DNA from: Corynebacterium stationis
GTDB taxonomy: Bacteria; Actinomycetota; Actinomycetes; Mycobacteriales; Mycobacteriaceae
Reading direction: 5' to 3'
Assembly (NCBI RefSeq): GCF_001941345.1
Contig: NZ_CP009251.1
Coordinates: 62,001 to 126,000, forward strand
DNA length: 64,000 bases
Shown here: positions 1 through 64,000 of the stretch, piece by piece
How the letters are laid out: each line of letters opens with the position of its first letter
How positions within the stretch are numbered: the stretch's first letter is position 1
Position numbers and translations under genes: made by a program
Notes under the pieces: model-generated
Databases searched by the model: none
Told to the model about the DNA's origin: nothing
The model's input: the letters and a program-made list of their open reading frames with translations, nothing else

Positions 1-1089
1 GGCGAACGGGATCCCAAAGGAGAGGATCACCTGACTCAGCACCAGGGCATACGTGGGGTCGGTACCGATCGCGAGCACGATGATGGACGGGATGATGGTG
101 ATCAGACGTCGGGTGAGGAGTTTCAGGCGGGTGCGGAAGAGACCGCCCATGATATCGCTCCCAGCATAAGCGCCGACAGCTGTCGAGGCGAGACCGGAGG
201 CCAGGAGTGCGATCGCGAACATCCACCCGGCCGTAACTCCAAGCGCATTCTGTATGGCGGCGTGGGCACCTTCAAGGGTATCGGTGCCCGATACCCCGGG
301 AAGAACGGTCGCAGCAACGAGCAGCATCACCAGGTTGACGGATCCTGCGATCGTGAGCGCGATCGTGACATCGACTCGAGTGGCTCGAATCAGCCGCGGC
401 AACGGATAGGTCTTATCGATTCCGAAGCGGTCACGGGCAAGTGAAGAGTGGGCGTAGATCGCATGCGGCATAACCGTCGCCCCCAAGATGCTCGCTGCAA
501 GCAGCACCGACTGAGTACCATCGAACCGAGGAATCATCCCCTCAAGGACAGCACCGGGTTCGGGCGGCGCCAGGAACAGGCCGTAACAAAATCCGACCAC
601 GATGACCATCATCAGGCCGATGATCGCGAACTCGAAGGTCTTCGCGTCCCGCCTAGCCTGTACCAGAAGCAAGATAGTGGAGATCAAGCCCGTGATGATC
701 GCCCCCATCACGAGTGGAATGTCGAACAGGATCCACAGGGCTACCGCTCCGCCGATTACCTCGGCAATATCAGTGGCGATCGCCACGAACTGCGCCTGCA
801 GTCCGTATAGAACCCGACCTGGTCGGCTCTTGATGCGCTTCCCCAGGAGCTCAGCCATGCTCGACCCCGTGGCCAAGCCCAACTTCGCGGACATGTACTG
901 GATCAACCAAGCCGCCATATTGGCCGCAACAATCACCCACACCAGCAAGTACCCAAACTGCGCTCCTGCTGACATATTGACCGCCACATTGCCCGGATCA
1001 AGGTAAGCGACCCCCGCCACCAAGGCAGGGCCAAGCAGCCAAGCGGTCTTGCGGCCCCGGGTTTTGGGCTCGGCGATTCCGGCACTCAT
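1..1089 (-). CDS. mntH: NRAMP-family Mn2+/divalent metal transporter, C-terminus cut by window edge
   Basis: Proton-coupled importer of Mn2+ (or Fe2+) in the cytoplasmic membrane. The minus strand stays open for 363 codons from the ATG at 1089 to the window edge; NRAMP proteins are about 410-430 residues, so only the C-terminus is missing. The TM1 metal-binding motif DPGN is at residues 31-34 and the TM6 motif MPH at 207-209, followed by AIYAHS. Long hydrophobic stretches alternate with short polar loops. There is no strong ribosome binding site before the start. It lies next to a decayed gene and the copper locus, so it may belong to the same metal-handling region. I see no clear manganese-responsive operator upstream. 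Confidence 0.9.
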   Translation of the reverse strand, partial: MSAGIAEPKTRGRKTAWLLGPALVAGVAYLDPGNVAVNMSAGAQFGYLLVWVIVAANMAAWLIQYMSAKLGLATGSSMAELLGKRIKSRPGRVLYGLQAQFVAIATDIAEVIGGAVALWILFDIPLVMGAIITGLISTILLLVQARRDAKTFEFAIIGLMMVIVVGFCYGLFLAPPEPGAVLEGMIPRFDGTQSVLLAASILGATVMPHAIYAHSSLARDRFGIDKTYPLPRLIRATRVDVTIALTIAGSVNLVMLLVAATVLPGVSGTDTLEGAHAAIQNALGVTAGWMFAIALLASGLASTAVGAYAGSDIMGGLFRTRLKLLTRRLITIIPSIIVLAIGTDPTYALVLSQVILSFGIPFA

Positions 1090-1161
1090 CTCGTTGTCTC
1101 ACACCTTGTCAAACAGTCGTTACAAAAACTTCGTTCGGTCCAGCTTTACTGCGCTGCCTGG

Positions 1162-1440
1162 TCAACCATCATCGTTTTGTCCGACGACCCGGGACCAGGC
1201 CTCCGGGCCATTCCAGATGCGCGGGCCAAATAGCGCGTTGCCCTCATCGTCGGTCTCGGGCCAATCCATCAGCAGCTCCTCAGGGAGCAGCTCGCCGACG
1301 GCCGCTGCCGGTCCCCGCCCGGGCCCACCATGAGGGCCACCTCGGCCTCGGGGGCGATGTGGGCGACGGCGTCGGCCAGGACGACCGCGAATTCGACGCT
1401 GTCCTGGATGAAACAATCGGCACTATCGCGGAAGCCTCAC
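1162..1440 (-). pseudogene. Decayed fragment of an unrecognised gene
   Basis: Two adjacent minus-strand frames both look like protein. One begins GFRDSADCFIQDSVEFAVVL just after a stop near 1441 and runs to a GPG stretch. The following frame carries GELLPEELLMDWPETDDEG and ends in SRVVGQNDDG with a stop at 1162. They join only if one base is gained or lost near 1310. No start codon or ribosome binding site is present. I do not recognise the family. It occupies most of the space between mntH and copB and is best read as a broken remnant. Confidence 0.35.
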
Positions 1441-1490
1441 GCACCTGACTACGCCTTCCGAGAAGGCGCGGTGGGTGTCTCCTGCTGGAA

Positions 1491-3668
1491 TCAGCCGTCG
1501 GTCGGAGCCAGGTGAGCCGGGTCCAGGTCGATCCGGCGTAGCAGCTGGGCGTTGAGGGCGACGATGATCGTGGACAGGGACATCAAGATCGCGCCCACGG
1601 CCGGGGACAGCACGAACCCGATCGGGGCGAGCACTCCGGCGGCCAGGGGAACGGCGAGGATGTTGTAGCCAGAGGCCCAGACCAGGTTCTGGACCATCTT
1701 GCGGTAGCTGGCATGGGAGAGCTCGATCATCGACAGCACGGCCCTGGGATCATCACTGGCCAGGACCACCCCGGCGGACTCCATCGCCACATCTGTACCC
1801 GCGCCAATCGCAATACCGACCTCGGCCCGGGCCAGGGCCGGGGCGTCATTGACACCGTCGCCGACCATGGCCACGCTCAGACCGCGCTCCTGCAGCTGGG
1901 TGACCTTGGTGTCCTTGTCCTGCGGCAGAACCTCGGCGAAGACCTCATCGATCCCCAGATCCTTGCCCACTGCCTGGGCGACCTGGGTGGCGTCACCGGT
2001 GATCATCGCCACCTTCACCCCGCGGGCCTGCAGGGCGCGCACCGCCGCGCGGGATTCGGGGCGGATCTTGTCCTCGACGGCCACGGCACCGATGATCTCA
2101 CCGTCGCGGACGACGTGGAGCACTCCGGCGCCTCGCTGCGTCCAGGAACCGGTGATGTCGGTGAGCTCACCCGGGATGGTCAGACTGAATTCGCGCAACA
2201 TGTTCGGCCCACCCACGAGGATTTGGGTGCCATCGACAGTGGCCCGGATCCCGCGGCCGGAGGCGGCGGTGAAACCGGTTGCGCGCAGTGGGCGGCGTGA
2301 GGCCTCCGGGTGTGCGGCCGCGGCAGCCACGATCGCCCGGGCCACGGGATGCTCGCTATCGGCCTCGGCGGCGGCGGCCAGGGACAGCAGCTCGCCCTCG
2401 GTAATGCCGTCGGCAGCCATGATGTCGGTGACGGCGTGTGCGCCTTCGGTCAGGGTGCCGGTCTTATCAAACAAGACCACGTCGATGGTGCGCATCCGCT
2501 CTAGGGCCAACCGGTCCTTGATGAGCACCCCGGATTTCGCGGCCCGCTCGGTGGAGATCGCGATGACCAGGGGGATGGCCAGGCCCAGGGCGTGCGGACA
2601 GGCGATGATCAGCACGGTCACCGCGCGGACCACGGCATCATCGGGGCTGCCGATGATGGTCCAGACCACGGCGGTGATCAGGGCCGCGATCAGGGCGAAC
2701 CAGAACAGGAAGGCTGCGGCTCGATCGGCCAGGGCCTGGGCCCGGGAGGAGGAGGCCTGGGCATCGGCGACCATGCGCTGGATGCCTGCCAGGGCGGTGT
2801 CCCCACCGGTGGCCTCCACCCGGACCCGGACGGTGTTGTCGGTGGCCACGGTGCCGGCCACCACGGTCTCACCGGTATCCCGGAAGACGGGGCGGGATTC
2901 GCCGGTGATCATGGCCTCATCGAATTCGGCCGCTCCGTCGATGATGGTCCCGTCGGCCGGGACGCGGGCACCGGCTCGGACCAGCACGACATCGTCGACG
3001 GCTAGCTCTGAGATCGCTACGGTGCGGGTGGTCCCGTCGACGACCTTCTCGGCCTCATCGGGCAGGAGCTCTGCCAGCGCGTCAAGCGCGGAGGAGGCTC
3101 CACCAAGAGCGCGCATCTCCAGCCAGTGGCCCAGCAGCATGATGGTCACCAGCAGGGCCAGTTCCCACCAGAAATCTAGGTGGAACCCGCCCAGCCCCAG
3201 GGTGGTGACCCAGGAGGCGATAAACGCCACGGTGATCGCCATGGCGATCAGGAGCATCATGGCCGGTTGGCGGGATTTCAGCTCGGACATTGCGCCCTTG
3301 AGGAAGGGGGTGCCGCCGTAGAGGAAGATGATCGTGCCCAGGACCGGAGGAATCCAGTAGGCTCCCGGAATCTCCGGAATATTATATCCCAGCAGGTCGG
3401 CGAACATCGGGCTGAAGAACACCACCGGAACCGACAGGATCAGCGACCACCAGAAGCGGTCCCGGAACATCGCGGCGCTGTGGCCGGCGTGTTCACCGTG
3501 ATCGTGGACCTGGTGTTCTTCATCGACAGTGGAATGCGGATGATCGTGCGGCATGGCCTGGTCGTGGGTGGCGGCATCCGCATGGTGCTCGTGACCGGCA
3601 TGATTCGGGTGGTGGGTGTGGTCTGTTTCCGGAGCGGGGTGATCACCGTGGTGGTGGGGAGTGCTCAT
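1491..3668 (-). CDS. copB: Copper-exporting P1B-type ATPase (CopB type, copy 1)
   Basis: Membrane ATPase that exports copper from the cytoplasm. The start at 3668 follows AAAGGAA; an in-frame start at 3686 has no such site. The N-terminal 70 residues are rich in His and Asp, as in CopB rather than an HMA domain. Counted from 3668, TGES is near residues 255-258, the transmembrane metal-site motif CPH at 357-359, the phosphorylation motif DKTGT at 401-405, and GDGVNDAP near 600. CPH rather than CPC is typical of the CopB subgroup. Its partner HMA protein and a copper operator lie just upstream. A close paralogue is at 35628-37715. Length (725 aa) is normal. Confidence 0.95.
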   Translation of the reverse strand: MSTPHHHGDHPAPETDHTHHPNHAGHEHHADAATHDQAMPHDHPHSTVDEEHQVHDHGEHAGHSAAMFRDRFWWSLILSVPVVFFSPMFADLLGYNIPEIPGAYWIPPVLGTIIFLYGGTPFLKGAMSELKSRQPAMMLLIAMAITVAFIASWVTTLGLGGFHLDFWWELALLVTIMLLGHWLEMRALGGASSALDALAELLPDEAEKVVDGTTRTVAISELAVDDVVLVRAGARVPADGTIIDGAAEFDEAMITGESRPVFRDTGETVVAGTVATDNTVRVRVEATGGDTALAGIQRMVADAQASSSRAQALADRAAAFLFWFALIAALITAVVWTIIGSPDDAVVRAVTVLIIACPHALGLAIPLVIAISTERAAKSGVLIKDRLALERMRTIDVVLFDKTGTLTEGAHAVTDIMAADGITEGELLSLAAAAEADSEHPVARAIVAAAAAHPEASRRPLRATGFTAASGRGIRATVDGTQILVGGPNMLREFSLTIPGELTDITGSWTQRGAGVLHVVRDGEIIGAVAVEDKIRPESRAAVRALQARGVKVAMITGDATQVAQAVGKDLGIDEVFAEVLPQDKDTKVTQLQERGLSVAMVGDGVNDAPALARAEVGIAIGAGTDVAMESAGVVLASDDPRAVLSMIELSHASYRKMVQNLVWASGYNILAVPLAAGVLAPIGFVLSPAVGAILMSLSTIIVALNAQLLRRIDLDPAHLAPTDG

Positions 3669-3718
3669 GAGGTTCCTTTCGCTCAACCCGGTCGGGGTCG
3701 AGATGATGGGCGAATCGA

Positions 3719-4051
3719 TCAGGACAAGACGGTGTAGCCGGTCTCCTCAATCGCCCGGTGGACGGTTTCCACGGGCACGGAACCCGTGACCGTGACGATG
3801 GAGACCCCACCGGCGATGAGGTCGACCTGGACGTCGTCGACTTGGGGCAGAGCGCTCACCGCCTCGGTGACATTGCCGGCGCAGTGTCCGCAGGTCATGC
3901 CTGTGACCTGGTAGGTGGTGGGACCTTCAGGTGTTGCGTCGGTTGCCGCGGCCACGGCCGGGGCGGAGACGGTCGCGGACGGCGTAGAGGGCGCGCAGCA
4001 TCCACAACCGTCGGAGGCCAGCGGCAGCAAGGGGGAAGTTGGGGTGGTCAT
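3719..4051 (-). CDS. Heavy-metal-associated (HMA) copper-binding protein, CopZ-like
   Basis: A 110-residue protein with a single C-terminal HMA domain. The metal site is GMTCGHC, followed by the typical ending IEETGYTV. The N-terminal 40 residues form an Ala/Thr-rich extension containing GCGCC, unusual for CopZ and possibly a second thiol site. It presumably carries Cu(I) to CopB, encoded 50 bp downstream on the same strand. The start follows AGGAGAG. A CsoR-like palindrome lies 53 bp upstream of the start, so the pair is probably copper-inducible. Confidence 0.88.
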   Translation of the reverse strand: MTTPTSPLLPLASDGCGCCAPSTPSATVSAPAVAAATDATPEGPTTYQVTGMTCGHCAGNVTEAVSALPQVDDVQVDLIAGGVSIVTVTGSVPVETVHRAIEETGYTVLS

Positions 4052-4103
4052 CGGATCTCTCCTGTGGGATCGGGGGATCAGGCGGGGTTTCCCCTCCCAT
4101 CAT

Positions 4104-4120
4104 ATACCCCTATGGGGTAT
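4104..4120. promoter_or_regulatory. CsoR-type copper operator upstream of copZ-copB
   Basis: ATACCCCTATGGGGTAT is a 7-3-7 palindrome of the GC-tract type bound by CsoR-family Cu(I) repressors. It sits between the copS stop and the copZ-like start. No csoR gene is visible in the window, so the regulator would act from elsewhere. A similar site lies upstream of the second copB at 37797-37813. Confidence 0.75.
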
Positions 4121-4161
4121 TGTCCAGGGGTTGATACGGATCGCTGCCGAGGTTATCAGAA

Positions 4162-5310
4162 TTATTGTCCCCGGGAGTGGGGGTCACTGAGCATCAGGGA
4201 CACGTTTTCCTGGTGCAGGGGAAGACGGATGGTGAAGACCGATCCGGCACCGGGGCCAGGAGAGGTGGCGGTGAGAGTGCCGCCGTGGGCCTCGATCAAT
4301 GCCTTGGAGATGGTCAGACCGATACCGGCCCCGCCGTTGTCCCGGCTGCGGGCGGCATCCCCCCGGTAGAAGCGTTCGAAGATGTGTCCGAGCTGGCCAG
4401 GTGGGATGCCCTCGCCGTCATCGGCGACGTGGATGAGCGCGGTGGACGCCCCCTGTCGGTGGACGCTGATCCGGACCTGCCCGCCGGCCGGGGTGTGCCG
4501 TAGCGCGTTCGACAGGAGATTGCTCATCACCTGGCCGAAGCGTTGCCGGTCCACGAGCACCCGGGCGGTGTCCGTAATGGTCTCGACCTGTAAAACGACG
4601 CCTTTGTCAGCATAAGCTTCCCCCGCGGCAGCAGCGGCGATATGGAGCAGATCCCCGAGCCCTTCCTCCGCCAGGTCCAAATCGATCCGGTGTTCCTGGG
4701 CCCGGGAGACATCGTCGATGTCTTCCATCAACCGGGTCAGGCGGGTGAGTTGGTCAGCCATGATCGTGTGGGTGGCATTATTCCAGTCCACGACCCCGTC
4801 CTGGAGACCATCGAGGTAGACCGTGAGCACCGATAAGGGGGTGCCCATTTCGTGGGCCAGATCAGAGAGCATCTGGCGGCGGACCTGTTCGGTGTGTTCC
4901 AGCCGGTCGGCCATGGTGTTGAAGGCATGCGCCAGGGTGGTGACCTCGGGGCCTGCTTCTCCGACGGACACGCGGATACGGTAGTTGCCGGCCGTCAGGC
5001 TGGTAGCGGCGCGGGTGAGATCCTGCAGGGGGGTGCGCAGGCGACGCGATAACCACAGGCTGGCCAGCAGGGCGCTGATCAAGGCGGTGGGCAGGGCGAC
5101 GGCCAGGGTGATCAGGTTGGCGTCCCGGTAGGCCTGCTCGGCATGGAACAGATCCAGCGAGGGGTCCTCCCGGCCGGTCATCAACATATGATCATGGAAC
5201 AGGGTCGGGCCCACCACCGTGGCCACGGCCGCGGCCACCAGCAGGCTAATCACCACGACCAACACCTGGGCGGCCAGGAAGCGGAAGGTCAGGCCGGGTC
5301 CGTGATTCAT
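4162..5310 (-). CDS. copS: Copper-sensing histidine kinase
   Basis: Membrane sensor kinase of a two-component system, 382 residues. TM1 spans about residues 10-35 and TM2 about 63-88, enclosing a short extracytoplasmic loop with several His and Met (FHDHMLM). A HAMP linker follows. The phosphoacceptor H-box is SDLAHE with His153. The ATPase domain shows N-box NLLSNALRHTP, G1 DDGEGIPP with the F-box IFERFYRG, and G2 GAGIGLTI. It overlaps copR by 4 bp (ATGA), so the two are co-translated. Position and gene order match the CopRS locus of Corynebacterium glutamicum; copper as signal is inferred from that. Confidence 0.88.
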   Translation of the reverse strand: MNHGPGLTFRFLAAQVLVVVISLLVAAAVATVVGPTLFHDHMLMTGREDPSLDLFHAEQAYRDANLITLAVALPTALISALLASLWLSRRLRTPLQDLTRAATSLTAGNYRIRVSVGEAGPEVTTLAHAFNTMADRLEHTEQVRRQMLSDLAHEMGTPLSVLTVYLDGLQDGVVDWNNATHTIMADQLTRLTRLMEDIDDVSRAQEHRIDLDLAEEGLGDLLHIAAAAAGEAYADKGVVLQVETITDTARVLVDRQRFGQVMSNLLSNALRHTPAGGQVRISVHRQGASTALIHVADDGEGIPPGQLGHIFERFYRGDAARSRDNGGAGIGLTISKALIEAHGGTLTATSPGPGAGSVFTIRLPLHQENVSLMLSDPHSRGQ

Positions 5311-6029
5311 GGCTGCCCCACCCGGTAGCCCACGCCACGCACGGTGTCGATAAACCCCCGGCCCCGGGTGTCGGTGCCGAGCTTGCGACGCAAGTTGCCG
5401 ATGTGGACATCGACGATGCGTTCATCACCGACCCAGGTGGTGTCCCAGACCTCGGTGACCAGGTCGTGGCGGGTCAGCACCTGGCCGGGGCGCAGGGCCA
5501 GGGCAACCAGCAGCTCGAACTCCGTGCGGGTGAGCTCCACGGTCGTCTCCCCCACCCGCACCTGATGGGCGACGGGGTCAAGGATGAGGTCACCAACGAT
5601 CAAGGGGGTGGTCACCTGCGGTGGGGTGGTGCTGGTGCGCGGGCGGCGCAGCACCGCATGCACCCGGGTCACCAGTTCCCGGATGCTAAAAGGTTTGGTG
5701 ATGTAGTCATCCGCCCCCAGGGTCAAACCGCTGATCTTGTCGTCCTCGCTGCCACGCGCGGTGAGCATGAGGATGTAGCAGTCCGAGAAGGTGCGGATCC
5801 GTCGGCACACCTCAAGGCCGTCGAGTTCGGGCAGTCCCAGATCCAGCACCACAACATCGGGGGAAAAGCGACGGGCCTCGTCCACGGCCTGGGTGCCGGT
5901 GTGCGCCTGGCGGGTATCGAAGCCGGCCCGGATGAGGTAGGAGGCCACCATCTGAGCCAGGGGTTGTTCATCATCGACGACCAGCACCCGCCCCGGGGGC
6001 GTGGCGGTGGTCGGTGTGCGGTCAGCCAT
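5307..6029 (-). CDS. copR: Copper-responsive OmpR/PhoB-type response regulator
   Basis: DNA-binding partner of CopS, 240 residues from the start chosen here. The receiver domain begins VLVVDDEQPLAQM, with phosphoacceptor Asp in VVLDLGLPELDG and conserved Lys in ITKPFS. The winged-helix domain contains LTRTEFELLVALA and ends GVGYRVGQP. The frame stays open upstream to an ATG at 6146, but the receiver fold begins just after MADRTP at 6029; the longer reading would translate through the CopR operator. A CopR-like tandem box lies 60 bp upstream, suggesting autoregulation and control of the divergent cueP-copO genes. Confidence 0.9.
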   Translation of the reverse strand: MADRTPTTATPPGRVLVVDDEQPLAQMVASYLIRAGFDTRQAHTGTQAVDEARRFSPDVVVLDLGLPELDGLEVCRRIRTFSDCYILMLTARGSEDDKISGLTLGADDYITKPFSIRELVTRVHAVLRRPRTSTTPPQVTTPLIVGDLILDPVAHQVRVGETTVELTRTEFELLVALALRPGQVLTRHDLVTEVWDTTWVGDERIVDVHIGNLRRKLGTDTRGRGFIDTVRGVGYRVGQP

Positions 6030-6088
6030 AGACCCCAGTATCGCTCCGGCCAGGGGAGAATACCACCCTCGCTCAGCGCCCGGCGGGG

Positions 6089-6108
6089 AAACCTTCATCA
6101 AATCTTCA
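6089..6108 (-). promoter_or_regulatory. CopR box (tandem repeat) between copR and cueP
   Basis: Read on the minus strand this is TGAAGATTT, two bases, then TGAAGGTTT: a tandem 9-mer matching, with one mismatch, the motif I recall for C. glutamicum CopR (TGAAGATTT repeated with a 2-bp gap). It is the only clear regulatory sequence in the 403-bp divergent region 6030-6432; otherwise I see only an SD (AAGGAG at 6421) for cueP and no obvious small gene. Confidence 0.75.
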
Positions 6109-6432
6109 AACATCACCCTTCGACCGCCGTCACCCCCGTGCCCCACCCCGAGCCGGCGGCATCGCCTCCCCTGGTCAGTTCAGCAAGCGCCACCAGGGAT
6201 TTCACTGCCTGCACCGCATACCCGGGGCGGGTAGAAGGACATCGCCCACGGCTGTGGGGTGGTGTCCCGGTGGTGACCCAGCCCACCGGAGTCACCCCCT
6301 TTTCGCCCTGTTATAAGGCTGTGAGCAGGGTTTTTGATTTCTGGGCCGTCAGGCACCCGTGCTAGAAAAGGTATGGCATCGACCTTGAGGCGGTGTCTTC
6401 TCACGGTCTTACCACGATCCAAGGAGATTGAC

Positions 6433-7008
6433 GTGAAACGAGCAGCGATCGCAGCCGCCGCCCTTGCCCTCGCCCTCACGGGGTGTTCGGCCGCCGACCC
6501 GGAACCCACCGCCGACGGGACGGTGTCCCAGGATACATTCCTGACTACCCATGGCCTGGCCGCCATGGACGCGGTGGAGATCATTGATCACCTCGACCGG
6601 CAGAAGGTCACTGAGCGTCCCACGGATCTGATCGCCTCCGTGCGTGCCGATGAACTGCTGCTCTCGAGCGATGACCAGGAAGTCGTGGTCGATCTTCCCG
6701 ACAATCAGACGTATGTCTCGATCGCACCCTATCTCACCTCCACCCACGACTGCTTCTACCACAGCCTCACGACCTGCCTGGGGGAACTCGACAATGAGGA
6801 TATCCAGGTCACGATCACCGATGAGGAGACCGGTGAGGTGCTGGTGGACGAGGCGACAACCACCTTCGACAACGGGTTTATTGGCTTCTGGCTTCCCGAT
6901 GATGCCACCGGCCTGATTGAGGTCAGCTACCAGGGGCGTACCGGCACCACGGAGTTTTCCACCACCGACGACGGTGCCACCTGTGTCACAGACCTGCGCC
7001 TGACGTGA
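6433..7008 (+). CDS. cueP: CueP-like copper-binding lipoprotein, copy 1
   Basis: Exported copper-binding protein of the CueP family, 191 residues. The GTG start at 6433 follows AAGGAG at 6421-6426. The signal peptide ends in a lipobox LTGC with Cys18, so it is probably membrane-anchored. The mature part has exactly three further cysteines, in HDCFYHSLTTCLG (107 and 115) and near the C-terminus (GATC, about 184), the arrangement used for Cu(I) in CueP. It precedes the multicopper oxidase gene by 71 bp in the same direction. A diverged paralogue is at 37872-38486. Confidence 0.85.
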   Translation: MKRAAIAAAALALALTGCSAADPEPTADGTVSQDTFLTTHGLAAMDAVEIIDHLDRQKVTERPTDLIASVRADELLLSSDDQEVVVDLPDNQTYVSIAPYLTSTHDCFYHSLTTCLGELDNEDIQVTITDEETGEVLVDEATTTFDNGFIGFWLPDDATGLIEVSYQGRTGTTEFSTTDDGATCVTDLRLT

Positions 7009-7079
7009 TGGCTCAGCAGGGTCCTCACCTGCGCCTGTCTCCCGTGTCACTGAAATCTTGCACCAAGGAAGGTTAAATC

Positions 7080-8588
7080 ATGACGAACGCGTTTTCCCGA
7101 CGACAGCTTCTGCTCGGCGGGCTCGTCCTCGCCAGCACCGGGGCCGTGGCCGCCTGCACCAGCGACCCTGGACCCGCTGCCTCGGCACCAGGTCCCTCCC
7201 TTCGCCCCACTCCCACCCCCACTGCGCTCGGTGAGCCGACGGTGCGCCGAACACTGACCGCCCGGCCCCTCTCTCTGGATATCGGCGGCATCGAAGCCAA
7301 GACGTGGGGATACGTCTCTGACACCGGGGATGCGGCCATTGAGGCCACCGCCGGCGACGTCCTCCAGGTCGATATCACCAATGAACTGCCTGAGAGCACC
7401 TCCATCCACTGGCATGGCATCGCACTCCACAACGCAGCCGACGGTGTGCCCGGCATGACCCAGGACCCCATTGAACCTGGCGAGTCTTTCTCCTATGTTT
7501 TTGAAGTCCCCCACGGTGGCACCTACTTCTACCATTCCCACACCGGCCTGCAGCTTGATCGCGGCCTCCACGCCCCACTGATCATCCGTGACCCGCAAGA
7601 CGCTGAGGACCAGGACGTCGAGTGGACCATCGTGCTCGACGACTGGCTGGACGGCATCGACGGCAGCAGTCCCGAAGATCAGCTGACTATGTTGACGGGG
7701 ATGGACATGGGTGGCCACGGAAACATGGACATGGGTGGCCACGGCGGGATGGATATGGGTGGTGAGGGGGGCATGATGGCCCACGGCACGCCCGATCCGG
7801 CTCTGGGCGGAGATGCCGGTGATGTCATGTATCCGCACTACCTCATCAACGGACGCATTCCCCGGGCGCACCGAACGTTTAATGCCCGACCGGGGGATAA
7901 AGCCCGCCTGAGGTTCATCAACGCGGGCGCTGACACCATCTTCAAGGTGGCTCTCGGTGGCCACCGCATGACCGTCACCCACGTCGACGGTTTCCCGGTC
8001 CTTCCCCACGACATCGAGTCGTTCTACCTCTCGATGGGTGAGCGTGTCGACGTGGAGGTGGTACTCGGTGATGGTGTCTTTCCCCTGACCGCCCTGGCCG
8101 CCGGCAAGGACGACCGGGCGTTTGCCGTCATCCGGACCGCCGCGGGCCAGACCCCCGCACCAGAGACTACCTTCCCCGAACTCACTGCCCCCGGTACCTT
8201 CTTGACGTCCTTTGAGCCGGCGGAACGAGCCCTGCTCCCGGCCGGTGACGTGGATAAGGAAACAGAGGTCAAATTAACCGGCCAGATGATGCCCTACCAG
8301 TGGGGACTGCGCATCGACGGTGCTGATTCCCCGGGCACAGTCCAAGAAGGCCAACGCCTGCGGATGCGGATGCACAACCCCACGGCCATGCCCCATCCGA
8401 TGCACCTGCACGGGCATACCTGGGCTCTTCCCGGAAGTAGCGGCCTGCGCAAGGACACTGTCCTCATTCTCCCCGGCGAAACGGTGGACGCGGACTTGAT
8501 CGCCGACAACCCCGGTGAGTGGGCGTTTCACTGCCACAACGCTTATCACCAGGAAACCGGGATGATGAGTTCCCTGCGGTACGCCTAA
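7080..8588 (+). CDS. copO: Multicopper oxidase, Tat-exported lipoprotein
   Basis: Cell-surface cuprous oxidase expected to convert Cu(I) to Cu(II), 502 residues. The signal sequence has twin arginines (SRRQLLLGG) and a lipobox ending at Cys26. Copper ligands are in all four canonical motifs: HWHG (110-113), YHSHTG (151-156), HPMHLHGH (439-446) and HCHNAYHQETGMM (484-496). Residues about 204-235 form a Met/Gly/His-rich insert with repeated GMDMGGHG, resembling the Met-rich Cu(I)-binding segments of CueO-type oxidases. SD is AAGGAAGG. It is the third gene outward from copR, matching copO placement in C. glutamicum. Confidence 0.92.
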   Translation: MTNAFSRRQLLLGGLVLASTGAVAACTSDPGPAASAPGPSLRPTPTPTALGEPTVRRTLTARPLSLDIGGIEAKTWGYVSDTGDAAIEATAGDVLQVDITNELPESTSIHWHGIALHNAADGVPGMTQDPIEPGESFSYVFEVPHGGTYFYHSHTGLQLDRGLHAPLIIRDPQDAEDQDVEWTIVLDDWLDGIDGSSPEDQLTMLTGMDMGGHGNMDMGGHGGMDMGGEGGMMAHGTPDPALGGDAGDVMYPHYLINGRIPRAHRTFNARPGDKARLRFINAGADTIFKVALGGHRMTVTHVDGFPVLPHDIESFYLSMGERVDVEVVLGDGVFPLTALAAGKDDRAFAVIRTAAGQTPAPETTFPELTAPGTFLTSFEPAERALLPAGDVDKETEVKLTGQMMPYQWGLRIDGADSPGTVQEGQRLRMRMHNPTAMPHPMHLHGHTWALPGSSGLRKDTVLILPGETVDADLIADNPGEWAFHCHNAYHQETGMMSSLRYA

Positions 8589-8737
8589 CCCCACAGCAGG
8601 GTTGAGTGCCGAGGTGGGCAGAGTCGCTGCAGACCACCCACCGGGCAGCACGATGACCTTCCTCGGTGTTGTGGTCTTCCGGGACAACCAGAACACCGTC
8701 TTCTTCCCCACCGCCCCGGAATAAGGAGATCTAATCC

Positions 8738-9352
8738 ATGCCGAGCACACCCCGCAGAGCCGCCACAGCGGTTGCCGCGGTGCTCACCGCCGTGACCCTG
8801 ACGGCCTGTTCCTCAGGCGACGGCGCCCGAAACGCCGTCGCCGTCGGGGGCACCTTCCAGTTCCACTCACCAGGAGGCCAAACCGAGATTATCTACGCAG
8901 AGGAGGAACGTGCCCCGCTGCCGGACTTCTCCGGCCCGTCGCTGATGGAGGAGGGTGAGGAGATCAGCCTGTCTGATTTTGAAGGCGAGGTCGTCGTCCT
9001 CAACGCTTGGGGCCAGTGGTGTGCACCGTGTCGGGCGGAAGTCGATGACCTGCAGCTTGTCCAGGAGACTCTCGACCCCCTCGGTGGCACGGTGCTGGGC
9101 ATCAACGTCCGTGACTACAACCAGACCATCGCCCAGGACTTCAAACTCGACAACGGTGTGACCTACCCGTCAATCTACGACCCGCCGTTTCGTACCGCCG
9201 CGGACCTGGGAGGGGTACCGACCTCGGTCATCCCGACCACGATCATCCTGGACAAGCAGCACCGCCCCGCAGCGGTGTTCCTCCGGGAGGTCGACGCCGA
9301 GGACGTCCTCGACGTCGCCCTCCCACTGGCTAAGGAGGCACCAGCACCATGA
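8738..9352 (+). CDS. TlpA/ResA-like thioredoxin-fold lipoprotein
   Basis: Extracytoplasmic thiol-disulfide reductase, 204 residues. The signal peptide ends in lipobox LTAC (Cys24). The thioredoxin-fold domain starts near residue 60 and has the active site WCAPC with Cys95 and Cys98. A cis-Pro-type segment follows at VIPTTIILD. It overlaps ccdA by 4 bp (ATGA), so it probably receives electrons from CcdA to keep cytochrome c haem-binding cysteines, or copper-binding thiols, reduced. SD is AAGGAG. The upstream 149-bp gap from copO shows no gene I can support. Confidence 0.9.
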
Positions 9353-10164
9353 CCGTTGATGTGATGGCACAGCTGGCGATCGGCCAGCAGTTCGCTGACG
9401 TTGCGGCCACCGGGCCGCTGCTGATCGGCATCCTCGCTGCTGCTGCCGCTGGCCTCGTCTCGTTTGCCTCCCCGTGTGTGGTCCCGCTGGTCCCTGGTTA
9501 TATGTCGTATCTGGCCAGTGTGGTCGGCGGCGAGGTCAGCTATGACTCCGAACACGGCTCCGTGGTGACCAAAAAACGCCAGTGGGCCGTGGCCGGTGCC
9601 GCCGGGTTGTTCATCCTTGGCTTCACGGTCGTCTTCGTGTTGGCCACGGTCACCGTCTTCGGGGCGATCAGCATGCTCACGCTCAATGCCGAGGCCCTGA
9701 TGCGCATCGGTGGGGTGACCACCATCCTCATGGGGCTGACGTTCATGGGCATGGTCCCTGCCCTGCAGCGTGATACCCGCATGGCTCCGAAGAAGTGGTC
9801 CACCTGGCTGGGAGCCCCACTGTTAGGCGGGGTCTTCGCTCTGGGATGGACCCCGTGTCTGGGGCCCACGCTCGCGGCGATCATCTCTGTCTCGGCTGGC
9901 ACCGAGGGTATGACCGCCGTGCGTGGGGTCATCCTCATCCTCGGCTACTGCCTGGGCCTGGGACTGCCGTTTTTGCTCATGGCCTTCGGCTCGGCGCGCG
10001 CAATGCGCACCGTCGGCTGGCTGCGCCGCCACTCACGCAAGATCCAGATGTTCGGCGGGGTGCTCATGGTCGCCGTCGGCATTGCCCTGGCCAGCGGGGC
10101 GTGGGCGTACTTCATCAACTGGGTACGCCAGTGGACCGTCGAATATGGCGCCACCTTGATCTAA
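9349..10164 (+). CDS. ccdA: Cytochrome c biogenesis transmembrane thiol transporter CcdA
   Basis: Polytopic membrane protein of the DsbD/CcdA family, 271 residues, that passes electrons from cytoplasmic thioredoxin to extracytoplasmic thioredoxin-like proteins. About six membrane segments are visible. The two redox cysteines lie in [12 protein letters not shown] (Cys43) and [12 protein letters not shown], the hallmark pair. It is translationally coupled to the TlpA-like gene upstream and followed by resB. The C-terminal helix ends in GAWAYFINW. Confidence 0.93.
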
Positions 10165-10168
10165 CACC

Positions 10169-10190
10169 TGACCGGTCACCCCACCGGTCA
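10169..10190. repeat. Intercistronic hairpin between ccdA and resB
   Basis: TGACCGGT, a 6-base loop, then ACCGGTCA form a perfect 8-bp stem immediately after the ccdA stop. No T-tract follows, so it is more likely an RNA stability or attenuation element than a simple terminator. Confidence 0.5.
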
Positions 10191-10260
10191 CACCGACTTA
10201 ATCCCCATCCCTGCAGCCGTTACCGCTCGGTGCCGGCTGGGGTCTGGAAGAGGAACACTC

Positions 10261-11940
10261 ATGACCACCCTGATGCGCACCCTATGGACGTATCCGAAGA
10301 AGGCCTGGCACTGGCTGACCAGCATGCGCACCGCGCTAGTCCTGCTGTTCGTCCTCGCCATCGCAGCGATCCCTGGCACCATATTGCCCCAGCGCAGCCT
10401 CAATCAAGGCAACGTCGCCGACTACATCGCCAACAACGGCCGCCTAGCGGAAATCTACGACCAACTGCAGCTGTTCGACGTCTTCGAATCCACCTGGTTC
10501 AATTCCATTTTCATGCTGCTGACCATCTCCCTGGTCGGCTGTATCCTGCCACGCTCCTGGGACCACTACCAGGCGATGAAAACCCCACCGACCCGGGCAC
10601 CGAAAAGCCTGGCCCGGTTGCCATTACATGCCACCGGCATGATCGACAAGCCGATATCAGAGGTCACCGCACATGCTCACCGACGACTGAAGAGATGGAA
10701 GGTCGCCGAGTATCAGCCGAACCAGGACCGGGCAGGGGTGTTTTCCCTCGCCGCGGAGCGTGGTTATACCCGGGAGCTGGCTAACCTCCTATTCCATCTT
10801 TCGCTGGTGGGCATGCTCGTCACGATCGCCGCCGGTCGGATGGTCTACTACGAGGGCATGGTCATCATCGTCACCGAATCCGGTAACTACGAGACCCCGC
10901 CGATCGAACAGAGCACCGAGTTCTGCAATACCTCCACCGCCAACTTCGATTCGTTCCGGGCTGGCCCGACCTTCGACGGCACGGGACTGACCACGTTTTG
11001 CTTCGACGCCCACGACTTTTCCGCCGACTACCTGCCCAATGGCCAGGCGGAGATGTTTACCTCCAATATCTCCTATGCCATCGGCGACGACATCCTCACA
11101 CCGAAGGAGGAGTGGACCGACTACCAATTGCAGGTCAACCACCCGCTGCGGGTGGCCGGCGACCGGATCTATCTGATGGGCCACGGATATGCCCCCACCT
11201 TCACGGTGACCTGGCCCAACGGTGAAACCCGCACGCAGACCCTGCAATTCGGCCCCGAAGATCCGACCTTCTTCCTGTCCTCTGGTGCGATGCGGTTTGA
11301 CCCACCGGCCGGGATGTATCCCGATCTCTTTGAACGCCGGCAAAACCAAATCGCGCTGGAGGGACTCTTTGCCCCCACCGCCGAGTGGGGCGGGGACAAC
11401 GGTCAACTGCTGACCTCGTCGTATCCGGCGATGCGGGATCCGGCCGTGGCCATTGACATCTACCGCGGTGACGCTGGCCTCGACACCGGCCGTGCCCAGT
11501 CCATCTTCGAACTCGACGACACGCTGATTGCCAACGGACAGCTGCAACGAATCGAACGCGTCAACCTTCAACAGGGGGAGGAGGTAACCCTGGATGACGG
11601 TACGACCGTCACCTTTGACGGGGCCAGCGAGTTCGCCAATTACCAGATCAGCCACGACCCCTTCCAACCGTGGGTGCTGGTGACCACCGTGATCATGCTC
11701 GCCTCTCTCATCGGCTCTCTGGTCATCAAGCGCCGGCGTATCTGGATCCGTCTGCAGCCTTCCGCTGATGGCACCGCAACCGTCGTAGAGATAGCCGGCC
11801 TAGCCCGGACTGACCGGGCTGGCTGGGGCAGCGAGTTCGATGACATCCACCGTGAGTTGCTCGGGCTGCCCGACCCCGACGACATCGATGAGGACGCCGA
11901 GGAGGCTACCCCAGTGTCGGTTACCCACCCCAGTCAGTAA
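10261..11940 (+). CDS. resB: Cytochrome c maturation protein ResB (Ccs1)
   Basis: System II cytochrome c synthetase subunit, 559 residues. Three membrane segments lie near the N-terminus (TALVLLFVLAIAAIPGTILP, the FMLLTISLVGCIL segment, and LLFHLSLVGMLVTIAAG), then a large extracytoplasmic domain, then a final segment (VLVTTVIMLASLIGSL) near residue 475 and a cytoplasmic tail rich in acidic residues. This is the family's usual layout. SD GAGGA precedes the ATG. With CcsB it ligates haem to apocytochrome c outside the membrane. No c-type cytochrome gene (CXXCH protein) was found in the window. Confidence 0.92.
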   Translation: MTTLMRTLWTYPKKAWHWLTSMRTALVLLFVLAIAAIPGTILPQRSLNQGNVADYIANNGRLAEIYDQLQLFDVFESTWFNSIFMLLTISLVGCILPRSWDHYQAMKTPPTRAPKSLARLPLHATGMIDKPISEVTAHAHRRLKRWKVAEYQPNQDRAGVFSLAAERGYTRELANLLFHLSLVGMLVTIAAGRMVYYEGMVIIVTESGNYETPPIEQSTEFCNTSTANFDSFRAGPTFDGTGLTTFCFDAHDFSADYLPNGQAEMFTSNISYAIGDDILTPKEEWTDYQLQVNHPLRVAGDRIYLMGHGYAPTFTVTWPNGETRTQTLQFGPEDPTFFLSSGAMRFDPPAGMYPDLFERRQNQIALEGLFAPTAEWGGDNGQLLTSSYPAMRDPAVAIDIYRGDAGLDTGRAQSIFELDDTLIANGQLQRIERVNLQQGEEVTLDDGTTVTFDGASEFANYQISHDPFQPWVLVTTVIMLASLIGSLVIKRRRIWIRLQPSADGTATVVEIAGLARTDRAGWGSEFDDIHRELLGLPDPDDIDEDAEEATPVSVTHPSQ

Positions 11941-11973
11941 TACCCACCTTCAATTCTAAGGAATCGTGCCCTC

Positions 11974-13005
11974 ATGCCTGTCAATCAGACTCTCTCCGCC
12001 TTCTCTGATATTGCCTTCCAGACCGCGTTCGTGGTCTACCTGCTCGCCCTGGTGCTCTCCCTGATCTTCTACGTGAAGATGCAGGGGGTCATCGACGCCC
12101 GACGGCTGCGCGAACATATCGCAGAACCCGAACGTGTCGCCGTGCGCACCGGCGCCAGCACCACTGACCTCACTGACAGTCCCGATGAGGATACTGCCGC
12201 CGCAGACACCCCACTCACCGATGAACACTTCGCGGCCAAAGAATCCTCCGCCCACAAATTCGGCGGAATGACCCAAGCCCTGGTGTGGGTCGGTGCGGCC
12301 ATCCACCTCATGTCTGTGGTCCTGCGCGGTCTAGCCACCTACCGCTTCCCGCTGGGAAATATGTACGAATACATCTCCATGATCTGCGTGCTGGCGATGA
12401 TCGCCGCCGCGATCGTCATTCAACACCGCGAATGGCGCAGCGTCTGGCCCTGGCTGCTGGTCCCCATCCTCGTCCTGCTGTTCTTCGCAGGCACCAGCCT
12501 CTACTCCGACTCCGCCCCGGTCGTCCCTGCCCTACAGTCCTACTGGCTACCGGTTCACGTCTCCACCGTCTCCCTGGGCGCGGCGATTGGCATCGTCTCG
12601 GGCATCGCTTCCCTGCTTTACCTGCTGCGTATCTGGCAGCCGAAGGGTGCGGAGCGTGGCTTCTTCGGTGCTGTGGCCAAGCCGCTGCCGAGTGCGAAAA
12701 AGCTTGACGCCCTGGCCTACAAGTCCGCCATCATTACGTTGCCCGTGCTGGGGTTGGGCATTGTTCTGGGTGCGATCTGGGCGGAGGTCTCGTGGGGCCG
12801 GTTTTGGGGATGGGATCCGAAGGAGACCGCATCCTTTATCTCCTGGGTGCTCTATGCCGCCTACCTGCATGCCCGTGCCACGGCCGGGTGGCGCGACCAC
12901 AAGGCCGCGTGGATCAATATCCTGGCCCTGGCCACGGTAATCTTCAACCTGTTTTTCATCAACCTGGTCGTCTCCGGCCTGCACTCCTACGCCGGCCTGA
13001 ACTAA
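11974..13005 (+). CDS. ccsB: Cytochrome c synthetase subunit with WWD domain (CcsB/CcsA/ResC)
   Basis: Haem-handling membrane partner of ResB, 343 residues. The tryptophan-rich WWD signature WGRFWGWDPKETASF lies near residues 268-282, followed by the conserved SWVLYAAYLHARAT stretch. About eight membrane segments are visible, with an N-terminal helix and a charged linker (TGASTTDLTDSPDEDT) before the core. SD AAGGAA. It follows resB by 33 bp and probably shares its transcript. Confidence 0.92.
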   Translation: MPVNQTLSAFSDIAFQTAFVVYLLALVLSLIFYVKMQGVIDARRLREHIAEPERVAVRTGASTTDLTDSPDEDTAAADTPLTDEHFAAKESSAHKFGGMTQALVWVGAAIHLMSVVLRGLATYRFPLGNMYEYISMICVLAMIAAAIVIQHREWRSVWPWLLVPILVLLFFAGTSLYSDSAPVVPALQSYWLPVHVSTVSLGAAIGIVSGIASLLYLLRIWQPKGAERGFFGAVAKPLPSAKKLDALAYKSAIITLPVLGLGIVLGAIWAEVSWGRFWGWDPKETASFISWVLYAAYLHARATAGWRDHKAAWINILALATVIFNLFFINLVVSGLHSYAGLN

Positions 13006-13139
13006 ATCCGGATTCGTCAACGCTTTGCCGAACACCCCCAGATCCACTGGGAAAGTACTGAAAGTTGCTGTCACATGACTCGAAGGATTGGGCATATATT
13101 CACAACTGAGCAGCAACCCGAAGAAGGCCGTGATCTCCG

Positions 13140-14705
13140 GTGAAGGCTAGTACTGCAGCAGACGTGACAGTCTCACGTCTTTCCCGGGGGATAGCCGGCG
13201 ATAACTGGCGCAGATTGGCCGGTCCCACCGCGCTCATGATGGGAGCTGCGGTGGTCTGGTGGCTGGCGCTGCCGCCACGCGGTTGGTGGGTGCTGTTCCC
13301 GGTGGGCGTGACTATGTTCATGCTGGCTTTGGCAGGTCAACCACTACGTAACCGTTTGTGGCTCGGTGGGTTGGGCGGGGTGGTGCACTACGCTCTTGCT
13401 CTGCGCTGGCTCACCGACTTCAACACTGCCGGATACGCTGCTGTTGTTGCCGTTCAGGCGCTACTGTTAATGCTGGTTGCCGCGGTATCGCCTAACGAGG
13501 CGGCTTTTCGCAGCCGCTGGTCGGGCTGGTGGCTGCTCACCCCTGCTGCCCTGGTGTTATTGGAGGCTGTGCAGCACCGGTTCCCGTTCGGCGGTTTCCC
13601 GCTGTCCGCTTTCGGATACAGCCAGACCGATGGTCCTTTCATGGCGGCAGCGCCCCTGGGTGGGACTCTCCTGGTGACCGCGTTGGCCGCAGTTGCGGGG
13701 GCCGTTGTTACCGCTGTCATCTTCGGGCCGAGACGAGCCCGTGCAGCATCCGTGGTCGCAGTGGTCGTGGTACTCGCGGTACCGGCGTTCGCGCCAACGA
13801 TCGTAGATGATACGGCAGAAGGCAGCCTTGACGTCGTGCTCGTGCAGGGTGGAGGCCCCCGCGGTCTTCGCGCGGTCAATACCGATCCGTTTGATACGAC
13901 CCGCCGGCACCTACAGGCTGCCGAAGATATCACCGGGGACCCTGATCTGGTTCTGCTGCCCGAAAACGTCGTCAATATCGACGGCTCAATCGACGGGACG
14001 CGCGTTGATGCAGCTTTCGCTGAACTGGCCAGGCAACTCGACACGAACATCGTTGTCGGAATTACCGAATCCGAGGATCAACATTTCCGGAACGCATCCA
14101 TAGTGTGGGGACCGGACGGGACCCGGTTAGGACGCTATGAGAAGCATCATCGTGTGCCGTTCGGCGAGTACATCCCTATGCGCAATCTGATTGAACGACT
14201 CAGCGAGGACGCACGGTTCATCCCCCGCGACGCCATTGCCGGAGAGGGACCGGCGGTGCTCGATCCCAGCGGGACACCACGATTGGGGATCGTCATTTCT
14301 TATGAGGTCTTCTTCGCCGACCGGGTCGCCGATGCCGTTCGCAATGGTGGGCAGCTACTCCTCGCACCGACCAACGCCGCGTCTTTTGTGACCGAGGAAG
14401 TACCTGCAATTGAAGTGGCCGCATCCCGGATGCGTGCCCGCGAGTTTGGCCGCACCGTTCTCCAGGCTGCCCCCACCGGATACTCCGCAGTTATCCAGCC
14501 CGACGGCACAGTCTCACAACTCAGTGGCCTGGGCACGAACGAACTGCTGACGGCAACCGTTCCCCTTCATACTGGTTTGACGCCGTATGCGCGCATGGGG
14601 GATACGCCCCTGTTGGTTCTCGCGATGCTGGCTCTTGCATGGCCTGCGGTTACCGGCCTCGTCAGCTGGCGCAGGAGAAGGCAGGTTACGGAAGTATCCC
14701 ACTAA
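13140..14705 (+). CDS. Apolipoprotein N-acyltransferase homologue (Lnt/CutE) with Ser in place of catalytic Cys
   Basis: Membrane enzyme of the Lnt family, 521 residues from the GTG start. The N-terminal half has about six membrane segments; the C-terminal half is a carbon-nitrogen hydrolase domain. The catalytic triad of Lnt is Glu-Lys-Cys. Here Glu275 (LLPEN) and Lys335 (RYEKHHRVPFGEY) are present, but the motif usually read ICYE is ISYE, with Ser387 from a TCT codon. Lnt adds the third acyl chain to lipoproteins; this copy may be altered or inactive. It is the last gene of the copper/cytochrome block, which encodes three lipoproteins. SD weak. No ppm-type glycosyltransferase neighbour, unlike the usual corynebacterial lnt. 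Confidence 0.85.
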   Translation: MKASTAADVTVSRLSRGIAGDNWRRLAGPTALMMGAAVVWWLALPPRGWWVLFPVGVTMFMLALAGQPLRNRLWLGGLGGVVHYALALRWLTDFNTAGYAAVVAVQALLLMLVAAVSPNEAAFRSRWSGWWLLTPAALVLLEAVQHRFPFGGFPLSAFGYSQTDGPFMAAAPLGGTLLVTALAAVAGAVVTAVIFGPRRARAASVVAVVVVLAVPAFAPTIVDDTAEGSLDVVLVQGGGPRGLRAVNTDPFDTTRRHLQAAEDITGDPDLVLLPENVVNIDGSIDGTRVDAAFAELARQLDTNIVVGITESEDQHFRNASIVWGPDGTRLGRYEKHHRVPFGEYIPMRNLIERLSEDARFIPRDAIAGEGPAVLDPSGTPRLGIVISYEVFFADRVADAVRNGGQLLLAPTNAASFVTEEVPAIEVAASRMRAREFGRTVLQAAPTGYSAVIQPDGTVSQLSGLGTNELLTATVPLHTGLTPYARMGDTPLLVLAMLALAWPAVTGLVSWRRRRQVTEVSH

Positions 14706-14935
14706 ACGTGGATTACGGCACCTGCTCCTCGTTGGCGGGACGCTCGCCGCCCCCATATATGACGAGCACGGACTGCCTCCCCTGTGCCCCGGTCTGCCCT
14801 GCCTGGAGAAGCTATCAAGTCCGGGTTGTGTCGGCGATGAGTGAGAAGCGTCTCTGCGGTCTGAGGCGGGTGCCTCACACCCAGTCACTGCCGCCGGTTC
14901 CGGTGTCGGGGCCGGTCCTGGTGAGTGCGGGAAGG

Positions 14936-15688
14936 TTAGAAGGTGACGCCGTGCTCGGCGAACCAGGGCAACGGGTCGACCGCCCCGCTGCCAGTCGGGT
15001 AAAGCTCGAAGTGCAGGTGAGAGCCGGTGGAAACCCCCTGGTTGCCCATGCCAGCGATCCTCTGACCAGCGGTGACGCGTTCCCCAACGGTCACGTCGAG
15101 AGTCTCCATATGACCGTAGACGGCAATCGAGCCATCATCGTGCTGGATGCGGATCCACTGCCCGAAACCGGAGGCCGGGCCGGAGTCGATGACAGTGCCG
15201 CCCATCGCCGCGAGGATCGGGGTGCCCACGACGTTGGCGATGTCGATACCCGCGTGGAGGGTTCCCCAGCGCACGCCGAAACCGGAGGTGAAGGTGCCTT
15301 CAGCGGGCTTGACCACCGAGGGCGCGCGGGCAGCGCGCTCGTTCTCGGCCCGCTCGGCGTTGTACTGGATGGCCTTGTCCAGCTGCTCGTCGATGTTGGC
15401 GACCGGCTTGAATTCGGAGATAGCGAGAATCTGCGGTGCGGCCTGCGTCCCACTCGAGGACAGGGCCGTGTCGTTGGTGGCCAAATCCACCTCGACGGTG
15501 GCAGCCTCCGGGGAGACCGGAGCCTCGACCTCGGCCGGGGCTTGCAAGGTGGCGGCCGTGGCGCCACCGACGCCGGCGGATGAGACCGTGCCGGCGGCTA
15601 CAGCCACGAGGGCGAGACGCCCCTTGGTCTGCGAGGTGGTGATCGTGCGGTGTCTTCCTCCGGATGACCGCGAAGCCTTCAGGCGCAT
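14936..15688 (-). CDS. Secreted M23-family peptidoglycan endopeptidase
   Basis: LytM-like metallopeptidase, 250 residues. An N-terminal basic segment and Ala-rich hydrophobic stretch form a signal sequence. The catalytic domain occupies about residues 125-245: zinc ligands are in HAGIDIA and in SHLHFEL, with GYGH-like VYGHMETL between. A coiled segment around residues 80-115 precedes it. The enzyme would cut peptide crosslinks in the wall. An inverted repeat lies 73 bp upstream of its start. A 30-bp piece of this gene (15248-15277) is duplicated in inverse orientation at 15868-15897. The 230-bp gap downstream to lnt shows nothing clear. Confidence 0.88.
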   Translation of the reverse strand: MRLKASRSSGGRHRTITTSQTKGRLALVAVAAGTVSSAGVGGATAATLQAPAEVEAPVSPEAATVEVDLATNDTALSSSGTQAAPQILAISEFKPVANIDEQLDKAIQYNAERAENERAARAPSVVKPAEGTFTSGFGVRWGTLHAGIDIANVVGTPILAAMGGTVIDSGPASGFGQWIRIQHDDGSIAVYGHMETLDVTVGERVTAGQRIAGMGNQGVSTGSHLHFELYPTGSGAVDPLPWFAEHGVTF

Positions 15689-15760
15689 GACTCTTCTTCC
15701 GTCGTTGTCCGTTGTCCCGCCCTGAGCAATTCCAGCGATATGTCCGTTGGAGATCAGACC

Positions 15761-15790
15761 GTTACCGTTCCGTTATCTAACGGAGGTAAC
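15761..15790. promoter_or_regulatory. Inverted repeat upstream of M23 peptidase gene
   Basis: GTTACC, three bases, CCGTTA, two bases, TAACGG, one base, GGTAAC: nested inverted halves 73-102 bp before the peptidase start. The GTTACC/GGTAAC halves resemble GTAAC-type elements of envelope-stress regulators such as MtrA, but spacing differs; assignment is tentative. Confidence 0.4.
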
Positions 15791-15867
15791 ACTAACGCCT
15801 GAACTCCTCCGATGTCCACCTTGCGGCCCCTTTAGTGATCTTCTCCACACTGTCCCCAGCTCCCACC

Positions 15868-15897
15868 GGCGTGCGCTGGGGAACCCTCCACGCGGGT
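15868..15897. repeat. 30-bp inverted duplicate of M23 gene sequence at a transposase junction
   Basis: Thirty bases here are identical to the reverse complement of 15248-15277, which encodes GVRWGTLHAG in the M23 peptidase. Similarity stops on both sides. The copy is fused in frame to the 3' part of an IS5-type transposase, marking a recombination junction. Confidence 0.85.
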
Positions 15898-16582
15898 CTA
15901 CGCCCTGTTTCGTGCCTGGCAACTATCCGGCACCTGGGCACAGATCGAAGCCGCCCTTCAGTCCCGAGCCGATGGCCAGGGACAACTCGGATGGGACATC
16001 TCCGTGGACTCGACTACCAGCCGGGCGCATATCCACGCCGCCGGAGCGCGGCGAGATTCCTCCGACCGCCTCGACGGCGAACCGGACAACCATGCCCTCG
16101 GCCGGTCTCGGGGCGGGTTCTCCACCAAGATTCATCTGGCCTGTGACCAGCATCTACAGGCGGTGTCGTTCACGCTGACCGCCGGGCAGGCCGGTGACAG
16201 CCCGCAGCTGACCGAAGTCCTGGACCGGATTCGGGTGGCCCGCCCCGGGCCCGGTCGGCCCCGCAGTCTGCCGGATCGGGTGCTGGCGGACAAGGCCTAC
16301 TCCTCACAGGCGAACCGGTCGTACCTGCGGTGCCGGAAGATCACCACCACGATCCCGGTCAAAAAGGACCAGGCCGACAACCGTCAGGCCAAAGGGTCTG
16401 CCGGTGGGCGGCCACCGGCCTTCGACTCTGAGGCGTATAAGGGTCGCAACGTCGTCGAACGCTGCTTCAACGCGCTCAAACACAACCGCGGGGTGGCCAC
16501 CCGATACGACAAACTCGCCGTCCGGTTCGAGGCAGTCATCCGGGTCGCGAACATTGACCGCTGGCTCAAACGACTTTCATAA
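15890..16582 (+). pseudogene. IS5-family transposase, 5'-truncated
   Basis: One frame reads VYALFRAWQLSGTWAQIEAA, then VDSTTSRAHIHAAG with the first catalytic Asp, then VLADKAYSS with the second, and ends in the DDE glutamate region GRNVVERCFNALKHNRGVAT. This is the C-terminal three quarters of an IS5/IS427-type DDE transposase. The N-terminal helix-turn-helix part is missing and the upstream codons come from the duplicated M23 fragment. The first ATG inside (16004) lies within the catalytic domain, so a functional product is unlikely. The right IS end is probably near 16590 (AACAGGTCCT). Confidence 0.85.
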
Positions 16583-16656
16583 CAGGTCCTAGTGCCCATG
16601 AGGACTGACCGGATGGTGTTCAGAAGTCGTCGTCACACCCCTGGTCACCAGGGCCG

Positions 16657-16685
16657 ATCTGTGCCAACACCTTCTGACACTGACA
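16657..16685. repeat. 29-bp imperfect direct repeat, left copy
   Basis: Begins ATCTGTGCCAAC and ends CTGACA. It matches 21298-21326 at 27 of 29 positions in the same orientation. It lies in the 240-bp gap between the IS5 remnant and merA, where no gene is supported. Probably an insertion-sequence end left behind. Confidence 0.7.
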
Positions 16686-16825
16686 CCTGCCGGGCACCCG
16701 TCCCCCTGGGGTGTGCCCTATCGAATCATCTTTATCTCAAAACCGACAGGAGCCACCAAGGGGGAGGGGCGCTCATCGTCTGCACCTCTTCAGGATGAGA
16801 TCTCCCCGATTGCCTGCGTTGCCGT

Positions 16826-18247
16826 TCATGCGCAGCACGACAGCAGCGACGGGTCGGTGGTGAAGGCCTTCGCGGCGATCCGGATGCCCTCGGCCATGGT
16901 TAGGTAGGGGGCCCAGGCGTCGGCGACCTCGGCGACGGTCCTGCCGAGCACGTGGACGCCTGCGGCGGCGAGCTCCCCGGCGTCCTTGGCGACGGCGGTC
17001 AGGCCGAGGATCTCGTTCGTCTCGGCGTTCACGACGATCTTGATGAACCCGCGGGTGTCGCGGTTCACCAAGGCGCGGGGCACGTGGTGCAGGGGCAGGA
17101 CGCGGCAGTCGCAGCGGATCCCCGCGGCGAGGACGTCCTTCTCGGTCATCCCGACCGCGCCGATCGCGGGCCCGGTGAACGTCACCCGCGGCAGGCGGAC
17201 GTAGTCGACGGACCGGTCGGCGTCGGCGAACGCGTTCTCGGCGACGAGGGTGCCGTGGTGGGCGGCGACGTAGACGAACTCGGGGTGCCCGGTCACGTCG
17301 CCCGCGGCCCAGATCCGCGGGTTCGAGGACTGCAGCCGGTCGGAGACGACCACCTCGCCGGAGTCTCCGGTCTTCACCCCGACCGCATCGAGGTTCAGGC
17401 CATCGGTGACGGGACGGCGTCCGAGGGCGACCAGGACCTGGTCGGCGCGGAACTCCTGCGAGCCGCCGGACACGGCGGCGGTCACGACGGCCTCGCCTCC
17501 CGTGCCGCGGGAGACCCGGGTGGGCACTGCGCGGCTGACGACGCGGATGCCCTCGTCGGCGAACACCTCCTGGAGCGCCTTCGACACCTCCGGCTCCTCC
17601 TTCGAGGCGAGCCGGGACCGCACGAGCAGCGTGACCTGCGAGCCGAGGCGGGCGAACAGCTGCGCCTGCTCCAGGGCGATGTAGCCGCCGCCGAGCACCA
17701 GCAGCGACTCGGGGACCTCCGTCAGCTCCATCGCCGTGGTCGAGGTCAGGTATCCGGTCTCCTCCAGGCCGTCGATCGGCGGTGCCCACGGGCGAGAACC
17801 AGTCGCGACCAGGTAGTGGTGGGCCTCGATGGTCTCGACGCTTCTGTCGGCTCCGGCAACATCGAGAACCGGCGCATCAGGGGTGCCCACGAACGAGGCG
17901 TCGCCGCGGAGGACCTGCCAGCCGTAGGAGTCGGCGACGTCGGCGTACTTCTCGCCGCGCAGCGACTCCACCAACGCTTGCTTCCCAGCGATCAGCGCGG
18001 GCATGTCGACGGGATCCGCCGTCGACGCGATCCCGGGGAACCGGGTTGCGGCGTCGACGGCGACGTGCCGCGCGCCGGCCGCGGCGATGAGCGCCTTCGA
18101 CGGGACGCAGCCCGTGTTCACGCAGGTGCCGCCGAGCGTCCCGCGCTCGATCATCACCACCGACTTTCCGAGCGTGCTGGCGCGGATCGCAGCGGCGAAC
18201 GCGCCGCCTCCCGATCCGATGATGGCGAGATCGTACTTCGTAGGCAT
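16826..18247 (-). CDS. merA: Mercuric reductase without N-terminal HMA domain
   Basis: Cytoplasmic flavoprotein reducing Hg2+ to volatile Hg0 with NADPH, 473 residues. The FAD-binding site is IIGSGGGAFAAA; the redox disulfide is GTCVNTGCVPSK with Cys42 and Cys47; the NAD(P) site is LVLGGGYIALEQAQLFARLG; the C-terminal vicinal pair SCCA (471-472) delivers Hg2+ and separates MerA from ordinary dihydrolipoamide dehydrogenases. The start at 18247 follows AGGAG; 18262 is also in frame. There is no HMA domain and no merT, merP, merC or merB nearby. It is transcribed away from merR under a MerR-type operator. Very GC-rich codon use fits recent transfer. Confidence 0.93.
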   Translation of the reverse strand: MPTKYDLAIIGSGGGAFAAAIRASTLGKSVVMIERGTLGGTCVNTGCVPSKALIAAAGARHVAVDAATRFPGIASTADPVDMPALIAGKQALVESLRGEKYADVADSYGWQVLRGDASFVGTPDAPVLDVAGADRSVETIEAHHYLVATGSRPWAPPIDGLEETGYLTSTTAMELTEVPESLLVLGGGYIALEQAQLFARLGSQVTLLVRSRLASKEEPEVSKALQEVFADEGIRVVSRAVPTRVSRGTGGEAVVTAAVSGGSQEFRADQVLVALGRRPVTDGLNLDAVGVKTGDSGEVVVSDRLQSSNPRIWAAGDVTGHPEFVYVAAHHGTLVAENAFADADRSVDYVRLPRVTFTGPAIGAVGMTEKDVLAAGIRCDCRVLPLHHVPRALVNRDTRGFIKIVVNAETNEILGLTAVAKDAGELAAAGVHVLGRTVAEVADAWAPYLTMAEGIRIAAKAFTTDPSLLSCCA

Positions 18248-18295
18248 CGCTGCTCCTGTCAACTCTTGGCTTTCTGCTCTGTCTCAGCCATACTG

Positions 18296-18321
18296 GACCT
18301 TCCAGTGCAGGGGAAGGTCAA
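18296..18321 (-). promoter_or_regulatory. MerR-type operator and merA promoter
   Basis: GACCTTCC and GGAAGGTC form a perfect 8-bp dyad with an 8-bp spacer (18296-18319). On the minus strand the -35 TTGACC (18316-18321) is separated by about 20 bp from CAGTAT, the overlong spacing that MerR proteins correct by untwisting. The promoter therefore points to merA. Confidence 0.8.
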
Positions 18322-18345
18322 GCGCGGCCACGGAGGGAGACAGCA

Positions 18346-18735
18346 ATGCGGATCGGAGAACTCGCCGAGAGGGCGGGCACTACCGCGAAGACCCTTCGCT
18401 TCTACGAGGAACAGGGCCTTCTGCCCCCGACCGAGCGCACGCCGTCCGGATACCGCGACTACGCGCCCGAGACGGTCGCTCGGATCGACTTCGTCCACCG
18501 CGGCCAGGCCGCGGGCCTCACCCTCGCCCAGATCCGCCAGATCCTCGACATCCGCGACGGCGGCCAGGCGCCCTGCGAGCACGTGCGCGACCTGCTTGAC
18601 GTGCGCCTCGCTGAGATCGAGCAGCAGATCGCGCAGCTCTCCGTGCTGCGCGACACTATCGCGGACCTCAGACAGGACGCCGCGCACCCGGACCCTGAAA
18701 CGTGCAGCACCGATCAAGTGTGTAGGTACTTGTAA
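18346..18735 (+). CDS. merR: MerR-family mercury-responsive regulator
   Basis: 129-residue regulator with a winged helix at the N-terminus (MRIGELAERAGTTAKTLRFY) and a dimerising coiled coil. Cysteines at 77, 120 and 126 reproduce the three-Cys pattern that binds Hg2+ in MerR, although a ZntR-like metal specificity cannot be excluded. SD GGAGGGAG. Divergent from merA, with the operator between them. Downstream, 18736-18925 holds no supported gene. Confidence 0.85.
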   Translation: MRIGELAERAGTTAKTLRFYEEQGLLPPTERTPSGYRDYAPETVARIDFVHRGQAAGLTLAQIRQILDIRDGGQAPCEHVRDLLDVRLAEIEQQIAQLSVLRDTIADLRQDAAHPDPETCSTDQVCRYL

Positions 18736-18925
18736 TCCAATTGGGCACACCTCCTTAGCAACCACGCTATGCGAGAGTTGCAGCTCGACGAGAGCAAAGA
18801 TGGCAGGATTGATCACCAGGATCGATCTTTAAATAAGAACTATTTCTTACCTGGAAGTAACATTTTGGCCGTTGAGGATAATACCTTTGGTGCATTTTGA
18901 GCCAAAAAATTCTTGGCCTCTGGAT

Positions 18926-19771
18926 GGTGCTGTTGCAAAGTTGGGCGGAGAGCAGCGAAGACTCAGTTTCTCATTCTCTGATGACCGCTGCGTGTGGGCG
19001 TTGTTAGGCCGTCTCGAAGACCCGGTTGACGATCACCGCGTCCGGGTTCGGTTGCCCGCGAGGTCAAACATCGCGCCTTGCCCTTTCCGCAATGAGTGCA
19101 TCGCCTCCATCCCTTTCAACGTCCGATATGCAGATGTCCGGTTCTTAAACGCGCCTTTCGGCCCGAGGATCCGCTTCAGCCGACCATGGTCGCCTTCCAG
19201 GATGTTGTTGAGGTATTTCACCTGACGGTGCTCCACTGTCGGTGGGCAGATTCCCTCTGACTTCAACTCGGCGATTGCCCTGGCTAGGGAGGGTGCTTTA
19301 TCGGTGTTGATCACGCTGGGATACTCGGCTGACGTATTGGATCTGAGGGCCTTGGCCAGGAAACGCTTCGCTGTGGCCACGTTCCGCTTCGGAGAGAGGT
19401 AAAAGTTCAGGGTCTGGCCACCGGCGGTGATCGCCCGATAGAGGTAGCACCACCTGCCGCCGACCCGGATATAGGTCTCATCCACCCGCCAGGAACTGGC
19501 CTGCCAGTCGGGTACCTGCCGGTACCACCGTGTTTGCTTGTCCAGCTCAGGGGCGTATTTCTGCACCCAGCGGTAGATCGTGGTGTGATCGACCGGCACA
19601 CCCCGCTGAAGTCATCAATTCCTCCAAGTCTCGGTAGCTCACCCCGTAGCGGCAGTACCACCGCACTGCCCACAGAATGATGTCACGGGGGAAATGACGA
19701 CCGGAGAAGATACCCATGGCTGTGATTATTTCACGTCGCTCTTCCTACTGCCCCAACTTTGCAACAGCACC
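18926..19771. mobile_element. IS6-family insertion sequence, 846 bp
   Basis: Perfect 20-bp terminal inverted repeats GGTGCTGTTGCAAAGTTGGG at 18926-18945 and its complement at 19752-19771 bound one transposase gene. Such ends are typical of the IS6/IS26 group. The 8 bp outside each end (CTCTGGAT and CTCAAAAA) are not identical, so there is no target duplication, as expected after cointegrate resolution or rearrangement between copies. Confidence 0.9.
19033..19717 (-). pseudogene. IS6-family transposase, frameshifted
   Basis: The gene begins MGIFSGRHFPRDIILWAVRW at 19717 and reads YGVSYRDLEELMTS, then shifts by one base near 19605 into VPVDHTTIYRWVQKYAPEL and continues to the stop at 19033. 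The DDE catalytic core is present in the second frame (WRVDETYIRV, NTDKAPSL, LEGDHGRLK). One extra base therefore separates the start region from the catalytic domain. Unless recoding occurs, the element cannot move alone. Confidence 0.85.
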
Positions 19772-20021
19772 CTCAAAAACGTATCAGAACCCGTGCGGAG
19801 GTCAGTGAATGGGCACATAGAATACGGCACTGTGTTGTGATACAAAAACGTAACGCACCCACCTTTACGTATGGGACCATTTCGGAAACCGGGTTTTTGT
19901 GTCAAAAACGAACGATTTCGACACAGACAGTACCGAAGGGTACTGGTGTCCCACACATCACCGTCGGGCCGACGTTCGACCCTCGTTGCGACAGTTCAGC
20001 AATAACTGTATAGTTCAGTGC

Positions 20022-20387
20022 ATGCTGACTATTGCTACACGCTTGGACGTGATGAACCGATTGGGCCGGGCGATGTCCGATCCCTCCCGATCCCGTATTC
20101 TCCTGGCCCTGCTGGACGGCCCGGCCTACCCGGCCGATCTCGCACGGGAGCTGGAACTGACGCGGTCAAATGTGTCGAACCACCTCACTTGCCTACGGGA
20201 CTGCGGAATTGTGGTCGCCGAACCGCAGGGACGGAAGACCCGCTACGAGATCGTCGACGCCCATCTTGTCCAGGCGTTGAACTCACTGCTGGATACCACT
20301 CTGGCTGCCGACGAGAATGCCCCGTGTATTGACTCGGCATGTGACGTGCCCGGGTGTGCCACCGGAGAGGGGAACAGGAAGTGGTAA
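20022..20387 (+). CDS. cmtR: Cd2+/Pb2+-sensing ArsR-family repressor CmtR
   Basis: 121-residue winged-helix repressor. From the ATG at 20022 the cysteines fall at 57, 61 and 102 (HLTCLRDCGIV and NAPCIDS), exactly the residue numbers of the Cd/Pb site in Mycobacterium tuberculosis CmtR, which supports this start over an in-frame ATG at 19899. It overlaps cadD by 7 bp. A partly symmetric AACTGTATAGTT lies just upstream (about 20004-20015) and may be its operator. The gap back to the IS end contains three scattered copies of CAAAAACG but no gene. Confidence 0.9.
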   Translation: MLTIATRLDVMNRLGRAMSDPSRSRILLALLDGPAYPADLARELELTRSNVSNHLTCLRDCGIVVAEPQGRKTRYEIVDAHLVQALNSLLDTTLAADENAPCIDSACDVPGCATGEGNRKW

Positions 20388-20977
20388 CTGGTCTCCTGGG
20401 GGCGGTTGGTCTGTTTATCGCCACCAATATCGACGACATCATCGTGCTCTCGCTGTTCTTCGCCCGTGGGGCCGGCCAAGCAGGGACCACACTTCGGATC
20501 CTGGCCGGGCAGTACCTTGGTTTCGCGGGCATCCTCGCAGCCGCGATTCTGGTCACCCTAGGGGCGGATGCTTTCCTGCCCACCGAGGCGATCCCCTACT
20601 TCGGGCTGATCCCCCTGACCTTGGGGCTGTGGGCGGCCTGGCAAGCCTGGCGGGGAGACGATGACGACGACGATGACGCGAAAGTCAGCGGAAAGAACGT
20701 AAGCGTCTTGACCGTCGCCGGGGTGACCTTTGCCAACGGTGGCGACAATATCGGCGTCTATGTCCCGGTTTTTCTCAACGTGGATACCGCCACCGTTATC
20801 ATCTACTGCGTTGTCTTTCTGATTCTGGTGGCGGGCCTGGTCCTGTTGGCGAAGTTCGTGGCCACCCGTCCGCCCATCGCGGAGATTCTCGAACGTTGGG
20901 AGCATGTGTTGTTCCCTATCGTCTTGATCGGCCTGGGTATCTTCATCCTCGTCAGCGGCGGCGCCTTCGGCCTTTAA
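20381..20977 (+). CDS. cadD: CadD-family cadmium resistance transporter
   Basis: Membrane protein of the CadD family, 198 residues from the GTG at 20381, which overlaps the end of cmtR and has GGAACAGGAA before it. The N-terminus carries the family motif FIATNIDDIIVLSLFF; the repeat-like second half has FANGGDNIGVYVPVF. Five or six membrane segments and an acidic loop (DDDDDDDAK) are visible. With cmtR it forms a minimal cadmium-inducible efflux operon. Confidence 0.88.
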   Translation: MVTGLLGAVGLFIATNIDDIIVLSLFFARGAGQAGTTLRILAGQYLGFAGILAAAILVTLGADAFLPTEAIPYFGLIPLTLGLWAAWQAWRGDDDDDDDAKVSGKNVSVLTVAGVTFANGGDNIGVYVPVFLNVDTATVIIYCVVFLILVAGLVLLAKFVATRPPIAEILERWEHVLFPIVLIGLGIFILVSGGAFGL

Positions 20978-21029
20978 TAAACTCATCCCCCGTGCTGCTA
21001 GGGCCTCTCTAGGTTTCCTTACCGGCATC

Positions 21030-21289
21030 AACTGAACCGCCCATGAAGTTGTGAAAAGCCGCTGCCGCAGGGACTCGACCACGCTAGGGCGACAGAAATT
21101 CCAGTGGGATGCTGAGATGGGCGAACGAATTGCGAACATCCTAGCGTGCGTTCTCGTCGCCTGGGGATACGTCATTAACTCGAGCAAGTGTTGGGCGGTC
21201 GCCGGGTCGTATCGTGCCTTGTCGATCATGGCGTCGAGACTGTCATATGCTTTTTGCATTAATTCGGCGGCCGAAGGCTCCTGCTTCAC
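21030..21289 (-). pseudogene. 5' fragment of a mobile-element-type gene
   Basis: From a GTG at 21289 the frame reads MKQEPSAAELMQKAYDSLDA, then HLLELMTYPQATRTHARMF, protein-like with helical periodicity. After about 85 codons it runs into unrelated reading antisense to cadD. The 29-bp repeat sits 8 bp upstream of the GTG, an arrangement expected for an IS terminal repeat followed by a transposase start. I cannot name the family. Confidence 0.4.
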
Positions 21290-21297
21290 GGGGGGCT

Positions 21298-21326
21298 ATC
21301 TGTGCCAACGCCTTCTGACTCTGACA
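21298..21326. repeat. 29-bp imperfect direct repeat, right copy
   Basis: Partner of 16657-16685, 27 of 29 positions identical and in the same orientation, 4.6 kb away. The two bracket merA, merR, the IS6 element, cmtR and cadD. Confidence 0.7.
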
Positions 21327-21504
21327 GTAATTTAAAAACTGTCCTTTTGGGGCGTGCTCTGGGGAACAGGTTTTGGTCAGACTCTTCGCCTGCTTTGCCG
21401 CTCTATTAGCGGTTGGGGCCGACGAAACTAACCCGTCCCTCGGCGCTGAGAAATGGTTCAGGCAATATTGGAACGGGTTTGTTGTAGATGATCGAATTAT
21501 TGAG

Positions 21505-23154
21505 CTAGTTCGTTTTACCAGCTACCCAGCGCCCTAAGACTTGGGTTTGGTGAACCTGCTTGATGTCGCTGGTGAAGATATCGCGGTCGAGAGCGATGAA
21601 GTCGGCAGACTTCCCAGGTTCGATGGTGCCTGTTTCTGCAGCGATGCCCAGAGCTTTGGCGGATTCGCGGGTAAACGCAGCCATGGCTTGGGGCAGGGTG
21701 ATGGCCTGATTGATGTTGACCGTGCGATGGCCGTAGTCAGCATCGGATTGGCTGGCAGCGGCTTGTCGGGTGACCATGCCTTCGATACCTAACCAGGGGT
21801 TTAGAACAGGCAGGCCGACAGGCCAGTCGGAACCGCCGGAAATAAGTGCACCGGTGGCGAGTAGGTCTTTGAAGGGCCAGATATTCGCCATGGTTTCGTC
21901 GGCGACGAAGTCGGAGATGCCATCGGTAAGCGGGCTGGGAAACCACATGAAGGGGCAAGCATCGGCAGCAACGTTGAGCTCCGCGAAGCGCGCCAGATCC
22001 TGCTCGGAGATAAACGACATATGAGCGATCTGCATGGCAGGACCGCCGTTTGTATCTTGGCGGACGATTTCGGCGGCATCGAGAGCCTGGCGCACCGACG
22101 CATCGCCGGTGGCGTGCAGCTTGGCATCAAGACCGAGCTCAGCACAGCGGCGAAGTGCTGCCACGAGATCATCTAAAGTCCAGTAGAGCTCACCACGGAA
22201 GTTGGGGTCGTGGCTGGAATGATTACATTTATACGGATTCAACAGCGCCGTTGTGTGCGTGGTGGGAACGCCATCTAAAACGAACTTGGCAAAGCGTGGT
22301 TTCACGTGTTCGCTTTCAAACTCCATGCCGGCGGCGAAGAGTTCTTCACCTACAGTGCCGTCTTCAATGAAGGGACGAATGGGCATCGATGCAATCACGC
22401 GCATGTCTAACTCGCCGGATTCTTCCAACGCGGCTAAGCCCTCAAAGTGCGGCAGCATGGTCGCGGCATCTTGCACAGTCGTTATCCCCAGCGCAGCCAG
22501 GCGATCTAGCGCGGCTTGTAATGCTTTAACCTGGCGCTGATGCGGATCAACGTGAGACTTAGCAGCAACACCTTCGGCTACCGCGCAGGCCAGCTCCCAC
22601 AAAGCGCCCGTGAGCCGGCCTTGATCGTCACGGACATACGTGCCGCCTTCTGGGTCGGGGGAATCGGCTGTAATACCCATGGCCTCCAAAGCGGTGGTGT
22701 TGACTTGCCGGTTGTGCATGGTGTCATCGCGCAGCAGCACCGGATGGCCGTGAGAAGCTTCATCGAGCTTTTCTAAGAACTCCACGTTATTGAGCATGGG
22801 CAGCACACCGCTGCCGATGATGCCGCCGATAACCCACTCACCTGGTTTCAGGCGCGAGGTCCACTCGCGCACCTTCGCCAAGATAGTTTCAGCATCGTCG
22901 GTGGGATCCAAAGCTAACTCGTGAGCCAGCTGGGTGCCGCCGAGGCTTAGGTGCAGGTGGCCATCGATAAGCCCCGGCGTAACAATGCCTTTATCAATGA
23001 TGATGGTCTCATGTGGTGTGCCAACTTGGTCCTCCACTTCGTGGAGCGCGCCCGTGGCGATGATACGGCCATCTGCAACGGCGAAGGCTTCGACCCAGTC
23101 ATCATCGGCAACGCCGGTCCAAATCTTTCCGGTGTATACGGTTGTCTGCGTCAT
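21505..23154 (-). CDS. YtcJ-like metal-dependent amidohydrolase
   Basis: 549-residue amidohydrolase-superfamily enzyme of the amidohydrolase_3 (YtcJ) group. The N-terminal beta-sandwich begins TTVYTGKIWTG; the first metal ligands are in GLIDGHLHLS; later metal ligands lie in KLHATGDAS and IAHMSF; the catalytic Asp is in SGGSDWPV. The substrate is unknown. The start codon directly abuts the stop of the amine oxidase gene upstream (TAAATG), so the two are translationally linked; a role in hydrolysing an amide or formamide made from an oxidised amine is plausible. Confidence 0.85.
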   Translation of the reverse strand: MTQTTVYTGKIWTGVADDDWVEAFAVADGRIIATGALHEVEDQVGTPHETIIIDKGIVTPGLIDGHLHLSLGGTQLAHELALDPTDDAETILAKVREWTSRLKPGEWVIGGIIGSGVLPMLNNVEFLEKLDEASHGHPVLLRDDTMHNRQVNTTALEAMGITADSPDPEGGTYVRDDQGRLTGALWELACAVAEGVAAKSHVDPHQRQVKALQAALDRLAALGITTVQDAATMLPHFEGLAALEESGELDMRVIASMPIRPFIEDGTVGEELFAAGMEFESEHVKPRFAKFVLDGVPTTHTTALLNPYKCNHSSHDPNFRGELYWTLDDLVAALRRCAELGLDAKLHATGDASVRQALDAAEIVRQDTNGGPAMQIAHMSFISEQDLARFAELNVAADACPFMWFPSPLTDGISDFVADETMANIWPFKDLLATGALISGGSDWPVGLPVLNPWLGIEGMVTRQAAASQSDADYGHRTVNINQAITLPQAMAAFTRESAKALGIAAETGTIEPGKSADFIALDRDIFTSDIKQVHQTQVLGRWVAGKTN

Positions 23155-24504
23155 TTACTGTTCCTTTGTCTCCCGCATGCTGTTGATGACCTGGCGGGCG
23201 GTGGTCATGCCTTTTTCTAGCGCGCCGTCGACGCAGACGCCGCGCCAGCCGTAGGCATAATCGGAGCCGGCGAAGAATAACTGCGAATCGATGTCGTCGA
23301 AAAGGCTCCAACCTTGGGTGAATTGGCCCTTGCGCAGGGTTCCCCAGGCCTGGCCAGCCCACTTATCGGCAACCCAGTTGTGGCCGGTGGTATCGACAAC
23401 CTCGAGGTCATCGCGCCATTGGTTGATAACAGCTTGGGCGTCTTCGATGGAGTTGAGATCAATATTGGTGTTGTCGTAGCCAAAGCCGACCAGGATGGTG
23501 GTGTCGTCATCCATGAAGTATTCGGAGCGCACCACGGACATCTTGGCTGGCTTTGGTGCATAGCCTAGGAAGCGGTGGTGACCTTTGATCTTGATCCAGA
23601 TCTTCGCACCTTGGGAGTTCCACTTGTCATCGATAACGCTTTGTACAGCATCGGGTAGGGCAGGGGAGAATTCAATATTGCTCAGCGCGCCCACTGGCAC
23701 GGTGCAGATTACTGCCGATGCTTCGATGACCTCACCCGATTCGGTAGTTACGGTTGCGCCGTTGTCATGGTGCTCAACCTTGGCCACCGGGGTGTTCAGG
23801 CGAATTTCTTGGTTGAGGTCGCCGGCGATTCCGTTATATAGCGAGCGCATGCCGTGATTGAGCTTCCACTTCAAGGTGATATCTTCCATCACGCGGTAGC
23901 GATTATCAGACAGCGCGCCCCATTGCTTCGCCATCAGCGCTGAGCCGGTGTATGGGTCGCCGATGTATCCGGCGCACCAGAAGGCATCGACAAGATCGAT
24001 AGTTTCTTGGTCGAATCCGGCTTCTTTCACAAGGTCAATGGCGTTTTTCTGGTCATCGGCAAGAAAGCGTTCACGCACTTCGGCTGGGCCGTCGAAGTCA
24101 TCTGAGAGAACCCATAGCGGATCATGCGGGTTAGGGAAGTACTCTTCACTGCCTTCATAGGTCACGCCCATTGCAGCGGTGAGCTTTTCATCCAGGTCAT
24201 CCTCGGTGCCTTTGACTACCTTGCCGTCCGTTACCCAGTGGGCATCATTGCCGGAAGGAGACGCCGTGATCTCAGTGCGCTGACCATAGCGCATGATCTC
24301 AGTCCAGGTGTGCGCTTGGAACCAGTGCACCCAGGTAGCGCCCAATTCCAGCGGGCGACCCATGCGCTCTTCGGTCCAGGCACGCCCGCCGATGCGGTCT
24401 TTGGACTCCAAGATTTCATATTCAATGCCGGCGGTTTGCAGCTCGCGCGCGGCAACGAGGCCTGCGAATCCGGCACCGATGATGACAACTTTGTTCTTAG
24501 ACAT
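23155..24504 (-). CDS. Flavin-containing amine oxidase
   Basis: 449-residue FAD enzyme of the monoamine/polyamine oxidase family. Dinucleotide site VVIIGAGFAGLVAARELQ, ESKDRIGGRAWT and LELGATWVHW are canonical; the C-terminal FAD motif reads FFAGSDYAYGWRGVCVDGAL. The start at 24504 follows AAAGGAAA; a longer in-frame start at 24558 lacks one. The predicted reaction is oxidative deamination of a primary or polyamine to aldehyde plus ammonia and H2O2. The APC permease upstream and aldo/keto reductase nearby fit uptake and handling of that product. Specific substrate not determinable. Confidence 0.88.
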   Translation of the reverse strand: MSKNKVVIIGAGFAGLVAARELQTAGIEYEILESKDRIGGRAWTEERMGRPLELGATWVHWFQAHTWTEIMRYGQRTEITASPSGNDAHWVTDGKVVKGTEDDLDEKLTAAMGVTYEGSEEYFPNPHDPLWVLSDDFDGPAEVRERFLADDQKNAIDLVKEAGFDQETIDLVDAFWCAGYIGDPYTGSALMAKQWGALSDNRYRVMEDITLKWKLNHGMRSLYNGIAGDLNQEIRLNTPVAKVEHHDNGATVTTESGEVIEASAVICTVPVGALSNIEFSPALPDAVQSVIDDKWNSQGAKIWIKIKGHHRFLGYAPKPAKMSVVRSEYFMDDDTTILVGFGYDNTNIDLNSIEDAQAVINQWRDDLEVVDTTGHNWVADKWAGQAWGTLRKGQFTQGWSLFDDIDSQLFFAGSDYAYGWRGVCVDGALEKGMTTARQVINSMRETKEQ

Positions 24505-24562
24505 GATTAAGGTTTCCTTTTCTTGAAGTGAAAAATGTTGATGGCTTCGAGTAGGCAAACGC

Positions 24563-26050
24563 CTACACCGGCGCCGCGGGCTCAGGTTCTATCTCCGCTA
24601 CCTCGCCCGTGATGTGCGCGGAGTTCATGGTGTTGCGGCGGATCAAAATCTCACCCCAGATAAGGCCAATGAGCCCGGAACCTAAGATGATGGCCGGCAT
24701 GATCCAAATCATGAAGAAGTCTTCGGTGTCCATCATGAGGTTGAAGTTGATGAGAATCAGCGCGGTCACCGCCGCCATACCGATGCCGGCGAGCAGCGGC
24801 GCGATAGTTTTCACAAACACGCTGTACTCGCGGTGGTAACGGTTCGCCCACACCATTACGGCAAAGCTGGTGACAGCCAGCAGGAAGGTCAGGCCAAAGG
24901 CCGCGGCGTTGGTAAACCAGGTAAATAAGGTCGCCACTGGAAACAGGAATTCTTGTTCCGAGCCACTGCCGACGATGGCAAAGACGGCCAGCACGACAAT
25001 CGCCAGGATGGATTGCGCCAGCGAGCCACCAATCGGCGCACCGTTCTTCGCGGTTCTTCCGAAGGCTGCAGGAAGAACCCCGGATTGCCCAAGGGAGAAG
25101 AAATACCTCGCCGCAGCATTGTGAAAAGCAATCAACGCCGCCATGAGGCTGGTGACAAAAAGCAGGTGCGCGGCATTGGATGCGGTGGTGCTAAAGTCCG
25201 CGAGCCAGACAAAGACCAGGTCGGGACCAAATTCTTGCGCTTGGCTAACGATGCTCCCTGGACCCACGCCCATCTGCAACGCCCACGCGGAGAACGCATA
25301 AAAAGCAGCGATAATGCCGACGGCAATATATGTTGCACGTGAAACAGTACGCTCAGGGTTCTTGGCTTCCTCGGAGTAGATAGCGCCGGATTCAAAGCCC
25401 ATGAAAGCGGCCATCGTAAAGGCTAAAAGCACACCGATGCCTGGGGTGAAGAACTGATCTGGCTGCCAACCGCTGGTGCTGACTCCTTCTGGGGCATTGG
25501 CAATCGCCATGACGGAGAAGACAATGACCACCAAGAATTCCAAGGTGACGATGACGCCAAGTACCTTGGCCGAGAAATCGATGTTGTTCACGCCCAAGAT
25601 GCCAACGATGAGCCATCCCACGATGCCAAGCAACCACCAGGGCAGCTCAATTCCGGCCAATGCTGTCAAAGCATTGGCCGCGGAGAACCCGAAGAGTCCA
25701 TAAAGGCCAATTTGCATGAGGTTATACGCAACGAGCGCCAAAATAGCGCCCGCGATTCCTTGGCGCAGTCCCAATCCACGCGCAATGAAGACGTAGAAAG
25801 CGCCTGAGGATTGAATCTGGCTGGCCATGCGCCCATAGCCCACGGCGAAAAGCGCCAGGATGATGCCAAGCACCACGTACCCGATGGGCACTCCGAGCAG
25901 TCCTGCAACCGCGTAGTTAGTGGGCGCACCACCAGCGAGCACTGTCAAAGGTGCCGATGCCGCGATGATGATAAATACCAATGACGCCGTGGACAGCTTT
26001 CCGCTTTTGAGCCCATTGCGAGTGTCTTGTTGTGACGGTGAAGTAGCCAT
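24563..26050 (-). CDS. APC-superfamily amino acid/amine permease
   Basis: 495-residue transporter with about 12 to 13 membrane segments. The first helix contains the substrate-binding signature region AASAPLTVLAGGAPTNYAV, and FMGFESGAIYSEEAKNPERTVSRA is the conserved helix 6 to loop segment of APC permeases. It precedes the amine oxidase by 58 bp and likely imports its substrate. The promoter region toward tetR carries a short palindrome. Length and topology are normal. Confidence 0.9.
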   Translation of the reverse strand: MATSPSQQDTRNGLKSGKLSTASLVFIIIAASAPLTVLAGGAPTNYAVAGLLGVPIGYVVLGIILALFAVGYGRMASQIQSSGAFYVFIARGLGLRQGIAGAILALVAYNLMQIGLYGLFGFSAANALTALAGIELPWWLLGIVGWLIVGILGVNNIDFSAKVLGVIVTLEFLVVIVFSVMAIANAPEGVSTSGWQPDQFFTPGIGVLLAFTMAAFMGFESGAIYSEEAKNPERTVSRATYIAVGIIAAFYAFSAWALQMGVGPGSIVSQAQEFGPDLVFVWLADFSTTASNAAHLLFVTSLMAALIAFHNAAARYFFSLGQSGVLPAAFGRTAKNGAPIGGSLAQSILAIVVLAVFAIVGSGSEQEFLFPVATLFTWFTNAAAFGLTFLLAVTSFAVMVWANRYHREYSVFVKTIAPLLAGIGMAAVTALILINFNLMMDTEDFFMIWIMPAIILGSGLIGLIWGEILIRRNTMNSAHITGEVAEIEPEPAAPV

Positions 26051-26105
26051 ATCGGTCTTTTCTGCCGGGAATAAGGATTGACGTGAATCTCTCTACGTTT
26101 TTAAA

Positions 26106-26119
26106 GTGGTTCACACCAC
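26106..26119. promoter_or_regulatory. Candidate TetR operator between permease and tetR
   Basis: GTGGT-TCAC-ACCAC is a 5-bp-arm palindrome. A further GAACCAC half-site lies at 26191-26197, inverted relative to GTGGTTC at 26106. The 215-bp divergent region would let one TetR protein control both the permease operon and itself. Confidence 0.4.
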
Positions 26120-26265
26120 GTTTAAGTTCTACTGGTGTAGAGGATAAACTTGAAGTGACGCATTGGCAAGGGGATATCTGAAATTAGTTTGAACCACGCA
26201 ACAACCAACTTGAGCAGCGGAGTGCTTAGTACAATGTCAACAGCACTATTGAGTGGAGAAAATGA

Positions 26266-26856
26266 ATGCCAAAAGTAGTTGACCATGTACAGCGCAAGCG
26301 GGAGCTTGTTGAATCAACGTGGCGGGTTATTGCGCGCCGGGGACTAGCTGGTGCCACTATGCGGCAGATTGCTGAAGAAGCAGGCTATGCCAATGGTGCG
26401 TTAAAGCCGTATTTTCACACCAAGATGGACCTTTTAGAGGCCACGTTTGAACACGTTTATAGCTCTACCGAAGAGCGTATTAGGAAGTCCATCGAAGGCC
26501 TGCGTGGGTTTGAAGCACTGCGTGCGATGTGCCTGGAAGTCCTCCCAGTTACTGAACGACTGCGTGATGAGGCGCGGATAGTTGTGTCATTCTGGGACAG
26601 CGCTGCCCAAGATGAGAAACGTGCGGCACTTGCTGCGGTTTCAACGAATCGGTGGTGCGAGATGATAGCCACCATGCTCAAGGAAGCTAAAGAAGATGGG
26701 CTGCTTCGTTCAATTGCTGACATCGAGAGCACAGCGGAGCTTTTAGCGGTATTCTTGCAAGGCTCGCAGATCACCGCGGTTATGGACCCAGACGGTTTTA
26801 ATGAGGAGCGGATCCTTAATCAGCTGGAGGCGTACTTGGATCTTCTGCGCGCATAA
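26266..26856 (+). CDS. TetR-family transcriptional regulator (BetI-like)
   Basis: 196-residue repressor. The N-terminal helix-turn-helix is RRGLAGATMRQIAEEAGYANGALKPYFHTKMDLLEATFE. The C-terminal ligand domain is helical and resembles BetI-type regulators. It is divergent from the permease, oxidase and amidohydrolase operon and just upstream of an aldo/keto reductase in the same direction. Its ligand is likely the amine or a metabolite. SD weak (GAGTGGAGAA). Confidence 0.9.
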   Translation: MPKVVDHVQRKRELVESTWRVIARRGLAGATMRQIAEEAGYANGALKPYFHTKMDLLEATFEHVYSSTEERIRKSIEGLRGFEALRAMCLEVLPVTERLRDEARIVVSFWDSAAQDEKRAALAAVSTNRWCEMIATMLKEAKEDGLLRSIADIESTAELLAVFLQGSQITAVMDPDGFNEERILNQLEAYLDLLRA

Positions 26857-26912
26857 AAGGCTAGACTCGCCCGCAACAGATCCGAGTGGACTACAAGCCA
26901 AGAGGAAGATTT

Positions 26913-27863
26913 ATGCGAAGCGTTGAACTAGGCAGCAGCGGGCAACAAGTACCCAACATTATCGCGGGAATGATGCGCATCGGAGATAAGTCTGACGCGG
27001 AGATTCGTGGTTTATACGATGCCGCGCGTGAGGCTGGCGTCAGCTACTTTGATCATGCGGATCTCTATGGCTTCAACTTTCCCAACGGTGGATACCATCT
27101 GTGTGAGCGTAGGTTCGCTGAAGCCGTAAAACTTTCTTCCTCAGAACGTGAAGAAGTTACTCTGCAGTCGAAGACGGGAATCGTTGAAGACCCGTGGGGA
27201 TACGACCAGTCCTACGAGCATATTGTTTCCTCAGTAGATGAATCCTTGAAATCACTGAACACGGAATACCTTGATGTGCTGTTGCTGCACCGTCCCGATG
27301 CACTGGTGGAAACAGAAGAAGTAGCGCGTGCCTTTGATGAACTTGAGGCAGCCGGCAAGGTGCGTGCCTTTGGCGTATCGAACCACACTCCGCGTCAGAT
27401 TGATCTGCTCAAGACTGCTGTGAAACAGCCACTTCTTGTGAACCAGGTGCAGTTTTCTATCACGCATTCTTCGTTGGTTGCGCAGGGTATGACATCCAAT
27501 ATGACAACGTCGGATGATGCGTTTACGCGCGATGGTGGCGGTCTAGTGGACTACGCGCGGGTGAATAAGATTACGCTGCAAGCATGGTCGCCAATTCAAA
27601 TAGGCCATGAGCCAGGCATCTTCTTAGGTTCCCTAGACTATCCGGAACTCAACGCTGAGATTGAACGCCTAGCCACGAAATATGGCGTGAAACCGATCGC
27701 GATTGCGGGCGCGTGGATTACACGACACCCTGCGAATATGCAGGTTGTCCTCGGCACTACAACACCGTCACGCATCGTCGATGCTGCCGCTGGTTCCGAT
27801 ATCCGGCTGACCCGCGCTGAGTGGTACGGACTTCTTCAAGCAGCGGGTCACAAGCTTCCTTAA
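26913..27863 (+). CDS. Aldo/keto reductase
   Basis: 316-residue NADPH-dependent oxidoreductase with the TIM-barrel AKR fold. Catalytic residues are visible: Asp and Tyr in YFDHADLYGF, Lys in LQSKTGI, His in LLLHRPD. The start at 26913 follows AGAGGAAG. It could reduce the aldehyde made by the amine oxidase. A 5'-truncated, frameshifted second copy of its last 500 bp lies at 34444-34946 in the same orientation, on the other side of the phosphonate-type operon. The convergent phosphatase gene ends 2 bp downstream. Confidence 0.9.
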   Translation: MRSVELGSSGQQVPNIIAGMMRIGDKSDAEIRGLYDAAREAGVSYFDHADLYGFNFPNGGYHLCERRFAEAVKLSSSEREEVTLQSKTGIVEDPWGYDQSYEHIVSSVDESLKSLNTEYLDVLLLHRPDALVETEEVARAFDELEAAGKVRAFGVSNHTPRQIDLLKTAVKQPLLVNQVQFSITHSSLVAQGMTSNMTTSDDAFTRDGGGLVDYARVNKITLQAWSPIQIGHEPGIFLGSLDYPELNAEIERLATKYGVKPIAIAGAWITRHPANMQVVLGTTTPSRIVDAAAGSDIRLTRAEWYGLLQAAGHKLP

Positions 27864-27865
27864 CC

Positions 27866-28717
27866 TTAAGCTTCCCGTTCACGCAAGATGAGCGGAGTGA
27901 TCTCTTCTGGGCGTAGCTCCTTTTCCCAGTCTGGTGTATAACCATCGGGAGACCAGGCGATTACCCAAGATTCTTTTTCGCGTGCGGTATCACCGCCATG
28001 GCCACCTTCATCTACGTGGCCGTGGTCGGTGGTGATGACGACCAGCCAGTCTTCAGCAAATGTTTCGTGGCGTACGGAGATGAGGTCGGTTAGGGCTTTG
28101 ACGTGGGCATCGACACGCTTGATTGCGTCACGATAGTGGTTACCCTCAAGCCCGTGGATATGGCCGGCGTCGTCAACATCGCAGCAGTAGGTAAATCCCA
28201 CATCAAATGAACCAGATTTCAATGCGGCAAGGGTGATATCGGTGATTTCAGCATCAATTACTGGGTAGCCAAAGGTCTCTCCGTCGCGAACAATGACGCG
28301 GTGAAGGCCAGCGTATTGCTGTTCCATTCGGGGATGAATAATAGGGCCAAGACCATGTGGATCTACTAGCACTGGCCACCCAGCAGCTGCGAAAGTATGG
28401 GTGTCCTGGTCCTGGTAAAAGCACTGAGCCAAGAAGTCAGGGCGATTCCAAGTTCTACCGCCCACGCAGGAATTGTCTTTCAAGCCATGTTGAGCGTGGG
28501 TAGAGCCGGTAAGAATACTTCCCCAACCTGGGGCAGAAATAGTTGGTGCTTCCATGGTCATCTCATGGAAAGAGCCTGCTTCAGCCAGTGATTTTAGGGT
28601 AGACCCCACATGATCTTCAGCAGCAATGTCCCAACGCAGCCCATCGAGACCGATGAGCAAGATGCGGCGCCTATTGCTTTCACGGGCTGGACTAAGTCCA
28701 GGGATTGGATAACGCAT
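27866..28717 (-). CDS. Alkaline phosphatase superfamily hydrolase (NPP/phosphonoacetate-hydrolase-like)
   Basis: 283-residue enzyme of the alkaline phosphatase superfamily. Metal and nucleophile motifs: LLIGLDGLRWD with Asp, then the nucleophile Thr in APTISAPGWGSILTG, then DVDDAGHIHG, and TTDHGHVDEGGHGG. This two-metal pattern fits nucleotide pyrophosphatase/phosphodiesterases and phosphonoacetate hydrolase. No signal peptide, so it acts on an imported substrate. Its start overlaps the last base of the ABC ATPase gene, making it the last gene of the operon. Exact substrate (phosphonate or phosphodiester) is unknown. Confidence 0.85.
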   Translation of the reverse strand: MRYPIPGLSPARESNRRRILLIGLDGLRWDIAAEDHVGSTLKSLAEAGSFHEMTMEAPTISAPGWGSILTGSTHAQHGLKDNSCVGGRTWNRPDFLAQCFYQDQDTHTFAAAGWPVLVDPHGLGPIIHPRMEQQYAGLHRVIVRDGETFGYPVIDAEITDITLAALKSGSFDVGFTYCCDVDDAGHIHGLEGNHYRDAIKRVDAHVKALTDLISVRHETFAEDWLVVITTDHGHVDEGGHGGDTAREKESWVIAWSPDGYTPDWEKELRPEEITPLILREREA

Positions 28718-29808
28718 TAGAGAATTTCCTCCTGATATTCCATCAAACTTTCTGATTCTTTTTTCGTGGGAGAACCAATAACGGTGTCATCGCGCTGTAT
28801 ACGCAGGCTCGCGGGTTCGCCAATCTGCAAAGCTTCAGCATTGCGGCTGGACATGTCCACGCGGATGGGGGAACGCTCAGGACCTGTGAGGGTGACTGAG
28901 GTGAAGATGCCGCGCAACTGCTTATTAAGTACTACGTGCTTACCAGCGGGATCCGCATTAACTTCAATTTCCTCAGGACGGACAAGCGCAACAGCGGTGT
29001 CGCCACTAGCGAACTGGTGTTCATTGGTCACGAACAATGAAGAACCCAGAACGTGGATATGACCATCATGCAAGATTCCAGGAAGACGGTTGACTACACC
29101 AACGAACTCGGAAATGAAGGCTGATTTTGGCTGGTGATAAAGCTCGCTAGGGGTTCCGATCTGTTCGATGATTCCTGCGTTCATCACACCAATTCGGTCA
29201 GCCATCACAAGAGCTTCTTCTTGGTCATGGGTGACTAAAAGAGTTGAGATGCCTTCTGACAGTTGAATACGGCGGATTTCATCGCGCAATTGGGAACGTA
29301 CCTTTGCGTCCAGCGCAGAAAGAGGTTCATCCAGCAGGAGTAATTCAGGAGAGATAGCTAGAGCACGAGCGAGCGCTACACGCTGTTGCTGTCCACCAGA
29401 CATCTGAACTGGGAATTTATCCATATGCTCGGAAAGACCTACGAGCTCAAGCAATTCTTCAGCACGCTTTCGACGTGCAGCCGTGTCAGTGCCACGGATT
29501 CGAAGGCCATAGCCCACGTTGTCTTTAGCAGTCATGTGCGGGAAAAGAGAGTAAGCTTGGAAGACAATGCCCATGTTGTGTTTGCGGGTGGGGACCTTCG
29601 AAATATTCTTGCCATCGACCAGGATTTCACCAGAGTCAGAGTGCTCAAGTCCCGCCAGAACCTTTAACGTTGTGGACTTTCCACAACCGGATGGCCCTAA
29701 GAGTGCAACCATTTCGGCGTCGCCCAAATGGAGGTTCAGATTATTGAGCACAGTCTTAGAACCATAGGACTTAGTAACATTTTTCAACTGAATGCGAGGC
29801 TGCGTCAT
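28717..29808 (-). CDS. ABC transporter ATP-binding protein, PhnT/PotA-like
   Basis: 363-residue ATPase. Walker A GPSGCGKST, Q-loop VFQAYSLFPH, signature MSGGQQQRVALARAL, Walker B LLLLDEPLSALD, H-loop THDQEEAL. A C-terminal TOBE domain (about residues 245-350) is typical of importers for spermidine, iron or 2-aminoethylphosphonate. It lies 2 bp from the permease gene upstream and is coupled to the hydrolase downstream. Likely a PhnT equivalent; no transporter assay evidence is available from sequence. Confidence 0.9.
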   Translation of the reverse strand: MTQPRIQLKNVTKSYGSKTVLNNLNLHLGDAEMVALLGPSGCGKSTTLKVLAGLEHSDSGEILVDGKNISKVPTRKHNMGIVFQAYSLFPHMTAKDNVGYGLRIRGTDTAARRKRAEELLELVGLSEHMDKFPVQMSGGQQQRVALARALAISPELLLLDEPLSALDAKVRSQLRDEIRRIQLSEGISTLLVTHDQEEALVMADRIGVMNAGIIEQIGTPSELYHQPKSAFISEFVGVVNRLPGILHDGHIHVLGSSLFVTNEHQFASGDTAVALVRPEEIEVNADPAGKHVVLNKQLRGIFTSVTLTGPERSPIRVDMSSRNAEALQIGEPASLRIQRDDTVIGSPTKKESESLMEYQEEIL

Positions 29809-29810
29809 GC

Positions 29811-30632
29811 TTAATCGCCTTTCTGATTCTTAGTTTTGTCAGCCTTGGAAGTCGCAGAGATGATGCTCAGTAGCGCCCAAGTCAACAGGATCGTGATGAA
29901 AGAGAGTGCGGCGATGCCGCGTGGGTTATTGCGGGAAACTTCCACAATGAATACCGGGAAGGTGTAGTGCAACAGCAAAGACGCCATGGCGAATTCGGCC
30001 AGAACTAGAGCTATGCACAAGAGGGATGCCGACAACATCGAGACGCGAAGATTAGGAATAACTACTCGGATAAGCGTCTGCAGATTGGAAGCACCCAGAG
30101 AAGAGGACGCAGAAAAGAGCGTGCGGAGATCCAGGGCTTTAACGCCGGCATCAATAGCCCGGTAACACAAAGGCATGGCGATGATGACGTACAGAGGTAC
30201 CAAAGACCATAAGGAAATAAGGAAGCCAGGTGCCACGGCGCGGTAAAACTCCGAAACGCCAGAAACTAGAGCTACTGCTGGGATAACAATGGGAAGTACC
30301 GATAGAGTCTCAGCGGCTTTCGCTAGCTTCGGAGAATTCAGATTCAGATAAACAATGGTAGGAACTAGGAGAACCAACATAACCACGGTAGTTGCTACTG
30401 CGAGCAACAAAGTGTCCCGCAATGCGCGCCAGGCACGAGGGTTTTCGAAGGCTTCTACGAGCGGACCGAAAGTAAACCCTTCGCCGGGCCGCGAGAAGCC
30501 AAAGATGGCTGCGGCTACCCAAGGAGCGAAAAAGAAAACCAGCGCGATGATGAAGACCGCCGTAACAGCCGTAGAGTTGTTGGCCTTGTGAGCCGCTGGA
30601 GTTGGCACGGGAGTAATTAATTGCTGAGCCAT
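29811..30632 (-). CDS. ABC transporter permease, PhnV-like
   Basis: 273-residue inner-membrane permease with six membrane segments. The EAA-loop that contacts the ATPase is visible at SSSLGASNLQTLIRVVIPNL. A short Lys-rich C-terminus (TKNQKGD) follows. It overlaps the end of the other permease gene by 16 bp, so translation is coupled. The pair would form a heterodimeric channel. Confidence 0.9.
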   Translation of the reverse strand: MAQQLITPVPTPAAHKANNSTAVTAVFIIALVFFFAPWVAAAIFGFSRPGEGFTFGPLVEAFENPRAWRALRDTLLLAVATTVVMLVLLVPTIVYLNLNSPKLAKAAETLSVLPIVIPAVALVSGVSEFYRAVAPGFLISLWSLVPLYVIIAMPLCYRAIDAGVKALDLRTLFSASSSLGASNLQTLIRVVIPNLRVSMLSASLLCIALVLAEFAMASLLLHYTFPVFIVEVSRNNPRGIAALSFITILLTWALLSIISATSKADKTKNQKGD

Positions 30633-31522
30633 TTATTGCTCCTTCGAGACAAAATCATGCGCAAACCCATAGAGACGATAATGATGAGCATCATCCAGGT
30701 AACCATTGCCGCAGCGAGGCTAGGGTTTAACAAAACATTTCCGCTGATGAGGAAGCCGATAACAATAGGGACCAAGTTCAGCGAACCACCTGCTAGCGCA
30801 TAAGCAGTAGCGTATGCGGCAAAGGCATTAGCGAAAAGTAGCAGGACAGAGCCGAGCATCGAAGGCCACAACACCGGAAGAGCAATATCTTTGAGATATT
30901 GCGTGCGGGTTGCCCCTAAAGAAGAGGCCGCGTTGAACCATTCCTTTTTTAATCCGGCCATAGCGGGAAGCATGAGAACGGTCATCAAAGGAATTTGGAA
31001 ATATAGATAGACTAGGGCAACTCCCCAGAAATCGGTAAGCGAGAATGCCTCAGAAAAGCCCGGGTAGAAGCGTTCTACGGCCTTGGTCATCAAACCTTGG
31101 GTACCCAGAAGCGCAACAAATCCGTAGGCCAACTGCACGCCACCAGATTGAGCAGCAAGAGCAGAAAAGCTATTGACCAGGCCATTGAGCCATTTTGGTC
31201 CCGCAGGAGTGGTGAGAGCCCAAGCGAGGACGAGACCGAGTACACCACCTACCACGGCGGTGAGAATGGACAGACCAAAAGTCAGTGCAAATGCTGATCG
31301 GTATCCGGTTCCCATTGCCTCTGTCATAGAAGCAGTCGATGGATTACCGGCCGGGTCCTGAAAAGCTTTTAAGACATTGGTCAGGATGGGAATAATGAGA
31401 AAAGCAGCAACGAATGCGAAGAAGGGGAGCGCACCAATGACACCAGAAAGAGAGTACGAGAATTTCTTCTGTTTAGGCGGAGCAGGTTGCTCCTGAACTT
31501 CAGGAGAAAGCGAAGGGGTCAT
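30617..31522 (-). CDS. ABC transporter permease, PhnU-like
   Basis: 301-residue permease with six membrane segments; EAA-loop AASSLGATRTQYLKDIALPVLW. The chosen ATG at 31522 overlaps the stop of the binding-protein gene by one base (TAATG). An in-frame start upstream at 31546 lies inside that gene and is unnecessary. The N-terminal cytoplasmic tail is proline- and glutamate-rich (EVQEQPAPPKQKK). Confidence 0.9.
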   Translation of the reverse strand: MTPSLSPEVQEQPAPPKQKKFSYSLSGVIGALPFFAFVAAFLIIPILTNVLKAFQDPAGNPSTASMTEAMGTGYRSAFALTFGLSILTAVVGGVLGLVLAWALTTPAGPKWLNGLVNSFSALAAQSGGVQLAYGFVALLGTQGLMTKAVERFYPGFSEAFSLTDFWGVALVYLYFQIPLMTVLMLPAMAGLKKEWFNAASSLGATRTQYLKDIALPVLWPSMLGSVLLLFANAFAAYATAYALAGGSLNLVPIVIGFLISGNVLLNPSLAAAMVTWMMLIIIVSMGLRMILSRRSNKWLSN

Positions 31523-32655
31523 TAGTACTTGACCTTTTGGGCCCATTCGGCGGCAATGACGCTATTAGCAGCATCGCCTTGCTCTGGGGTAGGAAGCTCA
31601 ACCTTCTCCAAGATCTCTGGATCTGGGAGGTTGTCCAAGGCTTCATCGGAAAGCTTGCCTGCCTCAGCAAGTTCAGTAAAGCGCGCCGGGATTGCGCCGC
31701 CAAGAGCGTACTGCTCCGAACCTTCATCAGAGGTGAGCCAATCTACCCACAGGCGAGCAGCGTTTGGGTGTGGAGAAGAAATGGTAACTGGCTGCGCGTA
31801 GTAGTTACCGAAAACGCCATCTTCTAGAACGATGGTTTCAAAGTTGACCCCGTCTTTTTCCAACTGCTCAGCACGGCCAGCCCAGTTGTAATTCCAGTCA
31901 AAGACCACGGCTGCTTCACCGGTCGTTAATGCTGATGAAGCATCAGATACTGGTACCAAGTTGCCCATTTCTGCTAGTTCCGCGAAGTAGTCAATACCCG
32001 GCTGAATATCATCAAGGGATCCGCCGTTGGCTAACGAAGCCGCGAAGACTGTCGCGATTGAAGACGCTCCCTGGCGTGGATCACCAGGCAAAGCAACCTT
32101 TCCGCGGTATTGAGGATCCTTCAAATCCTCAAAGCTCGTGGGAACGTCAACTTCATCGGTGTTAACTGCAACGGAAAGCACGCCATAGTAAGCACCAACC
32201 CATTCACCCTCAGGGTCTTTCAGATTATCTGGGATGGAGTCCCAATTTGATGGACGATATTCCTCTACCAATTCCTGAGACTTAGCTGGGGTGGTGAAAG
32301 AGTACCCAATATCAAGAACATCTGGTTGGTTGTCTTGGCCGCGAAGGTTCTTTACGGCTTCGAGCTCTTCAGCGGAGGAGGCGTCCGGTGAATCCACGAG
32401 GATATCAACGCCATATTTTTCTTCAAATTCTTCAAAGTGGCCCTTGTAGTTCGCCCAAGTCTCTGGGTATGCGATGAGTCGCACTTCGCCTTCATCTTGA
32501 GCTAAAGAAACAATTTCATCCAGATCCGAACCGATAGCGCTTGCATCGGTGGTCTCACTGGATGCACTGCCACAAGCTACGAGAAGGGAGCTGGTGAGAA
32601 GAGTCGCGGTGCCGAGAGTAACCGTGCGCCGTGAGAAGAAGTGACGAATAGACAT
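31522..32655 (-). CDS. ABC transporter substrate-binding lipoprotein, PhnS-like
   Basis: 377-residue binding protein with a signal carrying twin arginines (FSRRTVTLG) and a lipobox VACG, so possibly a Tat lipoprotein. The mature domain resembles the iron/2-aminoethylphosphonate/polyamine class: EGEVRLIAYPETWANY, then LDIGYSFTTPA, YYGVLSVAVNTD and LKDPQYRGKVALPGDPRQG. The start at 32655 follows GAAAGG. It is the first gene of the five-gene uptake operon. Specificity is inferred from the HAD and phosphatase neighbours only. Confidence 0.88.
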   Translation of the reverse strand: MSIRHFFSRRTVTLGTATLLTSSLLVACGSASSETTDASAIGSDLDEIVSLAQDEGEVRLIAYPETWANYKGHFEEFEEKYGVDILVDSPDASSAEELEAVKNLRGQDNQPDVLDIGYSFTTPAKSQELVEEYRPSNWDSIPDNLKDPEGEWVGAYYGVLSVAVNTDEVDVPTSFEDLKDPQYRGKVALPGDPRQGASSIATVFAASLANGGSLDDIQPGIDYFAELAEMGNLVPVSDASSALTTGEAAVVFDWNYNWAGRAEQLEKDGVNFETIVLEDGVFGNYYAQPVTISSPHPNAARLWVDWLTSDEGSEQYALGGAIPARFTELAEAGKLSDEALDNLPDPEILEKVELPTPEQGDAANSVIAAEWAQKVKY

Positions 32656-32889
32656 GGTTGAGCCTTTCAATTTTTAAAAGCAAAGTAGTGGCTGACCAAA
32701 AGTATTAGCGTACTTTCTGCTTTTCACAGCGTGCGTCAGCGTCATAAACGAGTATGGAGGATCGATATTGCGAAGAAGTACCGTTGAAGTAAACGTTAGA
32801 AGAAGCTTTTTATAGACCTTTAACTAACTCTTCCGGACCTTTAAAGAAATGGCTTAGGTTAAGAAGAGTCCACGATTAAAGGAGGAAAA

Positions 32890-33558
32890 GTGCGGGTAGA
32901 GGAACTAATAGGAGTATCTAGAGGAATCCTTTTTGATTTCAACGGAACCTTAAGTAACGACGAAGGTCTCTTGGAGCAGGCCTATGATTCGGCTCTATTG
33001 CAGTTGGGATTGACTCGGTTGGATCCGGGAGAATATGCGGCACTGTTGGGGCGCTCAGACCCTGATATCGCGCAGGCTGTACTTGAGCACCGTGGTGAAG
33101 GTGCTCGGATCAACGAGTTTTTGAGTGCCTTAGCTGATATCTATCCGGCGGCTAGCATTTCTGCTGGGTGCTTGACACCAGATTCCGTTGCTTTCGTGAA
33201 GTGGCTACTTAACAATGACAAGAAAGTCGGGATCGTAACTGGGACCTTAAGGTCCATGATTGAACCGGTGCTTGCGGAGTACGGGTTGGCGGAAGAGCTG
33301 AACTGCCTGGTGACCATTGAAGATGTCCAAGCAGGAAAACCCGATCCAGAGGGGTTTGCATTGGGTGCCCAGCTCCTAGCGGTTAAAGCACAAGAAATCT
33401 TGGTTTTTGAAGACTCAAACGCGGGCCTTACTGCTGCCGACAGCTTAGGAATGCGGGTGGTGGGCATTGGTGGCGCCATTGAAACCCCACGTTTGGCCGC
33501 TCATTATTCAACTATGGATGATCTAGCTGCGGAAGTTGTTGCGCTTGAAGGTTCGTAG
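32890..33558 (+). CDS. HAD-superfamily hydrolase with DFNGT motif
   Basis: 222-residue HAD enzyme with an excellent SD (AAAGGAGG) before the GTG start. Motif I reads ILFDFNGTLSNDE: the usual second Asp (acid/base) is Asn. Motif II is VTGT, motif III Lys is in AGKPDPEGF, motif IV is VFEDSNAGLTAA. Cap domain is helical (about residues 20-85). Phosphonoacetaldehyde hydrolase (PhnX) also lacks the second Asp, but I do not see the PhnX Schiff-base lysine context, so only a phosphatase/phosphonatase-like role is suggested. Divergent from the binding-protein gene; its 3' end overlaps gntR by 47 bp, convergently. Confidence 0.85.
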   Translation: MRVEELIGVSRGILFDFNGTLSNDEGLLEQAYDSALLQLGLTRLDPGEYAALLGRSDPDIAQAVLEHRGEGARINEFLSALADIYPAASISAGCLTPDSVAFVKWLLNNDKKVGIVTGTLRSMIEPVLAEYGLAEELNCLVTIEDVQAGKPDPEGFALGAQLLAVKAQEILVFEDSNAGLTAADSLGMRVVGIGGAIETPRLAAHYSTMDDLAAEVVALEGS

Positions 33559-34273
33559 TGACCATCACTTGAGCAGAGTCGCAGCGCAAAATATCTTCTG
33601 AGTACTCAACTGGGCTATTGGATTGGTCATAAGCTACACGGTGGATTTTCAGTAGTGGATGTTGTGCTGGCACTTTGAGTAATTGTTGTTCTCGGGTTTG
33701 AGCAGCAAACGGTAAGAAAGATTCCCATTTGGCTGTTGGTTTGTGCCGGTAGACATCGGTAAGAAGCTCATAAAGTGACCCTTCCAAATCTTGGTGAAGG
33801 AGGTCTGGCGCAACAGTAACTGGGAAATAAGAATCCTCGATGAGCATAGGAGAATTATTTACAGTTCGAAGGCGAACAACGTTGAAAAGTTGTTCGCCTT
33901 TAGATAGACCCAAGGCTGCCCGGTGCTTTTCAGTGGCGGTCACTAAATCGGTATGGATGAGAGTGGAGTCTACCTTCATGTCTCTTTCACGCAGCTGGGG
34001 CAAGAAGCCTTCCATGCGGTTGATTTCAACCAGTGGCGGAGCAGTAGCGATAAAGGTACCGCCGCCTCTGCCGCGTTTGCTATAAATTAGCCCTTCGCTT
34101 CTCAAAATTTTTAGCGCATGACGAATAGTCATGCGTGATACCTTGAACTGCTCCATAAGGGACCGTTCAGCAGGCAGTTTGTCGTCAGGGCCAAGCTCTT
34201 TGTTTTCAATTTGAGTGCGTAGGGTTTGTGCAATCTGAGCATAAGCCGGTAGCGAAGGCGTGAACCACTCCAT
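33512..34273 (-). CDS. GntR-family regulator with UTRA domain (PhnR/PhnF-like)
   Basis: 253-residue repressor. The winged helix (about residues 8-75) includes LPAERSLMEQFKVSRMTIRHALKILRSEGLIYSKRGRGGGTFI. The C-terminal UTRA ligand domain (100-245) is of the PhnF/HutC type, common for phosphonate, sugar-phosphate or histidine operons. It probably senses the operon's substrate. Its end overlaps the HAD gene convergently, an unusual tight packing that may give antisense interference. SD is not obvious. Confidence 0.9.
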   Translation of the reverse strand: MEWFTPSLPAYAQIAQTLRTQIENKELGPDDKLPAERSLMEQFKVSRMTIRHALKILRSEGLIYSKRGRGGGTFIATAPPLVEINRMEGFLPQLRERDMKVDSTLIHTDLVTATEKHRAALGLSKGEQLFNVVRLRTVNNSPMLIEDSYFPVTVAPDLLHQDLEGSLYELLTDVYRHKPTAKWESFLPFAAQTREQQLLKVPAQHPLLKIHRVAYDQSNSPVEYSEDILRCDSAQVMVTTNLQAQQLPQLDHP

Positions 34274-34443
34274 GAATATAAGAATAGTGGAGCAGCCGGC
34301 TCATTTGTAACCCGTTTCTGGCGTCATCCCTGTTGTTTTACCGTCCCTATACTTGGTTCGTTCCGAACTGTCAGTTATCGGCAGATCTATGCTGCTGCCA
34401 GAAAGACGCAAAACGGCCCTTGGCGGCGAGCAGATCTGGGTAG

Positions 34444-34946
34444 GTGCGCGCTTTTGGCGTCTCCAATCACACTCCACGTCAGACTGGTCTGCTCAAGACT
34501 GCCGTGGAGCAGCCGATTCTGATCAACCAGGTGCAGCTGTCAATTACACATTCTGCTTTGGTTGCGCAGGGCATGACGTCGAATATGACAACGTCGGATG
34601 ATGCTTTTACCCGCGATGGTGGTGGTCTAGTGGACTATGCGCGGGTTAATGACATCACGCTGCAGGCTTGGTCGCCTTTGCAAAAGGGAGTGAGCCGGGA
34701 ATCTTCCTGGGCTCGCCAGACTATCCGGAACTCAATGCTGAGATTGAGCGTCTCGCTGAGAAATATAGCGTGGAACCCATCGCCGTTGCGTGTGCCTGGA
34801 TCACGCGTCATCCTGCGAACATGCAGGTTGTGCTGGGCACGACGACGCCCTCTCGCATCGTCGATGCCGCAGCGGGTTCAGATATTCCGCTAGCCCGCGC
34901 TGAATGGTACAGCCTTATTCAGGCAGCGGGTCACAAGCTGCCTTAG
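34444..34946 (+). pseudogene. Truncated, frameshifted aldo/keto reductase copy
   Basis: The sequence is a diverged copy of the last 500 bp of the intact aldo/keto reductase gene at 26913-27863. It starts abruptly at RAFGVSNHTPRQ, reads to VNDITLQAWSPLQKG, then shifts one base near 34687 into EPGIFLGSPDYPELNAEIER and ends AAGHKLP at the same stop position as the parent. No N-terminal half, start or SD exists. The preceding 170 bp hold nothing I can support. Confidence 0.92.
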
Positions 34947-34955
34947 GCTGATGGG

Positions 34956-35570
34956 TTACTGAGCGGGTTCGATTTCGCTTTCGGTAACCCACTTATGGTT
35001 TTTCATGGTCATCTCATCATTATTAATGTCAACCATGTACACCGTTTCCTGCGTGGAGTAATCAATCGTGGCCTCGGCGTCTTTCATCCCGGGCATGTGC
35101 TCAGCGGTCATCACTGCCTTGGCGCCATCAGCAAGCGGTGCTTCGCCGGGATCCACGAGTTCTTCGTGCACAACCCAACGGTGATCAGTAACTGGAGCAT
35201 CGCCGTTAGTGGGGGTGTAGCTCACGGAATAGGTCGTAGTATCAAAGGCGCCGGAGATGGTTGCGGTTGCGCCATCCATGCCGGGCATGTGATCCGCGGT
35301 CAAGGTGACCTCAGCGCCGACGGGGTAGGTCGGGTTTTCTGCTTCCTCAATTCCGGCTGGGGGAGCGCCGCCGTCTTCAGGATGGTCGTGAGCCATGTCT
35401 TTGTGCCCTTCGTCCTCCGTTGCGTTTTCTGAAGTCGCAGCGTTGTCCGAGCTATCGGCCCTTTCGGAAGTAGCCGGCGCAGGCTCTGCGGAATCTGAGG
35501 CGTCGCTGCAGGCACTCAAGGTAAGAGCAGCGGCGAGCGTGAGAGCGATGAGAGAAGTGGAATGTTTCAT
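34956..35570 (-). CDS. YdhK-like lipoprotein with two DUF1541 repeats
   Basis: 204-residue exported protein. The signal peptide ends in lipobox LSAC. An acidic, Ser/Glu-rich linker with a His/Asp patch (GHKDMAHDHPEDGG) follows, then two tandem DUF1541 units, each with HMPGM (ADHMPGMDGATATI and AEHMPGMKDAEATI) and a closing HRWV/HKWV segment. Such proteins often accompany copper ATPases; the Met and His pairs suggest copper binding outside the cell. It is 57 bp downstream of copB2 on the same strand. Confidence 0.85.
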   Translation of the reverse strand: MKHSTSLIALTLAAALTLSACSDASDSAEPAPATSERADSSDNAATSENATEDEGHKDMAHDHPEDGGAPPAGIEEAENPTYPVGAEVTLTADHMPGMDGATATISGAFDTTTYSVSYTPTNGDAPVTDHRWVVHEELVDPGEAPLADGAKAVMTAEHMPGMKDAEATIDYSTQETVYMVDINNDEMTMKNHKWVTESEIEPAQ

Positions 35571-35627
35571 GTGAAACCTTTCTGAGGTTGAGAAAATTAT
35601 GGTTTAGAAAGCTTTATCATCAAGCGT

Positions 35628-37715
35628 TTATGGTTGAAGTTTTTCGCTTGAGGTAGCGGGTGCTACATGCGTTGGTTTTAGATCGATCCTTCTTAAAAGT
35701 TGGGCATTGAAGGCCACGATTATGGTCGACAATGACATCAAAATTGCGCCCACCGCTGGCGAGAGAACAAAGCCAATGGGAGCTAGTACACCAGCAGCGA
35801 GTGGGACCGCGAGGATGTTGTAGCCCGATGCCCAGACCAAGTTTTGAACCATCTTGGAGTAGCTGGCCTTGGACAACGTGATCATGGACAACACCGCGCG
35901 GGGATCATCGCTGGCGAGCACAACGCCAGCGGATTCCATGGCTACATCTGTGCCCGCGCCGATAGCGATGCCGATATCGGCCCGCGCCAGGGCAGGCGCG
36001 TCATTGACGCCATCGCCGACCATGGCCACGTCGAATCCGCGTTCCTGCAGTTCAGCGACTTTAGTGTCTTTGTCCTGCGGTAGAACTTCGGCAAAGACTT
36101 CGTCGATGCCCAATTCTTGGGCCACGCTTTCTGCAACTTGAGAAGCATCGCCGGTGATCAGCGCGACTTTCACACCCGCATCTTGCAGTGCTCGGACGGC
36201 ATCGCGGGATTCGGGGCGGATGTGATCCTCGACGGCTATGGCCCCAATGACTTCCTTGTTGCGAAGCACGTGCAAGACTCCTGCGCCGCGGGAGGTCCAC
36301 GTAGAAATCTTGTCGTGCAGTGAGTCAGGGGAGTCAACGCCAAGCTCGCGCAGCATATTGGGGCCTCCAACCATGATGTTTTCTCCATCGACGGTTGCTT
36401 GCACGCCACGACCCGCGGCGGTGCGGAAATCCGAGCCAACGCGCGGGCTTTGCGATGCCACTGGGTGCGCGGCTGCAGCAGTGACGATCGCTCGGGCTAG
36501 TGGATGCTCACTATTAATTTCAGCTGCAGAAGCTAGGGCCAGAACATCTCCCTCCGGCACTTCCGATGCTGCCGCGACACCGGTGACCGCGTGTGCACCT
36601 TCGGTTAAGGTGCCAGTTTTATCAAATAAAACAATATCGATGGAGCGCATGCGTTCAAGGGCAAGCCGGTCCTTGATGAGTAAGCCAGTTTTGGCGGCGC
36701 GTTCCGTAGAGATGGCAATGACCAGGGGGATGGCCAGGCCCAGGGCATGGGGGCAGGCAATGACCAGCACGGTGACGGTGCGGACAATGGCGTCATCAGG
36801 GCTGCCGATGATTGTCCAGACGATGGCCGTAATAATGCCAGCGGCTAAGGCAAACCAGAAGAGCAAAGCCGCGGCCCTATCGGCCAGGGCTTGCGCACGG
36901 GAAGAAGAATTTTGTGCTTCGGCAACCATGCGTTGAATACCAGCCAAGGTGGTATCAGCGCCGATCTTTTCCACTCGGACGCGCACGGTGTTATCCGTAG
37001 CCACGGTGCCGGCAATAACTGTTTCGCCACTGTTGCGATATACAGGCTGGGATTCGCCAGTGATCATCGATTCGTCGAATTCGGCGAAACCATCGATGAT
37101 GGTGCCGTCAGCAGGTACTCGCGCGCCGGGGCGAACTAGTACGATGTCATCAGCAGTAAGTTCAGAGATGGCTACCGAGTGGATAGCATCGCCGTCAACC
37201 TTTTCTGCTTTCTCCGGAAGGAGGGCAGCTAAGGCATCGAGGGCAGAAGATGCAGAACCTAGGGCCCGCATTTCCATCCAATGGCCCAACAACATGATGA
37301 CAACCAGCAGGGCAAGCTCCCACCAGAAGTCGAGTTCAAAACCACCGATGCCCAAAGTGGTAACCCATGAAGCGACAAATGCGACTGTGATCGCCATGGC
37401 AATCAGCAGCATCATGCCCGGTTGACGCGAGCGAATCTCTGACACGCCACCTTGGAGGAAAGGGCTGCCGCCGTAGAGGAAAATCACGGTTCCTAGAACC
37501 GGGGCGACCCAGGTTGAACCTGAGAATTCCGGCACGGTGTAGCCCAGGAAGGTGGCAAACATGGGGCTGAAGACAATCACCGGGACGGATAGTAGGAGGC
37601 TCAGCCAAAAGCGGTCTTTAAACATTGTGGCACTGTGACCCGCATGTTCATCATGGCTATGTACTTCATGACCATGATGGCTTGAGGACTTGTGATCGTG
37701 GTGTGGGGTACTCAT
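35628..37715 (-). CDS. copB: Copper-exporting P1B-type ATPase (CopB type, copy 2)
   Basis: 695-residue paralogue of the ATPase at 1491-3668, very similar throughout from residue 24 onward but with a His-rich N-terminus about 30 residues shorter. TGES is at 219-222, CPH at 321-323, DKTGT at 365-369, GDGVNDAPALARADIGIAIG near 575. Codon choice is less GC-rich than copy 1, fitting the surrounding DNA and suggesting this is the resident copy. A CsoR-like palindrome lies 82 bp upstream of the start. It forms an operon with the YdhK lipoprotein. Confidence 0.94.
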   Translation of the reverse strand: MSTPHHDHKSSSHHGHEVHSHDEHAGHSATMFKDRFWLSLLLSVPVIVFSPMFATFLGYTVPEFSGSTWVAPVLGTVIFLYGGSPFLQGGVSEIRSRQPGMMLLIAMAITVAFVASWVTTLGIGGFELDFWWELALLVVIMLLGHWMEMRALGSASSALDALAALLPEKAEKVDGDAIHSVAISELTADDIVLVRPGARVPADGTIIDGFAEFDESMITGESQPVYRNSGETVIAGTVATDNTVRVRVEKIGADTTLAGIQRMVAEAQNSSSRAQALADRAAALLFWFALAAGIITAIVWTIIGSPDDAIVRTVTVLVIACPHALGLAIPLVIAISTERAAKTGLLIKDRLALERMRSIDIVLFDKTGTLTEGAHAVTGVAAASEVPEGDVLALASAAEINSEHPLARAIVTAAAAHPVASQSPRVGSDFRTAAGRGVQATVDGENIMVGGPNMLRELGVDSPDSLHDKISTWTSRGAGVLHVLRNKEVIGAIAVEDHIRPESRDAVRALQDAGVKVALITGDASQVAESVAQELGIDEVFAEVLPQDKDTKVAELQERGFDVAMVGDGVNDAPALARADIGIAIGAGTDVAMESAGVVLASDDPRAVLSMITLSKASYSKMVQNLVWASGYNILAVPLAAGVLAPIGFVLSPAVGAILMSLSTIIVAFNAQLLRRIDLKPTHVAPATSSEKLQP

Positions 37716-37796
37716 GTCACTTCTTCTCTCAATTTTTAGGATTCTAGGAAACCGAGATATGGCGGAGATAGATATTTAAGCGCTATGAACAACGGT

Positions 37797-37813
37797 ATAC
37801 CCCGAGAGGGTAT
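37797..37813. promoter_or_regulatory. CsoR-like copper operator between copB2 and cueP2
   Basis: ATACCCCGAGAGGGTAT matches the 4104-4120 site in its outer arms with one broken base pair. It lies in the 156-bp divergent region and could control both copB2 and cueP2. Confidence 0.6.
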
Positions 37814-37871
37814 GTTTCAAGGAAAGCTAGCTCTTTGTCGGGATAGGAGAAATGGTGCTATTAATTAGCCT

Positions 37872-38486
37872 ATGGAAAATATTCAGGATGGAGCTGGATC
37901 GCAACCAGTTAGCCCCCAGCGCGCTGCGAGAAAAAGCGCATCAATTGTTAGCGCAATCGTCGGTACTTCGCTCGCTTTAAGTGCTTGTTCATCCTCGGGC
38001 GCGGAGCAGGAAGAAGTACTAAACGCGTACGGCCTAGTAGGGATGGATGCTCGCGAGATTATTGACTATCTGGATCAGCAACCGATCGCTGAACGCCCTA
38101 CTGATTTGATGGCTTCAGTAAGAAGCGAAGAATTGATCCTGAGCAATCAGGCGGGAGAAGTGACACTCGCTATGCCTGAGGACCGGAGTTATGTCTCGGT
38201 CGCCCCCTTCGTGTCGCAAACCCATGATTGCTACTATCACAGCCTTACCACCTGCGTGGGAGAGCTGGACAATGAGCCAGTAGAGGTATCAGTCTTTGAT
38301 GAGGAAACCGGCACAACGCTTGTCGATGGCCCCGCCACGACCTTCGATAATGGCTTTGCCGGGTTTTGGGTTCCGCGCGGAAGCGCCGGTACCATCACGG
38401 TGAATTACCAGGGATTAGAGGGCACAACGGAATTTGCCACGGGAACAGAAGACGCAACGTGTATCACCGATTTGCGCCTTAGCTAG
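37872..38486 (+). CDS. cueP: CueP-like copper-binding lipoprotein, copy 2
   Basis: 204-residue paralogue of the 6433-7008 protein. A long N-terminal leader precedes a hydrophobic stretch and lipobox LSAC at Cys39. The copper-site cysteines are retained: HDCYYHSLTTCVGELDNE and DATCITDLRLS. No clear SD; a shorter start cannot be excluded. Divergent from copB2 and convergent with the threonine aldolase gene, whose stop is 4 bp away. Confidence 0.85.
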   Translation: MENIQDGAGSQPVSPQRAARKSASIVSAIVGTSLALSACSSSGAEQEEVLNAYGLVGMDAREIIDYLDQQPIAERPTDLMASVRSEELILSNQAGEVTLAMPEDRSYVSVAPFVSQTHDCYYHSLTTCVGELDNEPVEVSVFDEETGTTLVDGPATTFDNGFAGFWVPRGSAGTITVNYQGLEGTTEFATGTEDATCITDLRLS

Positions 38487-38490
38487 GGTG

Positions 38491-39552
38491 TCAAGCCCAC
38501 ACTTGTTTTATGGCTGCGGCAAAAGCGTCAATGTCGTTTTCAGTGGTGTCGAAGGAGCACATCCAGCGCACTTCATTGCGCGTGGCATCCCAGTCGTAGA
38601 AGTGGAAGTCTTGGCGCAGTTCATCGGCAATGCCGTCGGGCAGGGTGGCGAAGACTGCGTTGGATTCGGTGGCTTGGGTAAAGCTCAGTCCTGGTAGGTT
38701 GGCTTCTTCAAGTTTGCTGCGCAGGCGCTTGGCCATCGCGTTGGAATGACGAGCGTTGTTAAGCCACACGTCGCCTTCATATAGGGCGATGATTTGTGCG
38801 GAGATAAACCGCATTTTGGAAGCTAATTGCATCGATAGTTTGCGCACAAACGGCAACGCCTCCGCGCCACCGACTAGCGCATCGGGGTTTAAAACCACTA
38901 CGGCTTCCGCACCCAGTGCGCCATTTTTGGTTCCACCCAGGCTTAAAGCATCCACGCCGGCCTCGGTGGTAAACGCTGATAGTGGTAGGCCCAAAGTTGC
39001 TGCTGCATTTGAAAGACGCGCGCCATCCATGTGCAGGGCCATGCCGCGAGCGTGCACATGATCCGCTAGCGCCCGAATTTCCTCTGGGGTATAGCAGGTA
39101 CCCATCTCTGTGGTCTGGGTAATGGAAACCACCAGCGGTTGCGCGCGGTGCTCATTGCCAAAGCCCCACGCCTCGCGGTCGACTAATTCCGGGGTGAGCT
39201 TGCCGTCCTTGGTTGGCACGGGCAATAACTTGATGGAACCCATGCGTTCTGGTGCGCCGCCTTCATCGACATTGATGTGCGCAGTCGCAGCACAAATCAC
39301 CGCACCCCACCGCGGCAACAACGCCTGCAAACCCACCACGTTTGCGCCAGTTCCGTTAAAAACCGGATACGCGGTGGCGGTGGAGCCAAAATGCTTCACG
39401 ATGACATCGTCAAGCAATGCCGTGTACTCATCCGCCCCATATGCCGCTTGGTGCCCGCCGTTAGCTGTCGTCAACGCCGCCAGTACCTCCGGAGCAATGC
39501 CCGAATAATTATCGGAAGCGAAACTGTGCGCTTGTACGTTATGCAGGGATTT
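38491..39552 (-). CDS. ltaE: Low-specificity threonine aldolase (beta-eliminating lyase)
   Basis: 353-residue PLP enzyme that cleaves threonine to glycine and acetaldehyde. The GTG at 39552 follows GAAGGAG, a better start than 39600. Conserved regions: HSFASDNYSGIAPEVLAAL, YPVFNGTGANVVGLQALL, LHMDGARLSNAAATLG (the Asp that contacts PLP) and SLGGTKNGALGAEAVV with the Schiff-base Lys. Family fold type I. No operon partner; the neighbours are unrelated. Confidence 0.88.
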   Translation of the reverse strand, partial: KSLHNVQAHSFASDNYSGIAPEVLAALTTANGGHQAAYGADEYTALLDDVIVKHFGSTATAYPVFNGTGANVVGLQALLPRWGAVICAATAHINVDEGGAPERMGSIKLLPVPTKDGKLTPELVDREAWGFGNEHRAQPLVVSITQTTEMGTCYTPEEIRALADHVHARGMALHMDGARLSNAAATLGLPLSAFTTEAGVDALSLGGTKNGALGAEAVVVLNPDALVGGAEALPFVRKLSMQLASKMRFISAQIIALYEGDVWLNNARHSNAMAKRLRSKLEEANLPGLSFTQATESNAVFATLPDGIADELRQDFHFYDWDATRNEVRWMCSFDTTENDIDAFAAAIKQVWA

Positions 39553-39603
39553 CACGCGGGACTCCTTCGAGATTCTTCGGCTCTGCAGAAAACCGTACAT
39601 CGC

Positions 39604-40050
39604 TTATAACGAGAACTTGTGGGGGTCCATGCGTTCATCTGGGAATTGGTCGAGCGTAAAGGGGGTGAGCATAAATCTACCAATCCACGGAAGAGGAAAC
39701 TCCCATACGTAATCCCAGTCATCTTCTCCTCGTTCTGCTTCCTCCCGCGTTAAGTAGGCCTTCATTGGGATAAAGTCACTGAACTCTGCAGCCAGCGGAT
39801 CGTTTTGGTCCATGGAGATCTGGCCTGGAATGAATACGGATGTCGGTGGGGAATCAGGGTTTACGGTGAATGCGAGAGGTACCTCGGCCGAGATGAGAGG
39901 TGTTCCTTTTGCGCGGGCCTTGTCTGCCAGGCTACGGACCTCGTCTTCTGTCCATACTGATCCACAAACGACTGTCCACGTACGCGGATCGTTTGGCCTA
40001 TTGTCCCAGGTCACAGTTCTGCCTCGGTAGATAATAAACATGCTGTTCAT
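39604..40050 (-). CDS. Hypothetical protein
   Basis: 148-residue soluble protein, not recognised. The ATG at 40050 follows AGGAG; an upstream in-frame start at 40119 has no site. It opens FIIYRGRTVTWDN and contains several Pro/Asp-rich loops and Trp residues (DDWDYVWEFPLPWIG). No signal peptide or membrane helix. Lies just downstream of threonine aldolase's upstream region and beside a toxin-antitoxin pair, but not part of it. Confidence 0.65.
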   Translation of the reverse strand: MNSMFIIYRGRTVTWDNRPNDPRTWTVVCGSVWTEDEVRSLADKARAKGTPLISAEVPLAFTVNPDSPPTSVFIPGQISMDQNDPLAAEFSDFIPMKAYLTREEAERGEDDWDYVWEFPLPWIGRFMLTPFTLDQFPDERMDPHKFSL

Positions 40051-40158
40051 TGGTGCTCCTAAAGAAGGCGGGGAACAAGGGCCTTTGACAATCAAGGGTA
40101 GTAACAAAACTCGGGCCATGGGGGACTCGAGTTTTTGCGGAGGACAATAACACTAGAC

Positions 40159-40178
40159 TTCCGAATACGTTCCGAATA
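40159..40178 (+). promoter_or_regulatory. Direct repeat upstream of the antitoxin gene
   Basis: TTCCGAATA occurs at 40159-40167 and 40170-40178, one helical turn apart, immediately before the SD and start at 40189. Antitoxins commonly bind such sites to autoregulate. Confidence 0.45.
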
Positions 40179-40188
40179 GGATGTGGTT

Positions 40189-40647
40189 ATGCCTATTACA
40201 GCTGATCGCCCCGACCAGACACGTCGCTCCTCGGATCTGAGCAAGCACTCGGCCGAGGTCTTCGCCGCAGCCGAAGACCATCCTGTCACGATCACGCGTC
40301 GCGACGGTGAGGCGCTGGTGTTGATGTCGCAGCGCGAGGCTGAGGGGCGCGCGCGTCTTCTCGAGTTTGCTGCACAGTTAATTACCGTAGCCATTGAGGA
40401 AGATGGAACGCTCACCGAACGCATGACGAAAATCTTTCCTTGGATGCTCGCCTTGTCTACAGCGGATCGTGAGTCCTGTGCGCAGGACCTCGTCGACGCT
40501 GCCCGCGCTTCGTTTGCCACCGAACAACCACACCTGGCAATCTCCGAGCTGACCTCTTGGAAAGAGACAGCCACCGCCGTTGCTGCTGGGCTGGGAAGCG
40601 CTGACCTCGAGTGGCTCGATGACGACGAGATCGTGGAGCGACCGTAA
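40189..40647 (+). CDS. Phd/YefM-type antitoxin with C-terminal extension
   Basis: 152-residue protein. The N-terminal 60 residues have the Phd/YefM DNA-binding pattern: DLSKHSAEVFAAAEDHPVTI, RRDGEALVLMSQREAE. The C-terminal half is longer than in classic Phd proteins (about 80 residues) and ends in acidic WLDDDEIVERP, probably the toxin-binding part. ATG at 40189 is preferred; a GTG at 40183 is also in frame. The partner toxin begins 3 bp after the stop. Confidence 0.8.
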   Translation: MPITADRPDQTRRSSDLSKHSAEVFAAAEDHPVTITRRDGEALVLMSQREAEGRARLLEFAAQLITVAIEEDGTLTERMTKIFPWMLALSTADRESCAQDLVDAARASFATEQPHLAISELTSWKETATAVAAGLGSADLEWLDDDEIVERP

Positions 40648-40649
40648 TT

Positions 40650-41000
40650 GTGGCGCCCGCCAAGAGGGGAGAGCTGGTTCCTCGACCCCCGAAGAAGACT
40701 GAGTATGAAATCCGCTTCGCTACCAACGACGCTCGAAAAGGATGGCGGGATCTTGTTGCGACGATTCGCAACCCTATAACAGAGACGTGGGATTTTCTGA
40801 CGAGAACACCGCTGACCACAACACCCACCAACTACCGGCTTAAGGGCGATCTCGCCACGGTCCAACGCGCCGGGAAAAGCTATGACCGCTGGCAGCACAA
40901 ACCGACGGCGAAGGGCTCGGCGCGTATCTGGTTTTATGTGGATGGATACAGGGTGTTCCTCGAGCAGGTACACACGAGTCACCCAAACGAGACGAAGTAG
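40650..41000 (+). CDS. RelE/ParE-superfamily toxin
   Basis: 116-residue basic protein starting at GTG 40650, immediately after the antitoxin gene. Pattern: YEIRFATNDARKGWRDLVAT, TNYRLKGDLATVQRAGKSYDRWQHKP, ARIWFYVDGYRVFLEQVHTSHP. The last strands with Arg, Tyr and a late His resemble RelE-type mRNA interferases. No toxin assay can be inferred; the pairing is strongly suggested by order and size. Confidence 0.75.
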   Translation: MAPAKRGELVPRPPKKTEYEIRFATNDARKGWRDLVATIRNPITETWDFLTRTPLTTTPTNYRLKGDLATVQRAGKSYDRWQHKPTAKGSARIWFYVDGYRVFLEQVHTSHPNETK

Positions 41001-41061
41001 CACGCTGGATGCTCGAAAAGGACATAAATTCTTCCCTCGGCATGCTCTGACTCAAAAGTTA

Positions 41062-41090
41062 TTGCCGGGATACGCGGCCTGGGCTAGTGT
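41062..41090 (+). promoter_or_regulatory. Candidate promoter of the thiM operon
   Basis: TTGCCG (41062-41067), 17 bp, TAGTGT (41085-41090), placing transcription start about at the first base of the TPP riboswitch. Confidence 0.5.
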
Positions 41091-41100
41091 AGTGCGTTAA

Positions 41101-41177
41101 GACACGGGGTGCCGTAAAGACCGGCTGAGATAACACCCGTCGAACCTGATCTAGTTAGTACTGGCGAAGGGATTGTC
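41101..41177 (+). ncRNA. TPP riboswitch upstream of thiM
   Basis: Shows the THI-box core: GGGGTGCC, then GGCTGAGATAACACCC, then GAACCTGATCTAGTTAGTAC, closing with GCGAAGGGATTGTC that pairs with the first strand. It precedes thiM by about 100 bp; that leader has no clear intrinsic terminator, so translational control is likely. Confidence 0.95.
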
Positions 41178-41275
41178 CGGATGAAACTGGCTGTGCGCGG
41201 ATACCATTGGTGTCCTATTGAGCGCTGCGGTGATGCTGCACATTCTTCTTCGTCAGAGGAAGAAAGCGAAAGGCT

Positions 41276-42085
41276 ATGACCTTATCTTTTGCCGCAGCAT
41301 TGCTCGGTGAACTACGCGCGCACAATCCCTTGGTGCAGTGCATAACCAATTCGGTGGTTACCAACTTCACCGCCAATGTGGTGCTTGGTATAGGCGCAGC
41401 GCCGGCGATGACGGACATCGTCGGGGAAGCGGGCCCTTTCGCCCGGGTCGCGGGCGGGGTACTGGTGAATTTGGGAACCCCCACGCCGGAGCAACGCTTA
41501 GCGATGGAAGAAGCCGTCGCCGCCGCCAACGAATCCGCAACACCGTGGGTGTTGGACCCAGTAGCGATTGGCGCGTTGCCCATTCGCACAGCCTTGGCGC
41601 AGAAACTCGCGCCGCAAACACCGTTCGCGATTCGCGGTAATGCCTCAGAGATTCTTGCCCTGGCAGGGGAAGGAGCCGGCGGCAAGGGCGTGGACTCCAC
41701 AGATTCCACAGAAGCAGCCGCGCCGGGCGCGATTGCTTTGGCGCAGCGTCTCAACACCGTGGTGGCGGTATCCGGGCCGGAGGATTTCATCACCGATGGC
41801 ATCCGCGTTATCCGCGTGGCTAACGGCGATGAGCTTTTAACCAAAGTCACCGGCGGTGGTTGCGCGCTGGGCGCGTTGATAGCCACGTTTGCCGCAGTGC
41901 GCGGGTCCTATTCCCCGGTTGAAGCAGTCGCCGCGGCGCATGCGGTCTACGGCATTGCGGCCGAACAAGCTGCCGCGCAAGCAGCAGGTCCGGGGTCTTT
42001 CGCAGTTTCGCTTATCGATGCCCTCTCCACTCTCACCCCGTCCGCCATCTCCTCGGAGCAGCGCATCCGGGAGTACGCGGCATGA
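41276..42085 (+). CDS. thiM: Hydroxyethylthiazole kinase
   Basis: 269-residue kinase that salvages the thiazole half of thiamine by phosphorylating 4-methyl-5-hydroxyethylthiazole. Conserved: [58 protein letters not shown] and the phosphate site [22 protein letters not shown]. First gene after the riboswitch; overlaps thiE by 4 bp. Confidence 0.95.
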
Positions 42086-42732
42086 GCAGCAACCAGGATT
42101 ATGGCATCTATTTAGTCACCGACCCGGTGCTGTGTGGAACCCGCGGCGTAGTGGAAACTGTACGTCTGGCCGTGGACGGTGGCGTGCACACGGTGCAGCT
42201 ACGCGATAAAAATGCCAGCTTTGACCAGCAGCTATCCCAACTTGAGCAGCTCGCAGCTGTTATCGATGGCCGCGCGAAGTTAGTGATCAATGACCGTCTC
42301 GATGTCGCCGTCGAAGCCCAAAGGCGTGGCATTGCCATCGACGGCGTGCACTTAGGCCAAGGCGATGAAGCCGCATTTACCGCGCGCGAAGAACTCGGTA
42401 CAGATGCCATTATCGGCTTAACCGCGAATACCGAAGATCACCTTGCTGCGGTTGCTGCGCTTCCTACCGGCACCGTGGATTATGTCGGCGTCGGTGTTAT
42501 CCGGCCGACTTCCACCAAGCCCGACCATCCACCAGCACTGGGCATCGCGGGCTTTGCGCACCTGACCGCGTTGTCATCAGTGCCGACCGTGGCCATCGGT
42601 GGCGTCCTCCAAGAAGACATCGCTGATCTGCGATCCGCTGGAGCCGCTGGTGTCTGCTTTGTCTCCGCGCTGTGTGCTGCCGAGAATCCCGAGCATGTTG
42701 CCCGCAGCATGGCCGAATCCTGGAAGGAATAA
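42082..42732 (+). CDS. thiE: Thiamine phosphate synthase
   Basis: 216-residue enzyme joining HMP-PP and thiazole phosphate to thiamine phosphate. TIM-barrel motifs: [65 protein letters not shown] and the phosphate loop VAIGGV. Overlaps thiM; SD inside thiM. Standard length. Confidence 0.95.
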
Positions 42733-42739
42733 CAAAACC

Positions 42740-43786
42740 GTGAAAACTACATCAATTTCTCTTCGCACCATCGCCGCAGCCGGCGTCCTTGCTCTTGCTA
42801 CCTTGCTGACTAGCTGTGCGGGAGGTGATGAGGCGGAGGGGGCATCGGCAAGCGATGCGAAAACCACCGTCCGCTTCGCGCTGGACTGGACACCGAATAC
42901 CAACCACACTGGGCTCTACGTGGCATTGAATAAGGGCTACTTCGAGGAAGCCGGCATCGACGTGGAAATCCTGCCGTTTAACAACAGCAATCCCGAAGTA
43001 CTTGTCGATGCCGGCCAAGCCGAGTTCGGCATCAGCTTCCAAGACACAGCATCGATGTCCATGGCCTCTGGCGCGGACCTGAAATCAGTACTCGCCGTGG
43101 AACAAACCTGGGCCACAGAAGTGGCGGTACTGGCAGACCGTGATGACATCCAAAGCCCTGCCGACTTGGACGGGTTGACCTTCGGTGGATTCGATAACCC
43201 GGCGGAGACCAAGACCATGCAGGGCGTGGTGCAATCCGCGGGTGGCGACGGCGAATTCGAAACCGTGACGCTGGGGACCTCTGCCTATGAGGCGTTGTAC
43301 TCCGGCGATGTTGATTTCACCGTCCCTTATGTCGCCTGGGAAGGCATCGAAGCTGAACACCGCGGCGTGGACCTGAAGACTTTCGCGTACACCGATTATG
43401 GTTTCCCGGATGCGTACCAAGTCTTGGTGGTGGGCAATAACACCTGGTTGGAAGATAATCCGGATACCGCGCGTGGCTTTGTGCAGGCCCTTGCCCGCGG
43501 CTATGAAGATTCCGTGGAAGACCCCGAAGCCGCCGCAAAGATTTTGCAGGAAGAAAACGCTGGCCTACTCACTGACCTAGACATGCTGGTGGAAAGCCAA
43601 GAGATGCTCGCGGATAAGTACATGCTCGATGACAACGGTGACTTCGGCGTGCAAACCGAAGAGCACTGGAGCGAGCTCGGCCAGTTCCTCTTTGATTCCG
43701 ATTTGCTGACTGATAACAACGGCAAACTGTTGGATAAGCAGCCTGCGTGGGAAGAATTTTTCACCAATGAATACTTGCAGGACTGA
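42740..43786 (+). CDS. thiY: Pyrimidine (ThiY/NMT1-type) ABC substrate-binding lipoprotein
   Basis: 348-residue lipoprotein with GTG start after GGAAGGA; lipobox LTSC. NMT1/THI5-like fold: FALDWTPNTNHTGLYVALNKG, YFEEAGIDVEILPF, FGISFQDTASMSMASGAD. ThiY proteins bind formylaminopyrimidine, a breakdown product of thiamine. Context with thiXZ-like genes and two TenA enzymes supports import of a thiamine degradation product. Starts 7 bp after thiE. Confidence 0.9.
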   Translation: MKTTSISLRTIAAAGVLALATLLTSCAGGDEAEGASASDAKTTVRFALDWTPNTNHTGLYVALNKGYFEEAGIDVEILPFNNSNPEVLVDAGQAEFGISFQDTASMSMASGADLKSVLAVEQTWATEVAVLADRDDIQSPADLDGLTFGGFDNPAETKTMQGVVQSAGGDGEFETVTLGTSAYEALYSGDVDFTVPYVAWEGIEAEHRGVDLKTFAYTDYGFPDAYQVLVVGNNTWLEDNPDTARGFVQALARGYEDSVEDPEAAAKILQEENAGLLTDLDMLVESQEMLADKYMLDDNGDFGVQTEEHWSELGQFLFDSDLLTDNNGKLLDKQPAWEEFFTNEYLQD

Positions 43787-44568
43787 TGAAGCAGTATTTA
43801 TCTTTTAAGAATATCTGGGTGCCCGCAGGCTTTCTGGCCGTGCTGCTTATCGCGTGGGAGTTAATCGTGCGTTTGACCGCGGTGCGCCCGCAGGTGCTGC
43901 CGGCGCCAACGCTTGTGGCAAGCTCCGGTTGGGAGCATCGCAACGCACTTGGCGCGCATGCCCTGGCTACCTTAAATGTCACGCTACTGGGCTTTTCGGT
44001 GTCATTAGCGTGCGCGTGGCTGATTGCTATCGTTATTGATTTCTCGCCGCTGATGCGCCGTGGCCTAGTTCCGCTGCTGATTTCTTCCCAAACCATTCCG
44101 ATTGTCGCTATCGCGCCGTTGATGATCATCTGGTTCGGCTTCGGGCTGCTGCCCAAGATCCTGGTGGTGGCTCTGGTGACCTTCTTCCCAGTAACCATCG
44201 GGCTAGTCGATGGTTTTGCGCGTGCGGACAGGGAAGCATCGGCGTTGCTGCGCAGCATGGGTGCCGGGCGCATCAAAGAGTTCCTCTTCCTGCGGCTACC
44301 GTCGGCGCTGCCACTCTTTTTCACTTCTTTGCGTATCGGTATTACTTATGCCGTGGTGGGCGCCATCTTCGCCGAGTATGTCGGCGCGAAGCAGGGCTTG
44401 GGCATTTATATGAGCGTGCAAAAGAATGCTTTTCGCACCGATTTGGTGCTCGCCGCAGTTACCGTCGCAGCTGTGATCAGCATTGTGCTCTACCTATCCA
44501 CGTACCTGGTGGAACGGGCCGTTATTCCGTGGCACATCAAAGAAAGGACCGCTGCCAATGAGCGTTAA
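43786..44568 (+). CDS. thiX: ABC permease for thiamine pyrimidine precursor
   Basis: 260-residue permease with six membrane segments (BPD_transp_1). EAA-loop ADREASALLRSMGAGRIKEFLFLRLPSALP. Start ATG overlaps the thiY stop (TGATG). The protein resembles SsuC/TauC/ThiX permeases. The next gene starts within it. Confidence 0.88.
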   Translation: MKQYLSFKNIWVPAGFLAVLLIAWELIVRLTAVRPQVLPAPTLVASSGWEHRNALGAHALATLNVTLLGFSVSLACAWLIAIVIDFSPLMRRGLVPLLISSQTIPIVAIAPLMIIWFGFGLLPKILVVALVTFFPVTIGLVDGFARADREASALLRSMGAGRIKEFLFLRLPSALPLFFTSLRIGITYAVVGAIFAEYVGAKQGLGIYMSVQKNAFRTDLVLAAVTVAAVISIVLYLSTYLVERAVIPWHIKERTAANER

Positions 44569-45304
44569 AACCTCACCGCAGTTGCACCTCGAGGGCATCT
44601 CACGCACCTTCCCGCTTGCCGATGCCCGCCAGCGCGCAGTGCTGGATGACATCTCTTTGACGGTGAATCCCGGGGAGTTTGTCTCCATCATCGGTCCATC
44701 TGGCTGCGGCAAGAGCACGCTGTTTAACATCATCGCCGGTTTGGATTCACCGACTAGTGGCACGGTGGGTATCGATGGGGAAGTGGCCTATATGCCGCAA
44801 AAAGATGCGTTGTTTCCGTGGCGCAGCATCGCCGCGAATGCCGCACTCGGCCTGGAAGTCCAAGGGGTTAAACGCCGCGCGGCGCGGGCACGGGTCAAGG
44901 AATGGTTTCCCCGCTTTGGGCTTGCGGGTTTTGAAGATTCCTTGCCGTTTGAGCTTTCCGGCGGCATGCGCCAGCGGGCAGCACTTCTGCGCACGGTGGT
45001 TCAAAACAAGAGCACTTTGCTTCTCGATGAACCCTTCGGCGCCCTCGACGCGCTTACCAAACAGGATTTACAAACCTGGCTGCAACAAGTGTGGGCCGAA
45101 CATAATTGGACAGCACTGTTGATTACCCATGATGTCCGCGAAGCGATCTTGCTTTCAGACCGCGTGGTGGTGCTCAGCCCGCGCCCGGCGAAAGTCAGCC
45201 TCATTCTCGACGTTGACCTACCGAAGCCGCGGGGGATCGATGCGTTGACCAGCCCTAGATTCTTAGAGCTGGAACGCACGCTGCTTCAAACACTAGGCAG
45301 CTGA
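44558..45304 (+). CDS. thiZ: ABC ATP-binding protein for thiamine pyrimidine precursor
   Basis: 248-residue ATPase. Walker A GPSGCGKSTLFNII, Q-loop YMPQKDALFPWRS, signature LSGGMRQRAALLRT, Walker B TLLLDEPFGALDAL, H-loop THDVREAI. Start ATG at 44558 (SD AAAGGA) overlaps thiX by 11 bp. Last gene of the riboswitch operon; it ends 1 bp from the convergent tenA. Confidence 0.9.
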   Translation: MSVKTSPQLHLEGISRTFPLADARQRAVLDDISLTVNPGEFVSIIGPSGCGKSTLFNIIAGLDSPTSGTVGIDGEVAYMPQKDALFPWRSIAANAALGLEVQGVKRRAARARVKEWFPRFGLAGFEDSLPFELSGGMRQRAALLRTVVQNKSTLLLDEPFGALDALTKQDLQTWLQQVWAEHNWTALLITHDVREAILLSDRVVVLSPRPAKVSLILDVDLPKPRGIDALTSPRFLELERTLLQTLGS

Positions 45305-45305
45305 A

Positions 45306-45977
45306 TCAGTCAGCTGAGTCCAGTGCTTGCTGCCAGAACGCTGCTTCCAAGCGGGTCGCGGCGCGGAAGATTTCCACTAAGGAATCAAAGCGCTCCGCGG
45401 TGACGCTACCTGCGGTTAGCGCGTCGAGGCGTTCGGTGGCAGCTTGTGCTGCGGTTTGGAATTCCGTGCCGGAGTATTCCGCAATCCACTCGCCGTAGGG
45501 GTGTTCTTCGCCGGCATCTAGAGCCCGTATTCGTTGCGGCTCTAGGGCTACACCAATTTCTGCATAACCAATGGAGCATGGTGAAAGCGCGACGTGCATA
45601 TCCAGCAGGTCGCCGGACATCCCGGTGTCCAAAACGTAGCGGGTATAAGCCACGGTGGTTTGTTTTTCTGCCGCCGCATCAAGCTCTTCTTCCGTGATTC
45701 CCCAGCGTGTAGTCAGTCGGCGGTGTAGTTCGGTTTCGTGCAAGATAGCCTGCAGTGCGCCCGTCGCGTCTTTAATATCGGCGAGGTTGCGGCTTTTGTA
45801 CGCAGCCAGTGCGTTCGCCCGCGCGAACTGCACGAGGAAGTGATAATCCTGCACTAGGTAGTCCTGGAAGACGGGTAGCGGCAAGGTGCCTTCGCCAAGT
45901 TTGCGCACGAATTCGTGCTCGGTGTAATCGGTCCACTCGGTACCGATGGCTTTTTTCAGATCATTAAACAGTGTCAT
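45306..45977 (-). CDS. tenA: TenA aminopyrimidine aminohydrolase, Cys type (TenA_C)
   Basis: 223-residue helical enzyme. Active-site Cys134 lies in ALSPCSIGYAEIG, equivalent to Cys135 of Bacillus TenA, and EWIAEYSG follows. Hydrolyses 4-amino-5-aminomethyl-2-methylpyrimidine to HMP for thiamine salvage. Its start overlaps the stop of the second TenA gene by one base. Confidence 0.92.
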   Translation of the reverse strand: MTLFNDLKKAIGTEWTDYTEHEFVRKLGEGTLPLPVFQDYLVQDYHFLVQFARANALAAYKSRNLADIKDATGALQAILHETELHRRLTTRWGITEEELDAAAEKQTTVAYTRYVLDTGMSGDLLDMHVALSPCSIGYAEIGVALEPQRIRALDAGEEHPYGEWIAEYSGTEFQTAAQAATERLDALTAGSVTAERFDSLVEIFRAATRLEAAFWQQALDSAD

Positions 45978-46639
45978 TATTTTTCTCCTGTGATGGGGTG
46001 GGCGTAGGCAGCATCAAAAAATGCGAGCTCGATTTCTACTGCGCGGTGAAAGAAGTCTTCCGCAACAGCGCGCCGGGCTGGGCCGACGCGGTCGAGTTCT
46101 GCGCGTAAGAACGCGATGCGCTCGTGGAATTCAGGAAAATCATGCAGTCGAATCCATTCCGCGTGCACGAAGTTCTTCGGCAGCGGGCGCGCACCGCGGG
46201 TCGCCCAGTCGAGGTACAACCATTCCGCAACCAGCAACACCGCGACGATTGCTACGTAATCGCGGGTTTCCGCAGCCTCACGCATCAACGCGCAAAACGC
46301 GGTGGTCGGCTCGGTATTCGGGATTTCTTCGCGCTGCTTGTCGCTCACGCCCAATGCTTTAAAGGCGTCGAGGAAATAAGTATTTTCATCGCCGGCTATC
46401 TCGCCAATAAATTGCGCAAACCGCAGCCGTGGTTCAAGCGCATCCGCCGTGCTTACCGATGCCCCCAGCAACACCAAGAAACTATCCAAAAAGCGGTAGT
46501 CCTGCACCAAGTAGCTGGCCATGACAGAGTCGTCGATGGTGCCATCGAAAAGCTCCTGCACAAAGCGGTGAGAAACTGCCTTCTCCCACGTGGTGTGGTT
46601 TTGCTCGCGCAAAAGGTCCGTAAATCGTTGAGTGCTCAT
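45977..46639 (-). CDS. TenA-family protein, Glu type (TenA_E)
   Basis: 220-residue TenA homologue. It keeps YLVQDYRFLDSF and the closing helix HRAVEIELAFFDAAY, but at the position of the catalytic Cys it has VAVLLVAEWLYLDWA without Cys. This is the pattern of the TenA_E subgroup, which may act on a different pyrimidine such as a formyl intermediate. It overlaps thiD by 4 bp and the Cys-type gene by 1 bp, so both TenA kinds are co-expressed. Confidence 0.88.
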   Translation of the reverse strand: MSTQRFTDLLREQNHTTWEKAVSHRFVQELFDGTIDDSVMASYLVQDYRFLDSFLVLLGASVSTADALEPRLRFAQFIGEIAGDENTYFLDAFKALGVSDKQREEIPNTEPTTAFCALMREAAETRDYVAIVAVLLVAEWLYLDWATRGARPLPKNFVHAEWIRLHDFPEFHERIAFLRAELDRVGPARRAVAEDFFHRAVEIELAFFDAAYAHPITGEK

Positions 46640-47496
46640 CGTTGTGTTCCTTGCAATTGCAAAGGCGCGTTATTCCATAGCGCGTGGAAGTGATGGACGG
46701 GGCCGTGGCCTGCACCGACGTCCAATTCATCCGCGTGGCGCAGCGCGTGCGTGAGATAGTCTTTGGCGCGGCGCACCGCTTCTTCGTATCCGTGTTGGGG
46801 TAAAAGCGCTGCTATCGCGGCCGATAATGTGCACCCAGTGCCGTGGTCATTGACAGTGTCCACGCGCGGTGCGGTCAGCTCCACGGTGTGCTCGCCGGCA
46901 TCACCGCCGGTGAGGATATCGGTGCTTTCCGCACCGCTTAAATGCCCGCCTTTGAGCAGCACCCACTTTGCGCCCAAAGCGCGCAGATCGTTTAAGGACT
47001 CACGCATTTCTGCCAAGCTGCCCATCTCTACCTCGCGGCCCAGCAACACCGATGCCTCCGGCAGATTCGGCGTAATCAGCGTTGCCCGCGGCACGAGACG
47101 CTCCCGAATCGCGTCGACATCATCCTGGTTGAGCAGATGATCGCCACTTTTAGCGACCATCACCGGATCCAAGACCACCGGGCACTGCGCGTATTTATCC
47201 AGTGACTGCGTGATCGCTTCGGCGATTCCAGCATTGGCCACCATGCCGATTTTCACTGCATCGACGCGGACATCCTCAAAGACCGCGGCGATTTGTTCGG
47301 CCACGAATTCAGGTTCCATCGCGACGATGCTTCCCACCCCGCGCGTATTTTGCGCAACCACTGCGGTGACCACGCTCATCCCATATGCGCCGTTGGCAGA
47401 AAATGCTTTTAAGTCTGCTTGAATCCCCGCGCCACCGGTGGGATCTGTGCCAGCAATGGTTAATACGTTCGGTATCAACGCTTGTCTCCGTTTCAT
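46636..47496 (-). CDS. thiD: HMP/HMP-P kinase
   Basis: 286-residue kinase making HMP-PP for ThiE. Conserved: LTIAGTDPTGGAGIQADLKAF, VVLDPVMVAKSGDHLL, LITPNLPEASVLLG, NDHGTGCTLSAAIAALL. ATG 47496 chosen; GTG 47499 adjacent. It follows a TPP riboswitch at 47577-47648. First gene of the three-gene operon with two tenA types. Confidence 0.95.
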   Translation of the reverse strand: MKRRQALIPNVLTIAGTDPTGGAGIQADLKAFSANGAYGMSVVTAVVAQNTRGVGSIVAMEPEFVAEQIAAVFEDVRVDAVKIGMVANAGIAEAITQSLDKYAQCPVVLDPVMVAKSGDHLLNQDDVDAIRERLVPRATLITPNLPEASVLLGREVEMGSLAEMRESLNDLRALGAKWVLLKGGHLSGAESTDILTGGDAGEHTVELTAPRVDTVNDHGTGCTLSAAIAALLPQHGYEEAVRRAKDYLTHALRHADELDVGAGHGPVHHFHALWNNAPLQLQGTQR

Positions 47497-47576
47497 CACT
47501 CATATCGAGTTCGAAGAAGCGAAGCGTGCTGCAATAGATACAGGTATCCCTGCATATACTGCCTGCGTCGTTTACC

Positions 47577-47648
47577 GACATTCCTCCGCGAGTCCGAACT
47601 CGATCAGGTTCTCGGGTTTAATCTCAGCCCTTCCGGGCACCCCGTGTC
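47577..47648 (-). ncRNA. TPP riboswitch upstream of thiD
   Basis: On the minus strand: GACACGGGGTGCCC, GGGCTGAGATTAAACCC, GAACCTGATCGAGTTCGG, CGCGGAGGAATGTC. These are the THI-box parts in order. It is about 80 bp before thiD and separated from it by no terminator I can identify. Confidence 0.94.
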
Positions 47649-47690
47649 TGGCGCCCACGCTAGCACAGAATGTCCTGGCAAGAAACGACT

Positions 47691-48821
47691 TTAAGAAAAT
47701 ACGCTGAGCGCGTAGAGGATGAAGACGAATAGGTGTGCTCCGCCGTGAATCGCGGTGACTTTCTGGGAGTTAAACGTTGCGATGCTCAAAGCCAGGCTGA
47801 TTCCTAGTAGCAGCAGGTTGGTGGGGTTTTCGGCGAGGGTAACGGTTTGCCCAGTAAGCAGACCGATGATGAGCACGACCGGCAGAGTGAGGCCAACACA
47901 GGAGACGAGCGCGCCGTGGGCGAGGTTAACCACGCGTTGTCCTTCGCCACCCCAGGCAGCGCGGACGGTGGTGATTGCTTCGGGCAAAAAGACAATCATT
48001 GCGATGATGATGCCGGAAAGCGCGATGGGAGCGCCGAGGCGGTTAAGGCCGTCATCGAGAAGCGATGCCATATCGTGAGAGAGCATCACGATGGGGATTA
48101 CCGTGATGAGCAAAACCAGCGCGCGGGTGAAGATCTCGCCTTTGTGCTCGCGGAAAATTGCGGCGATTCCGGGGTTGTTGGAAGCAACGACGTCCTTGTC
48201 TGTTTCCGTGAAGTCGGCATGCTGGGCGCCGGTTTGGCGGTAGAGAAAGAATCCGTAGAGGATGACTGTCAAGGTCACGATGGTGATGGCCTGCGCGGAA
48301 TTGTATGCGCCATCGGTGCCGATGACAGCTGGAAAGGCGAAGGCGGTGGCGATGAGTACGACGAGCATGGATAAGTATGCGGAAATACCGGTGCGGTTGA
48401 CCTGCAGGTTGCTATGACGCATGCCGCCGACGAGAAGTGCCAGGCCGATGACCAGGTTGAGGACAATCATGACCGTGGCCATGACGGAATCACGCGCGAT
48501 GGTGTGGTGATCGCCTGGGCCGAGCATAACCGCGGAGATGAGAATGACTTCAATGCCGACAATTGAAAGGGTCAGCACCAGGGTGCCGTAGGGATCACCA
48601 AGCCGGTGCGCGAGATGTTCAGCTTGGGTGACAACCCCGCCGGAACACACGATGATCACGCCCACGATGAGCGCAAGAAGGGTGAAGACGAGGGGCATCG
48701 ATAAGCTGCCCGCGAGAAAACCTGATGCCAGTGATAGTAGTGCGACCGCAACCCAGCCCAATACAATTCGGGCGATGACAGATCCGGTGAGAACGCCGCG
48801 CAGGGCAGTAGAGGCTGACAT
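47691..48821 (-). CDS. Ca2+/H+ antiporter family protein (ChaA-like)
   Basis: 376-residue antiporter with about 11 membrane segments. Start at 48821 follows AAAGGAG; an in-frame start at 48986 lacks one. Cation/Ca exchanger motifs include IIAMIVFLPEAITTVRAAWGGEGQRVVNLAHGAL and GGVVTQAEHLAHRLGDPYGTL, each with the conserved acidic residue and small residues of the alpha repeats. Probably exports Ca2+ or Na+/K+ at alkaline pH. 48822-49021 upstream contains no supported gene. Confidence 0.88.
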   Translation of the reverse strand: MSASTALRGVLTGSVIARIVLGWVAVALLSLASGFLAGSLSMPLVFTLLALIVGVIIVCSGGVVTQAEHLAHRLGDPYGTLVLTLSIVGIEVILISAVMLGPGDHHTIARDSVMATVMIVLNLVIGLALLVGGMRHSNLQVNRTGISAYLSMLVVLIATAFAFPAVIGTDGAYNSAQAITIVTLTVILYGFFLYRQTGAQHADFTETDKDVVASNNPGIAAIFREHKGEIFTRALVLLITVIPIVMLSHDMASLLDDGLNRLGAPIALSGIIIAMIVFLPEAITTVRAAWGGEGQRVVNLAHGALVSCVGLTLPVVLIIGLLTGQTVTLAENPTNLLLLGISLALSIATFNSQKVTAIHGGAHLFVFILYALSVFS

Positions 48822-49021
48822 GGACGAAGACTCCTTTAAGTGCAGGGTCGTCCCAGCTCTAGCTTTGACTGTGCAGGCCGTCCTGCCAGCGTGTTCTAAC
48901 CAGCAGCCTAGCACGCCCGGCCGATACGGCAAGCTGGAGCCAACTATGCGATGAAGGAATTGATTCGTAATCAGTTTGGATGCCAAGTCTGCCTATCTCT
49001 TGAAGGTTAAATTAGCCAAGA

Positions 49022-50707
49022 TCACGTGCGGCGATAAGCTCGTTTTCTACTGCTTGGTGGCGCTGTGGCTGTGATAAAACCGATTTCTACAAGATGTCGA
49101 AGGGCGGCGCGTACGGTGCTTATTGGCCGATCGGTAAGGTCGCTAACTTGTTGAGCTGAGAGTTCTTCAGTATTAGATACTGCATCGAATACGTCTTGTT
49201 GGGCGGGGGTTAGGTGAGCTCCCGCACTTGAGAGGGTGTACACCCCTTGGCTCGATTCAATTAACGAACCTTGTTGAGCAAGCTTATCGAGCATGATCTG
49301 AAGCTCACCACTGTCGCCGCCTGTCTGCCGTTTGAGATCTTTAGCTGTGACGGCCCCCAAGTCTTTTGCCAAAACAAGTGCGGCACCTTCAGCGATTGAG
49401 AATTCATCTCCAAGTCGTTCCTTAACCCAGGATGCGACTTCTCCGTCTGCGAGGCCGAATCGCTGCAGAATGACTGTCACTCGAGCAATATCTACCTTAA
49501 AAGTCGGCCTGGGAAGACCGACAGATTTCATGGTGTTGATCATGGTCAAGATCCCTCCACCATTACTTTCGGCAAGTACCCCGTCGTATTCGTGGGACAG
49601 TGGGACATCTTGAAGTAGCCTGGCTAATGTCGAATTCCGCGGGATTTGTTGTCCATCATCGAGGTTCTCGGTAGTTTTGCCGCCAGGCAATCCTCCAGGG
49701 CTGCTGATTTCTACGCGGTCTAAAAAGATATCGACACTGATATTTTGGTCTCGGAATGGTGCGGAGTAGTCACGATGCATCACTGCATTAGCTAATGCCT
49801 CGCGTAATACGGTCTCAGGTATTTCTAAGACATCCTTTCCGAGGCTTCCTTCAATCACCCTTCTTGTTCGAAGGTTTCGACGAATTGCTGCGATTGCATC
49901 TAAAACTTGGGTGGCTACGTTGCTTTCACAAAGGACTCGGTCCACGAAACGAGTGTTTTCTCCTGCTGGTGCTTTTTCTTTTCCGGGGTGGACCGCCACA
50001 TCAATAAATAATTGAGGAAAGAATTGTTGAGGATATTCTCCTAACGCCATTAGTCCTGCAAGGGTAAGTTCGCCGTCTTGAGTAACTATGGATTTCTGCT
50101 TGATCCACTTATTGGTTTCATCAAAATCCAGCCGAGAATGTTGGCGCTTCAGCCGAGACTCCATGGCTTTAGTGAGTGAGGTATCTAGGTCATTGATATC
50201 AGTACCTGGGACATGTTCTCTGTCGGAAGCGTGCTTGTCGAATCGGTGTTGGAGTTCGTAGACTTCAAGGGCGCTAAGTCGTTGATCCGCGTCGCCAACT
50301 CTTTTAAAGCTTCCGTTCGATACTCCCTTTGATTTTACGAAGCATGGGCCATTAACAGTTAACGGAGAAATGGTGACTACGACGCATAGTTGTGTGTCAA
50401 CTTTTAACAGCTCGACGGAATAGTCTGGGACTGGTTCCACGCGAATTGCGTGCTGGTCGCTGGTATTTAGACCGCTGCGGATACGGTCCTCAACGTCCTT
50501 GGCATTGAATCCTGGAGCTGGAGTGAACGATGGTTCTTCTAAACCCAGTACGATGATTCCGCCATTACTGTTAGCGAAAGCGCTTACCGTTTCCCAGAAA
50601 CTTTTTGATTCACTCTTATGCGCCCATGCCTTTACTTCTATCAAAGCGTCATCTCTGCCGAGGGTACGGAGGCGGGCAAGGTGGGAATCTAGTTCAGATT
50701 GTTTCAT
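49022..50707 (-). CDS. AlbA_2/ATPase/winged-helix protein (predicted transcriptional regulator)
   Basis: 561-residue protein. N-terminal AlbA_2 (Schlafen-type) domain: LIEVKAWAHKSESKSFWETVSAFANSNGG with the glycine motif GGIIVLGLEE. A GHKL-like HATPase_c_4 domain follows around residues 270-385 (REALANAVMHRDY, DRVEISSPGGLPGG). The C-terminus is a winged helix (EELSAQQVSDLTDRPISTVRAALRHLVEIGF). ATG 50707 after GTGAGG is preferred over TTG 50728. An unusual 21-bp-period array of inverted half-sites begins 33 bp upstream and may be its operator. The function is unknown; related proteins regulate transcription or defence. Confidence 0.8.
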   Translation of the reverse strand: MKQSELDSHLARLRTLGRDDALIEVKAWAHKSESKSFWETVSAFANSNGGIIVLGLEEPSFTPAPGFNAKDVEDRIRSGLNTSDQHAIRVEPVPDYSVELLKVDTQLCVVVTISPLTVNGPCFVKSKGVSNGSFKRVGDADQRLSALEVYELQHRFDKHASDREHVPGTDINDLDTSLTKAMESRLKRQHSRLDFDETNKWIKQKSIVTQDGELTLAGLMALGEYPQQFFPQLFIDVAVHPGKEKAPAGENTRFVDRVLCESNVATQVLDAIAAIRRNLRTRRVIEGSLGKDVLEIPETVLREALANAVMHRDYSAPFRDQNISVDIFLDRVEISSPGGLPGGKTTENLDDGQQIPRNSTLARLLQDVPLSHEYDGVLAESNGGGILTMINTMKSVGLPRPTFKVDIARVTVILQRFGLADGEVASWVKERLGDEFSIAEGAALVLAKDLGAVTAKDLKRQTGGDSGELQIMLDKLAQQGSLIESSQGVYTLSSAGAHLTPAQQDVFDAVSNTEELSAQQVSDLTDRPISTVRAALRHLVEIGFITATAPPSSRKRAYRRT

Positions 50708-50739
50708 GGGGACCTCACTGTCGCTCAAAGACTATTAAG

Positions 50740-50895
50740 CCTCACTGTATACAGTGAGACCGTCATTTTCTATAGTGAGGGCGTCACTTTATATAGTGAG
50801 ACCGTCGTTTTATATAGTGAGGGCCTCATTTTCTGCAGTGTGGGCGTAACTTTATATAGTGAGAGCCCATTTTTATGTAATGAAGCTCTTTTTGG
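50740..50895. repeat. Operator-like array with 21-bp period
   Basis: Seven units of 21 bp, each beginning TATAGTGAG-like and ending T-rich, tile 50749-50895 without gaps (starts 50749, 50770, 50791, 50812, 50833, 50854, 50875), decaying at the far end. The first unit completes a perfect palindrome CTCACTGTATACAGTGAG at 50740-50757; further imperfect palindromes of the same kind recur at unit junctions. Two helical turns per unit would put sites on one face of DNA. It lies between the AlbA_2 gene and the divergent membrane gene. A reading of it as protein (YSE repeats) has no support. Confidence 0.8.
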
Positions 50896-50966
50896 ACAGC
50901 GGAAGACGTATTAGTGTGGGGCACACTGAATGCTTGATTCCTATGCGTGCTCGTTGAGAGGAAATG

Positions 50967-51476
50967 ATGACTGATACCGCCACGGTTAAGGAGCAACGCC
51001 GGCCCACGGCTTCGCTGAAGCGGTTAGCCACTGTAGAAGCTATTTTTGGCTACATCATGGTGCCGTTTTATGTGGTCTTGCAGTACGTTTTCCCAAAGCC
51101 GCGGGAGAAAAACGACCGTCAGCAAGGGGTAATTAAAGGTTTCATTGCCACGTGGGTGAAGTCGATTGGTATCGCGGTTAGTGCAGGAGCACTACTTGGC
51201 GCGGTGGAGTGGGTATTGGCCAAACTGCTTGGTCGCAGGCTTCTCGATGGCATCCCCGCCGTCCTGACCGGAATCGGCATTCCGGCACTGGTCGGGGGCT
51301 GGTTGATTGATAAGCGCAATCGCCTGCGCGGCGCGATGATTGCGGCGGTGGCAACGCTGCCGCGCATCGTGGTTTCTGAAAGTTGGGTCCGCGATAAATC
51401 GAGTGATGAGGAATTCGATAAGGAAATGAACACCGCGCGGGATCGCCTGTACGCAGTGCTTAACGATGCCTACTGA
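50967..51476 (+). CDS. Hypothetical membrane protein
   Basis: 169-residue protein with about three membrane segments: FGYIMVPFYVVLQYVF, SIGIAVSAGALLGAVEWVL and VLTGIGIPALVGGWLID. Basic N-terminus and a charged C-terminus (SSDEEFDKEMNTARDRLY). Two ATGs in tandem (50964, 50967); SD AGAGGA favours the second. Family not recognised. Divergent from the AlbA_2 gene across the 21-bp array; its end overlaps the convergent lysR by 17 bp. Confidence 0.7.
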   Translation: MTDTATVKEQRRPTASLKRLATVEAIFGYIMVPFYVVLQYVFPKPREKNDRQQGVIKGFIATWVKSIGIAVSAGALLGAVEWVLAKLLGRRLLDGIPAVLTGIGIPALVGGWLIDKRNRLRGAMIAAVATLPRIVVSESWVRDKSSDEEFDKEMNTARDRLYAVLNDAY

Positions 51477-52386
51477 TCCAAGCGCCAGTGGCCTTAGCGA
51501 TGGCAATCAGTTCGTGAGCCAGCCTGGGCGGACGACGGTGTCCTGACCAGATTGCTGTGAGCGGGCGCGTGATCTTGTCGCCTTCTAAAGGCACTTGCAG
51601 GAGATTGCCATTGGCGAGCTGATCGCGCACGGCCAGTTCGCTCATTACTGCGGGGCCGGCACCGGAAGCTACTGCGACGCGCACGGCTGCAATGCTGTTG
51701 AGCACCTGGGCTGGTGTAGCAACATTCAAGCCAGCCAGATGGTCTTGCAGGGCTTCAAAGGTTCCGGAGCCTGGTTCTCTTACAACAAGTGGTGTTTCAG
51801 CCAGCTCTTGCAGGCTGATTCGCCCGGTTCGCAAAGCCCAGTGGTGGTGCGGGGCAATCACCACAAAAAGCTCGTCTTCCTGGACAATGTGAGCATTAAG
51901 CTGCACCGGTACATGTGGCGTTTCGATGAAACCTACATGGAAATGCCCATGCCGAACCTGTGAGATAACTTCTGCTGAATTCACCACGGAAATAGCAACC
52001 TGGACATCGGGGTATCGTTCGCGCAGCGCGGCAATCCACACTGGCAAGAGTGTCTCCGCGATGGTCAAGCTGGCGCCGACGCTGAGCGTCTTTTGCGATT
52101 CGTCGTGGTTCTCCGCGACCCAAGATTGAAAATCACGAGCAGCATCCAGGACTTCACGCGCATGCGCAGCGAGCGAAAGCCCGAAAGGCGTAGGCACTGA
52201 GCCGCTGGGACGACGATCCAGCAAATGAGTTTGCATCGTTGCCTCAAGCTCGGCAATCGCGCGGCTTGCATTGGGCTGCGCCATTCCGACGCTACGTGCT
52301 GCGGCGCCGAGGCTGCCGCTATCTACTACTGCCACGAATAATTCCAGGGTGCGGAGGTTGGGCCAGCAGTCCTGAGCAGGAGTCAT
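51460..52386 (-). CDS. LysR-family transcriptional regulator
   Basis: 308-residue regulator. HTH: LELFVAVVDSGSLGAAARSVGMAQPNASRAIAELE. The C-terminal effector domain contains DVQVAISVVNSAEVISQVRHGHFHVGFIE. The start at 52386 matches the HTH onset; TATACT lies 10 bp upstream, so translation may be nearly leaderless. Divergent from the YeiH-type exporter 71 bp away, a common pairing. Confidence 0.88.
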   Translation of the reverse strand: MTPAQDCWPNLRTLELFVAVVDSGSLGAAARSVGMAQPNASRAIAELEATMQTHLLDRRPSGSVPTPFGLSLAAHAREVLDAARDFQSWVAENHDESQKTLSVGASLTIAETLLPVWIAALRERYPDVQVAISVVNSAEVISQVRHGHFHVGFIETPHVPVQLNAHIVQEDELFVVIAPHHHWALRTGRISLQELAETPLVVREPGSGTFEALQDHLAGLNVATPAQVLNSIAAVRVAVASGAGPAVMSELAVRDQLANGNLLQVPLEGDKITRPLTAIWSGHRRPPRLAHELIAIAKATGAWISRHR

Positions 52387-52457
52387 ATCAGTAGTATATG
52401 CCCGGATGTGGATTTGCCGTCTACCGCAAATCACGTTGCGCGGTGAGACTTTAAAGC

Positions 52458-53495
52458 ATGTCTACCGGAATTTTGGCACTTGCTTCAAATGAAGTTCAAC
52501 CGCGCGCACGTGCAATCAAAGCTTATGCGCCCGGACTGCTGCTGTGTCTAGGCGGCGCTGCGGTCGCGATGATTTTCAGTTCTTTTATACCGGGGCTTCG
52601 CGCGATGATCGTGGCGATTATCGCCGGGATCGCACTAACGAACATGACAAAACTTCCCAGCACGTTTTCGCCAGGAATCCAAGTAGCAGCTAAGACTTTG
52701 CTGCGGTGGGGAATCGTGTTCTTAGGGCTCAAACTGGTTATCGCAGATGTTCGCAGCCTCGGGCTGCCGATGCTTCTGGTTATCGTCTGCATTGTTTCCG
52801 GCGGAATCATCGGCACGCTGCTTATCGGCCGCCTGCTAAAGATGAAGCCTGCGCAGGTATTACTGATCGCCTGCGGATTTTCCATCTGCGGCGCGGCGGC
52901 CGTCGCGGGTGTCAGAGGCGCAAGCGATGCGGAAGAAGAAGACGTAGTAATCGCCGTCGCGTTGGTGGTGATATTTGGAACCATCATGATTCCGACCATC
53001 CCGTTTCTCGGTGCCCTTGCCGGTCTAGCCCCGGAGACGATGGGAATGTGGGCCGGTGGATCCATTCACGAGGTTGCGCAAGTCGTTGCCGCCGGAGGCG
53101 CAATAGGCGGAAGTGCTCTAGAAATAGCCGTCGTGGTTAAACTTGCACGCGTTCTAATGCTGGCTCCAGTCGTATTCATTCTGAGCCTCGTAAAACGTCG
53201 TCGAAGTAGCGGCGTGCAGATTACGGGCCATGAGAAGCGCCCACCAATAGTCCCGCTGTTTATCATCGGTTTCTTATCGATGGTTCTTCTTCGCTCCACC
53301 GTTGACCTTCCCGAGCCCGTCCTCGCCACCGGCGACTTTTTACAAACAATTCTGCTTGCAACCGCGATGTTTGCTCTCGGGTGCGGGGTGAAAATCCAAA
53401 GTTTGTTGCACGTTGGCGTGCGACCTTTCGTCCTTGCCTTTGCGTCAACAGTGCTCGTCGCAACCATCGCATTTGTAGGCATTGAGCTCGTCTAA
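52458..53495 (+). CDS. YeiH-family putative sulfate/sulfonate exporter
   Basis: 345-residue membrane protein of the UPF0324/YeiH family with about ten helices. Conserved: LKMKPAQVLLIACGFSICGAAAVAG, VRGASDAEEEDVVIAVALVVIFGTIMI, MWAGGSIHEVAQVVAAGG. Substrate proposed for the family (sulfite or sulfate). Controlled probably by the divergent LysR. SD not evident. Confidence 0.88.
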   Translation: MSTGILALASNEVQPRARAIKAYAPGLLLCLGGAAVAMIFSSFIPGLRAMIVAIIAGIALTNMTKLPSTFSPGIQVAAKTLLRWGIVFLGLKLVIADVRSLGLPMLLVIVCIVSGGIIGTLLIGRLLKMKPAQVLLIACGFSICGAAAVAGVRGASDAEEEDVVIAVALVVIFGTIMIPTIPFLGALAGLAPETMGMWAGGSIHEVAQVVAAGGAIGGSALEIAVVVKLARVLMLAPVVFILSLVKRRRSSGVQITGHEKRPPIVPLFIIGFLSMVLLRSTVDLPEPVLATGDFLQTILLATAMFALGCGVKIQSLLHVGVRPFVLAFASTVLVATIAFVGIELV

Positions 53496-53607
53496 TCGGC
53501 GTCCCTGTGGATAACTTCGCCGTTTGGGTGACGTGTCATGTGAATTACTCGCAGGTTTTTGAACTTGCCCTAGTCAGGGGTTGCACTGTCGTTTTAGTGT
53601 CGAAGTT

Positions 53608-54747
53608 ATGAACGGATATGAATTATTTGAAGCTTTCGACAGAGGTGGCGTGGGTATTCTTCGCGACTTTTACGAGCTATCCCCCTACGACGTAGCTACT
53701 GAGGGACACAGACTTTCTACAGTGCAGAAATATGCTCGGCTGGCCAGAGTTTACTTCGGGTCCTGCGACTCGCCGCGTGTGCAGCAAGAGACTGTCGCAC
53801 TTGCCGAAGAGCGCAGGTTGAGCATCGAGTTCTTAGAGATGGTTAATAAACACGCGAAGAAGTTGAAAGCGCGTGGTGCCGCGTGGAAGTTACGTGCAGA
53901 ACTCATCGCGTATGAGGGAAGCTACGAAGAAGTCGATGAGTATGGCAAAAAGCGCGTGACCGAAGAAGGCGGCGACAAAGCCAAACAATCTGGCGTACGC
54001 GTAGGCCGCGCAATAGACGGGATGCGCACCATTAGCATTACCGATACGCAACGCCGGATTACTGATTTGGAAAAGACCCTCGACGCGGCCATCAAAGGCG
54101 ATGACCAACCGCGCTCCGAGGCACTGCTCGAGCCTTTCTGGGGCCTAGTCGAGGGTAACGGCACCGAGCTTATCAAGCCTGAATACCGCACCGTGATTGC
54201 CCTTGGCCTTGACCAGTCCGCGGAAGTATTCAGCGGTACCGGCAGCGAATCCGTCATCGGTCTTTCCGACGGCACCACCATGACCGGCGCCGAGATTGTC
54301 AACGCCGCGATGGAAGGTGCTTTAGGCGAAAAGCTTTACGTCGGTTTGTTCCATCCCACCACCGGCCCGGTCAATCTTTATGAAGCCCGCTTCGCTTCCG
54401 ACAAGCTGCGAACCCTGGCTATGACCGAGAATCTCGTCTGCCCCTGGCCTGACTGCAACGTGCCGGCCGACAGGTGCCAAGTCCACCACATCGACGCCCA
54501 CAAACACGGTGGGCATACCAAGCCGTCGAATCTGACGATGTTGTGTAAGTATCACAACGGCGTCAATGATGACGGCCCGGCTACGCCGGGCGGGAAGAAA
54601 AGAGGACCAGGCAAACCAAAACGCGGCAAGCCGAAGCGGGGAAGAATGCACCGACACCGCGGCAAAGTCCGCCTGCGCACCCCAGGCGGCAAACTACTAG
54701 GCAATACTCACGACCTCAGCAGCATGGGAGCGATGAACCTGATCTAA
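53608..54747 (+). CDS. DUF222-type HNH endonuclease domain protein
   Basis: 379-residue protein in actinobacterial 13E12/DUF222 style: helical N-terminal two-thirds and a C-terminal HNH domain with zinc-binding cysteines (CPWPDCNVPADRC), QVHHIDAHKHGG and TMLCKYHNGVN. The tail is Lys/Arg/Gly-rich (GKKRGPGKPKRGKPKRGR), likely for DNA contact. ATG 53608 starts the recognisable domain; 53581 in frame is alternative. Often multi-copy in corynebacteria. Confidence 0.82.
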   Translation: MNGYELFEAFDRGGVGILRDFYELSPYDVATEGHRLSTVQKYARLARVYFGSCDSPRVQQETVALAEERRLSIEFLEMVNKHAKKLKARGAAWKLRAELIAYEGSYEEVDEYGKKRVTEEGGDKAKQSGVRVGRAIDGMRTISITDTQRRITDLEKTLDAAIKGDDQPRSEALLEPFWGLVEGNGTELIKPEYRTVIALGLDQSAEVFSGTGSESVIGLSDGTTMTGAEIVNAAMEGALGEKLYVGLFHPTTGPVNLYEARFASDKLRTLAMTENLVCPWPDCNVPADRCQVHHIDAHKHGGHTKPSNLTMLCKYHNGVNDDGPATPGGKKRGPGKPKRGKPKRGRMHRHRGKVRLRTPGGKLLGNTHDLSSMGAMNLI

Positions 54748-54822
54748 TAGGGCATAACCACGCTGAAACTGTGGACCGAAAGGTGGAAGAGAAAATAAAC
54801 CCAATCGACTAAGGTTGTTGAC

Positions 54823-55833
54823 ATGAACGCAACCGCAGTTGAGATCATTTCTTCCCGCGCTGTGCCGCTTGGTGGTCCGCGTGCGATGACGGTTCATCGC
54901 ACGCTTCCACAGCGCCAACGATCGCTCATTGGCGCGTGGTGCTTTGTCGATCATTTTGGTCCCGAGGATGTGTCAAAGACCGGTGGCATGGACGTTGCGC
55001 CGCACCCGCACACTGGTCTGCAGACCGCGACGTGGCTCTTTACCGGCGAGATCAGCCACATCGATGCCGGCGGCGGACGCGGCCTCGTCCATCCCGGCGA
55101 GTTCTATTTGATGACTGCCGGCGACGGCATTTCGCATACGGAGACCACCACGGAAAAGACCACGATCTTGCATGGTGTGCAGCTGTGGATTGCGCTGCCG
55201 GATGCCACACGCAGTACTGCCGAGCGCGACTTGGCCTATTTCAAACCGCCAGCTACCGAGCTCGATGGCGGTCAGCTCAAGGTATTTATGGGTGAGCTCA
55301 TGGGTGCAGCCAGCCCGGTGCATTCGCACACACCGATGGTCGGCGCGGAAATCACCATCGATCCGCGCTCAGAAATCGTGCTTGACCTCAACCCCGAGTT
55401 TGAACACGGCGTGATCGCAGACTCCGGAACCATCGTGGTCGCAGATACCGAGCTGGAAAAGACGCAGATTGGATACACCGGCATCGGTGAAACGCGTCTG
55501 CGCATCCGCAACGATTCCGATGACATGGGTCGCGCACTATTTATCGGCGGCGAACCACTGCGGGAAGAAATCCTCATGTGGTGGAATTTCATCGGTCGCG
55601 ACCACGATGAAATCGTGCGCTTTCGCGACACTTGGCAAGCTAGCCAAGGCGAAGACGTCGACGGCCAATTCGGTTTCGTCGATGGCTACATCGGCCACGG
55701 CGGCGTCGGCGAAGATGGCCTTGGCCGCAACGCCGATGGCATGACGTGGCTTCCCGCACCGAATCTCCCCAATGCCCGAATGCGCCCGCGCACTCTTACC
55801 GAACCCGTCGCGCGGCCAAACATGAAAATCTAA
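54823..55833 (+). CDS. Pirin-family cupin protein
   Basis: 336-residue double cupin. Metal ligands: VAPHPHTGLQT (two His) and GDGISHTE (His and Glu). Pirins can be quercetinases or regulators; the function here is unknown. Stops 4 bp into the convergent CPBP gene. SD not clear. Confidence 0.9.
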   Translation: MNATAVEIISSRAVPLGGPRAMTVHRTLPQRQRSLIGAWCFVDHFGPEDVSKTGGMDVAPHPHTGLQTATWLFTGEISHIDAGGGRGLVHPGEFYLMTAGDGISHTETTTEKTTILHGVQLWIALPDATRSTAERDLAYFKPPATELDGGQLKVFMGELMGAASPVHSHTPMVGAEITIDPRSEIVLDLNPEFEHGVIADSGTIVVADTELEKTQIGYTGIGETRLRIRNDSDDMGRALFIGGEPLREEILMWWNFIGRDHDEIVRFRDTWQASQGEDVDGQFGFVDGYIGHGGVGEDGLGRNADGMTWLPAPNLPNARMRPRTLTEPVARPNMKI

Positions 55834-56735
55834 ACCTTTTGCTTAACTCCGCGCGAGCTAAGAAACAGCACGACGGCGACTACCGCGAAAATCGCGATGC
55901 CAGGAACGCCCATGGGCGCAGCAAGGACGCGGTCCCAGGTATCACCGGTTGCAACAAGCATCGCGGGGAAACCTGCGAGTGCGTTGAAGAATGCGTGCCC
56001 AATCGCAGCTGGCAGCACGCTCTTGGAGCGCAAACTCAGCCAGCTCAATACCGCGCCGAAAGCAATGCAGAAAGCCGTGAACAGCAGCACCGCCACGGCG
56101 CCGGGAATCTGATCGCTGAAGTTATAGCCCGCTGCGATTAACGGTGCGTGCCATAGTCCCCAGATAACGCCGATGAGCAGCACCTGACTCAGGCGCCCCA
56201 GCGGCTCCAAAGTGTTTTGCAGCCAACCGCGCCAGCCGGCTTCCTCACCGAAAGCCATGAGAGCGTTGATAGTAATGCCCGCGATAAACGCCTGGATAAC
56301 CGTCATGACGATCAACACCGTTGGCGAAATATCCGCACCCGCTTCAATCAAAGGCGCACGGGTCTGCGTCATCTCCCAATCGGGATTCAGCCACCCAGCG
56401 GCAGTCGCCAGCGCGATCGACGCCGCAATCACGCTCACAACCAGGACGAACCCGATGAGCACCGAAGAAACAATCTTCTTCCACTGACCATTCGCAAAAG
56501 ACTCCCGTCCCAAACCAACAGCACCGGTCCACTTTTCAAAGGTAATAAACCGGCAAACAATGACCGTTGCAATCAGTGGCGTGAACATGCGCAGTGAAAT
56601 CGGCACAATCGCTAACGGATGCGCCAAACCCAGAGTGCTTAAAAGAACGGCATCGAGCGCATAAGCAAGCCCGAAAGAAATCAGCACGAAGAAGCCGACG
56701 GCTCTCCAATTGACTGCTCGCGTTACGGTATTCAT
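55830..56735 (-). CDS. CPBP-family intramembrane metalloprotease
   Basis: 301-residue membrane protein with about eight segments. Abi/CAAX-protease motifs: AFGEEAGWRGWLQ (EExxxR) and WGLWHAPLI with the second-site His, then AIGHAFFNALAG. Similar proteins serve in bacteriocin immunity or lipoprotein and membrane-protein processing. It directly abuts the DUF3887-like gene, which may regulate it. Confidence 0.88.
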   Translation of the reverse strand: MNTVTRAVNWRAVGFFVLISFGLAYALDAVLLSTLGLAHPLAIVPISLRMFTPLIATVIVCRFITFEKWTGAVGLGRESFANGQWKKIVSSVLIGFVLVVSVIAASIALATAAGWLNPDWEMTQTRAPLIEAGADISPTVLIVMTVIQAFIAGITINALMAFGEEAGWRGWLQNTLEPLGRLSQVLLIGVIWGLWHAPLIAAGYNFSDQIPGAVAVLLFTAFCIAFGAVLSWLSLRSKSVLPAAIGHAFFNALAGFPAMLVATGDTWDRVLAAPMGVPGIAIFAVVAVVLFLSSRGVKQKV

Positions 56736-57394
56736 TAATCTGGCCTTTCCGTTAGCGCCTGGTCAGCGGGCACGAACCACAGTCCAGCCATGCTGCCATC
56801 GGTGTTGTAGCTAATGCGTGCAACTAGGTCGGCGGCTTCGAAGGCGAGGGGTTGTTCGACAACAGTGATGCCATCGGCAAGCCCGATAGCTTCAGCAGGA
56901 AGTCGCGTTTCTAATGCGCCGCTTATCGATGCCACCTGCGCCCACGTCGTCGCCAAACCCTCCGCATCCAAATGTGCGCCGATCACCGGGCCCAATTGAC
57001 CTGCTGCTTCTTCCCAGCGGGACGCGGTCAGGTCGTCTAAGAATTGTTCCGCCTTGGTTATGGCTTCGCGCTTGGCTTCTTCAGTGGGTTTATTCATCGC
57101 TTTTCCTGTCCGAGGGTCAATCGCGGTGCCAAACCGCTGGAAGGCAGCCTGCCGCGAAATGCCCAGGGCATCGCCGATGGTCTGCCACGTGATCCCGCGG
57201 TTGCGGGCATCGGTGACTAGGTGCGCCAATGCTTCATCGGCAAGTGCCTGCAAAGACCGCGCCGTGGACAGCGCATGAGTGACATCGCTGCGCGAACTCT
57301 CCTTCGCTGCGTCTGAGGTGGAAAGTTCATCGGCAAGCAATGCGACTATGCGCGTGATGTGATCTGCCAGCTCGTGGCCTCGTTGATTGCCCAC
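56735..57394 (-). CDS. Helix-turn-helix protein with DUF3887-like C-terminus
   Basis: 219-residue protein. A helix-turn-helix-like segment is GITWQTIGDALGISRQAAFQRFG (residues about 67-89). The C-terminal half (FLDDLTASRWEEAAGQLGPVIGAHL, WAQVASISGALETRL) resembles the DUF3887 fold. GTG start. The HTH and the inverted repeat 30 bp upstream suggest an autoregulator of the CPBP protease gene, which starts with a 1-bp overlap. The role is inferred only from context. Confidence 0.75.
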   Translation of the reverse strand: MGNQRGHELADHITRIVALLADELSTSDAAKESSRSDVTHALSTARSLQALADEALAHLVTDARNRGITWQTIGDALGISRQAAFQRFGTAIDPRTGKAMNKPTEEAKREAITKAEQFLDDLTASRWEEAAGQLGPVIGAHLDAEGLATTWAQVASISGALETRLPAEAIGLADGITVVEQPLAFEAADLVARISYNTDGSMAGLWFVPADQALTERPD

Positions 57395-57423
57395 GTGTCA
57401 AGTCTGCCTTTACAGCAAATGCT

Positions 57424-57444
57424 TTGTCAAGGAAAACTTGACAA
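57424..57444. promoter_or_regulatory. Inverted repeat upstream of HTH-DUF3887 gene
   Basis: TTGTCAAG, five bases, CTTGACAA: a perfect 8-bp-arm repeat. A third TGTCAAG half-site lies at 57396-57402, at the start codon. It can be an operator for the HTH protein or a hairpin after the SLC13 stop (no T-tract). Confidence 0.5.
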
Positions 57445-57449
57445 GCCCA

Positions 57450-58970
57450 TCACCACAGACCGATGAGGTCCATCCAACCCATGCCGACGAAGATCCAGAT
57501 AGCCAAAGAAATCACGCCCGCGACAAGGCCCACACCCCACCATTGCGCCACGGAGTTGTACTTCATTCCGAACAAGGTTGGCGACGCGCCACCTGCGTAA
57601 TGGGTCAACGATTGGAAGATATTTGAGCAGTAAGCAAAGATTAATGCGGACAATAGCGGCGGTGCGCCGAGCGCGAGTGCCGCGCCGAGGAAGGCGATGT
57701 ACATCGCGGAAATATGCGCGGTAGCCGAGGCAAAGAAGTAGTGCGCGAAGAAGTAAATAACGACCAAGAGTATCAATGCCGTCAACCAGCTAAGTGCGCC
57801 CAGGGAGCCGGCGATTACATCGGACACCCAATCGATAAAACCATAAGCTGATAGGGCAGTGGCCATCATGTACAACACCGCAAACCAGGTCATGGTGTCC
57901 CAGGCCGCTTTCTCCCGGATGATGTCTTCCCAGGTCAGAACCTGGAAGATCATCAGGATGATGACTCCGACAAACGCCGTGGTCGTAGCGGAGATACCTA
58001 GAACCAAGTCGCCGACTGTCCACAGCAGCAGTAAGACAATGAAGGTGGCGCCCAGAACCTTTTCGCCGTAGCTCATGCCGCCTAGTTGTTTAAGCTCATC
58101 GCGGGCCATCGCTTGTACTTCTGGAGTCTTTTTCAACTCTGGGGGATAGACCACATAAATCACGAGCGGCACCACGACCAGCGCGAGAAGCCCGGGAACA
58201 ATGGCGCCCATGGCCCAAGTCGTCCAGGAGATATCGACGCCAAGTTCACCCGCCAGGGAAGCAATCAACGGGTTGCCCGCCATTGCGGTCAGAAACATAG
58301 CACAGGTAATAGAGTTGGAATTAGAAACCACCAGCGACAGATAAGCACCTGCCCGACGGGATGTCGGCCCCGGCTCCGAGTCATAAGTGAGCGCCACCGA
58401 CTTCATGATTGGCGCCATGATTCCACCGCCGCGGGCTGTCGCCGACGGAATTGCTGGCGACAGCACTAAGTCCGCAAGACCCAAACCATAACCGACACCC
58501 AGCATGTGTCCGCCGACTTTGGAGACGAAAAACAGCGCCACGCGCCGGCCAAAACCAGTCTTAATAAACCCGCGCGAGAGCAAGAAGGCCATGACGATCA
58601 ACCAAATCGTGGAATTACCGAAGCCGACCAGCGCATAAGGTGCGCCGGGGTTATCACTATTCGGCGACAGCGGAACAATCCCGGTGAGCACGGTGGCGAT
58701 CATGCCGATGATTGTCACCGCACCCATTGGCATCGGCGCCATAATGATGCACACGATGGTGGCCACGAAAATGCCAAACATGCGCCACGCTTGGTCGGTG
58801 AGCGCTTCAGGGTGCGGACTGAACCAAAAGATCAGCGCAATAATAATGGGAACGCCGAAGCCGAGCCCCATTTTGCGCCAGTGTTGAGCGGGCGGGGCAT
58901 CGACACGCTGCTGCGGCGGCGAAGTATGCGACTGCGTCTGGCTAGGTGTGCTTATGGGATTGGCAGGCAT
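57450..58970 (-). CDS. SLC13/DASS-family anion (dicarboxylate) transporter
   Basis: 506-residue sodium-coupled transporter. Start at 58970 follows GGAG; 59072 has no SD. Motifs: LVVSNSNSITCAMFLTAMAGNP (SNT-like ligand loop) and FASATAHISAMYIAFLGAALA. About 12 membrane segments. Substrate probably a di- or tricarboxylate such as malate, succinate or citrate. 58971-59266 upstream has no other supported gene. Confidence 0.9.
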   Translation of the reverse strand: MPANPISTPSQTQSHTSPPQQRVDAPPAQHWRKMGLGFGVPIIIALIFWFSPHPEALTDQAWRMFGIFVATIVCIIMAPMPMGAVTIIGMIATVLTGIVPLSPNSDNPGAPYALVGFGNSTIWLIVMAFLLSRGFIKTGFGRRVALFFVSKVGGHMLGVGYGLGLADLVLSPAIPSATARGGGIMAPIMKSVALTYDSEPGPTSRRAGAYLSLVVSNSNSITCAMFLTAMAGNPLIASLAGELGVDISWTTWAMGAIVPGLLALVVVPLVIYVVYPPELKKTPEVQAMARDELKQLGGMSYGEKVLGATFIVLLLLWTVGDLVLGISATTTAFVGVIILMIFQVLTWEDIIREKAAWDTMTWFAVLYMMATALSAYGFIDWVSDVIAGSLGALSWLTALILLVVIYFFAHYFFASATAHISAMYIAFLGAALALGAPPLLSALIFAYCSNIFQSLTHYAGGASPTLFGMKYNSVAQWWGVGLVAGVISLAIWIFVGMGWMDLIGLW

Positions 58971-59266
58971 AACATGGCTCCCGTCGTGAAAATATTCCTG
59001 CTTGTGCAAGATCTCGATGCGGATATCTCTCTCCCCGCGGTCGTGGGAAGAAAACCTTCCGCTAAGTCCCACCTTAGTAACTGGCTATGACGGGAGGAAA
59101 GCCATTGACCTGCTAAAAAGGTGAGATTCGCTACACGGTGGTCCAGCTTTAGTCACTATCGGAATTAAAACGTTCCCGATGTTTTCGGATGTGCTGCGGC
59201 GATGTGAACGCGAAGGATTCTGATTTTCCAATTCTTTCTGTGCTTGTTGGCCATATACTGGTGCCT

Positions 59267-60079
59267 ATGATCGAGTTTGAACACGTCACCAAGTCCTATC
59301 CGGACCAAACCGTGGCGGTAGCAGATTTCTCGCTTGCCATAGACTCGCATCGCACCATCGCGCTCGTGGGGTCTTCAGGCTCGGGTAAGACAACGCTGCT
59401 GCGCATGGTAAACCGCATGGTGGAACCTACCGCAGGCCGCGTGCTTATCGATGGCACCGATGTCGGAAGCGTTGATCCCGTCAAGCTGCGCCGCTCCATT
59501 GGATACGTCTTGCAGCAAGGTGGCCTGATGCCGCACCGCACGGTGGTGGATAATGTTGCTGCCGTGTTGCGCTTAAACGGTATGGCGAAATCTCCAGCGC
59601 GCGAGCGCGCGCTGGAAATGATGGACCGCGTTGGGCTTGACCGCGCGATGGCCAAGCGCTACCCAGGGCAGCTTTCCGGTGGCCAGCAACAGCGCGTCGG
59701 CGTGGCGCGGGCGCTGGCGCCGGAGCCGAATATTTTGCTCATGGATGAACCTTTCGGCGCAGTCGATCCGATTGTTCGCCGCGAACTCCAAGATGAGCTG
59801 CTGCGACTGCAGGCAGAGCTGGGCAAGACGATTGTTTTTGTCACCCACGACATTGATGAAGCATTCCGCTTGGGCGATGAAGTGGTGATTTTAAAGCCCG
59901 GCGGGGTCATCGCTCAGCAGGGCACTCCGACGGAAATTATGGCGCATCCGGCAGATGATTTCGTGCGCGGTTTCATAGGCAGTGACCGCGGGGAGCGACA
60001 ACTGCGCATTGAAAAGCTTAATGGGCGAACGGTTGCCGTGGACGCCAACGGCCGCCCCGTCGGAGTGATAAGCCGATGA
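59267..60079 (+). CDS. Osmoprotectant ABC transporter ATP-binding protein
   Basis: 270-residue ATPase. Walker A GSSGSGKTTLLRMVNR, Q-loop VLQQGGLMPHRT, signature LSGGQQQRVGVARAL, Walker B LLMDEPFGAVD, H-loop THDIDEAFRLGDEV. ATG at 59267; GTG 59261 in frame. No CBS domain follows, so regulation by ionic strength is uncertain. First gene of a four-gene operon. Confidence 0.9.
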   Translation: MIEFEHVTKSYPDQTVAVADFSLAIDSHRTIALVGSSGSGKTTLLRMVNRMVEPTAGRVLIDGTDVGSVDPVKLRRSIGYVLQQGGLMPHRTVVDNVAAVLRLNGMAKSPARERALEMMDRVGLDRAMAKRYPGQLSGGQQQRVGVARALAPEPNILLMDEPFGAVDPIVRRELQDELLRLQAELGKTIVFVTHDIDEAFRLGDEVVILKPGGVIAQQGTPTEIMAHPADDFVRGFIGSDRGERQLRIEKLNGRTVAVDANGRPVGVISR

Positions 60080-60735
60080 TGTGGCTGCAGCTGAATTGGC
60101 CGCAGGCACTGGAGCTGTTGTGGGCGCACCTCACTCTAGCTATTCCGGCAATTGTGCTGAGCGCCTTAATCGCCATCCCCGTCGGCCGTTTTGCCTTTCG
60201 CAGCCCGCGTATCGGCGGCCCGCTGCTGAGCACCGCGACGTTGCTCTATGCCATCCCGGCGCTGCCGATGTTGATTATCGTGCCGGTGATTTTCGGTGTG
60301 GGGCTGCGCTCGCCGGCGACGATGATCATCGCGCTGACCGCCTACGGCGTGGCCCTTTACGTGCGCACCAGCGCTGATGCTTTCGGGTCCGTGGACCATA
60401 CAGTGCGTGATTCCGCCATCGCCATGGGGCATGCCCCACAGAAGCTATTTTGGCAGGTAGACCTGCCCCTTGCCACACCGGTGCTCATCGCCGGATTACG
60501 CGTGGTGTCAGTATCGACCATTGGTCTGGTCACGATCGGCGCGCTGATCGGCGTGCAAAACCTGGGCACGCTGATGACTGACGGTTTCCAGCGCGGCATC
60601 GCCGGCGAAGTTGCCGTCGGAGTCATCGCCACAGTGCTTTTGGCGTTGGTGATTGACGCGGTGTTATTAATCATCGGCAAGCTGCTTACTCCCTGGACGC
60701 GCCGGGTGAAATCCACCAAGGCGGTGAGCGTATGA
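60076..60735 (+). CDS. Osmoprotectant ABC permease 1
   Basis: 219-residue permease of the OpuCB/ProW group; AYGVALYVRTSADAFGSVDHTVRDSAIAMGHAPQKLFWQVDLPLATPVLIAGL is the EAA region (given in part: SAIAMGHAPQKLFWQVDLP). Overlaps the ATPase by 4 bp and the next permease by 4 bp. Confidence 0.9.
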   Translation: MMWLQLNWPQALELLWAHLTLAIPAIVLSALIAIPVGRFAFRSPRIGGPLLSTATLLYAIPALPMLIIVPVIFGVGLRSPATMIIALTAYGVALYVRTSADAFGSVDHTVRDSAIAMGHAPQKLFWQVDLPLATPVLIAGLRVVSVSTIGLVTIGALIGVQNLGTLMTDGFQRGIAGEVAVGVIATVLLALVIDAVLLIIGKLLTPWTRRVKSTKAVSV

Positions 60736-61406
60736 ACCTTGTAGCTCAAGCCTGGCACTGGCTGACAGACCCTGCGCACTGGACAGGCATTTCCGGGATC
60801 CCGAATCGCCTGGCAGAACACATCACCGTAACCTTCGCGGCGCTGGTGGTAGCGGCAGTTATTGCCATCCCCGCAGGCCTTATCATCGGCCATACCCGCC
60901 GCGGTGCAGCGGTAGTCGGCGCGATTACCGGTGGTGTGCGCGCTATCCCGACCTTGGGCCTATTGACGCTTTTGGGATTGTGGCTCGGCATTGGCATCGA
61001 GGCACCATTTATCGCGCTGGTGGTCTTGGCCATTCCCTCGCTGTTGGTCGGTGCGTATTCCGGGGTGGAGGCCATCGACAGCCACACTCCGCAGGCCGCC
61101 CAAGCCATCGGCATGCGACCTGCCCAAGTGCTGCTCACCGTGGAATTGCCACTGGCACTGCCCGTGATCGTCGGCGGCATCCGCGCCGCGACCTTGCAAT
61201 TGGTAGCCACCACAACCCTTGCCGCCTACACCGCCGATACTGGACTCGGCCGCTATATTTTCTCCGGGCTGAAAACCCGCGACTACGCGGAGATGCTCGG
61301 CGGCGCCGTGCTAGTCATTGCTGTTGCTATTATCCTCGAACTTATCCTCGCCACCTGTCAACGCCTCGCGCACCGCGTCGCTATTCCTGCTTCCCACAAC
61401 CTCTAA
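60732..61406 (+). CDS. Osmoprotectant ABC permease 2
   Basis: 224-residue permease paralogous to the first. EAA region QAIGMRPAQVLLTVELPLAL. Five to six membrane segments (AALVVAAVIAIPAGLIIG, VGAITGGVRAIPTLGLLTLL). The two permeases form a heterodimer. Confidence 0.9.
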   Translation: MNLVAQAWHWLTDPAHWTGISGIPNRLAEHITVTFAALVVAAVIAIPAGLIIGHTRRGAAVVGAITGGVRAIPTLGLLTLLGLWLGIGIEAPFIALVVLAIPSLLVGAYSGVEAIDSHTPQAAQAIGMRPAQVLLTVELPLALPVIVGGIRAATLQLVATTTLAAYTADTGLGRYIFSGLKTRDYAEMLGGAVLVIAVAIILELILATCQRLAHRVAIPASHNL

Positions 61407-61417
61407 GGACTAACCCC

Positions 61418-62344
61418 ATGTTCTCTAAAAACCGTTTGACCGCACTTGCTGCACTCGCCGTTACCAGCGCCTTCGCTCTGACCGCGTGCGGTACCGACAG
61501 CAGCCCGTTAGAAGATGACGGAGCAACCAACGATGCCAGCGGTGATGACACCATTGTTATCGGCTCGCAGGATTATTACTCCAATGAGATCATCGCCGAA
61601 ACCTACGCCCAGGCCCTAGAAAATGCTGGTTATGGTGTGGATCGTCAGTTCCGCATCGGACAGCGCGAGGCTTACCTGCCGGAAATCGAAGCCGGGGAGA
61701 TTGACCTTTTCCCTGAGTATTCCGGGCCGGTCCTGCAGTACTGGGAGCCAGACACTGAAGCACGCTTGCCTGATGATGTCTTTGCTGCGCTGGAAGAAGC
61801 AGCGCCTGAAGGCTTGAATGTTTTGGACCAATCACCGGCCACGGATCAGGATTCTTATGTCATCACGCAAGAATTTGCCGACGAGTGGGGGATCGAAAAC
61901 GTTGAAGACCTAGATAAAGTCACTGAACCCATGACCTTGGGTGCAAACTCTGAGGCGGAATCACGTCCCAATGGCCCGAAGGGACTTGAGGAGACCTACA
62001 GCGTTGAAGTGGGATTTGCACCGATCGAAGACGGCGGTGGACCACTGACTGTAAAAGCACTGCGGGATGGTGATATTCAATTGGCAATCATCTACACCGC
62101 TGATCCGTCCATTGAATCCAACAACTTGGTGTCGCTGGAAGACACCAAGGGCTTATTCTTGTCCTCTAACGTGGTGCCGCTGGCCAGCGACAAAGTAGAT
62201 GACAAGGCGGCTGAAGTTATCAATGAAGTCTCCGCCGCGATGAGTCCCGAAGACCTGGTTTCTTTGAATAATCGTAGCGTCACCGAGCAGTTGCCCGCCG
62301 CGGAGATTGCCAAAGACTGGCTGGAAGAAAAGGGCCTGGTGTAG
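61418..62344 (+). CDS. Osmoprotectant-binding lipoprotein (OpuCC/ProX-like)
   Basis: 308-residue lipoprotein, lipobox LTAC. Type-II fold typical of OpuAC/OsmX: IVIGSQDYYSNEIIAETYAQ, EIEAGEIDLFPEYSGPVL, GLEETYSVEVGFAPIEDGG, LRDGDIQLAIIYTADPSI. Binds glycine betaine, choline or carnitine-like compounds. Last gene of the operon. Confidence 0.9.
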   Translation: MFSKNRLTALAALAVTSAFALTACGTDSSPLEDDGATNDASGDDTIVIGSQDYYSNEIIAETYAQALENAGYGVDRQFRIGQREAYLPEIEAGEIDLFPEYSGPVLQYWEPDTEARLPDDVFAALEEAAPEGLNVLDQSPATDQDSYVITQEFADEWGIENVEDLDKVTEPMTLGANSEAESRPNGPKGLEETYSVEVGFAPIEDGGGPLTVKALRDGDIQLAIIYTADPSIESNNLVSLEDTKGLFLSSNVVPLASDKVDDKAAEVINEVSAAMSPEDLVSLNNRSVTEQLPAAEIAKDWLEEKGLV

Positions 62345-62346
62345 TC

Positions 62347-63104
62347 ATGCCGGAGAAAGCCGCACACGTCATCCTTGTCCCGGGTGCCTGGATGGGCGGC
62401 TGGATCTGGGAGCCGACGTGCAGTGGCTAAGTGCCCGCGACATTGATGCGGAAACGATGACCCTTCGCGGCCTTGAACCCGGGTGCTCTGATGCCGATAT
62501 TGCGCGCGTGAGTCTCGAGGACCACGTGCAGCAGCTTGTCGATGTCATTGAGCAGACCCGCGCCGACAAAGTCATTTTGGTGGCGCATTCCTATTCTGGG
62601 GTGGTGGTGGCAGCGGCAGCCGACCGGCTGGGTTCCCAGGTCTCCGGCATCATTCACATCGGCGCTTTCTTGCCTGTCGATGCCCACGCGCTCCTCGATA
62701 ACTGGGATGATACCGATGATGAACGCGCGCAAGAAAAAGCAGATATCGAGGCCGCCGGTAACCTGTGGCTTGTGCCCACGCGTGAGATGCTCGACTACGT
62801 TGACGACCTCACCGATGCCGACCGCGACTACCTAGCTTCGAAATTCACGACGCACCCTGGCCGAACGGTCCTTGATGCAGCGCACCTATCGTCGCCAGTG
62901 GAAGAACAGCTCACGACTTATGTCGCGCTGTCTTTGAAGGATGATTTCGATACCGCCTGGGAGGATGCTCCCGCCGTTGCCAGATCAGCTGCCACCTGGC
63001 AGCGCCGCAGCTTAGTGAGCGGCCACTGGCCGATGGTCTCCGACTTCGACGAGACCGTCACGCTCATTGAAGAAGAAATCCGCCATTATGGGAGTTCCGC
63101 TTAG
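62347..63104 (+). pseudogene. Alpha/beta hydrolase, frameshifted near the 5' end
   Basis: Begins ATG with AAHVILVPGAWMGGWIWEP, then hits a stop near 62429. In another frame the protein continues VQWLSARDIDAETMTLRGL, with nucleophile elbow VILVAHSYSGVVVAAA (Ser), and ends near ISGHWPMVSDF with the catalytic His. About one codon plus a shift of frame is missing around 62420. Unless a sequencing error, it is a pseudogene. Belongs to the EstA/salicylate-esterase-like hydrolases. Confidence 0.85.
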
Positions 63105-63619
63105 AAACGTTTCACCAAAACGTAGTGGCCTTCGCGCTCACCGACTTGTTCAAACCCTAAGTGGAAATACAGGCGGTGAGCGCGTTCATTTGCCGCGGCT
63201 ACTGACAGGGAAATACCGGGAGCGCCCATCTGGCGGGCGAGTTCCGTCGCGGCCTCCAACAACGCGGTTCCGATTCCCTCACCCTTGTAGCGGTTTTCCA
63301 CCGCCAAGGCGAGCTCGGGGATACCTTCTTCGACGTGGCCGAAACCGTGGAATTCACCGCTACCCCAGTTCAACCACACGCCACCAGCGGGGATGTGCCC
63401 GCGCCAAGCGATGAATCCGCCTTTCTCTTCCGTCCAGTTCTGCAGATAATAAATCCAGTCGCGGTCAAAATCTGCGGTGACCTCACCAAGTTCGTCACCG
63501 AAGGTATCGGTCAGGAAATTTAATCGCGACAGGTACGTGCGGTCTGATTCGGTGGCGACGATCAGGACCAAGTCATCTTCTGAACTGCTGTCTGGACTGC
63601 TCTCGGGAGTGGAATTCAT
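63101..63619 (-). CDS. GNAT-family N-acetyltransferase
   Basis: 172-residue acetyltransferase. The acetyl-CoA motif is VENRYKGEGIGTALLEAATELARQMG; then ISLSVAAANERAHRLYFHLGFEQVGERE. Start at 63619 chosen; ATGs at 63628 and further upstream are possible, with TAAAAT close by suggesting near-leaderless translation. Ends overlap the pseudogene convergently by 4 bp. Substrate unknown. Confidence 0.85.
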   Translation of the reverse strand: MNSTPESSPDSSSEDDLVLIVATESDRTYLSRLNFLTDTFGDELGEVTADFDRDWIYYLQNWTEEKGGFIAWRGHIPAGGVWLNWGSGEFHGFGHVEEGIPELALAVENRYKGEGIGTALLEAATELARQMGAPGISLSVAAANERAHRLYFHLGFEQVGEREGHYVLVKRF

Positions 63620-63644
63620 GCGCACCATTTTATCGTGCACGTAC

Positions 63645-64000
63645 CTACTTGCCGTGCTCCCATTGGGCATACGCGCGAGCGTAGTGCCCGTCGAGGGCAA
63701 TGAGTGATTCGTGGTCGCCGTCTTCGATGATTTCGCCGGCTTCCATAACTAGGATGCGGTCGGCGACGCGGGCTTGATCGAGTCGGTGCGCCACGACCAA
63801 GGTGGTGCGGCCGCGGGCGACAGCGCGCGCGGCGGACTCCAAGGCCTCGGCGTGCTCGCTACCTGCTTCGGAGGTTGCCTCATCCATGATCAGCACCGGG
63901 GGCTGGCGCAAAAACATGCGTGCCAAGGAGATCTGTTGGGCTACCTCGGCGCCGACCTCGGGGTTTCCGGCACCGATTTCGGTATTCAGCCCCTTCGGCA
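63645..64000 (-). CDS. ABC exporter ATP-binding protein, C-terminal end (partial)
   Basis: Only the last 117 codons lie in the window. The helical domain end and Walker B region are visible: PPVLIMDEATSEAGSEHAEALE, VARGRTTLVVAHRLDQARVADRILVMEAGEI. The signature motif, usually LSGGQ, reads VGAEVAQQISLARMF, and the D-loop SALD is SEAGS. This degenerate pattern suggests one asymmetric half of a heterodimeric ABC exporter. No further function can be given. Confidence 0.8.
   Translation of the reverse strand, partial: PKGLNTEIGAGNPEVGAEVAQQISLARMFLRQPPVLIMDEATSEAGSEHAEALESAARAVARGRTTLVVAHRLDQARVADRILVMEAGEIIEDGDHESLIALDGHYARAYAQWEHGK

Follow-up and report, generated by a model that had tools for sequence, protein, structure and literature searches.

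Why should genes for cytochrome c maturation and a homologue of the apolipoprotein N-acyltransferase Lnt stand in line with genes for copper resistance? The question is raised by seven genes in a window of 64,000 nucleotides from Corynebacterium stationis (contig NZ_CP009251.1, positions 62,001 to 126,000). Copper resistance is usually accounted for by export, oxidation and sequestration. A first-pass annotation of the window had suggested that the seven genes may be a copper-redox unit of the envelope, rather than respiration genes.

Layout of the locus

All seven genes are where the first-pass annotation placed them, on the + strand at 6433-14705. They encode a CueP-family copper-binding lipoprotein (6433..7008; PF21172, 3.3e-58), a CopO-like multicopper oxidase with three Cu-oxidase domains (7080..8588), a TlpA/ResA-like thioredoxin lipoprotein (8738..9352; AhpC-TSA/Redoxin), a CcdA-like electron-transfer membrane protein (9349..10164), a second copy of ResB (10261..11940; PF05140, 2.5e-145), a second copy of the heme-handling protein CcsB (11974..13005; Cytochrom_C_asm, and TIGR03144 above its cut-off) and an Lnt homologue with Ser387 instead of the catalytic Cys (13140..14705; LNT_N and CN_hydrolase domains, and TIGR00546 above its cut-off). 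The gaps, calculated from the coordinates, are 71, 149, -4, 96, 33 and 134 bp; the word "fused" is to be taken as adjacency only.

The profile search gave good family matches for six of the seven proteins. The exception is CcdA, which had no Pfam match and only a weak NCBIfam match; it is taken as CcdA on the grounds of its synteny, of an annotated homologue on pCha1 of C. halotolerans, an island carrier, and of 77% identity to the copy in the core locus (L012). CueP passes the cut-offs of PF21172 and NF038094 and does not reach that of the narrower CueP model NF038095. The N-termini of CueP (LTGC), the oxidase (VAAC) and TlpA (LTAC) are lipobox-like, which makes these three predicted lipoproteins. 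As read from its translation, the oxidase has a twin-arginine-like leader with the lipobox and a Met/His-rich segment.

The interval 6433-14705 is right in content, but not as the whole unit, because the true left edge lies further out. Divergent from the seven genes, on the - strand, are a CopB-type copper P-type ATPase (1491..3686; TIGR01511, 580.7 bits against a cut-off of 397), an HMA-domain copper chaperone-like protein (3719..4051; PF00403, 3.7e-16), a CopS-like sensor kinase (4162..5310; histidine-kinase family matches, with TIGR01386 under its cut-off), whose position agrees with that in the cop region of C. glutamicum, and a CopR-like response regulator (5307..6026; OmpR-type family matches, none shown above cut-off), which has a homologue on pCha1. 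The start of CopR near 6026 is taken from this annotated 720-bp homologue; the listed open reading frame extends to 6146. A sequence match to the CopR box, TGAAGATTTGATGAAGGTTT, is present at 6089..6108 on the - strand, 325-344 bp ahead of the cueP start codon. It has one mismatch to TGAAGATTTnnTGAAGATTT (0.01 such matches expected), and its spacing to cueP equals that in C. glutamicum. In ten aligned islands, the sequence ahead of cueP that comes closest to the box differs from it at 0-4 positions. Thus, divergent copRS-copB and cueP-copO operons surround a single CopR box, as in the C. glutamicum-type cop island, and the locus is an extended form of this known corynebacterial CopRS copper-resistance island. 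In the cop region of C. glutamicum (cg3281-cg3289), CopR activates cg3286-copO-cg3288-tlpA, as stated in passages of PMC3140484.

On the right side, a gene for a secreted M23 peptidase (14936..15688, - strand; PF01551, 2.1e-29) adjoins the island in several relatives as well and is therefore part of a conserved neighbourhood. A scan of 5200-16000 gave no promoter-like site on the + strand; the terminator-like sites numbered two, compared with 5.3 in shuffles, and lie within ccdA and resB.

A second set of System II genes

Elsewhere in the host genome there are a ccs locus and an Lnt of the core type, and so the island set is a second copy. This location of the core locus rules out that the island copies are the ordinary respiratory locus. 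In the ResB tree, the island copies form their own clade nested among core ResB proteins; on this topology, the island ResB is a descendant of a corynebacterial core locus, an origin judged from ResB only because the support of the deep CcsB node is 0.059.

The residues expected of a System II apparatus are present. TlpA Cys95 and Cys98, CcdA Cys43, Cys170 and Cys201, and ResB Cys94, Cys222, Cys247, His102 and His179 are kept in 25 of 25 rows of the alignments, and CcsB His111, His195, His299 and His337 in every ungapped row of 24. CcsB also has a WWD-type motif (WGRFWGWDPKE). Consequently, ResB and CcsB have the conserved His and Cys residues of their families, and CcdA has a thioredoxin-like partner with redox Cys. 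A thiol-free redesign of the whole block was considered and is ruled out by the Cys residues retained in TlpA, CcdA and ResB; among the catalytic residues inspected, only the Lnt nucleophile differs. Between the window and a related island (L003), dN/dS is 0.07-0.20 for TlpA, CcdA, ResB, CcsB and Lnt, which indicates purifying selection, and between islands it is 0.09-0.17 for ResB and CcsB. One CopB value (L007) was dropped because paralogues had been compared, and the ratios for L021 were not used owing to near-zero divergence; the window-L006 comparison of Lnt has little divergence as well.

The first-pass annotation had seen no c-type cytochrome gene, and this holds: CxxCH is present in none of 12 scanned cluster proteins. 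Window frames of at least 90 aa contain a single CxxCH, which belongs to a 104-aa stop-to-stop frame lying across lnt in a different reading frame. A client is present in the host genome, namely, a 302-aa frame with two CxxCH motifs (C1:998713-999261), the only one found with PF13442, the sole cytochrome family searched. This diheme c-type cytochrome is a possible client of the island ResB-CcsB; presumably, QcrC and bcc-aa3 belong to the respiratory chain concerned. In Rubrivivax gelatinosus, cytochrome c assembly is named among the processes hit by periplasmic copper (passages of PMC6247083). Furthermore, the core ccs genes of C. glutamicum are themselves copper-induced; at 20 uM Cu, the mRNAs of hemL, cg0519, cg0520, ccsA and ccsB were up 3.6-4.6 fold (passages of PMC3140484). 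The intact Cys, His and WWD-type residues, the host cytochrome and this induction make it doubtful that the genes should be set apart from respiration.

Seven of seven island-type ResB copies lie behind cueP (the window's own, G018, G061, G111, G044 twice and a partial copy in G116), whereas 0 of the 52 core Corynebacterium ResB loci examined have a CueP, oxidase or Lnt match in the stretch fetched; two sub-cut-off matches (G020 and G021) and the ResB fragments of one incomplete genome (G092) were left out of this survey. The situation that was to speak against the first-pass reading, the same genes in a respiratory context without copper genes, fits the core copies and not the island copies.

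The patterns of presence and absence are more complicated. Only six of 51 CopRS-type loci have the full ccs set, four of them with Lnt, and 26 have no trace of either. Some islands have kept Lnt with ccs deleted, and others have kept ccs with Lnt missing. The add-on most often kept after the multicopper oxidase is TlpA or a piece of it, and two islands (L194 and L201) have complete TlpA and CcdA without ResB. Since most islands do without the block, the copper genes can function without it, and since its parts are lost separately, the single copper-redox unit as originally stated is ruled out. What survives of that proposal is a second System II set beside the core one of the host, tied to copper genes and a CopR box.

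The serine-type Lnt homologue and related kits

The active-site columns of Lnt were inspected, and the sequence was also aligned with those of solved Lnt structures. The island protein retains Glu275, Lys335 and Glu343, but the catalytic Cys, which all 43 of the core Lnts examined carry, is Ser387. Its domains are those of Lnt, but its Glu-Lys-Cys triad is incomplete, and for this reason, we file it as an Lnt homologue and not as an Lnt. The Ser-type proteins form their own clade (support 0.999 and 1.0 in the trees), and relatives in another family have metal ATPases, ResB, SCO1 or LspA nearby. A second Ser-type clade, presumably from Mycobacterium, is separate from it; none of five loci there has other window proteins nearby, which rules out that Ser-type Lnts are exclusively metal-associated.

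That cutE is lnt is an older observation, and the pairing of the gene with copper functions had attracted attention for this reason. An Lnt homologue is indeed present in a copper locus, but the missing catalytic Cys calls for care. No Lnt activity could be detected for the engineered C387S form of the E. coli enzyme, and BCG_2279c, a natural C-to-S paralogue, failed to replace Lnt (passages of PMC3850990). By analogy, the island homologue may perhaps carry out no N-acylation. Direct poisoning of Lnt by copper in E. coli was also considered and rejected; the discussion of PMC7387801 refers to a build-up of diacyl lipoprotein, but the primary paper that it cites disagrees. In that paper (passages of PMC6538781), which we follow, copper mimics depletion of Lgt and not of Lnt.

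Similar kits are present on metal plasmids of Rhodococcus and other genera, where ccs genes occur with Lnt/LspA/Lgt, M23 and Dsb/VKOR. Of the 60 plasmid ResB records listed, 42 are accompanied by an Lnt that is also listed and lies no more than 10 kb away; for core loci, the figure is 0 of 52. No metal gene is seen in four of the 21 stretches around plasmid ResB genes that were read, and two are ambiguous. Judged from their sequences, ccs kits have been captured at least twice, the sets on plasmids of other genera being of separate origin. In Mesorhizobium, according to published extracts, the LspA and CcdA genes are Zn/Cd-induced. A search of the open-licence literature gave no paper that joins copper resistance, apolipoprotein N-acyltransferase, plasmid and cytochrome c biogenesis, or the same terms with Rhodococcus replacing cytochrome c biogenesis.

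Possible roles and likeness to known systems

The functions considered here are the general ones of the families. On balance, we lean towards an extended CopRS island in which the add-on block is a copper-induced backup of envelope biogenesis; we infer co-transcription, copper induction of the block and both of its functions. Copper would act through CopS to activate CopR, which would switch on copRS-HMA-copB and, as the divergent second operon, cueP-mco with the add-on block. CopB would export Cu(I), and CueP and the oxidase, judging by their families, would deal with copper outside the membrane. The block would provide a second set of envelope-biogenesis enzymes during copper exposure. CcdA and TlpA would deliver reducing power to the outer face, and ResB-CcsB would put heme on the host diheme cytochrome c, so that assembly of the bcc-aa3 chain could continue. 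The Ser-type Lnt would act on lipoproteins, which are predicted to include CueP, TlpA and the oxidase; it might thereby take away a copper ligand, the free alpha-amino group, or might use a nucleophile not poisoned by copper.

Another explanation, which we consider unlikely, is that TlpA-CcdA is the working copper part, a thiol-reducing arm for CueP and exposed thiols comparable to the Scs proteins of Salmonella, and that ResB, CcsB and Lnt are hitchhiking neighbours. The frequent retention of TlpA and the two islands with TlpA and CcdA only would fit, as would the cop operon of C. glutamicum, in which CopR activates a tlpA that has no ccs genes beside it (passages of PMC3140484). However, purifying selection acts on ResB and CcsB, whose active sites are intact, and comparable plasmid sets of separate origin exist in other genera. 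It is decidedly unlikely that a respiratory locus of the ordinary kind and a paralogue of Lnt are passengers on a plasmid copper island, with a dosage effect or none. The absence or erosion of the block in most islands and the core ancestry of the island ResB agree with this, but ccs and Lnt are repeatedly found with metal genes, the plasmid and core loci differ in the proximity of Lnt noted above, and the clade of the Ser-type Lnt has similar neighbours in other places. The closed unit of the first-pass annotation, in which the multicopper oxidase receives its electrons from the ccs proteins and the copper proteins are anchored by means of Lnt, would explain the adjacency and the three predicted lipoproteins. 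We regard it as very improbable given the separate losses of its modules and a host cytochrome that could be the client; to our knowledge, ResB-CcsB has no role in feeding electrons to a multicopper oxidase or as a copper-redox unit.

We suggest a broader idea only tentatively, and it is rather doubtful: metal plasmids of several lineages would have independently built "envelope spare-part kits", and one lineage would have evolved a metal-dedicated serine-nucleophile Lnt that is active despite copper. The contents would be cytochrome c synthetase, CcdA/TlpA, Dsb/VKOR, Lgt/LspA/Lnt, M23 peptidases and oxidase assembly factors; the duplicated machinery is extracytoplasmic and thiol- or metal-sensitive. 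If this were true, resistance would partly be target replacement, beyond metal export. The locus suggests such a further strategy, in which envelope machinery at possible risk from copper is backed up by extra copies, and offers a natural test system for it. It can now be asked experimentally whether the Cys-to-Ser form, inactive when engineered in E. coli, is a copper-tolerant enzyme in nature.

The locus ties together the identity of cutE with lnt, the finding that copper induces the core ccs genes of C. glutamicum, and the lit2-lgt2 operon of Listeria and Enterococcus, a mobile copper-induced operon (Armbruster, as described in passages of citing papers). Like the island, lit2-lgt2 adds a second lipoprotein-modifying enzyme to a mobile copper operon, and the copper-induced lit2 with lgt2 of Listeria would be a precedent for such modification. 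However, Lit is a distinct intramolecular transacylase, cytochrome c genes are not mentioned in those passages, and the scanned cluster proteins include no match to the Lit family, and so the likeness is one of logic. With Lnt/CutE, the island homologue shares the LNT_N and nitrilase domains and the active-site Glu, Lys and Glu, and it differs in the Ser and in its separate clade. The Lnt paralogue BCG_2279c/Rv2262c-Rv2261c has the same Cys-to-Ser change at the C387 position (passages of PMC3850990); the presumably mycobacterial Ser-type Lnts, probably of this kind, are in a clade separate from the island's and are without its other genes. The core corynebacterial System II (Ccs/Res) locus has the same TlpA-CcdA-ResB-CcsB order and active-site residues, whereas the island set is an extra copy within a copper island, with its own ResB clade. 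The closest relative is the C. glutamicum cop region, with which the island shares divergent copRS...copB and CueP-like-copO-tlpA genes, the CopR box, high G+C and horizontal acquisition; the gene list in passages of PMC3140484 is without ccdA-resB-ccsB-lnt. On pLEW279b, in a region related to C. glutamicum cop, tlpA is 57% covered, and the tlpA of C. glutamicum cop looks like a remnant of the longer block.

The copper cluster and its neighborhood

The first-pass annotation placed seven genes in a single direction, and all of them are present: CueP, a multicopper oxidase (MCO), TlpA, CcdA, ResB, CcsB and Lnt, at 6433-14705 (+). Family searches assign six of the seven well; CcdA is identified by synteny and by 77% identity to the core copy. 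A response regulator, a sensor kinase, an HMA protein and a copper ATPase flank the cluster on the left in the opposite direction, and an M23 peptidase gene lies on the right. Over its initial 20 kb the window has a G+C content of 0.60-0.69, versus 0.49-0.59 in the remainder. Further along, at 16826-18735, a MerR-like ORF diverges from a pyridine nucleotide-disulphide oxidoreductase that is similar to mercuric reductase, and transposase-like ORFs (16004-16582 and 19033-19599) adjoin the pair. The copper island seems to belong to a larger mobile metal island.

The window also has a second copper cluster (34956-38486). It comprises a CopB-like ATPase (35628-37715, -) flanked by an ORF for a secreted, lipoprotein-like protein (34956-35570) and by another CueP (37872-38486, +). 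No oxidase or ccs ORFs adjoin it, and it has no CopR box at three or fewer mismatches.

A second set, and how often it is kept

The host has a core locus with another ResB (413624 on the host contig) plus TlpA, CcdA and CcsB, and a core Lnt at 1380213. A ResB match is present in 120 of the 121 genomes of the genus. Our core sample took one core-type ResB from each of 52 genomes, with about 9 kb on each side (one on a short contig); another 68 genomes have a core ResB outside this comparison. None of the 52 loci has a CueP, MCO or Lnt match, even at E 1e-3. In 33 of the 52 (e.g., L018 and L040), a P-type ATPase distantly related to that of the island, mostly at 24-32% identity, lies within about 9 kb. 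Two divergent second ResBs, in genomes G043 and G068, have no copper neighbors; in these loci (L025 and L027) the ResB open frames span 480 and 469 aa, and CcsB is at 35% identity.

The first-pass annotation suggested searching relatives for conserved co-location, and by this search the block is optional. CueP is just upstream of all seven island-type ResB copies found (the host's own, G018, G061, G111, two in G044 and a partial one in G116; two sub-cut-off matches in G020 and G021 and fragments in G092 were set aside), but the full ccs set is present in only six of the 51 CopRS-type loci. These 51 come from CueP at 75 places in 63 of the 121 genomes. Seventy-two places were considered, all except those in G093 and on contig C33 of G092 and the window's second CueP. 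Of the 72, 18 were excluded because their CueP is less than 60% identical to that of the island, and three because no CopRS adjoins them. Four of the six complete loci also have Lnt. Elsewhere, ccs is lost and an intact Lnt kept (four loci), Lnt is broken (one), ResB is cut at 40% (one) or the contig ends in CcdA (one). TlpA and CcdA remain in two loci, TlpA and part of CcdA in three, and a TlpA fragment in six; 26 have no trace after the MCO, including three on short contigs, and in one both the MCO and the block are missing.

Remnants in G086, G059, G070 and G035 are ccs deletions with a residual part of CcsB before lnt. G096 has an additional MCO-CcsB piece-Lnt remnant without CueP, which is not among the 51, and just TlpA or TlpA/CcdA pieces remain on pLEW279b and the Rothia plasmid p1. 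Because of these remnants and partial islands, we interpret the short operon of the C. glutamicum type as most likely a truncation of the longer island. The cop island on the C. faecale chromosome (L015) has CueP directly followed by TlpA-CcdA-ResB-CcsB, without MCO or Lnt; this genome also has a second, plasmid-borne ccs island.

Origin of the ccs genes and the serine-type Lnt

The island TlpA, CcdA, ResB and CcsB retain the Cys and His residues common to the core copies (25 or 24 alignment rows), and CcsB has a WWD-type motif. Between the window and C. lemuris (L003), dN/dS is 0.195 for TlpA, 0.069 for CcdA, 0.091 for ResB, 0.170 for CcsB and 0.191 for Lnt. In a 73-taxon tree, the seven island ResBs form a single clade (support 1.0), nearest to five core corynebacterial ResBs (1.0), and the corynebacterial clade (0.968) contains no plasmid ResB from other genera. 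This placement indicates that the Corynebacterium set and the Rhodococcus-type plasmid sets were captured in separate events.

A ResB relative is present on 94 PLSDB plasmids. Among the 60 listed, at least 42 have an Lnt match within 10 kb of the ResB, a lower bound since one place was listed per record; for example, an annotated lnt adjoins resB on NZ_CP108044. In 21 ResB-bearing plasmid stretches, picked for diversity and so not random, 15 have a clear metal or copper gene, two are ambiguous (L103, L158) and four show no metal gene (L107, L108, L152, L157), of which L107 and L157 resemble core loci; 11 of the 21 have an annotated Lnt. Recurrent neighbors on ResB plasmids are LspA, Lgt, M23, thioredoxin-domain/DsbA proteins with VKOR, CopC and cytochrome oxidase assembly, CtaD and, once, SURF1. 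An alphaproteobacterial metal plasmid from Sulfitobacter faviae (L112, 5427-23038) has LspA-Lnt with DsbB, SCO, PCu(A)C, M23, a thioredoxin-domain protein, four L,D-transpeptidase genes and a P-type ATPase, with no ResB in the stretch viewed.

The island Lnt retains Glu275, Lys335, Glu343, Tyr388 and Glu389, and position 387 is Ser. Ser occupies this position in all 10 distinct intact corynebacterial island Lnts examined (a set without those of C. marinum and C. comes); Cys occupies it in all 43 distinct core Lnts and in all six plasmid Lnts examined from Rhodococcus and Gordonia. The clade of the island's Ser-Lnts is monophyletic, with support of 0.999 (67 taxa) and 1.0 after a further genus was added. 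An order-wide search at 1e-60 matched nine of 249 genomes: our own, two Cys-type and six of one other family, five of these with Ser and the sixth with an open frame that stops before the site. Where contigs allow, the latter Ser-Lnts are accompanied by a cupredoxin-fused P-type ATPase and SCO1 (L142); a P-type ATPase, a cation efflux protein, a TlpA-like protein, ResB and CcsB (L143); a P-type ATPase, LspA, ResB and CcsB (L144); or a TlpA-like protein and M23, with no metal gene among the proteins scanned (L145). There is also a second Ser-type clade, in a further genus (presumably Mycobacterium), and the other window proteins are unmatched in all five of its loci searched.

According to PMC3850990, the C-to-S paralogue BCG_2279c failed to replace Lnt, and E. 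coli Lnt C387S formed the acyl-enzyme with undetectable activity. Given these results, the island Lnt may function with Ser, may be an altered enzyme or may be inactive; that it is conserved speaks against simple decay. The window Lnt (13140-14705) is 98% identical to the copy on pCha1 (L006; dS 0.03), and the other island genes are 70-92% identical (dS 0.30-0.64 where computed). It seems that lnt moved alone by recent recombination.

A predicted role, and the C. glutamicum cop region

In R. gelatinosus, copper has an effect on cytochrome c assembly (PMC6247083); in E. coli it blocks the maturation of lipoproteins, and this mimics Lgt depletion (PMC6538781). One published proposal, tied to the copper-induced lit2-lgt2, is that N-acylation takes away a ligand for copper at the N-terminus of lipoproteins. 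The host has one two-CxxCH cytochrome c in the single family searched, the likely client of both host ccs sets. Together, these points lead us to propose that the block would back up cytochrome c maturation, and also lipoprotein modification, while copper is present, a role that we hold slightly more likely than not.

The window cluster shares the plan of the C. glutamicum cop region, with divergent operons around one CopR box. In PMC3140484, copR-copS...copB diverge from cg3286-copO-cg3288-tlpA, a single CopR box, TGAAGATTTnnTGAAGATTT, lies at -266 to -285 from the transcription start, and this start is 59 bp ahead of the cg3286 start codon; by our arithmetic the box is 325-344 bp ahead of that codon. 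The predicted window box, TGAAGATTTGATGAAGGTTT (6089-6108), is 325-344 bp before the cueP start (6433). It has one mismatch to the C. glutamicum site (expectation 0.01) and is the sole site in the window at three or fewer mismatches. The top-matching site upstream of cueP was compared in 10 aligned islands: it has zero mismatches in L011 and L117, one in the window, L003, L006, L116 and L118, three in L005 and L007 and four in L015. The same paper reports that 20 uM copper raises hemL, cg0519, cg0520, ccsA and ccsB 3.6-4.6 fold in C. glutamicum, where they are core genes at a separate locus. Thus, a link between copper and System II had already been measured in the genus, and the island joins copper genes and System II on a single stretch of DNA.
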